From NCBI GenBank assembly GCA_903929765.1, contig CAIYVX010000105.1, forward strand, positions 57,334-121,333: 64,000 bases of DNA. The letters run 5' to 3'. Source of the DNA: an uncultured Planctomycetia bacterium. Its GTDB lineage: Bacteria; Planctomycetota; Phycisphaerae; FEN-1346; JAACEH01. Positions 1 through 64,000 of this stretch are shown one piece after another (position 1 is the stretch's first letter; each line of letters opens with the position of its first letter). The notes beneath the pieces are model-generated. The model had not been told where the DNA came from, did no database searches, and was given only the letters and a program-made list of their open reading frames with translations. The position numbers and the translations under genes are program-made.

Positions 1-11
1 ATACTGACCGT

Positions 12-1073
12 ATGAAACCTATCGGCCTAGGACTCTGGGGACTCCAGCACCAGCATCCCCGCTGGTACTGGCCCCTGTTTGCAAACCTGCCGCAATTCCG
101 GCCCCTGTGCGTCTTCGACGGCGACCGCGACTTTGCCCGCGGCGAGGCGGAATTTTTCCGGCTCGACCTCGCGTCCGACCCGGCCACCCTGCTCGCCCGG
201 CCGGAAGTCGAAGCGGTCATGATTTTCCTGCCGCACCGGGAAATGCCGGCGGCCGTGGCCCAGGCCATCGCCGCTGGAAAACACGTCCTGGTCGAAAAAC
301 CGATGGGGGCGACGCTGGCCGACGTGCAACGCGTTTGCAGCGCCGGCGAGGGCGCGACCGGACTCAAGATCACCACCGGCTACTGCTGGCGTTTCGATCC
401 GATGGCCCGGCAAATCAAGGAGTGGATCGCGGCGGGACTGCTCGGCCGCATCACCCATTTCGAGGGCCGCATGACCGCCGGCGGACCCTGGCGCTATCTG
501 CGCGACCACGCCCCGTGGATGCTCGAGGCCGCCCAGGGCGGCGGACCGCTGTGGAACCTCGGCGTCCACTGGATCGACCTCTTCCATTGGTGGTCTGGGG
601 ATGAAGCGGTCGCGGTCCAGGCGACGTGCCGCTCTTATGGCGGCCAGCCGACCCGCACCATCGAAGACAGTGCCGACGTGATTCTCGAATACGCTTCCAA
701 GGCCGTGGCGATCCTGGACATCAGCTACACCGCCCCGCGCTCGTTCCCCCAGGCCCGCGACCTCTTCGTCTCGGTGCGCGGCACGCTCGGCTCGGTGCTC
801 TGGTACCCTTCCTGGGGCGGCGACGATCATGAAGTCCTTTTTGCTTCCGACCACGAAACGCTCGCCGGTAGCCCGGTGCAGCACATCAAAATGCCGACCG
901 CGAGAATTCCCGGATATTGCGGCCAGATGGGCCTGGATTACCTGGCCGATTGGGCCGAGGCCATTCGCCGCGACCGCCCGGTCGCCATTTCCGTGACCGA
1001 CGGCCTCCGCGCCGCCGTCATCGCCGACGCCGCGCTCCGCAGCGCTGCGGAGGGGCACAAAATTTCGCTGTAA
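12..1073 (+). CDS. Gfo/Idh/MocA-family oxidoreductase
   Basis: 353-aa ORF; GLGLWGLQHQH N-terminus, 'VLVEKPMG' motif and GVHWIDLFHWW, typical of the family. Confidence 0.9.
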   Translation: MKPIGLGLWGLQHQHPRWYWPLFANLPQFRPLCVFDGDRDFARGEAEFFRLDLASDPATLLARPEVEAVMIFLPHREMPAAVAQAIAAGKHVLVEKPMGATLADVQRVCSAGEGATGLKITTGYCWRFDPMARQIKEWIAAGLLGRITHFEGRMTAGGPWRYLRDHAPWMLEAAQGGGPLWNLGVHWIDLFHWWSGDEAVAVQATCRSYGGQPTRTIEDSADVILEYASKAVAILDISYTAPRSFPQARDLFVSVRGTLGSVLWYPSWGGDDHEVLFASDHETLAGSPVQHIKMPTARIPGYCGQMGLDYLADWAEAIRRDRPVAISVTDGLRAAVIADAALRSAAEGHKISL

Positions 1074-1097
1074 CTCGAAACCGGAAAGTTGTTGTCG

Positions 1098-1838
1098 TTA
1101 GTTTTTAATTTTTAATTTCTTTCCCGCCCCCGCATCCACCAGCCACACCAACTCCCCATCCGTCGGCTCGATCATCTGCGCCGGCAGGTTAGAAATATCT
1201 CTCGGCCTCTCCCGCACCCGCCGCAAAATATCCGCCTTGTCCCGCCCCGCCACCAGAAAGACCACCAGCGCCGCCGAGTTAATCGCTCCGGCCGTCAGCG
1301 TCACCCGCCACAAGTCCTCCTCGGCCAGGAAAACTTCCGCCGCCCAACGGCGCTCTTCCTTCAAAACGGCAGCCCCCGGAAAGAGCGACGCCGTGTGACC
1401 GTTGGCGCCCAGCCCCAGCAACACCAGGTCGAACCTCGGCCGCCCCTCGGGAAAATATTCTTTCAGGGTTTCTTCGTACCGCGCCGCCGCGGCCGCCGGA
1501 TCGCCGGCGCAGCGGATCGGATGCACCTGCCCCGCCACGACCGGCACATGGTCGAGCAGCGCTTCCCGGGCCATCCGCTCGTTGCTCCGCTCGTCGTTGG
1601 GCGGCACGCACCGCTCGTCGCCCCAGAAGACGTGGAAAGAGGGCCAGGGCACCCGGCTCCGCCACGGCTCCTCGGCCAGAATTTCATAAGTAGATCGCGG
1701 GGTCGCCCCGCCGGAGAGGGCCACGACGAATCGCCCGCGCGCCGCCACGGCCGTCCGCGCCGCCTCGGCGAAAAGTTCCGCGGCCGCCAGAGCCAGCGCC
1801 GCCCCATCCGCGTAAACCCGCACCGCGTCGGCGCTCAT
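1098..1838 (-). CDS. pgl: 6-phosphogluconolactonase
   Basis: MSADAVRVYADGAAL...FVVALSGGATPRSTYEIL...FWGDERCVP; ATG at 1838 overlaps the zwf stop; C-terminal KKLKIKN comes from an AT-rich repeat. Confidence 0.9.
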   Translation of the reverse strand: MSADAVRVYADGAALALAAAELFAEAARTAVAARGRFVVALSGGATPRSTYEILAEEPWRSRVPWPSFHVFWGDERCVPPNDERSNERMAREALLDHVPVVAGQVHPIRCAGDPAAAAARYEETLKEYFPEGRPRFDLVLLGLGANGHTASLFPGAAVLKEERRWAAEVFLAEEDLWRVTLTAGAINSAALVVFLVAGRDKADILRRVRERPRDISNLPAQMIEPTDGELVWLVDAGAGKKLKIKN

Positions 1839-3385
1839 TCCCCCGCCCCCTCCACGTGGCCCGTCTCGGCGTGGCCCGAGTCGTGCAACGTCGGGGCCAG
1901 CCAGCGCCGCCCGTCCTGCGCGATCAGCGCCCCGGCCACCTCCGGCCCCCACGTCCCCGCCTCGTACATCGGCAGGTCCACCGGCTCGCTCGACCGCCAG
2001 GCCTCCAGGATCGGCTCGATGATGCCCCAGGCCGTCTCGAGCTGATCGGCCCGCATGAACTGCGTCGCGTCGCCCAGCATCACGTCCAGCAGGAGCGTCT
2101 CGTAAGCCTCGGGGGCGGCCACGTGAAAAGAGTCTTTATAACTGAATCGCATATGTACCGGCTTCAGGCGCATGGCCTCACCCGGATGCTTGGCCTGGAA
2201 CCGCACCAGAATGCCCTCCTCCGGCTGAATGCGAATGACGATCCGGTTCGGCTCCCATTCCTCCAGCATCGACCGGGGAAACGACTGGTGCGGCACCGGC
2301 TCGAAGACGATGCTGATCTCCGAGGCCCGCGACGGCAGCCGCTTGCCCGTCCGCAGATAAAACGGCACGTCCTGCCACCGCCAGTTGTCTACAAACATCT
2401 TCACGGCGGCAAACGTCTCCGTCGTCGAGTCCTGGGCCACGCCCTTCTCCTGCCGGTAGCCCAGCACCGGCAGGCACGAAATCCCGCCCGGCCCGTACTG
2501 CCCGCGCACGGCCAGGGCATGCACCTGGTCCGGCGGAATCGGCCGCACCGCCCGCAGCACGTCCACCTTCTTGTTGCGAATCTCGTCGGCCTGGTAGGAG
2601 ACCGGCGGCTCCATCGCAATCAGGCAGAGCACCTGCATCAGGTGGTTCTGCACCATGTCGCGCAGGGCCCCGGCCCGCTCGTAATAACCGCCCCGGTGCT
2701 CCACGCCCACCGTCTCGGCCACCGTGATCTGGACGTGGTCGATGTAGCGGCGGTTCCAGATCGGCTCGAACAGGGAATTGGCGAAGCGGAAGGCCAGGAT
2801 GTTCTGCACCGTCTCCTTGCCCAGGTAATGGTCAATGCGATAGATCTGGTGCTCGTCGAAAACAGCGGTCAGCTTCCGGTCCAAAGCCCGGGCCGACTCC
2901 AGGTCGTGCCCGAACGGCTTCTCGACCACGATCCTGGCCCGCGTCCGCTCCCGCGCGAGCCGCGCCTTGCCCAGTTGCGCCGCCAAGTCCTCGATCAGCG
3001 CCGGCGGGGTCGCCTGATAAAATATCTGGTTCGCCTTCACACCCCAGGCCGCGTCCAGTTTCGCCAGCTTTTCGGCCACCGCCTTGAAGACCGCCGGCCC
3101 GTTGAAATCGCCGGAAAAGTAACTGATTTGCGAGGCAAACGCCGCCCAGGCCTTTTCCTCCACCCGGCCGCGCCGCGAAAACTGGTCCACGCCCTCCCGC
3201 AGCCGCGCCCGGAACTTTCCCACCGTCATCGGCTTGGCGTCCACGCCGATCACCGCAAACTTTTCCGCCAGCCACTTGTCCAGGTAGAGGTTGTAGAGCG
3301 CCGGCACCAGCTTCCGCCAGGTCAGGTCGCCCCCCGCTCCGAAAATCACGATCACCGCCGGGTCCGCTCGCCGATATGCTTTCAT
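1835..3385 (-). CDS. zwf: Glucose-6-phosphate 1-dehydrogenase
   Basis: 516 aa; VIFGAGGDLTWRKLVPALYNL, RIDHYLGKETVQNILAFRFAN, EKPFGHDL. Confidence 0.95.
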   Translation of the reverse strand: MKAYRRADPAVIVIFGAGGDLTWRKLVPALYNLYLDKWLAEKFAVIGVDAKPMTVGKFRARLREGVDQFSRRGRVEEKAWAAFASQISYFSGDFNGPAVFKAVAEKLAKLDAAWGVKANQIFYQATPPALIEDLAAQLGKARLARERTRARIVVEKPFGHDLESARALDRKLTAVFDEHQIYRIDHYLGKETVQNILAFRFANSLFEPIWNRRYIDHVQITVAETVGVEHRGGYYERAGALRDMVQNHLMQVLCLIAMEPPVSYQADEIRNKKVDVLRAVRPIPPDQVHALAVRGQYGPGGISCLPVLGYRQEKGVAQDSTTETFAAVKMFVDNWRWQDVPFYLRTGKRLPSRASEISIVFEPVPHQSFPRSMLEEWEPNRIVIRIQPEEGILVRFQAKHPGEAMRLKPVHMRFSYKDSFHVAAPEAYETLLLDVMLGDATQFMRADQLETAWGIIEPILEAWRSSEPVDLPMYEAGTWGPEVAGALIAQDGRRWLAPTLHDSGHAETGHVEGAGE

Positions 3386-3438
3386 GTCGTCTCCTTTTGC
3401 CTTCGCCCCCGCCGCACTTCATTATAACTCCGCCGCCG

Positions 3439-4923
3439 TCACCACCCGCCGCCCATCCACGCTCGCACCAACTCCGCCAGCGGTCCCGGCCAGACGCCGA
3501 TCAACACCACGGCTGCGCCCAGACCGGCCAGCACCACCCCCGTCGCTACGCCGATTCGCGGCAACTCTTTTTCCTCCGTCGCCCGCCGCTCAAACATCGC
3601 CCAGACGACGCGCAGATAATAGAACAAGCCAATCCCGCTGTTGGCCACCAGGATAATTACCAGCGCCCACAATCCCGCCCCGGCCCCCGCCGTCAGCAAA
3701 TAAAATTTCCCCACGAAACCCGCCGTCAGCGGTATCCCCGCCAGCGACAACATCGCCACCGTCATCAGCGCCGCCAGGGCCGGTCGCCGCCAGGCCAACC
3801 CGCGATAATCCTCCAGCGATTCCGCTTCTCCATTCGCCCCCGACAGCGCCGTCACCACGCCGAAGGCTGCCAACGTCGCCGCAAAATAGGTCACCAGGTA
3901 AAATCCCGCCGCTGTCGCCCCTGCCGCGCCGCTCACCAGCACCGCCACCAACAAATACCCCAGGTGCGAGATCGACGAATACGCCAGCAGCCGTTTCACG
4001 TTACGTTGCCGCAAGGCCAGCAGGTTTCCCGTAAACATCGACGCCACGGCGATGGCCGCGAGAATCCAGAAGACGGGGGCACTCGGACAAACACCCCCAC
4101 TATAATAAACCGCTCGATCTCCGAAATAATAACCCGCCCACGGCGACCCGCGCGCCATACGCAACACCAACGCCAGCACCGCTCCTTTCGACACCGTCGC
4201 CACCAGCGCCGTCACCGGCGCCGGTGCGCCCTGATAAACATCCGCCGTCCAAAGATGGAACGGCACGACCGCCAGCTTGAAGCCGATCCCGACAAACATC
4301 ATCACACAACCGACCATGGCCACAAGACCAAGAGGACCAGGGCCATATTGGCCGTATAGCCAGTCCACCCAAAAGAAAATCATCGACCCACGGTCGAAGT
4401 AGACCAGGCCCATCCCGAAAAATACAAACGCCGACGCCGTCCCGCCGAGCACCAAGTACTTCAAACTCGCCTCCACGCCCAGCCGGCCCCGCTCGTAAGC
4501 CACCAGGCCGTATAGCGACACGCTCAACACTTCCAGGCCCAGGAAGAACGTAGCGAAGTGTATGCTTATCGCCAGAACCATCCCCCCCAGCGCCGCCAGC
4601 AGCAGCAACACATAATATTCCTCCGCCCGCTCCCTGCGACGCGACAAATAACCATATGAGAGTATCCCCACCACCAGGTTCGCCGCCAGCACGAGGCCGA
4701 TGACGAACAAGGCCTGATTGTCCATGACCGCCAGGTGCCCCACATATCCTTTCTTCAGCCACAGATTCACCAATACCTCCGCCAGCGCCGCCGCCAGACC
4801 CGTGAGCGCAATCCCCGCCGTCGCCGCATGGCTGCGCCGCACGGCAATGGCCAGCATCGCCGCCACCGCCGCAGCGGCCACGATCACCAGTGGCAAGAGG
4901 ATGATTACGTCCTCGCCCGTCAC
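3439..4923 (-). CDS. nuoN: NADH-quinone oxidoreductase subunit N
   Basis: Polytopic proton-pumping subunit; GTG start overlaps the nuoM stop (GTGA); operon position. Confidence 0.93.
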   Translation of the reverse strand: MTGEDVIILLPLVIVAAAAVAAMLAIAVRRSHAATAGIALTGLAAALAEVLVNLWLKKGYVGHLAVMDNQALFVIGLVLAANLVVGILSYGYLSRRRERAEEYYVLLLLAALGGMVLAISIHFATFFLGLEVLSVSLYGLVAYERGRLGVEASLKYLVLGGTASAFVFFGMGLVYFDRGSMIFFWVDWLYGQYGPGPLGLVAMVGCVMMFVGIGFKLAVVPFHLWTADVYQGAPAPVTALVATVSKGAVLALVLRMARGSPWAGYYFGDRAVYYSGGVCPSAPVFWILAAIAVASMFTGNLLALRQRNVKRLLAYSSISHLGYLLVAVLVSGAAGATAAGFYLVTYFAATLAAFGVVTALSGANGEAESLEDYRGLAWRRPALAALMTVAMLSLAGIPLTAGFVGKFYLLTAGAGAGLWALVIILVANSGIGLFYYLRVVWAMFERRATEEKELPRIGVATGVVLAGLGAAVVLIGVWPGPLAELVRAWMGGGW

Positions 4924-6416
4924 CGCCCGCCCTCCGTGTTGCTGTCATGTAGGGCGGATGCGTTGTTTGCAGCCGCCGCAGTAAAATTCTGTTTTCCGTT
5001 GGCCGTTATCACCCCCGGATGAATTCCAATCCAGACCAGCGCCGCCACAAGCGCCGCCGCAATCGCTCCTTCCCGCCACGAGAGATCCTTCACCGGCCGC
5101 TCATCTTTCCGCGGCCCGTGGAAAATTACCCCCATCAATCGCACGGCATAAATCACCGACGCTATCATGCCCAGCGCCGCCAGAACCGCAAACACCGGAT
5201 GCTCCCGGTACGTGCCCAGCAACACCAGAAATTCTCCCGCGAAATTCGCGAGGCCCGGCAGCCCCATCGCTGCCAGCGCGAAAATCAGCGTCGCCGCGCC
5301 AGCGCGCGGCATCGCCGACCACAGCCCGCCCAGCGCCTCGATGTTCCGCGTCCCGAAGCGCCGCTCCAGCACGCCCGCCATGAAGAACAGTCCGGCGGCG
5401 CTCAGGGCGCTGGCCACCATGACGAGTACCGCGCCTTGTAACGCCGTCTGGTCGAACGCAAAAACCGCAAGCAGAATAAAGCCCATGTGACTGATGCTCG
5501 AATAGGCCGCCAGACGCTTCAAATCCCGCTGCGCGAACGCCATCGTTGCCCCGTACAGAATTCCGATCACTCCCAGCGTCATGGCCACCGGGGTAAAATC
5601 TCGCGCCGCCGCCGGAAAGAGCGGCACGACGAGCCGCAACATCCCGTACGCCCCGACCTTCACCGCCAGCCCCGCAATATCCACCCCGCCAGACGCCGGG
5701 GCCTGTTCATGCGCGTCCGGCAGCCAGACGTGCAGCGGCACGGCCGGCAGCTTCACCGCCAGCGCGACAAAGACCGCCAGCATCATCCAGAACGCCGCCG
5801 CCCCTGCGACCGGCGTGCCAAGAAGCTTCAGATAATCGAAGGTATATGACCCGACCGCCCGCTGATGGCTGATCGCCAGGGCGATGAAGGCCACGAGCAT
5901 CAGCACCGCGCTGGCCTGGCCGAAAATAAACATCTTGAGCGCCGCCGGACCGCGCCGCGGGCCGCCCCAGACCGCGATCAGGAAATAGAGCGGCACCAGG
6001 AGCGCCTCCCAGGCGACGTAAAACAAAACGAGGTCGAGCGAGAGCAGAATCGCCTGCGTCGCCGCCACCGCCCAGAGCAGATTGAAATGGAAAAATCCGA
6101 CCCGCTCCCCGATTCCGCGCCACGAAACGCCGACAGCCAAGAGTCCCAGAAATGCCGCCAGAACCACCAGCGGCGCGCTCGCCCCGTCCATCCCCAGATG
6201 CACACTGATGCCGAATTGCGGCAGCCAGGGACACTGGAATTCTGCGAACCAACCGCTCGCACCCGCTCCGCCCGACCACGCCGCCACGGCCAGCGCGAGA
6301 TCGAGCGCCATGGCCACGAGCGCCAGCGTCCGCGCCGCACCCGCCGACCGCCGTCCGGCGATCCACGCGGCCGCGCCGCCCAGGAGCGGCAAGAAAATGA
6401 TCCACCCTAATATCAT
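4920..6416 (-). CDS. nuoM: NADH-quinone oxidoreductase subunit M
   Basis: MILGWIIFLPLLGG...; antiporter-like subunit; C-terminal tail ITANGKQNFTAAAANNASALHDSNTEGGR lies in a dispersed repeat. Confidence 0.93.
   Translation of the reverse strand: MILGWIIFLPLLGGAAAWIAGRRSAGAARTLALVAMALDLALAVAAWSGGAGASGWFAEFQCPWLPQFGISVHLGMDGASAPLVVLAAFLGLLAVGVSWRGIGERVGFFHFNLLWAVAATQAILLSLDLVLFYVAWEALLVPLYFLIAVWGGPRRGPAALKMFIFGQASAVLMLVAFIALAISHQRAVGSYTFDYLKLLGTPVAGAAAFWMMLAVFVALAVKLPAVPLHVWLPDAHEQAPASGGVDIAGLAVKVGAYGMLRLVVPLFPAAARDFTPVAMTLGVIGILYGATMAFAQRDLKRLAAYSSISHMGFILLAVFAFDQTALQGAVLVMVASALSAAGLFFMAGVLERRFGTRNIEALGGLWSAMPRAGAATLIFALAAMGLPGLANFAGEFLVLLGTYREHPVFAVLAALGMIASVIYAVRLMGVIFHGPRKDERPVKDLSWREGAIAAALVAALVWIGIHPGVITANGKQNFTAAAANNASALHDSNTEGGR
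4944..5003. repeat. Dispersed repeat copy A: GTCATGTAGGGCGGATGCGTTGTTTGCAGCCGCCGCAGTAAAATTCTGTTTTCC (nuoM 3' end)
   Basis: Aligned by eye to 13363-13417. Confidence 0.85.
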
Positions 6417-8248
6417 CGCCACACCGCCACGGCTATCGCCGCAATCGCCCCGGCCGCAAGCGCGGCCGCATACCACCGCACCCGACCCGTCACCGTCCAG
6501 CTCATCCCCGCGTGGGCCAGGTCCAGCGTCCGGCCCAGCGTCCGGAACGGCCCGTCCAGCAACTCATCCCGACCCAATTGCGTCAGCCAAACATATGGCC
6601 GCACAAATATAAAGTTGTAAAGCCAATCAAATCCCCACCCGCCAATCCACCATCGCCCGAGCGCCGCCCCGGCCCGGCTCTGGGCCACCCGCGCCGCCAG
6701 GGCCGGCCGCCGCAAGTAGAAGTACCAGGCCAGCACAATTCCCGCCAGCGCCGCCGCAGTTCCGGCTAACCGCACCGGCAGCGTCGCCGCAATCTCCGTC
6801 CCGCCCAGTAACCATCGCGGATCAAGCCACCACCCGCTTACCGACAGCGCCGCCAGAATCACCAGCACCGTCGCCATCGCCCAACCCGGCTGCTGCGACG
6901 GTTCGCGTTTCGCCGTACCGAAGAAAACCAGAAACACCATCCGCCCCGTATAGAGCGCCGTCACGGCCGCCCCGACCGCTCCGGCCGCCCACAACCACCG
7001 CCCGCCCGCCGGCCCGGCCCACGCCGCCGCCAGAATTTCCTCTTTACTATAGAACCCCGCCGTCACCAGCGGCAGCGCCGCCAGCGACGCCGCCCCGGCC
7101 AGGAACGTCCAGAACACCAGCGGCAGCCGTTGCCGCAGGCCGCCCATCTTGAACAGGTCATGTTCCTCGCCCAGGGCCGCAATCACCGCCCCGGCCGCCA
7201 GAAAAAGGAGCGACTTGAAAACCGCGTGCGTCACAAAATGAAATATCGCCGCGCCCCACGCCCCCACGCCCAAGGCCACGAACATGTACCCGACCTGGCT
7301 CATCGTCGAGTAGGCCAGCACGCGTTTCAAGTCCCGCTGCACCAGCGCGCTCGTCCCGGCCAGGAGCAACGTCGCCGCGCCGATCACCGCCGTCACCGTC
7401 GCCGCCGCCGGGGCCAGGGCGAACAAACCGTGCATCCGCGACAGCAGGTAGACCCCCGCCGTGACCATCGTCGCCGCATGAATGAGCGCGCTCACCGGCG
7501 TCGGCCCGGCCATCGCGTCCGGCAGCCAGACCTGGAGCGGCAACTGGGCCGACTTGCCCACCGCTCCCGCCAATAGCAGCAGCGCCGCCAGAGTCGCAAC
7601 CGACGAACCCGTCGGCCAGCGCTCTGCCGCCCGGGCCAGCAGTCCGCCGATGTCGGAGGTGCCCATTTGCGTGAACAGAACCAGCAGCCCCACCAGCAGC
7701 GCCGCGTCGCCCACCCGCGTCACGATGAACGCTTTCTTCGCGGCCCGGGCGTTGGCCGGCTCACGATACCAGAACCCGATCAGCAGGTAACTGCACAGCC
7801 CCACGCCTTCCCAGCCCAGATAGAGGAGCAGCAAATCTCCCGCCAGGACCAGCACCAGCATCGACGCCACAAACAAATTCATATAACAGAAGAACCGGGC
7901 GTAGCCCTCATCCCCGGCCATCGACTCGGCCGAATAGAGCAGAATCAGGAACCCGACCAGCGTCACCACCGCCATCATCACCAGGGCCAGAGCGTCCAGG
8001 TGCAGCACGAACCGCGCCGCCAGGTCGCCCGCTGAAATCCACGTTCCCAGGTTCTGCTCGTAAACCCGCCCCGCCGCCGGCAGCGCGAAAAATCCGGCCG
8101 CCACCGCCCCCGCTGCCGCCAGGGCCACCCCCGCCGAACCCACGCCCACCGTCGCGACGGCCCGTCGCCCCAGGCGTGCTCTCGCCACGGCCAGGATCAG
8201 AAATCCCCCGAGCGGCGCCAGCGGAACGAGCCACAACAATTCCAGCAT
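6413..8248 (-). CDS. nuoL: NADH-quinone oxidoreductase subunit L
   Basis: 611 aa; WEGVGLCSYLLIGFWY, LPDAMAGPTPVSALIHAATMVTAGVYL. Confidence 0.96.
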   Translation of the reverse strand: MLELLWLVPLAPLGGFLILAVARARLGRRAVATVGVGSAGVALAAAGAVAAGFFALPAAGRVYEQNLGTWISAGDLAARFVLHLDALALVMMAVVTLVGFLILLYSAESMAGDEGYARFFCYMNLFVASMLVLVLAGDLLLLYLGWEGVGLCSYLLIGFWYREPANARAAKKAFIVTRVGDAALLVGLLVLFTQMGTSDIGGLLARAAERWPTGSSVATLAALLLLAGAVGKSAQLPLQVWLPDAMAGPTPVSALIHAATMVTAGVYLLSRMHGLFALAPAAATVTAVIGAATLLLAGTSALVQRDLKRVLAYSTMSQVGYMFVALGVGAWGAAIFHFVTHAVFKSLLFLAAGAVIAALGEEHDLFKMGGLRQRLPLVFWTFLAGAASLAALPLVTAGFYSKEEILAAAWAGPAGGRWLWAAGAVGAAVTALYTGRMVFLVFFGTAKREPSQQPGWAMATVLVILAALSVSGWWLDPRWLLGGTEIAATLPVRLAGTAAALAGIVLAWYFYLRRPALAARVAQSRAGAALGRWWIGGWGFDWLYNFIFVRPYVWLTQLGRDELLDGPFRTLGRTLDLAHAGMSWTVTGRVRWYAAALAAGAIAAIAVAVWR

Positions 8249-8250
8249 TC

Positions 8251-8559
8251 CTATCCTCGCATCTCCCGCGCCTCATCCACGTCGAGCGTCCGCCGCCTTC
8301 GGTAAATGAGCAGCACAATCGCCAGCCCCACGGCCACCTCGGCCGCCGCCGTCGCCAGAATGAACATGAACATCACCTGCCCGTCCGCCGCATGGTGCCG
8401 CGCCCCGGCCGTAATCATCGCCAGCGCCGCCGCGTTGAGCATAATCTCAATCGACATCAATACGAAGAGCATGTTCCGCCGGGCCAGCACGCCGCCCAAC
8501 CCCAGGGCGAACAGCACCGCCGCCACCACCAGACCGCTTTCCGGAGAAACCGAATTCAT
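8251..8559 (-). CDS. nuoK: NADH-quinone oxidoreductase subunit K
   Basis: 102 aa; [20 protein letters not shown]...[16 protein letters not shown]. Confidence 0.95.
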
Positions 8560-9077
8560 CGTTCACCCTCTTTTTCGTCCATCTGCTTTCGCCGCGCGAG
8601 ATGATACGCCGCCACCATTCCCGCCAGGAGCAGCATCGACGAGAGTTCTGCGCCCAGGGCATACGGACCGAACAGCGCCGCTCCGACTTCCTGCGGCCCG
8701 ACCACCACCGGCGTCCCGCCCGCCACGGCCGCAGCGCCGCTGGCCAGGACATAAATCAACTCGCCCAGCAGCACCGCCGCCAAGGCCGCCGGACCCAGCC
8801 ACATTCGCGGCCGCAACCACTGGCTCTCCTGTCGCTCGCCTTCGCGCCCCAGAGCCAGCACCATCACGGCGAAAACGAACAGCACCATGATCGCCCCGGC
8901 GTAAACAATCACCTCCAACGCCGCCGCCAGCGGCGCTCCCAGCGCGTAGAACATTCCCGCCACCGCTGCCAGCGACAGCACCAGGTAGAGGAGCGCATGG
9001 GCCGCATTGCGCCGCGTCACCACCAGCGCCGTCGCCAGCACGGCCACCGCCGCAGATACATAAAATAATCCCTGCAT
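8556..9077 (-). CDS. nuoJ: NADH-quinone oxidoreductase subunit J
   Basis: [36 protein letters not shown]...[19 protein letters not shown]; start inside the longer ORF 8556..9635. Confidence 0.93.
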
Positions 9078-9088
9078 CCTGTCCGTCC

Positions 9089-9610
9089 TTACGGCATCAA
9101 TCCCCGCAAATCCACCGGCGGCTCTTCGTTCTCCGCCTGGCCCGTATCCTTCCCGCCGATCTTCACGCCCGCCACACGATAAAAGTTGTACCCGTGGCAC
9201 TTGCCCGGCCCGGCGATCAGCAGATCCTCTTTTTCGTAGACCAGGTTCCGCCGGTCGTACTCGCTCATCTCGCAGTCCGGCGTCAGTTGAATCGCGTCGG
9301 TCGGACAGGCCTCTTCGCACAGGCCGCAAAAAATGCACCGCGAAAAGTTGATCCGGAAAAACTCCGGGAACCGCCGCCCACCGGCATCTTCGGTCGCTTG
9401 CAAGGCGATGCACCCCACCGGGCAGGCCACCGCGCACAGGTAACAGGCCACGCAGCGCTCGCCGCCGTCCGGGTCGCGCGTCAGGACGATCCGCCCGCGA
9501 CAGCGCGGGGCCAGGCGCGAACGCACTTCCGGATACTCCACCGTCGCCTTGCGCCGGAAGAGATGCCCGAGCACCGTCCAGACCGCTTTGAGTACGCTCC
9601 ACATAACCAT
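9089..9610 (-). CDS. nuoI: NADH-quinone oxidoreductase subunit I (2x 4Fe-4S)
   Basis: [16 protein letters not shown] and [16 protein letters not shown] motifs; ATG overlaps the nuoH stop. Confidence 0.94.
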
Positions 9611-10560
9611 CACTCCAGCGCCAGCAACACGCCACCCGTCACCAATAAATTCACAATGGCCAGCGGCAGACAGACCCGCCAGCCCAGCGCCGTGACCTGG
9701 TCGAAGCGCGGTCGCGGCAGGGCAGCGCGCAGCACGATGAACCCGCAGACCACCACAGCCGTCTTCGCCACGAACCAGGCCACCGGCGGCAGCCACGGAC
9801 CCAGCCACCCGCCCAGGTAGAACGTCGTCACCAGCGCCGCAATCAGCGTAATGCCCACATATTCACCGACGAAAAACATCGCAAACTTCATCCCCGAATA
9901 TTCCGAGTGGTACCCCGCCACCAGTTCGTTCTCCGCCTCCGGCAGATCGAACGGCAGCCGCCGCGTCTCGGCCAGAGCGGCCACCAGAAAAATCGCCAGC
10001 CCCGCCGCCTGCGGCACGCAAAACCAGACCCACCGCTGCGCCTCGACGATTTCCGTCAGGTTGAACGATCCCGCCATCAGCACCACGCCCCCGAGGGCGA
10101 GGCCCATGAACACCTCGTAGCTGACCATCTGCGACGCCGCCCGCAGCGACCCGAGCAACGAATATTTATTGTTCGACGACCAACCCGCCAGGGCCACGCC
10201 GTAAACTCCCAGCGAAGAGAGGGCCAGGAACGCCAGCAGGCCGACGTTCAGGTCCGCAATCGCCAACCCCGGACCCGCCGCCACCACCGCGAACGTCGCC
10301 AGCGTCCCGCCGAGCACCAGCATCGGCGCCAGCACGAACACCGCCCGGTCGGCCTGCGGCGGAATCCAATCTTCTTTCAACATAATTTTAACCATGTCCG
10401 CCAGCGGTTGCACCAGGCCCAGCGGACCCACCCGGTTCGGCCCCAGCCGGTCCTGCAACAGGGCCAGCCCGCGCCGCTCCACCCAGATCAATAGCGCCGC
10501 CGCCGACAGCACGCCGATCAGCGTGCCCAAAATCAGGACGATGGTTCCCGCCGGACTCAT
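9610..10560 (-). CDS. nuoH: NADH-quinone oxidoreductase subunit H
   Basis: [64 protein letters not shown]. Confidence 0.96.
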
Positions 10561-10561
10561 C

Positions 10562-13351
10562 TCAGGCCGCCCCTCCCTCGGTCCGCCCGATGGTCACGGC
10601 CTTGCCCCAGGCCGGCAACTCCATCGCGGCCAACTCGCCCAAGCCCGCCGGCAGCGTCGCCACGCCCGCCACGAGCGCCGGCCGCACCCGCGCCCGCAAC
10701 CGGTGCGCCGGACCGCCAGCAATTCGCAACTCAACCAGGTCGCCGTCCTTCGCCCCCAGCGCCGCCGCATCCTCCGGACTCAAGCCCAGATACGGCTCGG
10801 GCGACAGCTCCGCCACGCCGGGCGAGAGGACGCTCAACTCCTCCGACCCGAAGACGTGCCACGCCGCCGTCACCCACAACTCCCCCGCCCGCCGCACAAA
10901 CGCCGCCGGGGCCGTCGAAAAATATGGTTTCTCCCGCAACCCGGCCGCGTCGAACAACCGCTTTCCCGCATCGCCCCCGCGCGGCGGCCCGCCCACTTCC
11001 TGTTGATATTTATTAATTGCTTGATTCGAGTTCCACCCCGGCCGCCGATACCGCGCCACCAGCGCCGCCGGAGGAATCCCCGCGTACCCCTCCATCGAAA
11101 ACGCCAGCGCCGTGTCCGCGTCCGCCGGAACAGACCGCTCCTCCGCGCTCGCTTCGCCGGGCACCGCCGTCCGCCCGCTCTGCCGCTGCGCCTGCCGCGG
11201 AATCTTTTCCCCCGCCACCCGGAACCCCGCCCCCGGCGCCGCCTCCACCACACCCGCCAACTCCGGCATCGCCCGCACCATTGCCGCCACCACTTCGTCG
11301 AACCGTTCAGCTTCTTCTTGCCGTTGAAGCCCCCAGCTTTGCTGGGGGACACTACTTCTTTTTTCTTCGCCGTCGCTGTCAATTTTTAATTTTTCATTTT
11401 TAATTTTTAATTTTTGTTCAATCTCACCCAACCACCGCCAGCTTCCCCGCACCTCACCCTCCGGCTCGAACACCTGGAAGAACCGTTGGGCCCGCCCCTC
11501 GTTGTTCACCAGCGTCCCGTTGGTCTCCGCAAAAGTCGCCGCCGGCAACACCACCTCCGCCCGCGCCGTCGTCGCGTTCTCAATCGCGTCCAGCACGACC
11601 ACGTGCGGCGCACTGAGAATCGCCTCCACCGTCTCCGTCCCGGCGCGCCGCGTCAAATCGTTCTCCAGCACGATCACCGTCTCGGCAGCGCCGCTACGAA
11701 CCGCCTGTGCCGCCGCTTCCAGATCGCCCCCGCCCAGCAGCGCCGCGCCCAGGCTGTTGCACTCCGGCAGCACCAGCAGCAGCTTCGCTGGCACTCCGGC
11801 AGCGCACAGCGCCCAGGCCACGTTCGCCGCCGCCTGAATCACTTCCGCACTGCCGCCGGCCACCCCTGCGACCACCAACGGCCGCTGGGCGTTACGCAAC
11901 GTCTCCGCGATCAGCCCCGCCGCCTGCCGCCGCTCCGGCGGCAAATCCACCACGGGCGGCGCGTCGCCCTGCACGCCCCGCGCAATCGCAAATCCCAGCC
12001 GCGCCACCTCTTCCGGCGCCTCCCGGAACACCGTCGTCGCAATGTCGTCCAGCTTCGTCGCGTCCGCCGTGGCCACGAAAAACGGCCCCTTCTCCTTCTG
12101 CAGCGCCTCGCGCACCGCCGCATCGTGAAAGCGGTGAATGTTCAACTTCGTCGCTATCTCAATCGGCTGCGTCAGCACCGCCTGGCGCAACGACGCCGCC
12201 AGGAGCGGCGCCGTCTGCGTCACGTCCTCGCCCAGCAGCAGCACCGCGTCCGCGCAGGCCGCCTCATGCAAACTTGCCGCCCGCGCCGGTCCCTCCCGCA
12301 AAATCTCCAGCACCAGCGCCGCCAAAGCCTGCTCCTTCGCCGCCAGCCCGCTGTAAAAACATTCCGCCCCGACTAGCGCCCGCAAGGCAAAATTCGATTC
12401 CAGCGACGCCCGCGGCGACCCGATCCCGATCACCCGCCCGCCGCCCGCCAGTGCCGCCACATGAGCCACCGCCTCCGCCGCCGGGACTTCTTTCTGTTTC
12501 ACCCTCGCCCACCGCACGCGCCGCGCACTGTTCACAAACTCATACCCGAACCGTCCCCGGTCGCACAAGAAGTATCCGTTCACCTCCCCGTGAAACCGCG
12601 TCCTAATCCGCCGCAGCCGCCCGCCCCGCTCTCCCGGAATCGTGTTGCACCCCAGCGAACAATGCCCGCAGACCGACGGGGCCGTCTGCAAATCCCACGG
12701 CCGCGCGTAGTGCCGCTTGAAGGTCTTGTCCGTGAACACGCCCGTCGGGCAAATCTCGACCAGGTTGCCGCTCAACTCGTTTTCCAGTGGTCCGTCGTTG
12801 GCCCGACCGAAATAGACATGATTATGCCACTGAAATACGTCCAGGTCGCGCCCGCCCGCCGCATCCTGGTAGAACCGCACGCAACGGTAACAGGCGATGC
12901 AGCGGTTCATCTCGTGCTGCACGAACGGCCCCAGGTTCTGGCTCCGGTGCGTCCGCTTGGTGAACCGGTAGCGGCGGTAGGCGTGGCCCGTCATCACGGT
13001 CATGTCCTGGAGGTGGCACTCGCCGCCCTCGTCGCAGACCGGGCAGTCGTGCGGATGGTTGGTCATCAAAAGTTCAATCACCCCGGCCCGAAAAGCCCGC
13101 GCCTCCGGATCGTCAATCGAAATCCGAATCCCCTCCTCCGCCAGCGTCATGCACGACATCACGATCCGACCCTTCGTGTCGGCCTCGTCTTTGAACTGCT
13201 TGACCGCGCACTGCCGGCACGCTCCAACCGCGTGCATGGCCGGATGCCAGCAGAAATAGGGCAGATCGAACCCCAGCGTCAAACAGGCCTGCAACAGGTT
13301 CTGCCCGTCCGCCACCTCATAAGGAATATTCTCAATATATATCTTCGCCAT
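10562..13351 (-). CDS. nuoG: NADH-quinone oxidoreductase subunit G, with repeat-derived internal segment
   Basis: 929 aa; 2Fe-2S/4Fe-4S ligand motifs (CWHPAMHAVGACRQCAV, CIACYRCVRFYQ) and molybdopterin-type fold; internal KLKIKNEKLKIDSDGEEKRSSVPQQSWGLQRQE. Confidence 0.94.
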   Translation of the reverse strand: MAKIYIENIPYEVADGQNLLQACLTLGFDLPYFCWHPAMHAVGACRQCAVKQFKDEADTKGRIVMSCMTLAEEGIRISIDDPEARAFRAGVIELLMTNHPHDCPVCDEGGECHLQDMTVMTGHAYRRYRFTKRTHRSQNLGPFVQHEMNRCIACYRCVRFYQDAAGGRDLDVFQWHNHVYFGRANDGPLENELSGNLVEICPTGVFTDKTFKRHYARPWDLQTAPSVCGHCSLGCNTIPGERGGRLRRIRTRFHGEVNGYFLCDRGRFGYEFVNSARRVRWARVKQKEVPAAEAVAHVAALAGGGRVIGIGSPRASLESNFALRALVGAECFYSGLAAKEQALAALVLEILREGPARAASLHEAACADAVLLLGEDVTQTAPLLAASLRQAVLTQPIEIATKLNIHRFHDAAVREALQKEKGPFFVATADATKLDDIATTVFREAPEEVARLGFAIARGVQGDAPPVVDLPPERRQAAGLIAETLRNAQRPLVVAGVAGGSAEVIQAAANVAWALCAAGVPAKLLLVLPECNSLGAALLGGGDLEAAAQAVRSGAAETVIVLENDLTRRAGTETVEAILSAPHVVVLDAIENATTARAEVVLPAATFAETNGTLVNNEGRAQRFFQVFEPEGEVRGSWRWLGEIEQKLKIKNEKLKIDSDGEEKRSSVPQQSWGLQRQEEAERFDEVVAAMVRAMPELAGVVEAAPGAGFRVAGEKIPRQAQRQSGRTAVPGEASAEERSVPADADTALAFSMEGYAGIPPAALVARYRRPGWNSNQAINKYQQEVGGPPRGGDAGKRLFDAAGLREKPYFSTAPAAFVRRAGELWVTAAWHVFGSEELSVLSPGVAELSPEPYLGLSPEDAAALGAKDGDLVELRIAGGPAHRLRARVRPALVAGVATLPAGLGELAAMELPAWGKAVTIGRTEGGAA
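11310..11420 (-). repeat. Stacked repeats (CCCCCAGC-TTT-GCTGGGGG palindrome + (A/T)-rich AATTTTTAATTTTTCATTTTTAATTTTTAA) inside nuoG
   Basis: AT-rich tract recurs at 13454-13480 and shorter at 1101-1119. Confidence 0.8.
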
Positions 13352-13362
13352 CTTCTCTTGCC

Positions 13363-13417
13363 GTCATGTAGGGCGGTTGGTTGACAACCGCCACAGTAAA
13401 ATGCTGTTTTCCTATTG
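13363..13417. repeat. Dispersed repeat copy B: GTCATGTAGGGCGGTTGGTTGACAACCGCCACAGTAAAATGCTGTTTTCC (nuoF-nuoG gap)
   Basis: Aligned by eye to 4944-5003. Confidence 0.85.
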
Positions 13418-13486
13418 GTGTTGCTGCTTCTTTTGCTTCTTCTTCCTTCTTCCAATTTTTAATTTTTCATTTTTAATTTTGCATTC

Positions 13487-14773
13487 TCACTCCCCCGCCC
13501 GCCCATACCGACACCGCCCCTCCGCCACATGCCGCTCAAAATCCTCCCTGAACAACCGCAGCGCACTGGTCAGCGGCTCCATCGCTCCCGGGGCCAGAGC
13601 GCAGAACGTATTGCCCGGCGCCAGAAATTTCGTCTGCTCTTCCAGCAGGGCCAAATCCCCCGCCTCGCCTCGGCCTTCCTCAATCGCACGCAATGTCCGG
13701 GCCATCCACGGCAACCCGTCCCGGCACGGCGTGCACCACCCGCACGACTCGCGGGCGAAAAACGCCGTCAGATTCGCCACAAAACCCACCGGGCAGGTCC
13801 GGTCGTCCAGCACCACAATCGCCCCGGTGCCGAGCCGGCTCCCGGCTTGTTCCAGGCTCCCGAAATCCATCGCCGCATCCAGATGCACCGCCGTCAGAAA
13901 ATCCGTCGACGCCCCGCCCGGCAGAAACCCGCGCAGCGACCAGCCGTCGCGCATACCCCCCGCGTGCTCCTCGATAATCTCGCGGGCCGTCGTTCCCATC
14001 GGCAGTTCCCACAGCCCCGGCCGCCGCACGTGGCCGCTGGCCCCGTAGAGTTTCGTCCCGCCCTCGGCCCCGCGCCCCAGCCCCCGGAACCAGGCCGGCC
14101 CGCGCCCGACAATGTGCCGCACCCAGGCCATCGTCTCCACATTGTCCACAATCGTCGGCTTGCCCCACAAGCCCACCACCGGCGGGTGCGGCGGCTTGGC
14201 CCGCGGCGTCGGCCGCTTGCCTTCCAGGGCGTTCAGCAGCCCTTCCTCCTCGCCGCACATGTACCGCCCGGCGCTCACATGAAAATATATTTCAAGGCCA
14301 TAATCAGACCCCGCCACCTTCCGCCCGACATACCCCGCCGCCCGCGCTTCCGCCAGCGCCCGCCCGAGCCGCGCCGCCGCTGTCTGGTAGTCCCAACGCA
14401 CGAAAATATACGCGACCTCTGCCTCAATCGCATAAGCCGCGATGATCGTGCTTTCAATCAGCCCGTGCGGATCGCCCTCCAGCAAACGGCGGTCCTTGAA
14501 CGTCCCCGGCTCCATCTCGTCGCCGTTCACCACCAGGTACTTCGGCCGTGACTCTCCCGGTCCCGTCGGCACGAAGCCCCATTTTTTTCCCGTCGGAAAT
14601 CCCGCCCCGCCCCGGCCGCGCAAACCCGATTCTGCCACCGCCGCCCGCACCTCCGGCGGCGTCATCTTCCCGACGGCCTGCCGCAGGGCCGCATACCCGC
14701 CCGTCCGCTCGTACTCCGCCAGCGTGGGCGGTTCGCCCTCGGCCCGAATATGTTCCGTCAGCGGCCGTTCCAT
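13487..14773 (-). CDS. nuoF: NADH-quinone oxidoreductase subunit F
   Basis: SGLRGRGGAGFPTGKKWGF, NGDEMEPGTFKDR, ESCGWCTPCRDG; start at MERPLTEHIRAEG inside the ORF 13487..14938. Confidence 0.95.
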   Translation of the reverse strand: MERPLTEHIRAEGEPPTLAEYERTGGYAALRQAVGKMTPPEVRAAVAESGLRGRGGAGFPTGKKWGFVPTGPGESRPKYLVVNGDEMEPGTFKDRRLLEGDPHGLIESTIIAAYAIEAEVAYIFVRWDYQTAAARLGRALAEARAAGYVGRKVAGSDYGLEIYFHVSAGRYMCGEEEGLLNALEGKRPTPRAKPPHPPVVGLWGKPTIVDNVETMAWVRHIVGRGPAWFRGLGRGAEGGTKLYGASGHVRRPGLWELPMGTTAREIIEEHAGGMRDGWSLRGFLPGGASTDFLTAVHLDAAMDFGSLEQAGSRLGTGAIVVLDDRTCPVGFVANLTAFFARESCGWCTPCRDGLPWMARTLRAIEEGRGEAGDLALLEEQTKFLAPGNTFCALAPGAMEPLTSALRLFREDFERHVAEGRCRYGRAGE

Positions 14774-15237
14774 CACTTCAAGCCTTCCAGAATCCGGTCC
14801 AGTTTCTCCACCGTCAGATCGCCATATAACACGCCGTCGATCATCAAGGCCGGCGCCCGGTCGCACGCCCCCAGGCACGCCGCCGGCAAGAGCGTCAGCC
14901 GCTCGTCCGCCGTCGTCTCGCCCAGAGCGACGCCCCACCGCGACCGCAAATGCTCCACCAGCCGCTCATAGCCCATCACCCAGCAACTCACGCTGTCGCA
15001 AAGCAAAATGACGTGCCGCCCCACCGGCCGCCGGAAGATCATCGTGTAGGCCGTGGCCAGACTTTCCAGTTCCGTCGCCGTCACGCCCAGCGCCTCCGCC
15101 ACGTCCGCCAGGGCCTCGTCCGAGACCCAGCCCCGATGCGCCTGCACCACCTTCAACGCCTCCGGCCCCGCCGCCCGCCGGTGCAGGTAGCACGCCGCAT
15201 GAACCTCGATCTCCGCTCGTTCCTGTTCCGTCAGCAT
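14773..15237 (-). CDS. nuoE: NADH-quinone oxidoreductase subunit E
   Basis: LLCDSVSCWVMGYERL...LPAACLGACDRAPALMIDGVLYGDLT, thioredoxin-like 2Fe-2S. Confidence 0.94.
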   Translation of the reverse strand: MLTEQERAEIEVHAACYLHRRAAGPEALKVVQAHRGWVSDEALADVAEALGVTATELESLATAYTMIFRRPVGRHVILLCDSVSCWVMGYERLVEHLRSRWGVALGETTADERLTLLPAACLGACDRAPALMIDGVLYGDLTVEKLDRILEGLK

Positions 15238-15249
15238 GTCGCCTTCCGT

Positions 15250-16998
15250 TCACCGATCCACGTCCGCCAGCACATAATCCAGACTTCCCAGAATCGCAAT
15301 CAAATCCGCCACCGTCTGTCCCCGGCACAGCGCCGGCACGGCCTGCAAATGGGCGAACGAGGGCGTCCGAATCCGCGTCCGGTACGACATCGTGTTCCCG
15401 TCGCTCACCAGGTAATAGCCGTTGTTCCCCTTCGCCCCTTCCGAGGCGACAAACGCCTCGCCCGGCGGAATCACCGGACCCCAACTCACGCCGAGGAAGT
15501 GCGTAATCAGCGTCTCAATATCCTGCCGCGTCCGGGCCTTGCGCGGCGGCGTCGCCAGGGGATGATCCGACATGTATTCACCCGCCGGCATGTTCTTCAG
15601 ACACTGCTCCACGATCCGCAGGCTCTGGCGAATCTCCGCCACGCGGACCTCGGCCCGGGCGTAGCAATCGCCGCCCGTCGCCGTGGGCACCTCGAACTCG
15701 AAATTCTCATACCCGCCATACGGCTGTTTCCGCCGGAAATCCCACTCCAACCCGCAGGCTCGCAGGTTCGGCCCCGTCATCCCCCACGCCACCGCCTCCG
15801 CCGCCATCAGCTGCCCCACCCCGCAAGTCCGCCGCTTCACAATCATGCTCTTCATCACCAGCGTCTCGTACTCCGCCAGCCGCGCCGGCAGGTAATCGAG
15901 AAAATCCCGGACCAGGCCATCCCAGCCGCGCGGCAAATCCGCCGCCACGCCGCCGATCCGAAACCACCCCGGATGCATCCGCCCGCCCGTCACCGCCTCC
16001 ACGATCTCCAGCAACTTCTCCCGATCCGTAAACATATAAAATACCGGCGACATCGCCCCCAGGTCCGCCGCAAACGTCCCGTACCAGACCAGGTGGCTGG
16101 CGATCCGAGACAACTCCGCCATCATCACCCGAATCACCATCGCCCGCGGGGGCACGGCGATCCCCGCCAGCTTCTCCACCGCCAGAACGTAGGGAAACTC
16201 GTTCAGCACGCCGCCCAGGTAATCGATCCGGTCCGTGTAGGGAATGTAGCTGTGCCAGGACTGCCGCTCCCCCATCTTCTCCGCCCCGCGATGGTGGTAC
16301 CCGATGTCCGCCGCCGAAGCCACGATCTCCTCGCCCTCCAGTTGCAGCACCATCCGCAGCAGCCCGTGCGTTCCCGGATGGTGCGGCCCCAGGTTCAGAA
16401 TCTGCACCTCCCGCCCCGGACCACCCGAATCCAAACCCCACTCCTCCGGCCGCACCTCCAGCGCCGCCGCCTGCGCCGCCTCGGCCTCGGCCGACAGGTG
16501 GAATTCCGGCAGTTCCGTGGCCCGCGCCGGATGATCCTTGCGCAGCGGATGTCCCGTCCACCACGGCGGCATGAGAATCCGCCGCAAGTTCGGATGGCCC
16601 GCTACGCGAATTCCGAACATGTCCCACAGTTCCCGCTCGTACCAGTTCGCCGCCGGCCAGAGGCCCGTCACCGTCGGGATTTCCGGCTGCTCGCCCCCCA
16701 CCGCAACCTTCACCCGCACATATTCATTCCGCTCAAACGAATAGAGTTGATACACAACCGTAAAATCGCTCACCCCGTCCGCCCGATGTTCCCGCACCCG
16801 CTCGTCAATCGCCGTCAGGTCATAGAGCATCGCGTACGGCCCGGTGGCCGCGTTTTTCAGATACCCCAGCACCTCGCCCACCCGCCCGGCCGGCGTCCAG
16901 AACGTCGCCACGCCGTCGCGCGGCGTTTCCCGTGCCGCCACGGCGGCGCTGCCGAGCCGCGCCTCGACCTCCTGGATGATGTCCGTGCGGCCATTCAT
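15250..16998 (-). CDS. nuoCD: NADH-quinone oxidoreductase fused subunits C/D
   Basis: NuoC-like N-terminus ([24 protein letters not shown]) and NuoD ([21 protein letters not shown]) in one 582-aa ORF. Confidence 0.95.
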
Positions 16999-16999
16999 G

Positions 17000-17632
17000 C
17001 TAAACCTGATCCCCCGGCGTCAACTCCCGCACCGCCATCCGCTGCGCCCGCTTCATCTCTTTTATCGACGGCCGATCCGCCCGCACCACTCCTTGCGGCC
17101 CCGCCACCCATGAGAGCGGCCGCCGCTCTTTCCCCACCGCCTCCCGCAGAAGCAGCAGGCCTTCCATGAACGCCGTCGGACTCGGCGGGCAACCCGGCAC
17201 ATACAGGTCCACCGGCAGAATCCGATCCACGCCTTGCATCACGCTGTAAATGTCATACATCCCCCCCGAATTCGCGCACGACCCCATCGAAATCACCCAG
17301 CGCGGCTCCATCATCTGCTCGTACAATTGCCGCATCACCGGCGCCATCTTCAGGAACGGCGTCCCGGCAATGACCATCAAATCCGCCTCGCGCGGCGAGC
17401 CGCGAATCACCTCCGACCCGAACCGGGCGATGTCGTACTTGGGCGTCAACGCCGTCGCCATCTCCACATAGCAGCACGACAGCCCGAAGTTGAACGGCCA
17501 GACCGAGTTCTTCCGCGCCCAGGCCGCCAACTCTTCCAGCCGCGCCAGCAGAAAGCATCCCCCGCCGGGGTTATTGTTGTTCGTAGGGGCAGAGTTTATC
17601 TCTGCCCTGTCGTTGCCGTGTCTACTGTTCAT
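17000..17632 (-). CDS. nuoB: NADH-quinone oxidoreductase subunit B
   Basis: [45 protein letters not shown]; alternative start at 17650. Confidence 0.94.
17585..17608. repeat. Inverted repeat AGGGGCAGAG-TTTAT-CTCTGCCCT in the nuoB 5' coding end
   Basis: 9-10 bp arms read directly; translated as part of NuoB N-terminus [10 protein letters not shown]. Confidence 0.8.
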
Positions 17633-18041
17633 CTGTATCTCCGCTCTCATGTTCGCCGCGTCCGCCGATCACCTTCAGCGCACCCACCCGCCACAAATAA
17701 AAGAGCCCCGCGCCCATCACTCCGGCAAACACCACGATTTCCACGTACCCCGCCCAGCCCGCCTGCCGAAACGCCCCGGCCCAGACCAGGAGAAAGACCG
17801 CCTCCACGTCGAAGATCACGAACAGCGCCGCCACCAGGTAGAAATTGACCGGCAGCGGCCGCCGCGCCGTCCCCGTCGGCACGATGCCCGATTCGTAGGG
17901 CAGCCCCGTGGCCCGCTCCCGGTGCCGCTCGCCTAATAGATATGATATTGTGACAATGGCTAATACCGTCGCCGCGACCAACCCGGCATAAACGGCCAGC
18001 GGCCAGAGTTCCGTTGTCTTCTCGGCGGTCTGCGTGTCCAC
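17622..18041 (-). CDS. nuoA: NADH-quinone oxidoreductase subunit A
   Basis: [46 protein letters not shown]. Confidence 0.95.
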
Positions 18042-18085
18042 GGTGACTCCCCGTCCGCCGCCCCGACCGGCGGCTCCGCTTCATC

Positions 18086-18302
18086 CTACACCAACCGCCG
18101 TCCCGGCGAAATCCCCTTCCCCTGGTGAATAGTCACCGATTCGGACTGGTGGTCGCGGAGCTTGTTGCGTAAGGTGTTGCGGTGCAGACCCAGGAGGTCG
18201 GCGGCGGCAACCGGTTTGCTCGGGTGCAGCTCAATCGGATTCTCAACGGCGTGGCGTGGCCGTAATGGCAGAAAAGGACCGTCTCCGCGCGCCCACGATC
18301 AT
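18086..18302 (-). pseudogene. Frameshifted remnant of a Fis-type HTH protein
   Basis: Minus-strand frame reads ...HAVENPIELHPSKPVAAADLLGLHRNTLRNKLRDHQSESVTIHQGKGISPGRRLV*; the only ATG (18302) opens a different frame. Confidence 0.6.
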
Positions 18303-18306
18303 CTCC

Positions 18307-19050
18307 TCAGCTCACCTCGACCTGCGCCGCCGGATCGAACGGATTGGTCCGCATCGCCAGCGAGTACAGATAGGGATAATGACGCTTCAGGTGCTGCATG
18401 TAGTCGAGCCACTGGACCATCAGCAGGCCGTAGGCCCGGCGCATGTCTCCCCGCAAATGGTCGAGGTCCGCGTCCGTGAGCCGGCTCAGATCGCGCCGCG
18501 CCGCCAGTTCCTCGGTCAGGTGAAAAACCGCCCACAACAGGTCGGTGAATTGCTCATGTTCCATCAGACTAGGATTCTCCAGCAGGCGCAGCAGGAACTC
18601 GCGGCGAGCCAGGAGAAAGTCCCGCAAGGGCGGCAACTCCGCCCCGGTGCAGCACAAAGCCGGCACATAGGTGCGCAACCCGCGATGAACGGACAGGAAC
18701 TGCCGATCCGACCACTCCGTCGACAGCACAAGTATTGCCCGAACCTCGGCAACTTTGCCATCATAAGCAGAGAAGACGGCCAGCAGTCGCGTCCCGACCT
18801 CGCTGTAAAAGGCCCCGATAACCATGTTCAGCCTGGCGAGCTTCGACCGCTTTTCGCGCATCGTCAGCAGGCGGTGCAGTACGACCGTCACCAGCAACAC
18901 CTCCAACGGCAGGAAGGCCACGTCCAGCAACAGGTAAAAGCCCACGTCGTGCGAATTGTGAAACACGGCAATGTGTATGGCGATCAGGCCCAGGGACAAG
19001 AACACCAACGTCAATCCCAGCAGTATCGGCCAGCGATAACGTTTCCACAT
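18307..19050 (-). CDS. Conserved-looking membrane protein of unknown function (two N-terminal TM helices, helical soluble domain)
   Basis: MWKRYRWPILLGLTLVFLSLGLIAIHIAVFHNSHDVGFYLLLDVAFLPLEVLLVTVVLHRLLTMREKRSKLARLNMVIGAFYSEVGTRLL... Confidence 0.75.
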   Translation of the reverse strand: MWKRYRWPILLGLTLVFLSLGLIAIHIAVFHNSHDVGFYLLLDVAFLPLEVLLVTVVLHRLLTMREKRSKLARLNMVIGAFYSEVGTRLLAVFSAYDGKVAEVRAILVLSTEWSDRQFLSVHRGLRTYVPALCCTGAELPPLRDFLLARREFLLRLLENPSLMEHEQFTDLLWAVFHLTEELAARRDLSRLTDADLDHLRGDMRRAYGLLMVQWLDYMQHLKRHYPYLYSLAMRTNPFDPAAQVEVS

Positions 19051-19105
19051 CAGCAGGCTCCTTCGTGCGGGTACAGATCCTCTGGATGGTCGGGCGCTGC
19101 CCCTT

Positions 19106-19693
19106 CTACGGCAAGATCCTGTCCGGTTCAAGGGACGCGGCAGGCTGGAGCGTTCGAATCAGTCGGGCCGGGTCATAGTCCTTCGCCGGCAGGCGCGAGA
19201 GGATCTGCTGGTACAACGTCTCGTCCATCCGCGGGGTGCGGCTGAGAATCCACAGGTATTTCCGGCTGGGCTCCCCGATGACGACATAGTCGTAGTTTTC
19301 GCCGAGTTCGAGGATCCAGTAGTCGCCTTCAAAGAAAAGGAAAAACGCCACCTTGAGTTTGGCCTGGGTCGTGGCCTCAACGACACGGGCACGGCCAACC
19401 GCCGTCTTGACCGGGCTGTCCAGAGTACGCAGGCGCGCGGAATTGACCACTTTGACCGTGCCATCAGGATTGAGGCTGTATTCGGCCGTTGCCCCCACGC
19501 AATCTTTCTCGAACCACGCGGGGCAACGGGCTATCTCGTACCACCGCCCGAGGTAACGACTAAGATCCACACGGGAAACCGTTTCCAGCGGCGGATGGGC
19601 CGATACACAGCCCGCCACGGTCGAAACCAGAATGGCCAGCAAAGCTAACGGTGCTTTGGCCACGGTCCGAGCCATTAATCCCAATGAAGTCAT
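19106..19693 (-). CDS. blc: Bacterial lipocalin
   Basis: Lipoprotein-like N-terminus (VAGC); LSRYLGRWYEIARCPAWFEKDCVGATAEYSLNPDGTVKVVN...WILSRTPRMDE. Confidence 0.88.
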   Translation of the reverse strand: MTSLGLMARTVAKAPLALLAILVSTVAGCVSAHPPLETVSRVDLSRYLGRWYEIARCPAWFEKDCVGATAEYSLNPDGTVKVVNSARLRTLDSPVKTAVGRARVVEATTQAKLKVAFFLFFEGDYWILELGENYDYVVIGEPSRKYLWILSRTPRMDETLYQQILSRLPAKDYDPARLIRTLQPAASLEPDRILP

Positions 19694-19774
19694 TTCGGGG
19701 TCTCCGCCTTATCAATAATGACTGGTCGGCTCAACTCGTCCTTCGAGAACAATTTCAGCAACCAGTCCCGGCCT

Positions 19775-20311
19775 TCAGAAATTTTCGGCGACGACCTCGA
19801 AGTAGGCCTGCGGATGCTTGCAGGCCGCGCACATCTGCGGGGCTTTGGCCGACTCGACCGTGAAGCCGCAGTGGCGGCAGCGCCACTTGACCTTCTCGGT
19901 CCTGGCAAAGACGGTCCCCGCCTCGAAGCTTTGGAGGATCTTCAGGTAGCGGGCCTCGTGCTCCTTTTCGATGCGGGCCAACAGGTCAAACAACAGGGCG
20001 ATGTCGGTGAAGCCCTCCTCGCGAGCTGTCTTGGCCATGTCGGGATACATTTTCGTCCATTCGTGGTTTTCGCCGCTCGCGGCCGCCTTGAGGTTGGCCC
20101 GCGTGTCGCCGATGCCTTCCAGCAACTTAAAGTGCAGTTTGGCGTGCTCCTTCTCCTGGTCGGCCGTCTCCAGAAAAATAGCGGCAATCTGTTCGTAGCC
20201 TTCCTTCTTGGCCGCCGAGGCGAAGAAGGTGTACTTGTTGCGGGCCTGCGATTCGCCCGCGAACGCCGCCAGCAGATTCTGCTCTGTCTTACTGCCCGTA
20301 ATCGTGGCCAT
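19775..20311 (-). CDS. Rubrerythrin
   Basis: TEQNLLAAFAGESQARNKYTFFA...EKEHAKLHFKLL plus C-terminal rubredoxin-like WRCRHCGFTVESAKAPQMCAACKHPQAYFEV. Confidence 0.95.
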   Translation of the reverse strand: MATITGSKTEQNLLAAFAGESQARNKYTFFASAAKKEGYEQIAAIFLETADQEKEHAKLHFKLLEGIGDTRANLKAAASGENHEWTKMYPDMAKTAREEGFTDIALLFDLLARIEKEHEARYLKILQSFEAGTVFARTEKVKWRCRHCGFTVESAKAPQMCAACKHPQAYFEVVAENF

Positions 20312-20415
20312 AGTCTGCTCTCCTGAGTTCCAATGTCCTAACCAACACCGCCATTAACGATGCCCGTCATACTGTCCAGCGCACCGGCGCTGCACCGTCA
20401 CATCGCGCGATTCTA

Positions 20416-21798
20416 TCACAGTTTCTGTTCACCTTGGGCCAGATGGTCGAAAATGTCGTTCGCCCCGGGCTGGCGTTGAAGCAGTCCAGAGAAATCTCTC
20501 TTGTCCTCCAGAGCCTTCTTCAGGGCGCCGGCGATTGAGGTGTCGCCCAGCAGGATCGCGCCGGTCAATCGGCCGTCGTGGAACACGAATCGCCGATACT
20601 TCCCGTCGCCGTAATCCTCAACCACTTGGAAGCCGCCGTCCTCCGGTTGGAACTGGCCGATGCTCAGCAGATTCAGCCCCAGCACCTTGAGCGTGTTGGA
20701 GCGCGGCATGCCGCCGAACTCGACCGACAAACCGGCGGCATTCATCCCGGCGATGCCGCCCTGAAACAGGGCCGGTTCCCACGTTCCGTACACCACGCCT
20801 CGATGCTCGGCCACGTCGCCGGCCGCCAGCACATCAGGGTGCGAACTGAGCAGATGGTTGTTTACCACGACACCGGAGTTCACCTCCAGCCCGGCCCGGC
20901 GGGCCAGATTGTTGTTCGGGCGAACGCCCGCTGCAATGACCACCAGATCGGCCTCCAACCTGGCGCCGTCCTCCAGAAGCACGCCGGCGACCTGTCTTTC
21001 TCCCAGGATCGCCTTCGTCCGGGCCTCCAGGCACAGAGAGATGCCCAGCTTGGACACATGTTCGCGCAGGATGCCGCCCGCCACCGACGTAAGCTGGCGT
21101 GGCATTAGCCAACCGTAACTTTCCAGCAGCGTCACGCCGGCGCCACGCCGGGCCAGGGCCCCGGCGGTCTCCAGGCCCAGAAGCCCGCCGCCGATGCAGA
21201 CACACCTGGCGCCGGACTTGGCGGCGCTCAGGATGCGCCGGCCATCGACGACCGTGCGCAGCACCGTCACGCCCTCAAGATCGGCCCCAGGGATAGGCGG
21301 CACAAACGCCTGGGCGCCACAGGCCAGGATCAGCTTCTCAAAGGGCAGGCGGCGGCCATCGTGCAGACTAACGACATGAGCATCCAGATTCAGTTCGGCG
21401 GCTTCGGCCTCCAGCAGATCCTCGATGCCGTGCTGGGCGTACCAGTCTGGCGGATGAAGGGAAAGATCGGCCGATCCGATCTCTCCGGCCAGATAGCGTG
21501 TCAAGTTCAGCCGATAGTACGGCCAGTCCGGCTCGCGGGAAACCAGGGTGATCCGGGCCTCGGCGGAAGCCTTCCGAACGGCTTCGGCGGCCGACACGCC
21601 CGCGATGCCCGCCCCGAGGATAACGACCTGCCGCGCTTTGCCGACCGCCGGGGCCGGAGCCGGAGCCGGGGCTTCGACGTACGGCTCAAAAGCGGATTGC
21701 ATCGCTCCGCAGATCGGGCAACTCTCCGGCGGCTCTGGGCCGCGATGCACATAACCGCACGCCGTGCAGCGCCAGGCCCGGTCGGCAATATTGGTCAT
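20416..21798 (-). CDS. FAD-dependent pyridine nucleotide-disulfide oxidoreductase with N-terminal rubredoxin-like domain
   Basis: WRCTACGYVHRGPEPPESCPICG then VVILGAGIAGVSAAEAVRK...VCIGGGLLGLETAGAL...VLAAGDVAEH. Confidence 0.92.
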   Translation of the reverse strand: MTNIADRAWRCTACGYVHRGPEPPESCPICGAMQSAFEPYVEAPAPAPAPAVGKARQVVILGAGIAGVSAAEAVRKASAEARITLVSREPDWPYYRLNLTRYLAGEIGSADLSLHPPDWYAQHGIEDLLEAEAAELNLDAHVVSLHDGRRLPFEKLILACGAQAFVPPIPGADLEGVTVLRTVVDGRRILSAAKSGARCVCIGGGLLGLETAGALARRGAGVTLLESYGWLMPRQLTSVAGGILREHVSKLGISLCLEARTKAILGERQVAGVLLEDGARLEADLVVIAAGVRPNNNLARRAGLEVNSGVVVNNHLLSSHPDVLAAGDVAEHRGVVYGTWEPALFQGGIAGMNAAGLSVEFGGMPRSNTLKVLGLNLLSIGQFQPEDGGFQVVEDYGDGKYRRFVFHDGRLTGAILLGDTSIAGALKKALEDKRDFSGLLQRQPGANDIFDHLAQGEQKL

Positions 21799-22045
21799 GA
21801 GGCTCCTATGCAGACTGGCTGGTCAACTATTTAACTTAGAGGCCTTGGACCTACCGGGCCTTCGCAGACCTGGCCTGGGTCAAACGCCTCGCCCACCACG
21901 GCGTGGCCCCAAGTCGGGCACACAGAAATCCTACCCGCCGGAAGATTCCGACCATCCTTATACCGAGGCGGCGGGGCGTTTTCAAGTCGTGAAGGTTTCC
22001 GAACAAGTTCAGATCTGCTTGTCCTGTTTGCGAGGACACTGTTGC

Positions 22046-22316
22046 CGGTGTCCGCGGCCGCCTTGACGTTCCGGCCGCCTCCTGGTATCACAATTATTCG
22101 TCGCGATCAGGCGCCGTAGCCAAATTGGCCAGGCAGCGGATTGCAAATCGCTTTCAGCCTTTTGTCGTAACTCCTTGTTTTGTCGGCAATTGCGCTCTAC
22201 CAAACAATTTACCGCAATTCTGGCAATACCGCTGGAATCGCGGTAATCCGCCCAAATCGCCCCTGCGGTTGTCGCGACAACCGCCCTTCAACACCGAGTG
22301 ACCGCCCACAAATACC
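22046..22316 (+). repeat. tRNA-Cys-derived dispersed repeat, copy 1 (promoter-like box + 5' tRNA-Cys half + conserved tail)
   Basis: TTGACG-N17-TATCAC, then GGCGCCGTAGCCAAATTGGCCAGGCAGCGGATTGCAAATC at 22110, then ~165 nt shared with copy 2. Confidence 0.9.
22265..22284. repeat. 20-bp perfect palindrome GCGGTTGTCGCGACAACCGC
   Basis: Read directly; inside repeat copy 1. Confidence 0.9.
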
Positions 22317-22358
22317 GGCGATCGAAAGGTGTGCTCTGAGGCAGAAGGTGGGCGACGT

Positions 22359-24485
22359 CTAGAAGTGGTAAGTGAGGCTGACCATGGCCAGGACGCCAGG
22401 TTCGCGGAGCCAGGGTTGGTTCTGGTTCCAGGGGGCGTCGCGGGGGACGCGGGCGCTGTTGCCGAACAGGTTGTAAACCCCGACCTGAAGATCCAAACCT
22501 TTGTAGACCCGGCGCGACGTCAGGACTATGTTGGTCAGGAAACTGGGGTTGGAATTGGCCCCCAGGTCGGAGAGCATCGGCCCGACCATCTGGGTTTCCA
22601 AGGACAGGAAGGTCTGCTTGTTGATCACGGGCACGTCACCGGCCAGGGCCAGCACCACATCGGGCGACAGGGTCAAGCGTTGGCCCTGGCTGTCTTCCGC
22701 GTGGCCGACGCAGGCACTGCCACGGATGCGAGCGCCGTTGCTCCAGCGCCGCTGAATCTCGGTCTCCACGCCCTGGGCCCAGGAGGTTCCGGTGTTCTCG
22801 GTTTGGATGGAGCCGTCCGCCAGAACCCGGTTATCCAGAGTGCCCGACATGCGCCAGAGGTAGTAGTTGACATCGGTGACCCAGCCGTTGTGGAAGTCGT
22901 GTTCCCAGTCCGCCTCGTAGGTGTTGTTTATTTCCGGTTTGAGATCGGTATTGCCGGTATTGGTGCCGGGCGTATTGTAGAACATCTCATAGAGGTTCGG
23001 CGCCCGGAACGCCCGGCCGTACATCAGTTTGACGGTGTCTTCCTGGGAAATCCGCAAGATCACGGCCAGGCGTGGGTCGAGCAAAGGGTTGAAGCGCTGC
23101 AGGAAGTCGCCGCGCAGTCCGGCGACGAATGTCACCCAGTCCTGGGGCGTGTATTCGTCCTGGGCATACAGTGACCACCAGTTGAACGACGGGTTGGTGT
23201 CGAGGAGGGTGCCGTCGACGGTGTTATAGTCATTCTGCAAGGTCTCGGTCGACTCCATCGCCTCGGTCCCGAAAATCACGCGATTCTTGGTGGAAGTCTG
23301 CCAGTCCAAATGGACATCCTGGCCGCACCACGCGGAAACGGCCCGGGTGTAATAAGTATAAGCCGGGACGTCGTCCGTGGCGTCGATGCCCCAGTGCTGG
23401 CGGTAACCGTAAGTGCTGTAGAAGGCCAGGGCATGCAGGCTCAGTTCGTCGTCGATCTGGTGATCGTAGCGCAGCGAGAAGTCCGAACGGTCTTCCCTCA
23501 TCTGACCAGAATTGAACCAGGAGGCCAGGAAAGTGGCGGCGCTGTTGTCTTTGATACGCTTCATGTAATCCGCCTCAACCGTGAAATCGCCGTTGGTGGC
23601 CTTGATGAACATCGAGCCTGAGCCTTCGTAGTCCGAGTTGATGATGTGGCCATAATTGTAGGCCGGGTCATTGACATTGGGATAGTGAATATCTCTGTCG
23701 CCCTGGCTCGTAAAGCGATCGCCGCTGGCAATGATGTCCCAGCCGTTGTCAAACTTGTGGCCCGCGGTTGCGGCCACCCGGCCGGTGTCCTTATTGCCGC
23801 CTTGCGTTTTAACTTCCCCGTAGTTGGCCACGTCGGCGCCGCTACGAGTGATGATATTGATGACGGCAAACACGGCATTGGCCCCATAGAGGGCCGAGCC
23901 TGGGCCGCGGATGATCTCGACCCGCTTGATCAGTTCGATGGGCACGACCATGTCCCGGTCGAGATGGGTCTGGCCGTAGGTTGGTTCGCGCGTCGGCCGG
24001 CCGTCGACCAGGACCAGGACGCGGGCGTTCCATTCACCCGGCCGGAGGAAACCGCGCACGCCGACAAATGAATTCAACCCGTCGCTATGGACATAGAAGC
24101 CCGGCTGTGTACGCAGGATGTCCGCCAGGGAGCGGTACCCGTAGATTTCAATCTCGTCGGCCGTAACAACGGTGACGGAGGCCGGGGCATCGGCCTGGCG
24201 CTGCTCGTGCTTGGCGGCGCCGATGACCAGGGGGATGTCCTCGAAGGAGAGCAGTTCGCTCGCACTGCTGCCGGTGGCATTGGCGACCGCACTGTCGGTG
24301 AGCGATGGTTGCGGAGCCTCGGGAACTGTCGTGGCTTCGACCGCAGGCGCCGCCGAGGTGGGGGGCGACTGCGGAAGGCCGGCCACCACCGGCCAGGCGG
24401 GGGCCACAGCAACGACCAATATTACCAAAAGATAGATGGTCCGCACGCTCATCTCCATAGTCACTCGCCATAACGCTATCGACAC
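22359..24485 (-). CDS. TonB-dependent outer membrane receptor
   Basis: Plug domain (PASVTVVTADEIEIYGYRSLADILRTQPGFYV...IKRVEIIRGPGSALYGANAVFAVINIITR) and beta barrel ending in aromatic SLTYHF. Confidence 0.95.
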   Translation of the reverse strand: MSIALWRVTMEMSVRTIYLLVILVVAVAPAWPVVAGLPQSPPTSAAPAVEATTVPEAPQPSLTDSAVANATGSSASELLSFEDIPLVIGAAKHEQRQADAPASVTVVTADEIEIYGYRSLADILRTQPGFYVHSDGLNSFVGVRGFLRPGEWNARVLVLVDGRPTREPTYGQTHLDRDMVVPIELIKRVEIIRGPGSALYGANAVFAVINIITRSGADVANYGEVKTQGGNKDTGRVAATAGHKFDNGWDIIASGDRFTSQGDRDIHYPNVNDPAYNYGHIINSDYEGSGSMFIKATNGDFTVEADYMKRIKDNSAATFLASWFNSGQMREDRSDFSLRYDHQIDDELSLHALAFYSTYGYRQHWGIDATDDVPAYTYYTRAVSAWCGQDVHLDWQTSTKNRVIFGTEAMESTETLQNDYNTVDGTLLDTNPSFNWWSLYAQDEYTPQDWVTFVAGLRGDFLQRFNPLLDPRLAVILRISQEDTVKLMYGRAFRAPNLYEMFYNTPGTNTGNTDLKPEINNTYEADWEHDFHNGWVTDVNYYLWRMSGTLDNRVLADGSIQTENTGTSWAQGVETEIQRRWSNGARIRGSACVGHAEDSQGQRLTLSPDVVLALAGDVPVINKQTFLSLETQMVGPMLSDLGANSNPSFLTNIVLTSRRVYKGLDLQVGVYNLFGNSARVPRDAPWNQNQPWLREPGVLAMVSLTYHF

Positions 24486-24645
24486 CTTGTCAGGTATTCT
24501 TTAATCGTCAGACCGGAGTTATCGGACCACATGAGACTCTAAAGTCATTCCATCTTATCAGTCGATACCAAGATTTACCAGATTGAGTGCAATTTCAGGT
24601 AGTTTGCGTAAAATGCGTAGTTTGTCGTGTTTTTCGGAGTGACCG

Positions 24646-25608
24646 GTGCTGACTGGACGAATGCGGATCCACTGGACCGTGCTAACCGCGCTGTTAGCTC
24701 TTTCCCTGCCCACAGCCGTCTGGGCGAAGCAGATCATCATTGTGCCCAGCGGCACGGAGGCTCCTTACCTTTCGGCCGCCGCCGCTGCCGGCAAGAATCT
24801 GACCCAGCAAGGCCACACCGTCGAGACGGTGCAGTTGTCCGATGTCGCCAAGGACATTGACGCCTTCATGAACCGCAAGGCCGACGTTTACCTGGCGGTC
24901 GGGACCAAGGCCGCCACGTTGCTCCATAAACAGGTCAAGTCCCCGGCGCAACTGTATTACTGCCTGGTGGCCGGGCCGGAGACGCTGGGACTGACCAAGG
25001 ACGAACCGGCTTGGGGCGTCAAGACCGACGTGCCGCTGGAGCAGCAGTTCAAACTGCTCCGGCGAGCCCTGCCTCTGGTTCGGAAGGTCGGGCTGCTTTA
25101 CCGCTCCGATGTGCCCGCCAGCGCCGAATCGCTCCGGGCGGCCCAGCAGGCCCTGCCCGAGGGTCTGGAACTGGTCAGCGTGGCGATCGACAAGAACAAA
25201 TCGGTGGCCGAGGCCATTGATGCTTTATTCGACCAGAAAGTCGACCTGGTTTGGACGACGGCCGACGCCGCGGTCTACGACATTTCGACGATCCGCGTTC
25301 TCCTGCTGGCGTCGCTCCGGAAACAGACGCCGGTCTTCGGCTTCTCGGTGGCGTTCGTCAAGGCCGGAGCCTTGCTGGGCGTGGGCGTCGACGCCAGGAA
25401 GCAGGGCGAACAAGCCGCCGGTCTGATCCTGCGCCAGACGAAGGCGCCGTCGGCCGCCGGACTGGTCGAACCGCCGGAGTTTCAGATTGTCCTGAATACG
25501 ATTGTCGCCGAACGTATTTCGGTGGAACTGCCGTCGAGTCTGGTGTCCGAGGCGGCGATTGTCTTCCGGCCCGAAGCCGCTCAGACCGACAAGGCCGATA
25601 AGCCTTGA
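24646..25608 (+). CDS. ABC transporter substrate-binding-like periplasmic protein (no permease nearby)
   Basis: Signal peptide; LTQQGHTVETVQL...VGTKAATLLHKQVKSPAQLYYCLVAGPETLGL...VGLLYRSDVPASAESLRAAQQ. Confidence 0.8.
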   Translation: MLTGRMRIHWTVLTALLALSLPTAVWAKQIIIVPSGTEAPYLSAAAAAGKNLTQQGHTVETVQLSDVAKDIDAFMNRKADVYLAVGTKAATLLHKQVKSPAQLYYCLVAGPETLGLTKDEPAWGVKTDVPLEQQFKLLRRALPLVRKVGLLYRSDVPASAESLRAAQQALPEGLELVSVAIDKNKSVAEAIDALFDQKVDLVWTTADAAVYDISTIRVLLLASLRKQTPVFGFSVAFVKAGALLGVGVDARKQGEQAAGLILRQTKAPSAAGLVEPPEFQIVLNTIVAERISVELPSSLVSEAAIVFRPEAAQTDKADKP

Positions 25609-25631
25609 CTGATTAACAGGGGGTAAGACGC

Positions 25632-28571
25632 ATGATAATGGAATGGTATCACCGCCGTAGTCTGCGGACCAAGGCCCTCGTCTTCGTGCTGATTCTGGTC
25701 ACGGGCGCCCTGGGCACGGCCTCCATCGTCACGATCCATCAGATCAACACCGTCGTGCTCAACGAGAAGCGGAGCGACGCCAACGTGACCGCCGGCAACA
25801 TCGCCCGGCTCTGCGAGTTGCCCCTGGCGGTGAACGACCGGCGGGAACTCGCCCTGCTGGCGACCAAGTTCGCCCGCCAGGAAGGCATGGCCTTCATCAT
25901 GATCTATGACGCGCAAGGGCAAGTCGTAGCGAGCCAGCCGCGGAACTTTGTTCGCGCGTCTTCGACCGTGGAGAAGAACGATTCCGCCGAGGCCGGCTAC
26001 CTGGTCGGAACCTGCCCGGTTATTCTGATGGACGGCACCGAAAAAAACGGCGATCTCGGAGCCACAGCAGAAGGCGATCTCGGCGTCATCAACGGCAGCG
26101 ACGGGCACAGTCCGCCAGCCGCGCCGGCGGCCGGACCGGGCGGCGGGACGGGAAAAAAAATCGGCCGGGTCGACATCGGCGTGTCGAAGGATCTGATGAA
26201 AGAGGTGCAGGGTAAACAAACGAAATCCACGCTGATCGTCCTGGCGATCATGATGGTCGTCAGCACCCTGCTGGTGGCCACGGTGATCACCCTCTGGACC
26301 AGGCGGTTGAACGGTCTGGTCCAGGCCAGCGAGCAGATCTCCCAGGGCGATTATTCGCGGAAAATCCAGGACTTGCACGATGACGAGATCGGCCGGCTGG
26401 GGCAAGCCTTTGTGAAGATGCGCACGGCCGTGCAGCAGCGTGACCGCGAGTTGCGGACTTTCAACGCCAACTTGCAACAGAAGGTGGACGAGCGGACCGC
26501 AGACCTGCTGCAGGCCAAGGACGCGGCCGAGGCCGGCAGCCGGGCCAAGAGCGAGTTTCTGGCCAAGATGAGCCATGAAATCCGCACGCCGATGAACGGT
26601 GTGATCGGCATGATCGAGTTACTGCGTGGGACGAAGCTGGATCAGCAACAGGCTCATTATGCGGCGGTGGTGAAGACCTCGGCCGTCAGCCTGCTCAGCC
26701 TGATCAACGACATCCTGGATTTTTCGAAGATCGAGGCCGGGAAGATGGAACTGGACGTGGCGGAGATGGACCCGACGGTGACGGTGGAGGACGCGGTGGA
26801 GCTGTCCAGCCCGAAGGCGGCGCAGAAGGGTCTGGAGTTGACCTGCCAAATCGACCCGGCGGTTCCGAACCGCCTGCGGGGCGACGCGGGGCGGGTGCGG
26901 CAGATTCTGGTGAACCTGATCGGCAATGCGGTGAAGTTCACGGAAAAGGGATACATCGGGGTCGAGGTGCGGCTGGTGGAGGAGCGCGAGGGGCGGGCCA
27001 AGCTGCGCTTCGAGGTGCATGACAGCGGGGCGGGGATCGCGCCGGACCGGGTCGGGCAGCTTTTTAAGCTTTTCTCCCAGGTTGATTCATCAAGCACGAG
27101 GAAGCAGAGCGGGACGGGCCTGGGGTTGGCAATCGTCAAACGCCTGGCGGAGTTGATGGGCGGTGAGGTGGGCGTGGAGAGTGAACTCGGGCGCGGGTCA
27201 ACCTTCTGGGTCACGGCCTGGCTGGAAGTATTTCCGGAGAACGCGAGCCCGGCGGCGGGGGTGCCGGAGTTGTCCTTGCCGGTTGAGCGCCCGCGGGTGC
27301 TGGTGGTGGACGACCACCTGGTCAACCGGCAGATCCTGGAAGGGCAGATGACGCGTTGGGGGCTGATGGTCCAGACGGCCGACGGTGGCAAGGTGGCCCT
27401 GGAGTTGATGTACGCGGCAGCGAATGCCGGCGAGCCGTTCACGCTGGCCATTATCGACATGAACATGCCGGAGATGAACGGGCTGGAACTGGCGCGAGTC
27501 ATCAAGTCCGCGGCCAAGCTGAAGGCAACGAAGCTGATCCTGCTCAGCAGCCTGTCCGAGCCGCTCAAGGTCTCTGAGATGAAAGAAGCAGGGTTTGCCG
27601 CATGCCTGACGAAACCGGTGCGGCAATCTGAGCTGCTGGACACGACGGTCTCGCTCTTTCCCGTACTGGCCAAGTCGCCGCCCAAAACTGGAGCCGAGAG
27701 TTCGGCCCCTCGGTCGGCGTCCGGAATGACGCGAATTCTGCGGCCCGACGTGCGTATCCTGCTGACGGAAGATAACGAGATCAACCAGGAGGTGGCCCAG
27801 GGCATCCTCTCCAACGCTGGATGTTCATGCCAGATCGTCATCAACGGCAAGTTGGCGGTCGAAGCGGTCCAGAAGAACCGCTATGACCTGGTCCTGATGG
27901 ACTGTCAGATGCCGGAGATGGACGGTTTTACGGCCGCCCGGACGATTCGCGAACTCGAGGCCCAGCACCGGGTCATCCACTACAATGTTTCTCGCCTGCC
28001 GATCGTCGCCCTGACCGCCAACGCCATCAAGGGGGACCGCGAACTCTGCCTGGCCGCCGGCATGGACGAATATCTGAGCAAACCGATCGAGCCGAACCAA
28101 TTGGTCGAAATGATTAACCGGCTCTTGCCGCCCGAGTCGGCCCAGTTGCCGCAGACGGGCGCGAGCCGTGACGCGACGCCGATTGTTGCCGCCTCCGGCA
28201 CCGGCACTGCGGCGCCACCCACGGCCGCCGTCGACGACGCGCCGATCAATCTGGCCACGGCCTTGCAGCGCTGCCTGGGGCGCCAGGATTTTCTGGAGCG
28301 GATCCTCCAGACGTTCAAGAAGAAGGTCGCCAAGGACATCGAGGCCCTGCAAGCCCACGTCAAGGCTGGCGCCATGGACCAGGTCGCCCTGCTGGCCCAC
28401 GGCCTCAAGGGGGCGGCCGCCAACGTCTCGGCCGAGCGACTGCGTCTGGCGGCTTACGAACTGGAGCAGATCGGCAAGGCCGGCGAATCCGCCAAAGCGG
28501 AGGAGGGCCTCGGCCGGCTTAAGACGGAAGTCGCGTGTTGCCTGGAATACCTGGAAGGGGTCGCCGTTTGA
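25632..28571 (+). CDS. Hybrid sensor histidine kinase (TM-HAMP-HisKA-HATPase-REC-REC-HPt)
   Basis: [17 protein letters not shown]-box; [12 protein letters not shown]; two receivers ([16 protein letters not shown]); HPt [14 protein letters not shown]. Confidence 0.95.
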
Positions 28572-28616
28572 ACGCGGACTAACGGATAACCTGGTTCTAA
28601 CAAAGGCGGGAAAAAC

Positions 28617-29642
28617 ATGAAGATCCTGACGGTCGATGATGATGAAGTTACGCTGGGCATTCTCAATTTCACCTTGCAGGAGGCGGGCTACGAGGTCGAA
28701 AGCGCCTGTTGCGGGCAGGACGCCCTCGAGCTCCTGCGCACCAGCGCCGCGCGGATGGTTATCACGGACTGGGAGATGCCAGGCATGAACGGCCTGGAAC
28801 TCTGCCGGGCCATTCGTAGCGAATGTCTCCCAGGTTACACCTACACCATCATGCTTACTTCCCACGGCAGTCCGGAGCAAATCGTCGAAGGTCTCTCGGC
28901 GGGGGCCGATGATTTTATCACCAAGCCCTTCAACCCCGCCGAACTGACCATGCGGGTCCGTACCGGCGAGCGGATCCTGTCGCTGGAAACCCGCGAGGTA
29001 ACCATCTTTGCGATGGCCAAACTGGCCGAGTCGCGCGATCCCGAGACCGGCAGCCATCTGGAACGGGTCCAGAATTACTGCCGCACCCTGGCCAACTATC
29101 TGGTCGAAAACAAAACGCTGCATAAGCCCGGCTACGAGATCGATGCGGCTTTTGCCCGCATGATCTATTCCACCAGTCCGCTGCACGACATCGGCAAGAT
29201 CGGCATCCCGGATTGCGTACTCCTCAAGCCCGGACGGTTGAGCGACCGCGAGTTCGAGATCATGAAGTCCCACGCCGTCCTGGGAGCCGCCACGCTTAAC
29301 GCGGCTCTTAAGCAGTTTCCGGGCGCGGCCTTCCTGTTGATGGCCCGCGACATTGCCGAGAACCACCACGAGCGGTTCGACGGCTCGGGGTACCCGCGAG
29401 GCCTCACCGGGGCGAACATCCCGCTCTGCGGCCGCATTGTGGCCCTGGCCGACGTTTACGATGCCCTGACCACCAAGCGGGTTTACAAGAACGCCTTCGG
29501 TCACGACGTGGCCAGGTCGATCATCGTGGAAGAGTCCGGCAGTCACTTTGACCCGGAGCTCGTCGAAGCGTTCCAAGCCACCGAAGCTGAATTCATCCAG
29601 ACTCGTGAACAATTCGCCGAAAACGTCATGGCTCTTGCTTAA
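28617..29642 (+). CDS. Response regulator with HD-GYP phosphodiesterase domain
   Basis: MKILTVDDDEVTLG; HDIGKIGIPD...HHERFDGSGYPRGL. Confidence 0.95.
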   Translation: MKILTVDDDEVTLGILNFTLQEAGYEVESACCGQDALELLRTSAARMVITDWEMPGMNGLELCRAIRSECLPGYTYTIMLTSHGSPEQIVEGLSAGADDFITKPFNPAELTMRVRTGERILSLETREVTIFAMAKLAESRDPETGSHLERVQNYCRTLANYLVENKTLHKPGYEIDAAFARMIYSTSPLHDIGKIGIPDCVLLKPGRLSDREFEIMKSHAVLGAATLNAALKQFPGAAFLLMARDIAENHHERFDGSGYPRGLTGANIPLCGRIVALADVYDALTTKRVYKNAFGHDVARSIIVEESGSHFDPELVEAFQATEAEFIQTREQFAENVMALA

Positions 29643-29674
29643 ACCGGTGGCCGGAAACAAGGGAGGAACTGCCT

Positions 29675-30739
29675 TTGGAGACAACGTCACAGGATCGTCC
29701 GCTTATTCTGCTGGCCGACGACGACGAAACCACGTTGGACCTGCTGGCCATGCACTTGGCGGACGCCGGGTACGAGACGATCCGGGCCGCCAACGGCATC
29801 AAGGCCCTGGCCCAGATGGTCGAGTACCAGCCGCGAATCGTTATCTCCGACTGGCTCATGCCGAAGATGAACGGCTTGGAAATCTGCCGAGCCCTTCGCG
29901 AAAAACAGGGCGACCAGTTGATCTACTTCATCATGCTGACGGTGCAACAGAATAAGGAGCAGTTGCTGGAAGCCTTTGCGGCCGGGGTGGATGATTTTCT
30001 CTCCAAGCCCTTTCACCAGGGCGAACTCCTGGCCCGCGTCCGGGCCGGGGAACGGATGGTCCGCCTGTGCGACAGTTTGGCGACCCGTGGCGCCGCCCTG
30101 GCACGGGCCAACACCGAACTGTTCCAGTTGAACGAGAAGCTGCGACAACTGGCGACCGTTGACGACCTGACCCGGTTGCCGAACCGCCGCCAGGCCATGA
30201 GCCGGCTCCATGAATTGTGGGCCCAGGCCCTGCGTTACGGCGGACCGCTGAGCTGCGCTATGGTCGACATTGACAAGTTCAAGACGATCAACGACACTTA
30301 TGGGCACCTCAAGGGCGACGAGATACTCCAGAACCTGGCCGGGGTTCTTTCCCAGACGGTCCGGGCCACCGATGCCGTTTACCGCATCGGCGGAGAGGAG
30401 TTTTTGATCGTCTTTCCGCAGCAACGGGCCGAGAAGGCCTTCATCAGCGCCGAGCGATGCCGCTTGGAGGTGGAGAGTTCGATCTTCACCGGGGCCCCGG
30501 GGCCGCAGAAGTCTGTTACGATCAGCGCCGGACTAGCTCAGTGGACGCCGCAAATGCAGACCCTGGACGATCTGCTGCGCTCCGCCGACCAGTCTCTCTA
30601 CGCCGCCAAAGAGCAGGGCCGCAACCGCGTCATCCTCAGCCCGGAAACGCCCGTACCAGTCCAGGATCTTCGCGCTTCCGAAACGCCTGTGACAGGGGGG
30701 TTGGGAGCCTTGACGGAACTCATTTGCAAACGCCGCTGA
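29675..30739 (+). CDS. Response regulator with GGDEF diguanylate cyclase domain (TTG start)
   Basis: ILLADDDETTLDLL; RIGGEEFLIVFP; GGGAGG upstream of TTG. Confidence 0.93.
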   Translation: METTSQDRPLILLADDDETTLDLLAMHLADAGYETIRAANGIKALAQMVEYQPRIVISDWLMPKMNGLEICRALREKQGDQLIYFIMLTVQQNKEQLLEAFAAGVDDFLSKPFHQGELLARVRAGERMVRLCDSLATRGAALARANTELFQLNEKLRQLATVDDLTRLPNRRQAMSRLHELWAQALRYGGPLSCAMVDIDKFKTINDTYGHLKGDEILQNLAGVLSQTVRATDAVYRIGGEEFLIVFPQQRAEKAFISAERCRLEVESSIFTGAPGPQKSVTISAGLAQWTPQMQTLDDLLRSADQSLYAAKEQGRNRVILSPETPVPVQDLRASETPVTGGLGALTELICKRR

Positions 30740-30794
30740 AGCGTTAACTGCTCTATAAGCTCTTTGCGACTCGACGACCGTCCTTGTACAGTGG

Positions 30795-30813
30795 CACGGG
30801 CGTCTCGCCCGTG
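30795..30813. repeat. REP-like palindrome CACGGGCG-TCT-CGCCCGTG
   Basis: Perfect 8-bp arms; adjacent imperfect AGGGGCATCTTGCCTCTGG. Confidence 0.75.
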
Positions 30814-30884
30814 AGTGCCAGGGGCATCTTGCCTCTGGGTTTTGGCTGTTTCCACAAAACGTTAATGCACCCGGTGTCCGCGGC

Positions 30885-31156
30885 CGGTGTCCGAGGCCGC
30901 CTTGACGTTCCCGCCGCCTCCTGGTATCATAATCATTCGTCGCGTTCTGGCGCCGTAGCCAAATTGGCAAGGCAGCGGATTGCAAATCGCATTCTGCCTT
31001 TTGGCGTAACTCCTTGTATTATCGGTAATTGCGCTCTACCAAAAAACTTATGGCAATTCTGGCAATACCGCTGGAGTCGCTGTAATCCGCCCAAATCGCC
31101 CCTGTGGTTGTCGCGACAACCGCCATACAAAACCGAGTGACAGCCCACGAATACCC
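30885..31156 (+). repeat. tRNA-Cys-derived dispersed repeat, copy 2 (promoter-like box + 5' tRNA-Cys half + conserved tail)
   Basis: TTGACG-N17-TATCAT (30902-30930), then GGCGCCGTAGCCAAATTGGCAAGGCAGCGGATTGCAAATC (30949-30988), identical to the first 40 nt of the tRNA-Cys at 63525. Confidence 0.9.
30902..30930 (+). promoter_or_regulatory. Putative sigma70-type promoter TTGACG-N17-TATCAT, ~19 nt before the tRNA-like start
   Basis: Near-consensus boxes with 17-bp spacer; similar in copy 1 (22063-22091, TATCAC). Confidence 0.55.
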
Positions 31157-31314
31157 TTCAACGCACGCGAGCCAAGCTGGCCCGCCTCGGCCTGATTGAG
31201 TATGCCAGTCGCTGGAACCAACGCCACGGCGGTCATCAGGGATGGATGCCATCGAGTAGGATGTCCCTGGTTGTCGGCCAGAGAGACAACTCCGTGGGCT
31301 AAGGACTGTTCGCA

Positions 31315-32220
31315 TCACGGCGTTGGTTGCGGCGACCTTGCTTCCTGATGGGCTTTTACGCAATTCCGCCCGGCAGACTTGGCACAGTATAGCGCCGCGT
31401 CAGCCGCCCGAACCAGTTCCTGGACTGTCTCGCAGCCCACACTGCTAGCTACGCCGACGCTGATCGTCACGGTCATGCTCTGGCCATTAACATTCAGGGG
31501 CCGGTCGCAGATGCCCCGTCGCAGCCGGTCGGCGTACTCCGCGGCGGCTACAAGGTCCGTCTCCGGGGCCACGACGGCAAACTCCTCTCCGCCATAGCGG
31601 GCCAGAGTATCCGACTGACGGCAACTCTGAATCAGCAAACGAGCCACTTGGCGCAGCACTTCGTCCCCGGCCGGATGCCCGAACTGGTCGTTAACCGCCT
31701 TGAAGTGGTCGATGTCCGCCATGATCACTGACAGAACCCCGCCATGCCGCACCAGCCTGGTCCACTCCTGGCCAAGCCGTTCGTCCAAGGCCCGCCGATT
31801 GGACAACTCGGTCAGCGGATCAATCACCGCGAAGTCCCGCAGGAGATCCTGGAGATACTTGGTCCGTAAGGCCGTTCGGACACGAGCGCGCAACTCAAAG
31901 GCATCGAAAGGCTTGGTCACGAAGTCGACGGCCCCCAGATCCAGTCCCCGGACCTTATCCTCAGGGCCGCCGGAACCGGAAAGAAAGATGACCGGGATCA
32001 TGAACAAGGTGGGGCTCGCTTTAAGTCGGCGACAAACGTCAAAGCCCGACATGTCCGGCATATCGACGTCCAGAAGAATCAAATCCGGGGCCTCGCGGTC
32101 GGCTGCTTCCAGCCCTTCCTGGCCGTTGGTGGCGCACAGGATAGTGTGGCCTTCGCGACCCAGCCGGACCTTCGCCAAGGCCATGGCGTCGTAGCTATCG
32201 TCAATAATGAGTATCTTCAT
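31315..32220 (-). CDS. Response regulator with GGDEF diguanylate cyclase domain
   Basis: [34 protein letters not shown]. Confidence 0.93.
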
Positions 32221-35063
32221 GTCTTCCTCACCTCCTGAACCACAGCTTGGGTTCCCTGTCCCACCTGGATTCTCTGGCAAAGAAGCCTCAAGCGGCTCAA
32301 GGCCAGCACAGCTCCCTCGATGTCCTCCTGCTTCGCGTGCGCTTCCAGTTCACGAGCCGCATCAGTCAGACAGTTGTAGCCATAGCCTCCGCCGGCGCCC
32401 TTGAGCTGATGGGCCGCGCGCTCCAATATTTTCCATTGGCTGGCTGCTCCGGCCAAGCGCATCTCATCCAGGCGTTGCGGCAGTTGGCTGACGAACGCTG
32501 CGATGATTTCAACCATATCCGGGTCGTTTTGGAAGGCCGAGTGAATGGCCTCGTCTGAAGGCGGCGTGGGCACCGCCGCCGTGGCCGGCTCGTCCTGGGA
32601 TTGCGGCTCCGGATTACCAATCAGGCGGGCAATCGTTAACAGCAGGGCAAGGCGATTCACCGGCTTGGCCAAGTAGTCGTCACAGCCGGCGGCCAGGCAC
32701 TTGTCGCGGTCGCCGGTCATGGCGTGGGCCGTCAAGGCCACGATGGGGCCTTGGTAGCCCGACTGGCGGAGTTTCCTGGTGGACTCGTACCCGTCCATCT
32801 CCGGCATCTGCATATCCATGAGGATCACGTCATAAGGTGTCTCCGCCGACAAGGCCGCCAGAGCCTTTTCCACGGCCACCCGACCGTTGTCGGCCAGGTC
32901 CACCTCCGCCCCGGCCTTGTGGAGAATAATGGAAACGAGCTTCTGGTTGACAGAAGAGTCTTCGGCCAGCAAAACCCGTCCAAGAAGTCTTACCGTAGCG
33001 GGAGAGGCCAAGTGCGGCCGATTGGAGGACCGGACGGCCATCTCCGAGAGGTTGTTCAGCAGGCGCGCCGTTGTCGGCAATTGATCAAGCATTGTGAAAG
33101 TGAAGGTACTGCCCGCGTCGGGTTGGCTGACGACCTGAATATCGCCGCCCAGGGCCTCCGCCAGCTTCTTGCTGATGACCAGTCCCAGGCCGGTGCCGCC
33201 GTATTGGCGGGTCGTGGAGGAGTCGGCCTGGACAAAGGGCTGGAAAAGTCGGCCGATCTGCTCCGAGGTCATGCCGATGCCCGTGTCCTTCACCTCGAAG
33301 GCCAGTGCTGTCCGATCAGTCTGGTCAAGGGTGTAGCGCACAACGATTTCCACCTGGCCGTGGTCGGTGAACTTGACGGCGTTGCCGACGAGGTTGACGA
33401 GGATCTGGCGGATTCTCACCGGGTCGCTCAGGACCGTTTCCGGTATCGGAAATTCGTACCGTGCCTCAAGGGTCAAGCCCTTCTCAATGGCCTGCACGCG
33501 CATCAACGACATGGTTTCCTCGACCAGTTGCACCGGCGAACAGGGAACCCGCTCGACCTCCAGCTTGCCGGCGTCGATTTTCGAGAGGTCCAGGATGTCG
33601 TTGATAAGTCCCAGCAAATGCTGACCGTTGCGCTGGATAACTTGAATGTACTCTTTGTTCTCGACACGTGTGGGGCAAGACTTGTGATCGGGGCACGTGG
33701 TGCAGCATTCGATAGAGCTGCCCATAATCTCCGCGAAGCCCAGGATCGCCGTCATCGGCGTGCGAATCTCGTGGCTCATGTTGGCCAGAAACAGACTCTT
33801 AGCAACATTGGCCGCCTCGGCCTCTTCCTTGGCCCGCCGGAGATCCTCCTCCACCTGCTTGCGGCGAGTAATTCGCCACATACCCTCCATCATCAACGTC
33901 AATTGGGTCACATCGGCCTGGGTATAGTCCGTCTTTTTGTTGCCCACCCCGGCCACGGCGACGATCTTCGAGCCGTCGAAGACCGGAATGTTCATGTGGC
34001 GGGTCAACTTCACGTGTCCCTCGGGCGTTCCACGCTTGGCGGAGTTGGGTGCGGCGTAGTCATTGGTAATGACCGCTTCGCGGCGACGTATGGCTTCTCC
34101 CCACAATCCGGTGTCCTTGACCTGATAGACAATGGGTTTATGGATCATGGCACACTGGGCCATGGCCGCATTCGACCAGTAGTGCATGGTAAGGACCGAT
34201 TCGTCCTCGTTCAGGAAGGCAATGTAACCGATGGTGCTGCCGGTCAGTTCAATACTCGTCTCCATTGCGTATTTGGAAATTTTGGCGGCGGACAACTCCG
34301 TCTTCTGACTAAGTTCCAGCAGGGCCCGTTGCCGGGCTTCATCGCGTCGTAGCGATTCCTCGCTCAGTTGCAGTTCATCGGCCATGATTTTAAGTTTACC
34401 GGCTTTGCGACGCCACGCCGCCACGGCGGATCGCAGGACGAGATACCACATAGCGATGAAGAAGGCGACCGCCAGGCCTTGGCCGATCATATAGGACTTA
34501 AGGTGAAGATTCTGAGTTTCTGACTCGTTCTGTTGCCGGGTCTCCATCTTTTGAACGAGGGCGGTCATGCCGTCAGCGTAAATCTTCTTCTGACGCTCAT
34601 ACTCGGACCCCGTCAACAGCACCCAAGCCTCTTCTTTTCTGCCCACTAGAACAAGCTCAAAGGATCTTTTCTCTATCTTCACCAGGGCTACGTTGGCCTC
34701 GTCTGTGGCCGAGGCCATCTTAAGCTCGTCGCCGCTCGGCACCAGGGACGTGGCTTCCTGAATAATCCGGTCAAGTTCTGGCTCAAACTGTTGGTAGCGG
34801 GCGATCCAGACCTTATCCCCCGTGGCCGCAGCCATGCGGACCGACATGGTCAGCACTTCGTCCAAGTGCAGGATGCGCGCCGCCGCCTTGGCCAGAGTCG
34901 CCGTCTGAACTTCGGCGGCGAGGTGGCTTGAATAGATAGAGTGGCTGGCCCAGATCAGGCAGGTCGCCAGAACAACAGGCACAACGACGGCGGCTCCCAT
35001 CAGCAACGTCGGTAAACACGGATTCCGGTTTGAGGATCCCTCTGTACGGGACAATGGCCGCAT
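32217..35063 (-). CDS. Hybrid sensor histidine kinase (TM-GAF-HisKA-HATPase-REC-HPt)
   Basis: [63 protein letters not shown]. Confidence 0.94.
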
Positions 35064-35226
35064 CAGTTGGACCTCCTAAACGGGAACGGCTTCCAGCGCC
35101 AGATTACGGTGTGTCAGAATCAACTTGTCGGCATTGGTGCGGCACCACGCGATTGCGACAGCCGCAATTTCCGGGGCAAACGGGGTTCCAACATGGCCTT
35201 CTCCTTTGTCTATCGCGTCTTTTCTC

Positions 35227-36351
<1,125 letters not shown>

Positions 36352-36813
36352 TTAGACCTTAACCACCTCGGCCAGGAACAAAGCCACGTCCACCTGACCT
36401 GCATCGAGCAGGAGCCGCGCGGTGGCCGTCGGACCGACCGCCAGCAAACCGTTTTGGCCGTCAACAATCTTTGGTGAGCCCACGTCGAAGACGGCCTCCG
36501 CCCCGGCCAGTTGCGGCAGCAGATTGCCGCAAATCACGTTGAGCATTTCCTTGAAAGCGTCTTGCTGCACCTCTGCGGAGATCGGCCCGTCGTCACCAGT
36601 CATGTTGGCGGCCAGGATCGGCAGCAGGCCGGACGGAGCGGTCAACGTCACCCAGCCGGTGCGCGGGCCGTGAAACGAAACCGCGACCGTGATCGGCTCG
36701 ATCAGCGAGCCGGCGGCGCCGGCTTCGGCTTCATCGAGCGGAAACATGAAACCCAGCGTGCCAAACGATTCCACGGCCACCTGAGCCAGCCGGTCCGGCC
36801 ATTCAGCGTCCAT
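36352..36813 (-). CDS. CheX-like chemotaxis phosphatase-domain protein
   Basis: Size and operon context; ILAANMTGDD...AFKEMLNVICGNLLPQLAG. Confidence 0.65.
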   Translation of the reverse strand: MDAEWPDRLAQVAVESFGTLGFMFPLDEAEAGAAGSLIEPITVAVSFHGPRTGWVTLTAPSGLLPILAANMTGDDGPISAEVQQDAFKEMLNVICGNLLPQLAGAEAVFDVGSPKIVDGQNGLLAVGPTATARLLLDAGQVDVALFLAEVVKV

Positions 36814-37189
36814 TAGTCACCTCCGTCACGCTTTGGATAATTTGCTGGATCGTTTCCGGCGTGAATGGTTTGTGCACGAACTTCGCCCCGTGTTGCTGGA
36901 GCCGCTCGATGCGGGTTTCGCTGCCTTCGGTGGAAATGACCACGATGGGCAGGTCGGCGATGGCCGGCTTCTGGCGAATGCACTCAATGAGTTCCTCGCC
37001 GTTCATGACCGGCATGTTGATATCGACCAGGGCCAGGTCGAGCCAATGCTGGTCGAGCACGACCAGGGCTTCCTGACCATTAGCCGCCTGGTGTACCTCG
37101 CCCAGTTCGACGCCGCTCATTTGCAGGGTGCGGATGATCATCGACCGCATCACCGCGCTGTCGTCCACGACCAGAATGTTCAGAGCCAT
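36803..37189 (-). CDS. CheY-like single-domain response regulator
   Basis: [22 protein letters not shown]...DLALVDINMPVMNGEE...VHKPFTPE. Confidence 0.92.
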   Translation of the reverse strand: MALNILVVDDSAVMRSMIIRTLQMSGVELGEVHQAANGQEALVVLDQHWLDLALVDINMPVMNGEELIECIRQKPAIADLPIVVISTEGSETRIERLQQHGAKFVHKPFTPETIQQIIQSVTEVTNGR

Positions 37190-37198
37190 AATCTCACC

Positions 37199-37684
37199 TC
37201 ACAAAGCCTTGATCGCATTGTCACTACGGATGAGCATTTCGCCGGTGCCGATGGCCAGCGAAACGGTTCGCGGGCGGCTGCCGCCGACATCGGCGGCCTT
37301 GATCATCAGGCCGTTCTTCCAGAGCACCTTGCGGAAGACGACCATGTTGCGACTGCCGATGGCGAAAAAATCTGTGCCGCGATCCAGGGCGCCAATGGCC
37401 GCCCCGCCGGCGACTTTGACGACCATGTTCTGCTTGCGCCCGCCGGCCTTGAAAAACTCGGTCAGGAGACGCGGTACGCCGGTATCGACGAACATATAGG
37501 GATTGGCGGCGGCCTTCTCCGGGTTGATGGTCGACAGGGGCAGCATGGCGTGGAGCATAGCCCCGACGGCCGTGATCGGATCGTGGAGGACCACGCCCAG
37601 GCAACTGCCCAGCGAGTGCGTAATCAGCACGTCGCCCGACTCGGCGCTGATGCGCATTTCCGCCAGACCAACCGTATGTTTCAA
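37199..37684 (-). CDS. cheD: Chemoreceptor glutamine deamidase
   Basis: THSLGSCLGVVLHDPITAVGAMLHAMLP. Confidence 0.95.
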   Translation of the reverse strand: MKHTVGLAEMRISAESGDVLITHSLGSCLGVVLHDPITAVGAMLHAMLPLSTINPEKAAANPYMFVDTGVPRLLTEFFKAGGRKQNMVVKVAGGAAIGALDRGTDFFAIGSRNMVVFRKVLWKNGLMIKAADVGGSRPRTVSLAIGTGEMLIRSDNAIKAL

Positions 37685-37706
37685 ACCCTGTCTCCTGCGG
37701 TGCGAC

Positions 37707-38567
37707 TCAGTTTTGATAAATCGTCGGATACAGTTGCTTCATCTTGTGGCTCACGCCGGACAGGCTCTCGGAGTGGCCGATGATCAGGGCGCCGCCGGGG
37801 GCCAGCATCTGAGAAAAACGGTTGATGAGCTTGGTCTGGGTCGGCCGGTCGAAATAAATCATAACGTTGCGGCAGAAGATGACGTCGAACGGGCCGCGCA
37901 TCGGCCAGGCCTCCATCAGGTTCAGGTGGGCAAAGTGGACCAGCGAGCGCAGCCTGGCCCCGGCGCTGAAGACTTTCGGCGGGCCGCGGTCGATGAGCTC
38001 AAAATAGCGGTCGCGCAGGACCAGCGGCGTATCGCGGAAGCGGGATTCCTCGTAGACGCCCTCGCGGGCCTTGGCCAGGATGCGGGTGGAGATGTCGGTG
38101 GCCAGGATCTTCACGTCCCAGCGCTCAAGGTCGTGAATCGTTTCCAGGAGGACCATGGCGATGGAGTACGGCTCTTCGCCGCTGGAACACCCGGCGCTCC
38201 AGACCCGCAATTTGCGATTACCGTCCTTCTCGCGTTGGGCCATCAGCCGCGGCACAATATCGTCGCGCAAGTGGTCGAGGTGCTGCGGCTCACGGAAGAA
38301 GTAGGTGACATTGGTACTCAACGAATCGAGCATGTTGGCCAGTTCGGCCCCGTCGGTTTCCTGCTCGACGTAGCGCAGGTAGGCGGTGTAGCTGTCTAGC
38401 CCCAGCTTGCGCAGTCGTTTGGACAGCCGGGCCTTGACCAGTTCACGCTTGCCAACGTGCAGGTTGATGCCGCAGCGGTCCATGACCAGGCGGCTGATGC
38501 GTTCGAATTCGCCATCGGTCATTTCCAGCGGCGAGATGACCGGCGCGTTTAGCAGATCCTGGGCCAT
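37707..38567 (-). CDS. cheR: Chemotaxis protein methyltransferase
   Basis: VWSAGCSSGEEPYSIAMVL...FDVIFCRNVMIYFDRPTQTKLINRF. Confidence 0.95.
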   Translation of the reverse strand: MAQDLLNAPVISPLEMTDGEFERISRLVMDRCGINLHVGKRELVKARLSKRLRKLGLDSYTAYLRYVEQETDGAELANMLDSLSTNVTYFFREPQHLDHLRDDIVPRLMAQREKDGNRKLRVWSAGCSSGEEPYSIAMVLLETIHDLERWDVKILATDISTRILAKAREGVYEESRFRDTPLVLRDRYFELIDRGPPKVFSAGARLRSLVHFAHLNLMEAWPMRGPFDVIFCRNVMIYFDRPTQTKLINRFSQMLAPGGALIIGHSESLSGVSHKMKQLYPTIYQN

Positions 38568-38636
38568 GGTTTTCCTTCTCAGTTCCTTGTTCCGGAGACT
38601 ACCGGAGGCACGCAACCTCACGGCAGCCGGCGCAGC

Positions 38637-40124
38637 TCAGAAGCTGAAGACGAAGTCAAGCTCGAGTCGCTGGTAGGTCGGCGACTCGCGGTAGATGTCC
38701 TGCCGCGTGAGCTGGTCGTGGAAGTAGCTGGCCGAGGCCACCCAACCCTTGGCCACCTGATAGGCGACCGCGAACTTGGAGCCTTGGAAATCGGAGCCGC
38801 CGCCGGCCGAATCGGCGTCGCAGAAGGCCGCCATCACTGCGTCCGCGCCAACGCGACGATAGTTGTAACTGACCTTCCAGTCGCCCGGATTCTTCAGCAT
38901 GCCGTAGCTCACGCCGAGGAGCCAGGCGAAATCGCAGCTGGCGTCGTCACGCTGGCTGCCAGTCGCGGTGCCGATGACCGGGGCGCCGATGCGGGTGCGG
39001 GCCAGCGGGTTGTCGGCAAAGTCGCCGTAGAAGGATAACCGTTTGTGCAGCCAGGGATCCTCCGCCCCGATCTCGAAGAACGGGTTGATAATGCCGTAGT
39101 TGCAATCATAGACGCTGACGCCGGCGGGGGTGACCGCGACGGTGTTGCCCGTGGAGGACGGGAAGGTCCCGGCGGCCGTCGTGCCGATGGGAGTATTGGC
39201 CAGGTTGCTGTACTTATAGTAGCTCAAACCGGCGGTGGCATAGGCGCCCTTGGTCAGTTGCGGCAGGGCCAGCGTGGCGTAGCCCTGAGCGCCCCACAGG
39301 CTGGTGTCGGGCTGGCCAAAAGTACTTGTTTCATTCAGCCAGAACCCGCCCAGGTTGCCGAATAGCGTCAGGCCCTCGGCCACCGTCTTCTGATACTTCG
39401 CAGCGATGCCTTCAAAACGTATGGCGGCGCCCCAGATCAATTCGCTGTCGCCGACTTCGAGGAAGGGGTTGGGCAGGCGTCCCATGTAAACGTTCAGGCC
39501 CGGCACATACTTCGGATGATAGTTGGCATAAGCCAGGTCGATCCAGACCGGCTTCTTCTCGCTGCCCGGAAAGCCGTCGCCGCCGAGGGTCTGGTTCTGG
39601 TGGGTCGGATCGGCGCCGCCGTTATTTCCGCCGCCCGTGCCGAACTGAATGCCGACGTCCACTTCGTCGTTGACCTTTTCGAAGAAGCCCAGGCGGACGC
39701 GGATGCGCTGACGGGTCCGTTCCGGCCGAACGGCCGCTGCCGCCGCCGTTCCCACCCCACTCGCGTTGATCTGATCCTGCACCGACTGCTGCTGCTTGAT
39801 CCACTCCGTCCGAAACCGGAAGTCGCCGGTGATCTTCAGGTTGCTCACCCAGTCGGGCAACTTCTGATCCTTCAGTTCTTCCTTGATCAACTGGAGAATC
39901 TGTTGCCGCTGGTCTTCGGTGATTCCGGCCGGCGCCCCGGACTTCGGCTGCCCTTGCAACTGATTGATCTGCTCCTGCTGCTTGTAGACCAGGTCGCGGA
40001 GTTGCCGCACCTGTTCCGTCACGCTGTCCGTCGAAGCCGGCGTCTGAGCGGCCACCGTTCCAGCCACCGCCAGAAAGAGCCCGAGCATCGCTCCTGCAGA
40101 CCAACCCTTGATTTCAACTTTCAT
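38637..40124 (-). CDS. Putative outer-membrane porin
   Basis: Signal peptide (MKVEIKGWSAGAMLGLFLAVAGTVAAQ), coiled-coil KQQEQINQLQGQ, beta-barrel pattern with C-terminal LELDFVFSF. Confidence 0.85.
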   Translation of the reverse strand: MKVEIKGWSAGAMLGLFLAVAGTVAAQTPASTDSVTEQVRQLRDLVYKQQEQINQLQGQPKSGAPAGITEDQRQQILQLIKEELKDQKLPDWVSNLKITGDFRFRTEWIKQQQSVQDQINASGVGTAAAAAVRPERTRQRIRVRLGFFEKVNDEVDVGIQFGTGGGNNGGADPTHQNQTLGGDGFPGSEKKPVWIDLAYANYHPKYVPGLNVYMGRLPNPFLEVGDSELIWGAAIRFEGIAAKYQKTVAEGLTLFGNLGGFWLNETSTFGQPDTSLWGAQGYATLALPQLTKGAYATAGLSYYKYSNLANTPIGTTAAGTFPSSTGNTVAVTPAGVSVYDCNYGIINPFFEIGAEDPWLHKRLSFYGDFADNPLARTRIGAPVIGTATGSQRDDASCDFAWLLGVSYGMLKNPGDWKVSYNYRRVGADAVMAAFCDADSAGGGSDFQGSKFAVAYQVAKGWVASASYFHDQLTRQDIYRESPTYQRLELDFVFSF

Positions 40125-40234
40125 TCGGCGACTCCTTTTCGAAACCTGACGGTGACAATTCGGCAAGTCGTACAGCCTGGTCGACACCGACTGGCAACGG
40201 CACAGCGAACGGTCCGATCCCCGGACCAAGCGGA

Positions 40235-42145
40235 TCAGTTCCTGGCGCCGGCAACCACGGCCGTCTCGGCAGCGCGGCGCGTCGGAGCCGAAGAGCGGAC
40301 GGCGCGAGGGCCGGTGGTGCTGCCGGCGACCATGCGAGCGGCACGAGCATTGAAGATGCCGATCACGTCGCGAACGGACCGGCGTGTCGTCTGAATGAGC
40401 AGCACCAGCACGCCGAAGGCTACAAGCACCGCGGCGACGGAGCCAGCCATGAACCAAGTCCGCCAGGCGTCCCAGAGGGATGTTCGCGCGAGGACAAGTC
40501 CAACGCCCAGACAGGCCGCAGCCAGAAGGATGACCAGCACCGAGCCGCCGGCGGCCATCTTGGACCCAAAGGTCCAGCGCAGCGAAACTTCGCCGCGAGC
40601 GTCGGTCGAGCGAGCGAAGAACCAGGTGAGACCCAGCGCGAGAGCCAGCACGGCCAATCCGAAAAGCCAATAGAAGACGCGACCGGCGTCTTTGTGACCA
40701 AAGGCCGCGACGGTTGCGGCCGCGGTTTTCGTCGCGCCTTCGGCTTCGGCTTTTTCACTGTTCTGTTCGGCGGCGACCAGCAGCTTCGCTTCTTCGGGAT
40801 GAGCGCCGAGCCACTGGACCTGTCCGGTGGCGATGTCGTAAACCGCGCCAACCACTTTCAACTTGCCGTCCTTGATCTTTTCGCGGACCTCGGCGCTGCG
40901 CGACACCAGATCTTCAATGCTTTGCCAGACGTTGGCCTTAATCGCCTCGGCAATCAGTTCCTTGCCGGACAAAGAAGGATAAGCCTTGCGCGTTCTTTCC
41001 ACGCCCGGCTTGATGGGTGACACCAGCGGGGCGATGTTGCCGCCGACCTTGGCGTCCGTCACCACGGCCGTGACCGCGCCGCAACTGGTGTGGCCCAGGA
41101 CGACCAGCAGCGGGGTGTCCAGGTGCCCGACACCATATTCAATCGATCCCGCCTCGTCGGTGGCGCAGACGTTGCCGGCCACGCGGACGATGAAGATGTC
41201 GCCGACGCCGCAATCGAACAGACGTTCCGGCGGCTCACGCGAGTCGCTGCACCCGAGAATCGTGGCGATAGGGTGTTGGCCTTTGGCGGATGTTTCATTA
41301 AGCCGGGCCGCATCGGTGTGAGGATGGACGGACTTTCCGGCGGCGAAGCGGGCGTTACCCTCTTTGAGGCTGGCCAGGGCCTGATCGGCGGTTTTCTTCA
41401 CGGTCTCGGCTTCGGCGCGCGCGGCGACCGCCTTCTCCGCGGCCTCGATCAGTTTCTCTTCCTCGGGGTGAGCGCCGAGCCACTGGACCTGGCCGGTGGC
41501 GATATCGTAAATCGCCCCGACCACTTTCAGTTTGCCTTCCTTGATTTTTTCGCGGGCTTCGGGGCTGCGGGCCAAGAGATCTTCGATGCCTTGCCAGACG
41601 TTGGCCTTAATGGCTGCGGCGACAAATTCTTTTCCCGCCAGAGCAGGATATTCTTTACGTGTCCTCTCGACGGCGGGTTTAATGGGCGAGACCAGCGGGA
41701 GGATGTTGCCGCCCACCTCAGCGTTGGTGGCCACGGCGGTGACGGCGCCGCAACTGGTGTGGCCCAGAACTACGAGCAGCGGAGTGTTCAGGTGGCCGAT
41801 GCCGTACTCAATCGACCCCGCCTCATCGGTCGCCACGACGTTGCCGGCCACGCGGACGATGAAGATGTCGCCGACGCCGCAATCGAAGAGGCGTTCCGGC
41901 GGCACGCGTGAATCGCTGCACCCGAGGATCGTGGCGATGGGGTGTTGGCCCGTGGAGGTTTCGTGCCGCCGAACTGCGTCGGCATGAGGATGGACGGGCT
42001 TATCGGCGACGAACCTGGCGTTGCCCTCTTTGAGCGTCGCCAGGGCCTGGTCGGCGGTCACGGTGGACACCGGCTCGGCTCCCAGCACCATACCGACCAT
42101 CGTCAGGACATATAGTATTACACAGAGCCACACATAGCGTGCCAT
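40235..42145 (-). CDS. Tandem beta-carbonic anhydrase with signal peptide and C-terminal TM segments
   Basis: Two copies of CSDSR...GHTSCGAV zinc-ligand motifs; C-terminal hydrophobic helices VFYWLFGLAVLALALGLTWFF, VLVILLAAACLGVGLVLA, SVAAVLVAFGVLVLLI. Confidence 0.93.
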   Translation of the reverse strand: MARYVWLCVILYVLTMVGMVLGAEPVSTVTADQALATLKEGNARFVADKPVHPHADAVRRHETSTGQHPIATILGCSDSRVPPERLFDCGVGDIFIVRVAGNVVATDEAGSIEYGIGHLNTPLLVVLGHTSCGAVTAVATNAEVGGNILPLVSPIKPAVERTRKEYPALAGKEFVAAAIKANVWQGIEDLLARSPEAREKIKEGKLKVVGAIYDIATGQVQWLGAHPEEEKLIEAAEKAVAARAEAETVKKTADQALASLKEGNARFAAGKSVHPHTDAARLNETSAKGQHPIATILGCSDSREPPERLFDCGVGDIFIVRVAGNVCATDEAGSIEYGVGHLDTPLLVVLGHTSCGAVTAVVTDAKVGGNIAPLVSPIKPGVERTRKAYPSLSGKELIAEAIKANVWQSIEDLVSRSAEVREKIKDGKLKVVGAVYDIATGQVQWLGAHPEEAKLLVAAEQNSEKAEAEGATKTAAATVAAFGHKDAGRVFYWLFGLAVLALALGLTWFFARSTDARGEVSLRWTFGSKMAAGGSVLVILLAAACLGVGLVLARTSLWDAWRTWFMAGSVAAVLVAFGVLVLLIQTTRRSVRDVIGIFNARAARMVAGSTTGPRAVRSSAPTRRAAETAVVAGARN

Positions 42146-42215
42146 ATTAGTGGTTCCTGAAATAGTGCCTCGGAGCCCCTTCCAGCGTCAGGGGCTCCGA
42201 GGACGGTTTAGTTGA

Positions 42216-44318
42216 TTAGAACTGCGACAGCACGGCCTCTTCCTTCTCTTCCAGCGGGATGAGCGCCGCCGCATCGTCGGCCGACGTCATCACCTCCTTC
42301 GCGTGGGCCGTCGTGGACTTCCTGCCCGTGGAATGGCCGGCGCCGGCCGAATGATGAGTCGCGGAGGTCGTCGCGTGCGTGGCGACGGTCGCGCGACGCG
42401 TCGGGCTGTGAGTGGTCCGTTCCTGGTTGGCGCTACCGGCGCCGCCGACCAACATCATCAGTTCGTTGACCATGCTGTTGAGCTGCTCGGCCTGGGCGGA
42501 AAGCTCTTCGCTGGCCGAGGCCGACTCTTCGGCGTTGGCCGCGACTTGCTGCGTGACCTGATCCATCTGGCCGACCGCCGTGTTGACCTGGTCGATACCG
42601 CGCGTCTGCTCGTCGCTGGCGGCGGCGACTTCGGCCATGAGGTCGGTGACCTTCTTGATGCTGCCGCCGATCTCGTTGAGGGCGGTGGTCACTTCTTCTG
42701 TCACCTTGACGCCGTTGTCGGCGTTCTTCTTGGACTCGTCGATCAGGTTGGCGGTGTTCTTGGCGGCCTCAGCCGAGCGCTGGGCGAGGTTACGAACTTC
42801 CTCGGCGACGACGGCGAAGCCCTTGCCGGCCTCACCAGCCCGGGCGGCTTCGACGGCAGCATTGAGAGCCAGGAGGTTGGTCTGGAAGGCGATCTCGTCG
42901 ATGACCTTGATGATGCGGGCCGTCTCGTCGGAGGACTGCTTGATCTGGCCGATGGCGTCGCTCATGCGCTTCACCGACGCCGTGCCGCGATTAGAGGCTT
43001 CGAGCGTCTCGGTGGCCAGGCCGGCGGCCTGCTTGGCGTTGGCGGCGTTCTGCTTGGTCATGGAGGCCATTTCTTCGAGGCTGGAACTGGTTTCCTCAAG
43101 CGAGGAGGCCTGCTCCGAAGAGCCCTGGGCCAGCGACTGGCTGGAGGCGGAAACCTGTCCGGCGGCCGACGTGGTCTGCTCGGCGCCGTTGGTCAGGTTC
43201 TCGATGATGCGGTTGATCGGCTTGGTGATGGAGCGGGTGATGAAGATGGCCAGCAGGATGCCGATGACCACGCCGATGGAGAGGCCGATGATCATGACGG
43301 TCGAGGCCTGGCCGAGCGAGGAGGCAGCGTGCTCGGCCCCGGTGCTGACATCCTTTTCGCCCAACTCGGAGGTGGTCATGGCGGCGGCCAAGACGGCGTC
43401 GGCAACGGCGCCGCGCTTCTTGCCGAGGTCTTCGCGGGCCAGCCAGTTGGTCAGGAATTCCGTCATCCCGTCGTTATAAGCCTTGCCGGCGGCGCGGCAG
43501 GTTTCGATCCGCTTCAGATCGACGTCGCGCTTCGTAATGGCCTTGAGTTCATCCAGCTTCTTGTTGACCTCTTCAAATTTCTTCTGCGTTTCCTGGAACA
43601 ACTTCGGGTCGCGTTCGGTCTGGGACTTCCAGTTGCCGATGCGAATGGCATTGCCCAGGTCGACGATGTCGTTGGCCAGATTGATCTTGGTCTGGCGATC
43701 CTTGATCACCGCGGCGGCCTCGGTCAGAGTCACGGCTCCAGTCTCGGTCTTCGCTTTACCTTCTTCGGCGCCGGCCTTTGTGGTGTCCACCGCGGCCATC
43801 TTCTGCAACTCTTCGGTCAACAGTTTGTTCTGGTCATCCAGATATTCGTAGCAGACCTTCATGTAGTCTGCGGCTCCTTTGTTCATCGCTACCCGATCGG
43901 TGTTCAGTTTCTCGGTAATGGCCACCGTCTGGTTGACCAGATCCTCATATTCCAGGGCCTTCTTCTCGGCGGCTTCGGCGTTGCTCTTCAGGGCGGCCAG
44001 GTTCGGCGAGGTGTCGCCGAGGGCTTTGGCGTCTTTCAGGTATTTCTTGACCTCTTCGAGGTGTTTTCGACCGGCCGTGAGGAACTTCGGCTCTTCGGTG
44101 TAGGTGTAGCCGCGCATTTCATACATGGTATGCAGCGAGTAACGTTCGACGTTGTTGGCGACGCCGACTTCCGGCACGCTTTCCGTCTTCATGCTGTTGG
44201 CGATGGTGGTGACGCCCCACATGTTCCAGACGGCCAGGCCGCCCAGGGCCAGGGCAATGAGGATGAGTGCGGCAAAGCCGAGTCCGATTTTCGCTCCAAG
44301 CTTCAGCTTCTTAAACAT
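42216..44318 (-). CDS. Methyl-accepting chemotaxis protein
   Basis: TM-ligand domain-TM-HAMP; [48 protein letters not shown]. Confidence 0.96.
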
Positions 44319-44395
44319 GGCTACGTTCCTTTCGGTTAGAGCATCTTCAGTTATTGTTTCGGGTTATTTGACCCGTCCTGCACGTTTCAGCCACA

Positions 44396-44442
44396 GCCCC
44401 TCACCCGGCCCTCCGGGCCACCCTCTCCCGAGGGAGAGGGGT
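44396..44442. repeat. Palindromic intergenic repeat (GGCCC-TCC-GGGCC and CCCTCTCCC-GA-GGGAGAGGG)
   Basis: Read directly between cheW and mcp. Confidence 0.8.
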
Positions 44443-44452
44443 GCAGCATCAA

Positions 44453-44965
44453 CTAGGCCGTGGGGGCGGCAACGGCCAGATGGGCCAGCGCCGCCGTGTC
44501 GGTGTCGGTCAGCACCCGACCGATGTCCAGCAGCACCGTGACCTTGCCCTTCTGTTTGCCGATGCCCAGAATAAAGTCGGTGTCGACGCTGACGCCGAAG
44601 CTGGGCGAATCGCTGATGTCGGCCTCGGCGATGTTCTGCACTTCCGAAACCTTGTCCACCACGATCCCCATCTCGACCGAGTTCACGTCGACGACGATGA
44701 TGCAGGTCTCCTCGGTCTGTTCGACAGCGGCCATGGTGAACTTGGCCCGCAGATCGATGACCGGGATGACCTTGCCGCGCAGATTGATGACGCCCTTGAT
44801 GAAAGAGGGCGTGCGCGGCATGGGCGTAATCGGCACCATGCCGATGATTTCGCGGACCTTGAGGATTTCCAAACCATACTCCTGGTCGCCCAGGAAGAAG
44901 GTCAAGTACTTCCCTCCCCTGGCCGTGGCCCGATCCAGTACGGCGCCTGTCTGCATCTGCGACAT
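44453..44965 (-). CDS. cheW: Chemotaxis coupling protein
   Basis: YLTFFLGDQEYGLEILKVREIIGM...INLRGKVIPVIDLRAKF. Confidence 0.94.
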   Translation of the reverse strand: MSQMQTGAVLDRATARGGKYLTFFLGDQEYGLEILKVREIIGMVPITPMPRTPSFIKGVINLRGKVIPVIDLRAKFTMAAVEQTEETCIIVVDVNSVEMGIVVDKVSEVQNIAEADISDSPSFGVSVDTDFILGIGKQKGKVTVLLDIGRVLTDTDTAALAHLAVAAPTA

Positions 44966-45015
44966 GTTCTGTCTCCTTTTCTGACTTCGTGTTGCGGCCC
45001 GCCCCAAAGCGGAAC

Positions 45016-47685
45016 TCAGGCCGTCAGGCACGGCTGACGCACCGAGCGTTCAGCCGCCGTGACCGCGTCCCGGGCCAGGCTGACGAAGCCCGGCACGTCG
45101 ATGATCAGACCCACGCGACCATCGCCCATAATCGCACCTCCGGCGGTGCCTTTTATCTCGCCGATTCCTCCGGCAAGTGATTTGACAACTACCTGCTGCT
45201 GCCCCAGCAAGTCGTCGACCAGCAGAGCGCACTTCCGCCCCTCGTCGTCGACCACCAGGAGCAGCCCTTTGGTCGGATCGGTTTCTGCGTTGGTGATGCC
45301 GAAGGCCTGGTAAACACGAAAGAGCGGCATCAGTTGGTCGTGCAGCATGACCATTTCGCCGCGGCCAACGGCGACCGAGAGGTTGTCGTCGGACGGGCGG
45401 AAACTGGTGTGAATCGCGGCGGTGGGAATGATGTAGCGCTGCTCGCCGACGCGAATGACCATGCCGTCGATGATGGCCAGGGTAAGCGGCAGACGCATGG
45501 TGAAGGTGGAGCCGCGGCCGAACTCGGAGGCCAGGTCGATCTTTCCGCGCAGGGCCTCGACGCCGCGCTTGACCACGTCCATGCCCACGCCGCGGCCGGA
45601 GACCTCCGTCACTTTGTCGGCCGTTGAGAAGCCCGGTTTAAAGATCAGGTCAAAAATTTCGGCGTCGGTCAGACCCGCAGCCGACTCGATCAGCCCCTTG
45701 GCCACAGCCTTGGCGATAATCTTGTCGCGATTCAGCCCATGACCGTCGTCGCAGAGTTCGATGACCACCTTGCCGGAGGAGTGATAGGCCCGCAGGGTGA
45801 CGGTGCCGCAAGGATCCTTGCCGGCCTCGCGGCGGCGCTCGGGGCTTTCCAGGCCGTGGTCCAGGGCGTTGCGGACCATGTGGACGAGCGGGTCGTTGAT
45901 GACCTCAACCATGTTGCGGTCGATCTCGGTGTCCTCACCTTCGGGGACAAAGCGGACCGACTTGCCGTTTTTGCCCGCCAAGTCGCGGACCAGGCGCGCC
46001 ATTTTCTGAAAGGTCGACTTGAGCGGGACCATCCGCAGCGACATGCTCAGGTCCTGAAGTTCACGGGTGATTTTGCCGGCGTGATTGACGTTGCGGACCA
46101 ACCGCGTCCCGGTGGCCTTGATGACCATCTGATCCTGGGACACCATGGACTGGGCAATCACCAGTTCGCCGACCATATTGATTAAGGCGTCCAGACGATC
46201 AATGCGGACTTTGACTGATTGCGATTCCGACTCGCCGCCGGCCAAGCGGCTCTGGAGGCGAATAGCTCCGGCCACATCTTTCGCCGAGGCGGCCTTGGCT
46301 TTAACCAGGGCCTCGCCGAGGGGACCGGCGCCTTGATCCGCAGCGGCCACTTCCACGGCCACGCGGTCGGCCTTGCCCTCGGCCACCAGGATATCGCCCA
46401 GACGCAGGCCCGCGTCCGCGATGGACGCCTCGGCCGACACGCCCGCCGCCTCGGGATCGGCCAGCACCTGAAGCAAGTGAGGCAACGTCGGCGGATCGAC
46501 CGGCTTCTCGCCGCCCAGGCTGCCCTGGACCGACTGAACGAGGGTCCGGAGCATGTCGGTGGCCTCAAGAGCCAGATCGGAGTAGCCGCCGGTCAGTTGA
46601 ATTTTGCCGCTGCGGGCGCGGTCGAGCATGGTTTCGGCCAGGTGGGCGAGTTGCTGGAGTTGCCCGAAACCGAGGAAGGCCGAGGTGCCCTTAATGGTAT
46701 GAAAAGCCCGAAAGACGGCGTTGACAGCTTCGGCATTGGTCGGGTCGGTTTCCAGTTTCAGCAGCGACGCCTCGGCGTTCTCGATATGGTCGAGACACTC
46801 GGTCACGAAGTCGGCCAGCAGCGCCGGATCGGCCGCCTGAAGCGAATCGGCCAGTTGCTGGACGGTTTGTGACGCAGGCGTCTGGGCAGGACGACTGGTC
46901 GCCTCGGCGGATTGAAGATTATTCGTAGCGAGTGGCGACTGGTCCGAGGAAGCCGCAGCGCCGGCTGAAGCCGTCGGAGAGGCAGGATCCGAAGGGCATC
47001 CGGTGGAGGCCGCCGTGGGGTTATCGGCGGCCTCCTGGATGCCATCTACTAATGTTCCCAACATTTCCATCAGTTTATCTGTTGACTCACCTGGCTCAAC
47101 GGCCATGATCTTGACGAGAACCTGCAAGGCGGAAAAGCCCATCTCACTGACCGACTGCGGCCTGGCGCATTGGGCTAACCATTCGGCCAGGCGGTCCTTG
47201 ATCTGCACCAGCCCTGCGGTATCGCCGGGCATTAAGGTTGAAATCGCGATGGCGATGTCATCAAGTGTGACCGGCGAGGCCGACTGGCTCCCGGTCGCCG
47301 CAGTGTTTCCGCCGACCCCGAGATCGGCCAGCCCTGAATCGCGTTTCAAGTTAGCGAGGACTTCCGCTTCGGGCGGCGTCGGGGCGTCGGCCTGGTTGAG
47401 CGTCGCGGCGAGCCACTGGGAAATCTGCTGCAAGGTCGTCAAGGCTGCGGCAGCATCCGGCACTTCGGCGAGGACGATACGCTGGGTAGCCTGCCCGGCG
47501 GCCTTGGCGTAAGAGGCCAGAGGCGTCGTCTCGGGCCGACCGGCCAGAGCCTGCTCCAAAGAAGCAAAGAGGTCGGCCAGGGCAACCAGCCCCTGAAGGT
47601 CGGCCCGTTCGGTGGACTGGCACCGGCTGGAGATCTCTTCCAGCAGTGAACGCATCTCGCCACTCGTGCAGTTCAACCAGTTCAT
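45016..47685 (-). CDS. cheA: Chemotaxis histidine kinase
   Basis: HPt AFHTIKGTSAFLGF; LVRDLAGKNGKSVRFVPEGEDTEIDRNMVEVINDPLVHMVRNALDHG; GRGVGMDVVKRGVEALRG; CheW-like C-terminus. Confidence 0.96.
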   Translation of the reverse strand: MNWLNCTSGEMRSLLEEISSRCQSTERADLQGLVALADLFASLEQALAGRPETTPLASYAKAAGQATQRIVLAEVPDAAAALTTLQQISQWLAATLNQADAPTPPEAEVLANLKRDSGLADLGVGGNTAATGSQSASPVTLDDIAIAISTLMPGDTAGLVQIKDRLAEWLAQCARPQSVSEMGFSALQVLVKIMAVEPGESTDKLMEMLGTLVDGIQEAADNPTAASTGCPSDPASPTASAGAAASSDQSPLATNNLQSAEATSRPAQTPASQTVQQLADSLQAADPALLADFVTECLDHIENAEASLLKLETDPTNAEAVNAVFRAFHTIKGTSAFLGFGQLQQLAHLAETMLDRARSGKIQLTGGYSDLALEATDMLRTLVQSVQGSLGGEKPVDPPTLPHLLQVLADPEAAGVSAEASIADAGLRLGDILVAEGKADRVAVEVAAADQGAGPLGEALVKAKAASAKDVAGAIRLQSRLAGGESESQSVKVRIDRLDALINMVGELVIAQSMVSQDQMVIKATGTRLVRNVNHAGKITRELQDLSMSLRMVPLKSTFQKMARLVRDLAGKNGKSVRFVPEGEDTEIDRNMVEVINDPLVHMVRNALDHGLESPERRREAGKDPCGTVTLRAYHSSGKVVIELCDDGHGLNRDKIIAKAVAKGLIESAAGLTDAEIFDLIFKPGFSTADKVTEVSGRGVGMDVVKRGVEALRGKIDLASEFGRGSTFTMRLPLTLAIIDGMVIRVGEQRYIIPTAAIHTSFRPSDDNLSVAVGRGEMVMLHDQLMPLFRVYQAFGITNAETDPTKGLLLVVDDEGRKCALLVDDLLGQQQVVVKSLAGGIGEIKGTAGGAIMGDGRVGLIIDVPGFVSLARDAVTAAERSVRQPCLTA

Positions 47686-48081
47686 CTTCGTCTCCGGTGC
47701 AACTTCGCACGGTTCTCAGCAGCCGGTATCGGTCGCCTTCAGCCCGCATATCGGCGGACAGGTAGAGACGGTGTATGAGGTATATGCCCTACAGGAAAAG
47801 CCGGTCCGGGCCGCGCCGGCGGCCGCCGGCCGGCCCCTGACCATTCTCAGTATTGGAATAGCAACAACTGACGATATTTGGCTTCGACCGGAGGTAATTC
47901 TGCCGCAACAGGGCGCATGAATTTAGGGAAAGACCCTACGAAAAAAGGGCCGGAAATCTGACTTCCTGGTTTCAGGGGAATGCCCTATCGCCGGATTTCC
48001 CGAGGCATCCGATATATACAGAACTCCAGCGCCCAGTGGCGCCGTCGAGTGACTTATTGCCCAGACCAAAGGAAAACCGGC

Positions 48082-49017
48082 ATGAACGATTCGCTGTTCG
48101 ATAGATTAGCCGGCTGCGGAAACCTCCCCACCATTCCGGGCGTGGCCCTGGAGGTTCTGACTCTGGCCCGCAGCCGTCAGAGCAGCATTGATAAGATTTC
48201 GGCGATTGTGGCCCGCGATCCGGCCTTGTCGACACGCATGCTGCGCGTCGCCAATTCGTCCTTGTTCGGAACGCCGATCAAGGCGACCACCGTGAAGCAG
48301 GCCCTGGTACGCATGGGCCTGCGGAGCGCCCAGTCCGTGGCCCTGAGCTTCAGCGTGAATACGAAACTCACTAAGGCCAGCCCCGACGGGTTCGATCACC
48401 TGGCCTTCTGGCGTTCGAGCCTGGTGACCGCCGTGGCCGCCAAGATGATCGAGGAGCGAACTCGCAACCGCCGAGCGGACGAAGCATTTACCGCCGGGCT
48501 GCTTCAGGACATCGGGGTCCTGGCGCTCAACAATTGCCTGAAAGCGGAATATGCCCCGGCGCTGGAAGCCTATCGCCGAGGCGAACGCGAAATCGCCGAG
48601 GTCGAGACCGAACTGCTGGGCGCCAACCACATGGAAGCGGCCGGCTACCTTCTGGGCATGTGGAATGTGCCCGACGGCATCCTGGGACCGATCTCCTGCC
48701 ACCATGACCCGGCCAGCCTGAAGAGCAAAGAGCCCGACGACTCCCGCCTGGCCCGTGTCCTCCAGACCGCCGACGCCTTCATGCGGATTATTTGTTATGG
48801 CGCTAACCAGACCAACACGAAGCGGTGCGTCGAAATGTGCAAGCATCACCTGGCCTGGGCACCGACCCGGATCGTGCCCTTCGTCCAGGACATGGCCCCG
48901 CTGGTTCTGGAACTGGGCAAGTTGCTTTCCATCGAGGTGTCGCCGGAAATGCTGGCCCAGATGGGCAAGGGCGAGGTGGCGGAATTTTCCGTGGCGGCGA
49001 TTCCGGCAACCGTGTAA
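48082..49017 (+). CDS. HDOD-domain signal transduction protein
   Basis: LPTIPGVALEVLTLARSRQSSIDKISAIVARDPALSTRMLRVANSSLFG. Confidence 0.92.
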   Translation: MNDSLFDRLAGCGNLPTIPGVALEVLTLARSRQSSIDKISAIVARDPALSTRMLRVANSSLFGTPIKATTVKQALVRMGLRSAQSVALSFSVNTKLTKASPDGFDHLAFWRSSLVTAVAAKMIEERTRNRRADEAFTAGLLQDIGVLALNNCLKAEYAPALEAYRRGEREIAEVETELLGANHMEAAGYLLGMWNVPDGILGPISCHHDPASLKSKEPDDSRLARVLQTADAFMRIICYGANQTNTKRCVEMCKHHLAWAPTRIVPFVQDMAPLVLELGKLLSIEVSPEMLAQMGKGEVAEFSVAAIPATV

Positions 49018-49090
49018 CGACACAGAAAACAGGGACACTCGCGAATGACGGGCCGAAGGCCCAGGGCAAATTAAGAAGGAAAGGCCGGAC

Positions 49091-49570
49091 ATGGTCACAA
49101 TGAAAGTCGAGTACATCAACGCGTTTATCGGCGCCGCTCAGAACGTCTTCAGCTCGATGCTCAACACCGAGGTCACGCTGGGCCGGGTCACGGTGAACAC
49201 CAGCCACGTCACCGCCCACGACATCTCAGGCATCATCGGCCTGAGCGGAGACGCCGTGGGCTGCGTCGTGGTGAGTTTTCCTATGGACACCGCCCTGGCC
49301 GCCTACAAGGCTTTCGCCGGCGAGGAGATTGACCCGATGGACCCCAACTTTCTCGATGCCATCGGCGAGTTGACCAACATGATTGCGGGCAACGCCAAGG
49401 CCGAGATCGTCGGCATGTCGATCAGCATCGGACTGCCGACGGTGATCATGGGCAAACAGCATTGTGTCAACGCGCCGCAGAACGTGCCATTCATCTGTAT
49501 CCCGTGTCACTGCAAACTGGGTAATTTTTCAATCGAAGTCGCGTTCCGCTCTGAAACCGGGAACAATTAA
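49091..49570 (+). CDS. CheX-family chemotaxis phosphatase
   Basis: VEYINAFIGAAQNVFSSML...DISGIIGLSGDAVGCVVVSFP...IGELTNMIAGNAKAE. Confidence 0.88.
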   Translation: MVTMKVEYINAFIGAAQNVFSSMLNTEVTLGRVTVNTSHVTAHDISGIIGLSGDAVGCVVVSFPMDTALAAYKAFAGEEIDPMDPNFLDAIGELTNMIAGNAKAEIVGMSISIGLPTVIMGKQHCVNAPQNVPFICIPCHCKLGNFSIEVAFRSETGNN

Positions 49571-49591
49571 GGTTAATCCAAGGAGGCCATC

Positions 49592-49987
49592 GTGAAAGTT
49601 CTTCTCGTGGACGACTCGAAAGTCATGCGGCAAATTCAGCGGCGCAGCCTGACGACCATCGGCTTCTCCGATATCGCCGAGGCCGGCGACGGCATCGAGG
49701 CCCTCCAGCAGATGAACGGCCAGCCGAAGCCGGACATCGTCATCCTGGATTGGAACATGCCGCGGCTCGACGGCTTGGGCACGCTGCGCAAAATCCGGGA
49801 GACCGATACCAAAACCGTGGTCGTCATGTGCACCACCGAGTCCGAAAAGGTGCGGGTCATCGAGGCGGTCAAGGCCGGGGTCAACAACTACATCGTCAAA
49901 CCGTTCACCCCCACGGTCCTCCAGGATAAGCTGGCGGAAACTTTGCAGCGGGTGGGGCTGGCCATGCCCGTGCCGCAGACGGTTTAG
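49592..49987 (+). CDS. CheY-like response regulator
   Basis: MKVLLVDDSKVMRQIQRRSL...IVILDWNMPRLDGLG...IVKPFTP. Confidence 0.94.
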   Translation: MKVLLVDDSKVMRQIQRRSLTTIGFSDIAEAGDGIEALQQMNGQPKPDIVILDWNMPRLDGLGTLRKIRETDTKTVVVMCTTESEKVRVIEAVKAGVNNYIVKPFTPTVLQDKLAETLQRVGLAMPVPQTV

Positions 49988-49997
49988 GAGGCGTATC

Positions 49998-51404
49998 TTG
50001 GTACGGGCCGCGGTGACCGATGCGACTGCTGCCGGGAAACTGGCCGTCAAGGTCAGCGACGACGGACTCGAGGCCTATTTGCTGTTTCGGCCGGGTGCGA
50101 CCGTGGCGCCACCCACCAGCATTGAGGTCAACGCGGTCGTTCAGGAAAACCACATTCCGATCGATCGCGCCGCCATGGCCCGGATCAAAGAGGCTCTGAT
50201 CGAGTGCCGCAAGGGGGCCATTCCGCGCGGCGGCGTGCTGTTGATGCGCGGCCAAGCCCCCGGTGAAAGCACCGACGAACAACTGAAGTTCGCCGGCGAC
50301 CCGGAACCGGTCTCACGCGGCACGCCGCTGGAATTTCGGCGCGTCAAGGCGGGCGACACCATCGCCACCATCACGCCGGCCGTGGAGGGCAAGAGCGGCA
50401 TCGACGTCTTTGGCGGTCCGTTGCCGGCCCGTTCTCCCCTGCCCTGGTCGGTGGTTATGGGATCCGGTGTGGGGTTGAACCCAAATCGCACGATTCAAGC
50501 TACCAGCGAAGGAGTCGCCCTCCTGGACGAGCGCGGCTTGCGGGTCGTGCCGCTGCTGGAAATGGCCGCCGCCGCTACGACCGAGGGCGATGGCGCGAGA
50601 ACGCCAGGCTTGCTGCTGATCCACGGCGACGTGCCCGCCGGCGCCTTCCTCCAGGCCGGCGCCGGAATCCTGATCGACGGCAAGCTGGGACCGGCCCTGG
50701 TTTCGACCGGCGGCTCGCTGGTCTGCACCGGAGGCATCGAAGGGCAACGCGAATCGACGCAGATTGACGTCGCCGGCCACGCCTGGTGCCCGCACTTGTT
50801 CGATTCGCAGATCAACGTCGGCGGCAACCTGATCGTGGCCAACGAACTCCACGGCGTCGACGCCCGCATCGCCGGCGACCTCCTGGCCCCGGAAGCCCAG
50901 TTCGCCGAAGGTGAAATCACCGTCACCGGCCATGCTCACCTCGGCGTCCTGGGCGGCCCGTCGGACGCCCGGACACAACTCACCGTCGGCGTGCACGAAG
51001 GACTGCGGAAACAGTTCGACCGTCTGGCCCAGGTTTTGACCAAGACCAATCAGGTCTACGGCGCCGTCGAACAAGCCTGTTGCCTGTCGGGCTACCGCAA
51101 CGCCGACGCCGCCCTGCGCGAAAAAGCCACGCAGTGGGAGATGGCCAAGTGGGAACTTTCGCAGATTCGCACCACGGTGCAGAAACAGATCGGCAACATC
51201 GGTCGCAACATGCTCGAATACATCGAATCGACCATCACGGTTGAAGAAACGTTGTATGCCGGCACCCAGATCGGCGTCGGCAGCACTCGTGGCACCATCC
51301 TGGCCCCCTGGAGCGGACCGCTCGAGATCTCGCTCCAGACCGTTCATCAGAACACGGTCTTGATCGTTGAGGGTAAGTCAGGTCGAAAGATGGTTGTACG
51401 GTAA
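49998..51404 (+). CDS. DUF342 (FapA-like) protein, TTG start
   Basis: GDTIATITPAVEGKSGIDVFGGPLPAR...GSLVCTGGIEGQRESTQIDVAGHAWCPHLFDSQINVGGNLIVANEL; AGGAGG before TTG. Confidence 0.85.
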   Translation: MVRAAVTDATAAGKLAVKVSDDGLEAYLLFRPGATVAPPTSIEVNAVVQENHIPIDRAAMARIKEALIECRKGAIPRGGVLLMRGQAPGESTDEQLKFAGDPEPVSRGTPLEFRRVKAGDTIATITPAVEGKSGIDVFGGPLPARSPLPWSVVMGSGVGLNPNRTIQATSEGVALLDERGLRVVPLLEMAAAATTEGDGARTPGLLLIHGDVPAGAFLQAGAGILIDGKLGPALVSTGGSLVCTGGIEGQRESTQIDVAGHAWCPHLFDSQINVGGNLIVANELHGVDARIAGDLLAPEAQFAEGEITVTGHAHLGVLGGPSDARTQLTVGVHEGLRKQFDRLAQVLTKTNQVYGAVEQACCLSGYRNADAALREKATQWEMAKWELSQIRTTVQKQIGNIGRNMLEYIESTITVEETLYAGTQIGVGSTRGTILAPWSGPLEISLQTVHQNTVLIVEGKSGRKMVVR

Positions 51405-51412
51405 TAATACTT

Positions 51413-51653
51413 CTAAAGCAATTAACGATTGAATGGTTACCTCCGGGTGCCACACTTGGAAGCCTCGGCGCAGCCGAGGCCAAAGTGTGTTCTTTGTCGT
51501 GTTCAGCCGCGCCAAATTAGGAGGACGGCGTTTCAAAGAAGAGTTCCAGCCGGATGGGCGTGATGGCGTAACGAAACACACACTTTGGCCCGACTTCGTC
51601 GGGCTTCAAAGTGTGGCACCCAAAGAGTACACCCCAAAGTTAATTGCTATAAG
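51413..51653. mobile_element. MITE/REPIN-like element: near-terminal inverted repeats (..AGCAATTAAC) enclosing two inverted REP palindromes
   Basis: Left TTCTAAAGCAATTAACGATTGAATGG; right arm reverse complement AACTTATAGCAATTAACTTTGGGG; inner GGGTGCCACACTTGGAAGCC..GGCCAAAGTGTG and its inverted copy. Confidence 0.75.
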
Positions 51654-51659
51654 TTCGAC

Positions 51660-52307
51660 TCACTGAAGGACGGCCACCTGCTCGCGCAGGGCGTAGCGGA
51701 CCAGTTCGGCTCGACTATGCAGGTCCAATTTACGCATGACGCTCGAAGTCTGGTTGTCCACGGTCTTGTAACTGACGCCGAGGGAGCGGGCCGCCTGCTT
51801 GACGCTCTGGCCTTCGGCCAGAAGCCGCAGCACTTCGATTTCGCGAGGGGAAAGCCGGTTCAGCCGGGTCTCCGCCCCGTCGCTGCCAGGAGAGTCGCCA
51901 TCGACCATCCGCGCCAGAACCTGAGGCGCGAAGCAAACGCCGCCCGCCACCACAACGCGCAGGGCTTCGAACAACTCCTCCAGGCCCTGATCCTTGAGGA
52001 TAAAGCCGCTGGCTCGGACATCCGCGACCAGCGCAATCAGGCTGTCAGAAAATGAATCGCCGAAAATAACCAGATGGGTGTCAGGAAATCGTCGGCAGAT
52101 GTCCCGAGCGGCCAAGAGCGGGCTACCCGGCATCTGCGGATCGAGCAGGACGACTTGCGGCGCTAAGTCCCGCACCAGAGCAGGCAGGTCGGTGGCATTG
52201 CCGGTCTGGACCAGAACCTTCATATCCTCTTCGATGTTCAGCCGACTAACCAGACACTCCCGAAACATCGTGTGACCATTGGCAAGCAGGATTGAAATAA
52301 CAGACAC
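51660..52307 (-). CDS. NarL/FixJ-type response regulator with degenerate receiver pocket (GTG start)
   Basis: LSPREIEVLRLLAEGQSVKQAARSLGVSYKTVDNQTSSVMRKL; receiver begins ILLANGHTMFREC; GGAGG before GTG at 52307. Confidence 0.85.
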   Translation of the reverse strand: MSVISILLANGHTMFRECLVSRLNIEEDMKVLVQTGNATDLPALVRDLAPQVVLLDPQMPGSPLLAARDICRRFPDTHLVIFGDSFSDSLIALVADVRASGFILKDQGLEELFEALRVVVAGGVCFAPQVLARMVDGDSPGSDGAETRLNRLSPREIEVLRLLAEGQSVKQAARSLGVSYKTVDNQTSSVMRKLDLHSRAELVRYALREQVAVLQ

Positions 52308-52498
52308 GATAGTACCTCCGTTCCTTTGAACTACCCCACCCCCACGTCGGACAGCCACGGAACGAGACGCCCCAACTGCGGGAGTCCCAACGGACGAATA
52401 AGCCGCCCGATTCGGCGGCGATCTTTCTCGATAAACCCTCCACAACCGGCCTCAGGTGAAAACAGCGAGCAGACACACGGGGATCTCCAACGATCCCA

Positions 52499-53260
52499 TC
52501 AGGCAAGAACACAGAGGGGGGATTCCGTGTTCTTAGCCTGAGCGTGCGTCTGCTCGGTGCTTCCACCGTGCAGGGCATCCTCGACCCGCGTCAGCAACAC
52601 CGCGATATCAATTGGCTTCATCAGACAAGCCGCCGCCCCGCAACCGGCGATGTCCCGGACGACCTGCGGGGAATAGAAGGCCGTGACGGCGATGACCTGG
52701 GTTCCACTCGTCTCCGGTTTGGCCTTGATTCGCCGGCAGACTTCGTAGCCGTCCATGCCCGGCATCCGCAGGTCCAGAATTACCACGTCCGGCGACCAGG
52801 AGGCCACCAGGTCTCCGGCCGCGAAACCGTCGCAGGCGGTTCGCACTTCGAAGTCGGGACGTTCGAGCTTGATTTCCTCCGCCATCCAGCGGGCCACCGG
52901 TTCCTCGTCGTCGACCACCAGAATCTTTGGCGCCGAAGAAACCAGTGCTTCCGGAATGGGCAACCCCTGCCGTCTCAGAAAATAAACCAGGTCCTCGGCC
53001 CTGACCCGCCGGTGTCCGCCGGGCGTGCGGCCAGCCTTGAGTTTGCCGGCGTCGATCCAGTTGGCAATGGAGGCCACTGAGACTCCGAGCATCTCGGCTA
53101 CAGCGGTGGTGGACAATGGTGCACGACGAACTACCATTCCAGGTCTTTCAGCAGAATTCTGCAAGTCGGCCTCGGAGCCGTTCTCAACTTCCGTGCCCAG
53201 CTTGCCGGCCCGCAGTTGTATTTCCTTATCGTCCATGTTTTGGTTATCGGGCATTAGCAT
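52499..53260 (-). CDS. MerR/excisionase-type HTH fused N-terminally to a receiver domain
   Basis: STTAVAEMLGVSVASIANWIDAGKLKAGRTPGGHRRVRAEDL then ILVVDDEEPVARWM...VVILDLRMPGMDGYEV. Confidence 0.9.
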   Translation of the reverse strand: MLMPDNQNMDDKEIQLRAGKLGTEVENGSEADLQNSAERPGMVVRRAPLSTTAVAEMLGVSVASIANWIDAGKLKAGRTPGGHRRVRAEDLVYFLRRQGLPIPEALVSSAPKILVVDDEEPVARWMAEEIKLERPDFEVRTACDGFAAGDLVASWSPDVVILDLRMPGMDGYEVCRRIKAKPETSGTQVIAVTAFYSPQVVRDIAGCGAAACLMKPIDIAVLLTRVEDALHGGSTEQTHAQAKNTESPLCVLA

Positions 53261-53415
53261 TGTGATATTTAGGGAAAATTCGGAATTTGAAGAAAATTAT
53301 GGTTTTTGTGATTTCGGGTGGCGAAATCCCGGAGATCACTGGTAAAATCGTTGTTTATTCGTTCCCAACGGTCCTTTCGACAGGCAGATCTGATGAGACC
53401 GAGACGAGGCATGCC

Positions 53416-55323
53416 ATGAAACAATCCGGTGTTGAGAAGTTCCGCGGCGGCACGCCGATCCGGCTGCTTCTGGTCGAGGATGATCTGGTGTTCGCCTGTC
53501 TGCTGAAAGACATGCTGGCCAGCGCCTATTCCGGGCAGTACCAGATGGAAATCGCGCCCGGCCTCGCGCAGGCGGAGGCGCTGGTGAGGGCCCACGATTT
53601 CTCGGCTATCCTCCTGGATCTGTCGCTGCCGGATTCTCAGGGTCTCGAGACCGTCGACCGTCTAGTTAAGGCCGCCCGGCACACCCCGCTCGTGGTTCTC
53701 ACCGGACTGGACGATGACACCGTTGCGGAGGAGGCCATTCGCCGCGGCGCCCAGGACTACCTGCGCAAAAACCATATCGAGACGGCCTCCTTCGCCAGGG
53801 CCATTCGCTATGCCATCGAACGCAAGTGGGCCGAAGAACAGTTGCGCCGGTCGGAAGACGAACTCCGCAAAGCCCAACAAGTGGCCCACGTCGGCAGTTG
53901 GACCTGGTATATCCAGGCGGATCGGATGGAGTGGTCGGACGAAATGTACCGTATCTTCGGACTAGAAAAGGAGGGCGCTGCGGTCGCCATGAGCGAGGTG
54001 CTTGCCCGGGCCATCCACCCCGAAGATCGGACCAAAGTTGAGGAGGCCAACAGCAAGGTCATCCACCAGAAGATGTTTCTGCCCCTGGAATACCGCGTTC
54101 TCTGGCCCGACGGTTCCGTTCACGTTATCTGGGCCAAGGCCGGCGAATTAATTTTAGATGCGGCGGGAGAACCGGCCATTCTGACCGGCATTACTCAGGA
54201 CATCACCGAACGCAAACAGGCCGAGGAACGCTTTCGCTCGCTCATCGAACACAGTCATGACGCGATCACCTTGCTGGCCGCGGATGGGACGGTCATGTAC
54301 GATTCGCCCTCCATTTCGCGTGTCCTGGGTTATGAACCCACGGAGCGGCTGGGGCGATGCGTCTTCGATTATGCCGTTCCTGAGGAGCGGCAGAAGATGG
54401 CCCAGGGCTTCGCCCTGTTCGTGTCGCAGCCGGACGCGGTCATACCGTCACTGTTGCGCATGCGGCACAAAGACGGCACCCTGCGTGAGATCGAGGGAGT
54501 GCGGACCAACCTGTTGCATGTGCCGGCGGTTCGTGCGGTGGTGGTCAATTATCGCGACATCACCGAACGCAAAAAGTTGCAGGAGCAACTACTCCAGGCC
54601 CAGAAGATGGAGGCCATCGGCCAACTGGCCGGCGTAGCTCACGACTTCCGCAACCAGTTGACCGTCATCAAGGGTTACGCGGAAAGACTGTTGCGCCGGT
54701 CGCTGGTCAAGGACGAGGGCCGGGAACCGGTCGAGGAAATCCTCAAGGCCGCCGCCCGGTCCACGGCCACGACCAGCCTCCTGCTCTCTTTCGCCCGCAA
54801 ACAGACGCTTCAGCCCCAGATCGTCAACCTGGCCGAAGAAGTCGCCGATCTGGCCAAGACCTTGCCCAACATTATCGGCGAGGACGTCCGTTTCTCCTTC
54901 GTTCGCGGCGCGGACCCCTGCCACGCCCACCTCGACCCCGACCTATTTCACCAGGCCCTGATGAACCTGGCTAACAACGCCCGGGACGCCATGCCCGGCG
55001 GCGGAACACTGGTCATCGAGACCGCCGCCGTTGAACTCCCGGCTCTGGCCCTCCAGAGTCATCCGGAATTTGCCCCGGGCCGCTACGTCATGGTGCGCGT
55101 CACCGATACCGGCCTGGGCATGTCCGAAGAACTGCGTATAAAAATCTTCGACCCGTTCTTCACCACCAAGGACGTCGGAAAGGGCACTGGGCTGGGACTC
55201 TCCATGGTCTACGGGTTCATCAACCAGAGCCGCGGGTTTATAGAACTGGAGAGCATACCAGGCCAGGGCAGCACCTTCCGGCTCTACTTCCCCGTAGCTG
55301 ACCCTGCCGCCGGCACGCCGTGA
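53416..55323 (+). CDS. REC-PAS-PAS sensor histidine kinase
   Basis: [20 protein letters not shown] motifs; [30 protein letters not shown]. Confidence 0.93.
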
Positions 55324-55400
55324 ATTCACCTCCTTCCGTATCGAGTCGAAGCCACCGCGATGGTCATCACACGTTATGGGACCTGCGCGGTTCGGACGGA

Positions 55401-55529
55401 CTAGAGCATTTCACGATTGAATGGTTACTTCCAGGGTGCCACACCTTGGCCCCCGGCTGTATGGGGGCAAGGTGTGTGGAAGGCCGGCATACTTTCCCAG
55501 AGAGAAAACCCCATCGTTAACTGCTCTAG
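55401..55529. mobile_element. 129-bp MITE-like element with TIRs CTAGAGCATTTCACGAT / CTAGAGCAGTTAACGAT enclosing a REP palindrome
   Basis: 15/17 TIR identity; interior GGTGCCACACCTTGGCCCCCGGCTGTATGGGGGCAAGGTGTGT. Confidence 0.75.
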
Positions 55530-55694
55530 CCATAGGGGATAAACGATGTCATTCCTTCAATATTAGCCGATGGCCTGCCTTCGAAACGCCGATACAATAG
55601 CTAAGAAGGAATGCCGCAGCACGCGAGTGCTATCGCTCTGCCATGGGCCGCTGCGCCTGTTGGGGCATAGGGTGTGAGCCAGGAGGGCTCGAAC

Positions 55695-56075
55695 ATGACC
55701 ACCGTCATCGTGGCTCACCGTCATCTGATGGTGCGGCAATGTCTGGAATTCCGCTTGGGACAGGAGAGAGACTTCCGGGTTGTCGGCGCGACGGATCGCC
55801 TCGAAGACGTGCCCGGACTGCTTCGGAACTCGTCCGCCGACGTGCTGCTGCTTGATCTCGGATTGGCGGGGGACCAACTCGAAGCCCTCCTGGATTTGTC
55901 GCGCCGCCGGCCGAAACCACGCCTCCTGGTTTTGGGCGAAGATTTCGACGAAGAGCAGCGGAAACAATATCTTTGCGCCGGCGTTCAATACCTGATCGCC
56001 GAGTCCGATGGCCTCGAAGCCCTCCTGGTCCTGATCCGGAAGTTAGCTGCGGACACATCTTCCTCTTCCCCTTGA
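55695..56075 (+). CDS. Stand-alone degenerate receiver (pseudo-receiver) protein
   Basis: MTTVIVAHRHLMVRQCLEFRLGQE...VLLLDLGLAGDQ...; similar layout to the 51660..52307 receiver but no HTH. Confidence 0.75.
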   Translation: MTTVIVAHRHLMVRQCLEFRLGQERDFRVVGATDRLEDVPGLLRNSSADVLLLDLGLAGDQLEALLDLSRRRPKPRLLVLGEDFDEEQRKQYLCAGVQYLIAESDGLEALLVLIRKLAADTSSSSP

Positions 56076-56226
56076 AACTGCCACGGCCAATACCGGAATT
56101 ACGCGTACGCAATGCTGTTTCTTTTTGACCGTTGGGCCTTGTCGTTTGACCGTAGCATGGTCATAATCATTAGGTTATGATCGTTTGTTCAGGAAGACGC
56201 GAACGCTGAAAAAGGAGTGTGGACGC

Positions 56227-59200
56227 ATGACGTCATTCACTCGGCGGTTGACGGTCGCGTTCGCGGCAGTGTTCCTGGCCTTGCTTGCCGCGGGCTTCTG
56301 GTTCTATCACAGCCAGGAGCAGCAACTGCGCGGCGAAGTCGAAGCTACACTCCAATCCGTGGTCAAGTTGAAGGCCGACGAGATCAGCCAGTGGCGGGCG
56401 GAGCGGCTGGCGGATGCGGCCGTGCTGGCGGAAAGCCCGTTTCTGGCCGATGCCGCCGCGCACCCCACCGCCTTGGCCAAAGAACGTCTGCTGACCCGCT
56501 TCCATTCCTTGCAGCAACACTACCACTATCACGACGTTCTGCTGTTGAACAACCTGGGTCAGGTGTTGCTGAGCCTTTCCGGCGGAACCGTCACCCTCGA
56601 TGAGGGGTCGAGGCAGGCTTTGGCCGTCGCCTTGCGGGAGCGAAGGCCGGTCATGAGCGACCTGCATGTCGGGCCAGGCCAAGTGCCGCACCTCGACGTC
56701 GTGGCGCCACTGCTGGGGGCGGACGTGAGCCCGTCTGGTCCAAGCTGGGCAATCATCCTGCAAAGTGACGCCGGACAAATGCTCTATCCCCTGCTTCAGT
56801 CCTGGCCCACGCCGGCGCAGAGTGCGGAGTCCCTGCTGGTTCGCCGGGATGGCGATGCTGTCCTGTTCCTGAATGACCTGCGGTTCCAGACCGACACAGC
56901 CCTGAAACTGCGCCTGCCGCTGACACGGACGGATCTACCGGCGGTCATGGCGGTGCAGGGCCGCGAGGGCGTGGTCGAGGGGATCGATTACCGCGGGGTA
57001 CCAGTGCTCTCGGTGCTCAAGGCGGTTCCCGACTCGCCGTGGTATCTGGTGGCCAAGGTGGATACGGAGGAAGCTTTGGCGGTCTGGCGGACCCGATCGG
57101 CATTGATCGTCGGTCTGGTGTTGGTGCTCCTGCTGGCGGCGTGTGCGGCGGCGGGGCTGGTTTGGCAGCATAGCCGCAAGCGGCACTACCTGGCCTTGCT
57201 GGAGGCGGAAAAGGCTCGTCTCCAGAGCGAGGAACGCTACCGGATCACGCTGCTGAGCATCGGCGACGGAGTGATCGCCACAGACGGCGCCGGGCGGGTG
57301 GACCTGCTGAACCCGGTGGCGGAAGCGCTCACCGGGTGGCGGCAGGAGGAGGCCCGCACCCGACCGGTCGAGGAAGTATTCAACATCGTCAACGAAAAAA
57401 CGCGGCAGACGGCGGAGAATCCGGTGACTCGGGTGCTCAAAGAGGGCGTGGTGGTCGGGCTGGCCAATCACACGGCCCTGATTGCCCGCGACGGCCGCGA
57501 GTGCCCCATCGCCGACAGCGGTTCGCCCATCCGCGACGAAACGGGCGAGACCACTGGTGTAGTCCTGGTTTTCCGCGACCAGACGGTCGAGCGGGCCTCG
57601 CAGCGGGCGCTGGAGGTGGAGCGGAACCATCTGCACGCGATCATGTCGGCCTCGCCGGTGGGCCTGCTGGTCCTGGACGAGACGGAACAGATCGTCGACG
57701 CCAATCCGGCGGCGGAGCGGATGTTCGGCAAGAAACTGGCGGATTGTCAAAGGCTCCGCTGCGGGGACTTTCTCTCCTGTGTGCGCCGCCATGAGGATCC
57801 TCGCGGCTGCGGGAATTCGCCGCAATGTCCGAGCTGCCAACTTTATGCGGCTATCCGGAACGTCCTGGCCGGCGGCGCCGGCATTCACGACCAGGACATG
57901 GAAGCCTGGATTGATTCCGAGCAGGGCCGGCAGAAGATCTGGCTTACTTTCAGTATTGAGCCGGTGGTGCTGAACGGGCGGCGGCACGCGGTGATGGCCC
58001 TGGATGACATTACCCACCGAAAGCAGGCTGAATATTCCCTGGAAGTTTCTGAGACCAAGTACCGGCGGCTGTTCGAGGCGTCGCGAGACGGCGTTCTGAT
58101 TCTGGACGCCGAGAGCGGACGTATTGTCGAAGTGAATCCCTTCCTGCTGGAGTTGCTGGGGCTGCCGCGCGAGCAACTCCTGGGGCAGACCCTCTGGGAG
58201 ATCGGGGCCTTCAGCGACATCGTGGCCAACCGTGATTCGTTCCTGAAACTACAGGCCGAAGGCTACGTGCGCTACGAAAATCTGCCGCTCCGAGCCAAGG
58301 ACGGGCAATCCATCGCGGTGGAATTCGTCAGCAACGTGTATGCCGTGGATGGCCACAAGGTGATTCAGTGCAATATCCGGGACATCACAGAGCGGAAGCG
58401 GGCCGAGGAAGCTCTGGCCGAATCGCGACATTTCCTGGAGTCTTGTCTGGATGCGCTATCCGCCAACATTGCCGTTATCGACAAAACCGGCCGGATCATT
58501 GCCGTGAACCAGCGCTGGCGGGATTTCGCCCGGGCCAACGGGGCGGAGGAGGCGAAGGTTTGTGAAGGAGCCGACTACCTGGCGGTCTGCGCTGCCGCGA
58601 CGAGCGAATCCGCCGAGGGGGCCCAGGCCTTTGCCGAAGCGATTCGAGCGGTTATCTCCGGCAGAATAACGAACTACGCCGAGGAGTACGCCTGTCACAG
58701 CCCCAACGAGCAGCGGTGGTTCAGCGGGAGCCTGACGGTGTTCCCCGGCGAGGGTCCCAGGCGCGTGGTCATCTCGCACGAGAATATCACCGATAAGTAC
58801 CTGGCGGTGGAAGCGGTACGGGAGAATTCGGCCCGACTGGACCTGGCGTTGCAGTCGGCGCAAATGGGCGTGTGGGGTCTGGACCTGATCGAAAACAAGC
58901 GCCGTTTCGACGACCAGGCCTGCCGCCTGCTGGGGATTGACCCGAAGACCTTCCTGGGTACGCCGGAGGAATTCTACTCGGTGGTGCATCCGGACGACCG
59001 CGAGAAGTTGAAGGCGGCCATGGCGAGCACCATCCACGAGGACCAGTTCTACGAAGTCGATTACCGGGTGGTGTGGCCAGACGGCAGCAGCCACGACATC
59101 ACCACCCGTGGCCGGTTGTACCGCGACCCGACCGACCGCCCGGTGAGAATCAACGGGGGCATCTGGGACATCACCAGGCACAAGCTGGCGGAGGAAGCCC

Positions 59201-60732
59201 TGCGGGAGAGCGAGACACGCTTCCGCTCGTTAATCGAGGCGGCGCCGGAGGCGGTTTTTGTCCAGAGCGACGACCGGTATGTTTATATAAATCCGGCGGG
59301 CTGCCGGCTGTACGGCATCACGAAGCCGGAGGAGTTAGTCGGCACGGCGTTCATGGAGCGAATGGCTCCGGAATATCGGGAGGCGATCCGGGAGCGCGTC
59401 CGGCTCCAGGTTGAGAAAAACCAGCCCGCGCCGCTGATGGAGCAGGAACATCTCCGCGTGGACGGTTCACGGGTTCAGGTCGAGACGACGGCGGTGCCCA
59501 TCCGCTTCCAGGGCCGGGCGGCGCATCTGGTCTTTATCCGCGACATCACAGCCCGCAAGGAGTTGGAGCAGCAACTGCTCCAGGCCCAAAAGATGGAGGC
59601 CATCGGGCAACTGGCCGGCGGCGTGGCCCATGATTTCCGCAACCAACTGACGGTGATCAAGGGCTATGGCGAGAGGCTCTTGCGGCGGTTCCTGGTCAAG
59701 GACGAGGGACGCGAGATTATGGAAGAAATCCTGCGGGCCACCGAACGTTCGACCCAGCTCACGGGGCAGTTGCTGGCTTTCAGCCGCAAGCAGACCTTCC
59801 ACCTGCAGCATGTGGACCTGGGCGACCTGATCGCGGAATTCAGCACGAGTCTGTCGCAGATGGTCGGCGAGGACATGACCTGGTCAATTAATTCCTGTGC
59901 CACGCGCTGCCTGGTGGAGATCGATCCGGGGCAGTTTCAGCAGGCCCTCATCAACCTGGTGTCCAACGCCCACGATGCTATGCCCAAGGGGGGCAAGTTG
60001 AAGATCGCCACGACGATTGTTCAGGAACTGAAGGCGGGCTTCCGCCAGAAACATCCCGAAGCCCAACCGGGCGCGTACAGCGTGGTCGAGATAAGCGATA
60101 CCGGTTGTGGCATGGACGAGGCAACGCTGGCCCACCTGTTTGAGCCGTTCTTCACGACCAAGCCGGTGGGCCAGGGCACGGGCCTGGGCCTGGCGATGGT
60201 TTACGGTTTCGTCAAGCAGAGCAACGGTCTGATCGAGGTGGAAAGCCGTCCGGGCCAGGGCACGACCTTCCGGCTCTATTTTCCCCAGTCCGAGCCGGAG
60301 GGCGCGGCCGAGAGCGAACCTGAGCCGACGGTCGAGGTGTCGCACAGCCCGGGCGACATTCTCCTGGTCGAGGATGAGCGGCTTGTTCGTCGCATCCTGG
60401 CGGACTCGTTGCAGGAGGTCGGTTACACTGTGACGGAGGCGACCAATGCGGCCGAGGCGCTGGTTTTGATCAACCGACCGGAGAACCATTTTGATCTGTT
60501 GGTGACGGACGTGGTCATGCCGGGTGGCAGCGGCGTCGACCTGGCCAAGAGTGTGCATATGGCCCGGCCAGACCTGCCGATCCTGTTTCTCTCCGGTTAT
60601 GCCGGCAAAGAACTGTCCAAACGCGGCGTGGAGTTGGATCCACAGCACGTGTTGGTCAAGCCGGTCAGCCACGAGGACTTCGTGACCCGCGTTCATCAAC
60701 TGCTGGCTGAGGCCAGAGGCCGGCATTCGTAA
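56227..60732 (+). CDS. Large multi-PAS hybrid sensor histidine kinase with C-terminal receiver
   Basis: TM/extracellular N-terminus, multiple PAS/PAC ([12 protein letters not shown]), [51 protein letters not shown]...[13 protein letters not shown]. Confidence 0.93.
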
Positions 60733-60796
60733 GAAGGCTCAGGCACTTCCCCCTGCTCCATGATTTCCCGACGGCGGCCTCACAGTCCTCGGAATC

Positions 60797-60842
60797 CGGG
60801 TGCCACACTTTGAAGCCCGACGAAGTCGGGCCAAAGTGTGTA
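60797..60842. repeat. REP-like palindrome GGGTGCCACACTTTGAAGCCCGACGAAGTCGGGCCAAAGTGTGT
   Basis: Nested arms GCCCGAC/GTCGGGC and CACACTTTG/AAAGTGTG; same family as those in 51413-51653 and 55401-55529. Confidence 0.85.
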
Positions 60843-60876
60843 CTTCTTCCGTTGTTGTTTCTTCTCAGTCCGTCCT

Positions 60877-60980
60877 TAACGTTGGGTGGCCTGGTCCGGC
60901 GCAGACGGGTCATGAATAATTACCTCATGAGCGCCAGTTCTTCATGGCCTGACTTCGTCAGACCATGCCACCCACCGTTA
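60877..60980. repeat. Inverted-repeat element with ~20-bp arms (TAACGTTGGGTGGCCTGGTC / GACCATGCCACCCACCGTTA)
   Basis: Arms 18/20 complementary; inner CATGGCCTGACTTCGTCAGACCATG palindrome. Confidence 0.75.
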
Positions 60981-60999
60981 TGGGCCTGGGCAACAGCGC

Positions 61000-61037
61000 A
61001 AAAAACGACGGGAGACCGTTGGTTCGGTCTCCCGTCG
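61000..61037 (-). terminator. Intrinsic terminator of the flagellin gene
   Basis: Minus strand CGACGGGAGACC-loop-GGTCTCCCGTCG followed by T6. Confidence 0.85.
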
Positions 61038-61120
61038 GCGAATGGTATTCGCTAGCCCCGGAGCGTCTGCGGCTGGCCCGTCGTACGGGAGCCGGTCCAT
61101 CCCGGAACCTTAAGCCGTTA

Positions 61121-62611
61121 CTATATGTTCTTCAGCAGCGACAGCACCAGTTGCGGGTTCGAGTTCGCGGCCGCCAGCACGCTGGTGCCGGCCTGTTCGA
61201 GAATCTGGGCCTTGCTCATGTTGGCCGTTTCGGCGGCGTAGTTGGTGTCCGTGATGGTGGAATTGGCGCTGGTAATGTTGTCGAGCGTGGTGTTCAGCGA
61301 GGCGATCTGCGGCGCCAGCGTGTTGCTCTGAACGGCGCCGATTTGACCGCGAAGGGTCGAGACCTGGGTGATGGCCGAGTTGACGATGTTCGCCGCTGCC
61401 GCGAAGTTGCCGGTCGACAGGGCATTCGTCCCGCCGGTCTTGAGGGTGCTCAGGAAGCCGGTGGCCGTATTGCCCAGGTTGTTCGAGGCGGCGTTGCTGA
61501 TGCCGAGGGCAACCTGGTTGCCGGTGTTGATCTGGGCACCGACCTGGAACTTCGCACCACCCTGAAGGATGTTGAAAGATCCGGCGGCGGTTTGCACGTT
61601 CGCCGCGGCGATGGTAAAGGTGAAGTTGAGGCCGGACTGGTTAACCGTGACATTCAAACCGTTCACCGAAACGCCAGTGGCTGTGCCGTTGACCGTAACC
61701 GCGGCGTCCGAACCCTTGGACGTATTGGTGACCGTACCACCGTTGGCGTCCGTGACCTGGATGTTGCCACCGGTCGCACTGATGACCGTGCCCGAACCGT
61801 AGGCGGCGACAGCGCCGGTGGAATCGGTTGAAGTGAAGTCGGTCGTGGTGGCCGTCGTTCCGTCCACCGCGGCCTTGATGCCCGTCTGAGCCGTCAAGGC
61901 GTTCACGTCGGCGATGAGAGTGGCCTGCGTGGCAACGTCACCAGCCGTCAAGGTCAACTGGGCGGAGCCGAGAGCGCCGGTGAGGGTAACCGTCGAACCA
62001 GCCGTGAGCAACGCCCGGTTTGCCGCCGTGAGTTGAAGTTGGGCCTGCTTCATGCTGGGACCGGCCGCCGTACGAGAGTCGACCGAGTAGTTGACCGCCG
62101 TGCTGGCGCCGTTGAACACCGCCTGGCTGATGTTTAAAGAGGCCGCGGTGATGTCGGTGTTAGTCACGCCCGTGGTCTTGTAGCCCAGCGTGCCGTCGAG
62201 CAGATTGGTGCCGTTGAATTGGGTCGTGTTGGCGATACGGTCGATGCTCGAGATGGCCTGGTCGATCTGCATCTGGTTGGCCGCCGTCTGGGAAGAGGAC
62301 ATGCCGCCCGTGCTGGCCGCCGTGTCAACCATCCCTTGAATCGTCAGGAGCAGACTGCTGGTCTGGCTCAGGGCGCCTTCGGCCGTGCCCAACATGTTGT
62401 TGGCCTGGGTGGCGTTGGTGATGGCCGAATTGAGGGCCGTCATCTGCGACTGCATGGCCTGGCTGGCGATCAGGCCGGCCGGGTTGTCCGAGCCGCTGTT
62501 GATCTGCAAGCCGGTCGACAGCCGCTGCAAGCTGGTGTTCATCTGGTTCGACGCTTTGGCAAGGTTCTGCTGCGCAATCATACTGGCGACGTTCGTGTTA
62601 ATAGTTGTCAT
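61121..62611 (-). CDS. Flagellin
   Basis: MTTINTNVASMIAQQNLAKASNQMNTSLQRLSTGLQINSGSDNPAGLIASQAMQSQ; C-terminal ETANMSKAQILEQAGTSVLAAANSNPQLVLSLL. Confidence 0.97.
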   Translation of the reverse strand: MTTINTNVASMIAQQNLAKASNQMNTSLQRLSTGLQINSGSDNPAGLIASQAMQSQMTALNSAITNATQANNMLGTAEGALSQTSSLLLTIQGMVDTAASTGGMSSSQTAANQMQIDQAISSIDRIANTTQFNGTNLLDGTLGYKTTGVTNTDITAASLNISQAVFNGASTAVNYSVDSRTAAGPSMKQAQLQLTAANRALLTAGSTVTLTGALGSAQLTLTAGDVATQATLIADVNALTAQTGIKAAVDGTTATTTDFTSTDSTGAVAAYGSGTVISATGGNIQVTDANGGTVTNTSKGSDAAVTVNGTATGVSVNGLNVTVNQSGLNFTFTIAAANVQTAAGSFNILQGGAKFQVGAQINTGNQVALGISNAASNNLGNTATGFLSTLKTGGTNALSTGNFAAAANIVNSAITQVSTLRGQIGAVQSNTLAPQIASLNTTLDNITSANSTITDTNYAAETANMSKAQILEQAGTSVLAAANSNPQLVLSLLKNI

Positions 62612-62670
62612 TTAAGCCAACCTCCTTGTTTATTGGTCCGTTACTGGTTCGATCCTTCTTCCATTTCGAT

Positions 62671-62697
62671 GCATCTTCGAGGCCACCGTAAACTTGA
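62671..62697 (-). promoter_or_regulatory. Candidate sigma28-type flagellar promoter TCAAGTTT-N11-GAAGATGC upstream of flagellin
   Basis: -35 7/8 match to TAAAGTTT; -10 only ~4/8 match to GCCGATAA; 11-nt spacing. Confidence 0.35.
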
Positions 62698-62999
62698 CAG
62701 CCGGTCGATCGTTCCGGCCAAAAGCCGACTTTGGCCTCGAATCGCCCCTGCATCCCAGGGAGCCAACGCTCGACACTGCCTGACGCCCAACGCGCCAAAC
62801 ATTCCTGCACCACGGTTTCCGAGAGCGCCGCAAATCCTTTTCGGCGTCCGCCTGGCGGCTTACCTCCTTATGCCAGACGGCTGATCCTCTCCGCTCATGC
62901 CCCGGACCGGTCCCCGGCCCATAACTGAAGTGGTGCATACCTCATCGGCGCAGCACCATGGATTCTCCATGGGGTAAACCCCTATAGTGGCCCAGCGAT

Positions 63000-63387
63000 G
63001 TTGCACTGCTCAGAATGAACTGTTTTCGAGCTATCGGGCAATCGATCACTCTCCGACAGTCCTCAATGGTGTGCCCGCAGATTTCCCCGGCTTCGACCTT
63101 GCGAACCTGATGAGTAAGATAGCGGTTTCAGGCTGGTTGCAGGCATCCTTGACGGTCAGTTCGCCTCATGGTATACTCGTTGCTTGAGGTGTTTTGCCGG
63201 CAGGTAGGTCGGCGGCGATGTCGAGATAGCACTGTAGTGCGACTTGCGGATCGTACCAGACGCCGAAAAAATGAACCCTGCCGCGTTTTTTCTTGTACCA
63301 CTGACCATTCGGAGGTGCGGTCTGCGGGAATGACGGATACGGTTTGGCAGGTTTGCTGTTTTGTCGCGGCACATGAGTTAGCGACAT
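63000..63387 (-). pseudogene. Decayed tyrosine integrase N-terminus (planctomycete-type)
   Basis: KPAKPYPSFPQTAPPNGQWYKKKRGRVHFFGVWYDPQVALQCYLDIAADLPAGKTPQ, in-frame TGA, then GELTVKDACNQ in the same frame and HQVRKVEAGEICGHTIEDCRRVID in another; no catalytic domain. Confidence 0.65.
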
Positions 63388-63524
63388 AGGATGACCGCGA
63401 AGAAAATGGAAATACGGGCGACCGATGAGTGATTATGTTGTCATGTATGGTTGTTTGGGTTGTCGTTGATGGTTTTTTTTGCCTTGCTCTGTATCGTCGT
63501 AAGTCCTTGTACTGCTTGTAGTTA

Positions 63525-63600
63525 GGCGCCGTAGCCAAATTGGCAAGGCAGCGGATTGCAAATCCGCGATTTGTCGGTTCAAGTCCGACCGGCGCCTCCA
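63525..63600 (+). tRNA. tRNA-Cys (GCA), CCA encoded
   Basis: Acceptor GGCGCCG/CGGCGCC, anticodon loop TTGCAAA, T-arm GGTTCAAGTCC, discriminator T then CCA. Confidence 0.97.
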
Positions 63601-63623
63601 TCATCTTTTCGCCGTTTCCCCCG

Positions 63624-63658
63624 AAAAAAAAGCCCCGACCTGAACAGGCCGGGGCTTT
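63624..63658. terminator. Bidirectional intrinsic terminator between tRNA-Cys and the dockerin gene
   Basis: AAAAAAAAGCCCCGACCT-GAAC-AGGCCGGGGCTTT. Confidence 0.85.
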
Positions 63659-63684
63659 CGTCGCATTTTCGCCAACACCCGCCG

Positions 63685-64000
63685 TTACGGCGCCGTCAGG
63701 CCGTTCAAAATCAGGTTCAGCAGAACTCGGTCGGCGGTAGTCACCGACCCGTTGCCGGAAAGGTCGGCCTCCGCATCGGTCTGCGGCGCAATGGCGAAGC
63801 CGTTCAGCCGCTTGTCAAGAATGGCCAAGTCGCTACGGTCCACCTGCCCGGTGTTGTTGATGTCGCCCAATGGCCGCACGGTGATCATCACGCTCGCCGT
63901 CGCCGGATTATTCACGCCGGACACGTCGCCCACCACCGCCACCGTCACCGTGCAACTGCCCGTCACGGCCAGGTTCGCCGCACTGCCCACCACCCCGCCG
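63685..64000 (-). CDS. C-terminus of a dockerin type I-containing protein (5' end beyond window)
   Basis: GDINNTGQVDRSDLAILDKRLNG...ADLSGNGSVTTADRVLLNLILNGL, paired Ca-binding repeats. Confidence 0.85.
   Translation of the reverse strand, partial: GGVVGSAANLAVTGSCTVTVAVVGDVSGVNNPATASVMITVRPLGDINNTGQVDRSDLAILDKRLNGFAIAPQTDAEADLSGNGSVTTADRVLLNLILNGLTAP

What the first reader, a model, noticed from the sequence alone, without database searches (positions are those of the whole stretch)
30885..31156. Promoter-bearing repeat built on the 5' half of tRNA-Cys
Seen: nt 30949-30988 are identical to the first 40 nt of the intact tRNA-Cys at 63525-63564, including the GCA anticodon, and diverge within the 3' strand of the anticodon stem. 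The remaining ~165 nt are not tRNA but are ~90% identical (by eye, ~20 differences in ~208 nt) to the copy at 22110-22316. A TTGACG-N17-TATCAT box sits ~19 nt upstream of the tRNA-like 5' end and is shared with the other copy, but it is not upstream of the real tRNA-Cys. Inference: a tRNA-derived mobile or regulatory element (SINE-like, or a transcribed chimeric small RNA), or the scar of repeated integration at a tRNA anticodon-loop att site. An AAGGCAG...CTGCCTT pairing could form an alternative stem in copy 2.
Basis: partly seen in the sequence, partly recalled or inferred. Interest (0 to 1): 0.78.

Follow-up and report, generated by a model that had tools for sequence, protein, structure and literature searches.

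The report
Island attachment scar at tRNA-Cys
The repeat is the leftover end of a mobile DNA island that long ago inserted itself into the anticodon loop of the cysteine tRNA gene and pushed aside the gene's promoter-bearing front half; the same island family, with its integrase gene, does this to at least ten different tRNA genes across Planctomycetota.

Summary
In detail: B (30883-31155) and A (22044-22316) are 91% identical, and B carries the first 40 nt of the only intact tRNA-Cys (63525). They are not a SINE or a conserved RNA. They are attL ends of a tyrosine-integrase island family that inserts into the anticodon loop, keeps a fresh tRNA 5' half in attP and leaves the native promoter plus old 5' half at the far end. 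About 24 homologous left ends in Planctomycetota each follow a tRNA 5' half cut at position ~38 (at least ten anticodons). Three contigs of other genomes hold complete islands (16.1, 28.4, 43.9 kb): displaced 5' half, cargo, divergent integrase, restored tRNA; two more pairs support it. The window keeps the matching right end: an integrase remnant (62996-63372, -, E~1e-25), arm site GGTTGTCGT (63458) and CGTAAGTCCTTGT (63498) just before tRNA-Cys. In phage-like contigs attP is contiguous as predicted, and arm motifs co-vary between its two sides. Such islands are known (Islander: 159 of 3919 have a 5' fragment). Less usual are the integrase family, which lacks the box I arginine, its asymmetric attP, and the A/B duplication, which straddles the junction.

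The parts
22044..22316 (+). Left-end (attL) copy A, 273 nt
   Evidence: 91% ungapped to copy B; model R1 hit E 3e-30
30883..31155 (+). Left-end (attL) copy B, 273 nt (the finding)
   Evidence: R1 hit E 8e-30
30883..30948 (+). Sequence upstream of the displaced 5' half with promoter-like TTGACG (30902-30907) N17 TATCAT (30925-30930); read as the native tRNA-Cys promoter (inference)
30949..30986 (+). Displaced 5' half of tRNA-Cys (positions 1-38), copy B; identity to the intact gene runs to 30988
22110..22147 (+). Displaced 5' half of tRNA-Cys, copy A (1 mismatch)
30987..31105 (+). Island left-end body with CGTAACTCCTTGT (31005) and ~10-nt-period CCGC repeats
   Evidence: alignments; motif scan
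31106..31121 (.). Perfect palindrome GGTTGTCGCGACAACC: inverted pair of arm-type sites, copy B
   Evidence: invariant in 8 left ends; co-varies with the right-end arm motif in relatives
22267..22282 (.). The same palindrome in copy A
31156..62995 (.). Presumed island interior (signalling, chemotaxis, porin, flagellin genes); status as cargo not proven
   Evidence: orientation and size fit; GC 61.7% against 64.2% in the left flank; gene content
62996..63372 (-). Integrase remnant (N-terminal ~115 aa; in-frame stop and frameshift; catalytic part missing)
   Evidence: tblastn 55% identity, E ~1e-25, to the intact island integrases of G227 and G076
63458..63466 (+). Right-end arm-type site GGTTGTCGT, exact; a degenerate copy at 63436
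   Evidence: consensus GGTTGTCGTCAAGGTTGTCGT at the homologous place in intact right ends
63498..63510 (+). CGTAAGTCCTTGT motif; with up to 2 mismatches it occurs in the window only here and in copies A and B
63525..63600 (+). Restored intact tRNA-Cys(GCA), the only one found in the genome (attR)
   Evidence: ARAGORN, Rfam, single copy

Best explanation
The repeat is the left attachment end (attL) of a decayed integrative island. Its tyrosine integrase recombined attP with the tRNA-Cys gene in the anticodon loop. attP carries, in order: the divergent integrase gene, two direct arm sites (GGTTGTCGT), a CGTAAGTCCTT motif, a full tRNA 5' half as core, the left-end body, and an inverted pair of the same arm site (GGTTGTCGCGACAACC). 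Integration put the island's own 5' half onto the chromosomal 3' half (intact gene at 63525) and left the original promoter and 5' half at the far end (30949, with copy A at 22110). Later most of the integrase gene was lost and the attL segment was duplicated. Shown: homologous left ends on many tRNAs, complete islands in other genomes, the integrase remnant and motifs at the window's right end, contiguous attP in related phage-like contigs, co-varying arm motifs. Inferred: protein binding to the arm sites, the exact crossover, that the 31-63 kb interval is cargo, and the order of events for A and B.
For: (1) Homologues of the non-tRNA part in other Planctomycetota follow the 5' halves of different tRNAs cut at position ~38: Met CAT, Ser TGA/GCT, Sec TCA, Thr TGT/CGT, Arg CCT/TCT, Lys TTT, Cys GCA. 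(2) Complete islands whose left half equals the right tRNA's 5' part: G076 Thr-TGT 28,439 bp, G227 Arg-CCT 43,864 bp, G082 Met-CAT 16,065 bp; also G111 Arg-TCT ~68 kb on one contig and a variant, G382 Phe-GAA ~13.9 kb. (3) Family integrases start 58-410 nt from an intact tRNA, divergently, in 22 of 26 loci with enough flank, usually with GGTTGTCGTCAAGGTTGTCGT between them. (4) The window has an integrase remnant 153 nt from tRNA-Cys, an exact arm site, and CGTAAGTCCTTGT found only at its three ends. (5) Genomes with left ends are enriched for the integrase: 20/25 against 57/373, p=1.4e-11. (6) Contiguous attP with a lone 5' half in IMG/VR contigs L186, L187 and L188; the arm motif changes together on both sides, e.g. 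GGTAGTAAAGGTGGTAGTAG with GGTAGTACGTACTACC.
Against: No empty site was found: G001's tRNA-Cys lies in unrelated surroundings. No catalytic integrase domain remains on the contig. The right-end arm pair in the window is half degraded. Interior genes include a chemotaxis cluster and flagellin, which look more like core functions than cargo. The predicted left palindromes for two distant clades (GGTTGTAGCTACAACC in G357 and G257) were not found in those draft genomes. A simple attL would exist once, not twice.
Confidence: 0.92

Rival explanations
1. A conserved chimeric small RNA: the promoter drives a transcript of the tRNA 5' half plus a structured tail that ends in the hairpin.
For: Promoter-like boxes kept in both copies; the tail is conserved across genomes and ends in a perfect hairpin.
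Against: Only 1 of 16 consensus pairs has a compensatory change. The hairpin motif recurs at the other island end as direct repeats and co-varies with them. The upstream region differs between genomes. No U-run follows the hairpin.
Confidence: 0.05
2. A SINE-like tRNA-derived mobile element that spreads as a promoter plus tRNA half plus tail unit.
For: Two 91% copies that include the promoter.
Against: Only two copies in the genome; homologues carry different tRNA halves, and in three complete islands the half is identical to the restored tRNA at the other end.
Confidence: 0.01
3. A split or interrupted tRNA gene (intron or trans-spliced half) still used by the cell.
For: The break lies at the classical intron position, 37/38.
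Against: An intact tRNA-Cys exists; no 3' half follows the palindrome; complete islands restore an intact gene.
Confidence: 0.01
4. The family reading is right, but A and B belong to an older insertion unrelated to the remnant at 63 kb, so 31-63 kb is ordinary chromosome brought between them by rearrangement.
For: Chemotaxis and flagellin content; two left ends for one right end.
Against: Orientation, tRNA identity and distance fit one island; GC drops near 18-22 kb and stays low to the end; the genome has a single tRNA-Cys.
Confidence: 0.3

Closest known systems
tDNA genomic islands as defined by Islander (PMC4383910), 5'-fragment class
   Same: A tyrosine integrase splits a tRNA gene; the island restores it; the displaced fragment marks the far end; anticodon-centred sites are common (2083 of 3919 islands); tandems occur.
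   Different: 5' fragments are a small minority there (159 against 3760 with 3' fragments); here 5' displacement is the rule in one integrase clade that uses at least ten anticodons. The window copy is decayed and its attL is duplicated.
Arm-binding tyrosine integrases of phages and ICEs (lambda Int type)
   Same: attP has a core plus flanking arm sites on both sides; N-terminal region ahead of the core-binding and catalytic parts.
   Different: Arm sites are a direct pair on the integrase side and a palindromic pair on the other; the box I arginine is absent from all aligned family members.
CTnDOT-type integrases (PMC8138268)
   Same: Box I arginine missing; in CTnDOT another arginine substitutes.
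   Different: No relationship to CTnDOT was tested; whether an arginine substitutes here is untested.

Membership tests
tDNA genomic island (Islander criteria) | Intact tRNA plus a same-orientation fragment of it, fragment on the correct side | tested here: met
   5' fragment upstream of the intact tRNA-Cys, same strand
tDNA genomic island (Islander criteria) | Fragment reaches the end of the tRNA gene (not internal) | tested here: met
   Identity starts at position 1 and runs to ~38-40
tDNA genomic island (Islander criteria) | Length 2-200 kb | tested here: met
   32,576 bp (B) or 41,415 bp (A)
tDNA genomic island (Islander criteria) | Integrase gene inside the interval | tested here: inconclusive
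   Only an N-terminal remnant in the window; intact in G076, G227, G082
Tyrosine recombinase (family integrases, not the window remnant) | Catalytic K, R-II, H and Y | tested here: met
   K258, R350, H372, Y381 invariant in A3; Pfam PF00589 above cut-off
Tyrosine recombinase (family integrases, not the window remnant) | Box I arginine | tested here: not met
   NGGFGNTDC-type sequence instead of GLRxxEL in all aligned members; CTnDOT is a precedent
SINE-like tRNA-derived element | Many dispersed copies sharing one tRNA head | tested here: not met
   2 copies; different tRNA heads elsewhere
Structured small RNA | Compensatory covariation | tested here: not met
   1 of 16 pairs, 8 sequences only
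Structured small RNA | Transcript | not testable with these tools
   No RNA data

The most novel reading that the evidence does not exclude
An integrase clade that lacks the usual box I arginine specialises in taking over the promoter-bearing half of tRNA genes, and the stranded native tRNA promoter is then used: it transcribes a tRNA-half chimera or drives the island's left side. In this genome the promoter-half-arm unit was duplicated and kept because it does something.
Probability: 0.1. Interest if true: 0.7.

Novelty: new member of a known kind. Interest (0 to 1): 0.42.

Why it matters
It turns an odd tRNA-like repeat into a precise marker for islands in Planctomycetota: the palindrome after a tRNA 5' half, and the GGTTGTCGTCAAGGTTGTCGT pair before an intact tRNA, mark both ends without needing the integrase gene. 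It shows a clade that consistently replaces the promoter half of its target genes, a configuration that is rare in the published island survey, and an integrase family whose catalytic centre departs from the textbook set. Both are directly testable.

Tried and rejected
SINE and small-RNA readings (above). Rfam: only the intact tRNA in the window. Phage and plasmid collections: no match for the DNA or the integrase. Group I intron or split tRNA: considered because the break is at 37/38; no 3' half follows. Integron attC and transposon-end readings of the palindrome: considered from memory, no supporting feature. Promoter similarity between 30894-30927 and 63141-63174: the latter lies inside the integrase remnant and codes for its GELTVK stretch, so it is chance. 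Empty-site test with G001 and G002: no shared synteny; G002's tRNA-Cys is itself preceded by a right-end-like CGTAAGTCTTTGT. Palindrome prediction for G357, G257, G309, G347: not found, and the G309 hit sits in unrelated sequence without a tRNA half, so motif co-variation rests on G382 and the viral contigs. Tandem integration as the cause of A and B: rejected because no right-end signature (integrase remnant) lies upstream of B. Structure prediction of the integrase was not attempted because the closest intact copies came from genome loci outside the tool's stated sources.

Full report
OBSERVATION. Copy B (30883-31155) and copy A (22044-22316) match over 273 nt without gaps at 91%. Nucleotides 30949-30988 equal the first 40 nt of the tRNA-Cys at 63525. 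The own genome, a 3.83 Mb draft in 116 contigs, has no other copy and only this one intact tRNA-Cys. The promoter-like TTGACG-N17-TATCAT is at 30902-30930; copy A has TATCAC.

THE TAIL BELONGS TO A FAMILY. Searching 100 relatives with the repeat brought in homologues of the non-tRNA part in other genera of the same order and class. The first seven full-length ones sit directly behind the 5' half of a tRNA, and the tRNAs differ: Met, Ser, selenocysteine. Homology ends just after the palindrome GGTTGTCGCGACAACC. A sequence-only model found left ends in 25 of 398 genomes of the class, and a pattern scan of GTDB gave Planctomycetota plus two chance hits inside unrelated sequence. About 24 left ends with a recognisable tRNA 5' half were seen, with at least ten anticodons, all broken at the end of the anticodon loop. 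A few hits have no tRNA half (for example G003 contig C296), presumably truncated. In G004 and G007 the half is tRNA-Sec in the same gene neighbourhood in both genera, close to an AIR-synthase-family (SelD-like) gene in G004, so the halves sit at native tRNA loci.

THE OTHER END. In the single-contig genome G227 and the seven-contig genome G076, a tyrosine integrase gene lies just upstream of an intact tRNA of the same kind as the displaced half, reading away from it. Left half and right tRNA are identical from position 1 to ~38 and unrelated before and after: G076 Thr-TGT, 28,439 bp; G227 Arg-CCT, 43,864 bp; G082 Met-CAT, 16,065 bp. G111 (Arg-TCT, ~68 kb on one contig) and G382 (Phe-GAA, ~13.9 kb, variant arm motif) give the same pairing. 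The G076 and G227 integrases (419 and 414 aa) are 72% identical. Cargo of G076 and G227 includes RND and CusB-type efflux systems, in G076 also a metal P-type ATPase. G076's left end is preceded by a second integrase remnant, a tandem.

THE WINDOW'S RIGHT END. tblastn of those integrases finds an N-terminal remnant at 62996-63372 on the minus strand (55% identity, E ~1e-25) with an in-frame stop and a frameshift, 153 nt from tRNA-Cys, the spacing seen in intact right ends (121-153 nt in most of the close clade). Between remnant and tRNA lie an exact GGTTGTCGT (63458) and CGTAAGTCCTTGT (63498).

CLASS-WIDE TEST. The integrase occurs in 77 of 398 genomes. Of 26 loci with enough flank, 22 have an intact tRNA in the predicted place and strand, mostly with GGTTGTCGTCAAGGTTGTCGT before it. 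Left ends and integrase co-occur by genome: 20/25 against 57/373, p=1.4e-11.

CONTIGUOUS attP AND CO-VARYING ARMS. A profile search of IMG/VR gave 18 relatives at 26-40% identity. In L186, L187 and L188 the predicted attP is uninterrupted: integrase start, direct arm pair, a lone tRNA 5' half (Lys or Arg), body, second arm site. The motif changes together on both sides: L187 GGTAGTAAAGGTGGTAGTAG with palindrome GGTAGTACGTACTACC; L188 GGGAGTAAT/GGGGAGTAGTG with GGAGTAGTCTACTCC; G382 GGTGTC with GGTGTCAGAGACACC; L186 has direct GGTGTGCC repeats on both sides. Direct repeats cannot form the hairpin, so a protein-binding DNA site is the better reading; binding itself is inferred. L188 encodes a tail tape-measure protein, so some relatives are phages. 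Other viral relatives carry a tRNA 3' half instead (L183, L194, L196, L197), so the choice of half varies within the wider family.

A AND B. The duplicated 273 nt include 66 nt upstream of the tRNA and at least 31 nt of island interior beyond the palindrome, with similar divergence throughout. A copy that straddles the junction points to duplication after one integration. Its mechanism is unexplained.

WHAT REMAINS UNCERTAIN. The 31-63 kb interval fits an island in orientation, size and lower GC (61.7% against 64.2%), but holds chemotaxis, signalling and flagellin genes, no intact integrase, and no empty site was found. I give about two in three that A or B and 63 kb bound one original island.

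INTEGRASE. All aligned family members lack the box I arginine (NGGFGNTDC for GLRxxEL) while K, R-II, H and Y are invariant. CTnDOT integrase is a known precedent in which another arginine substitutes (PMC8138268). NCBIfam has no close model.

COMPARISON. The kind is known: Islander lists 3919 tDNA islands, 159 with a 5' fragment and 2083 at the anticodon (PMC4383910). I found no paper on this planctomycete family, but the library holds open-access papers only and six searches are not exhaustive.

Noticed in passing
L128-L161 integrases (A3); L181-L194 viral relatives: The integrase family lacks the box I catalytic arginine (NGGFGNTDC-type); invariant R256 and R263 are candidates to replace it.
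   Followed up: partly
L183, L194, L196, L197 (IMG/VR): Relatives of the integrase whose attP carries a tRNA 3' half instead of a 5' half; in L196/L197 the palindrome GGTTGTAGCTACAACC lies on the integrase side.
   Followed up: partly
L104:1626-2050 (G076): A second integrase N-terminal remnant and arm site directly upstream of the displaced tRNA-Thr half: tandem islands.
   Followed up: partly
G000 contigs C93:25963-28384 and C47:32242-35107: Three adjacent tyrosine recombinase genes in each place, reminiscent of recombinase-in-trio elements.
   Followed up: no
window 63498, 31005, 22166: CGTAAGTCCTTGT-like motif conserved on both sides of the core in the island family; not arm or core site by position, role unknown.
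   Followed up: partly
L058 (G146:C275): Left end behind an Arg-like tRNA 5' half whose anticodon reads GCT.
   Followed up: no
window 35227-62611: Dense signalling cluster: CheA, CheW, CheB, CheR, two CheX, MCP, several hybrid kinases, FapA, flagellin.
   Followed up: partly
L121 (G002:C124, tRNA-Cys): tRNA-Cys preceded by CGTAAGTCTTTGT, a possible further right-end scar in a genome without a detected left end.
   Followed up: no
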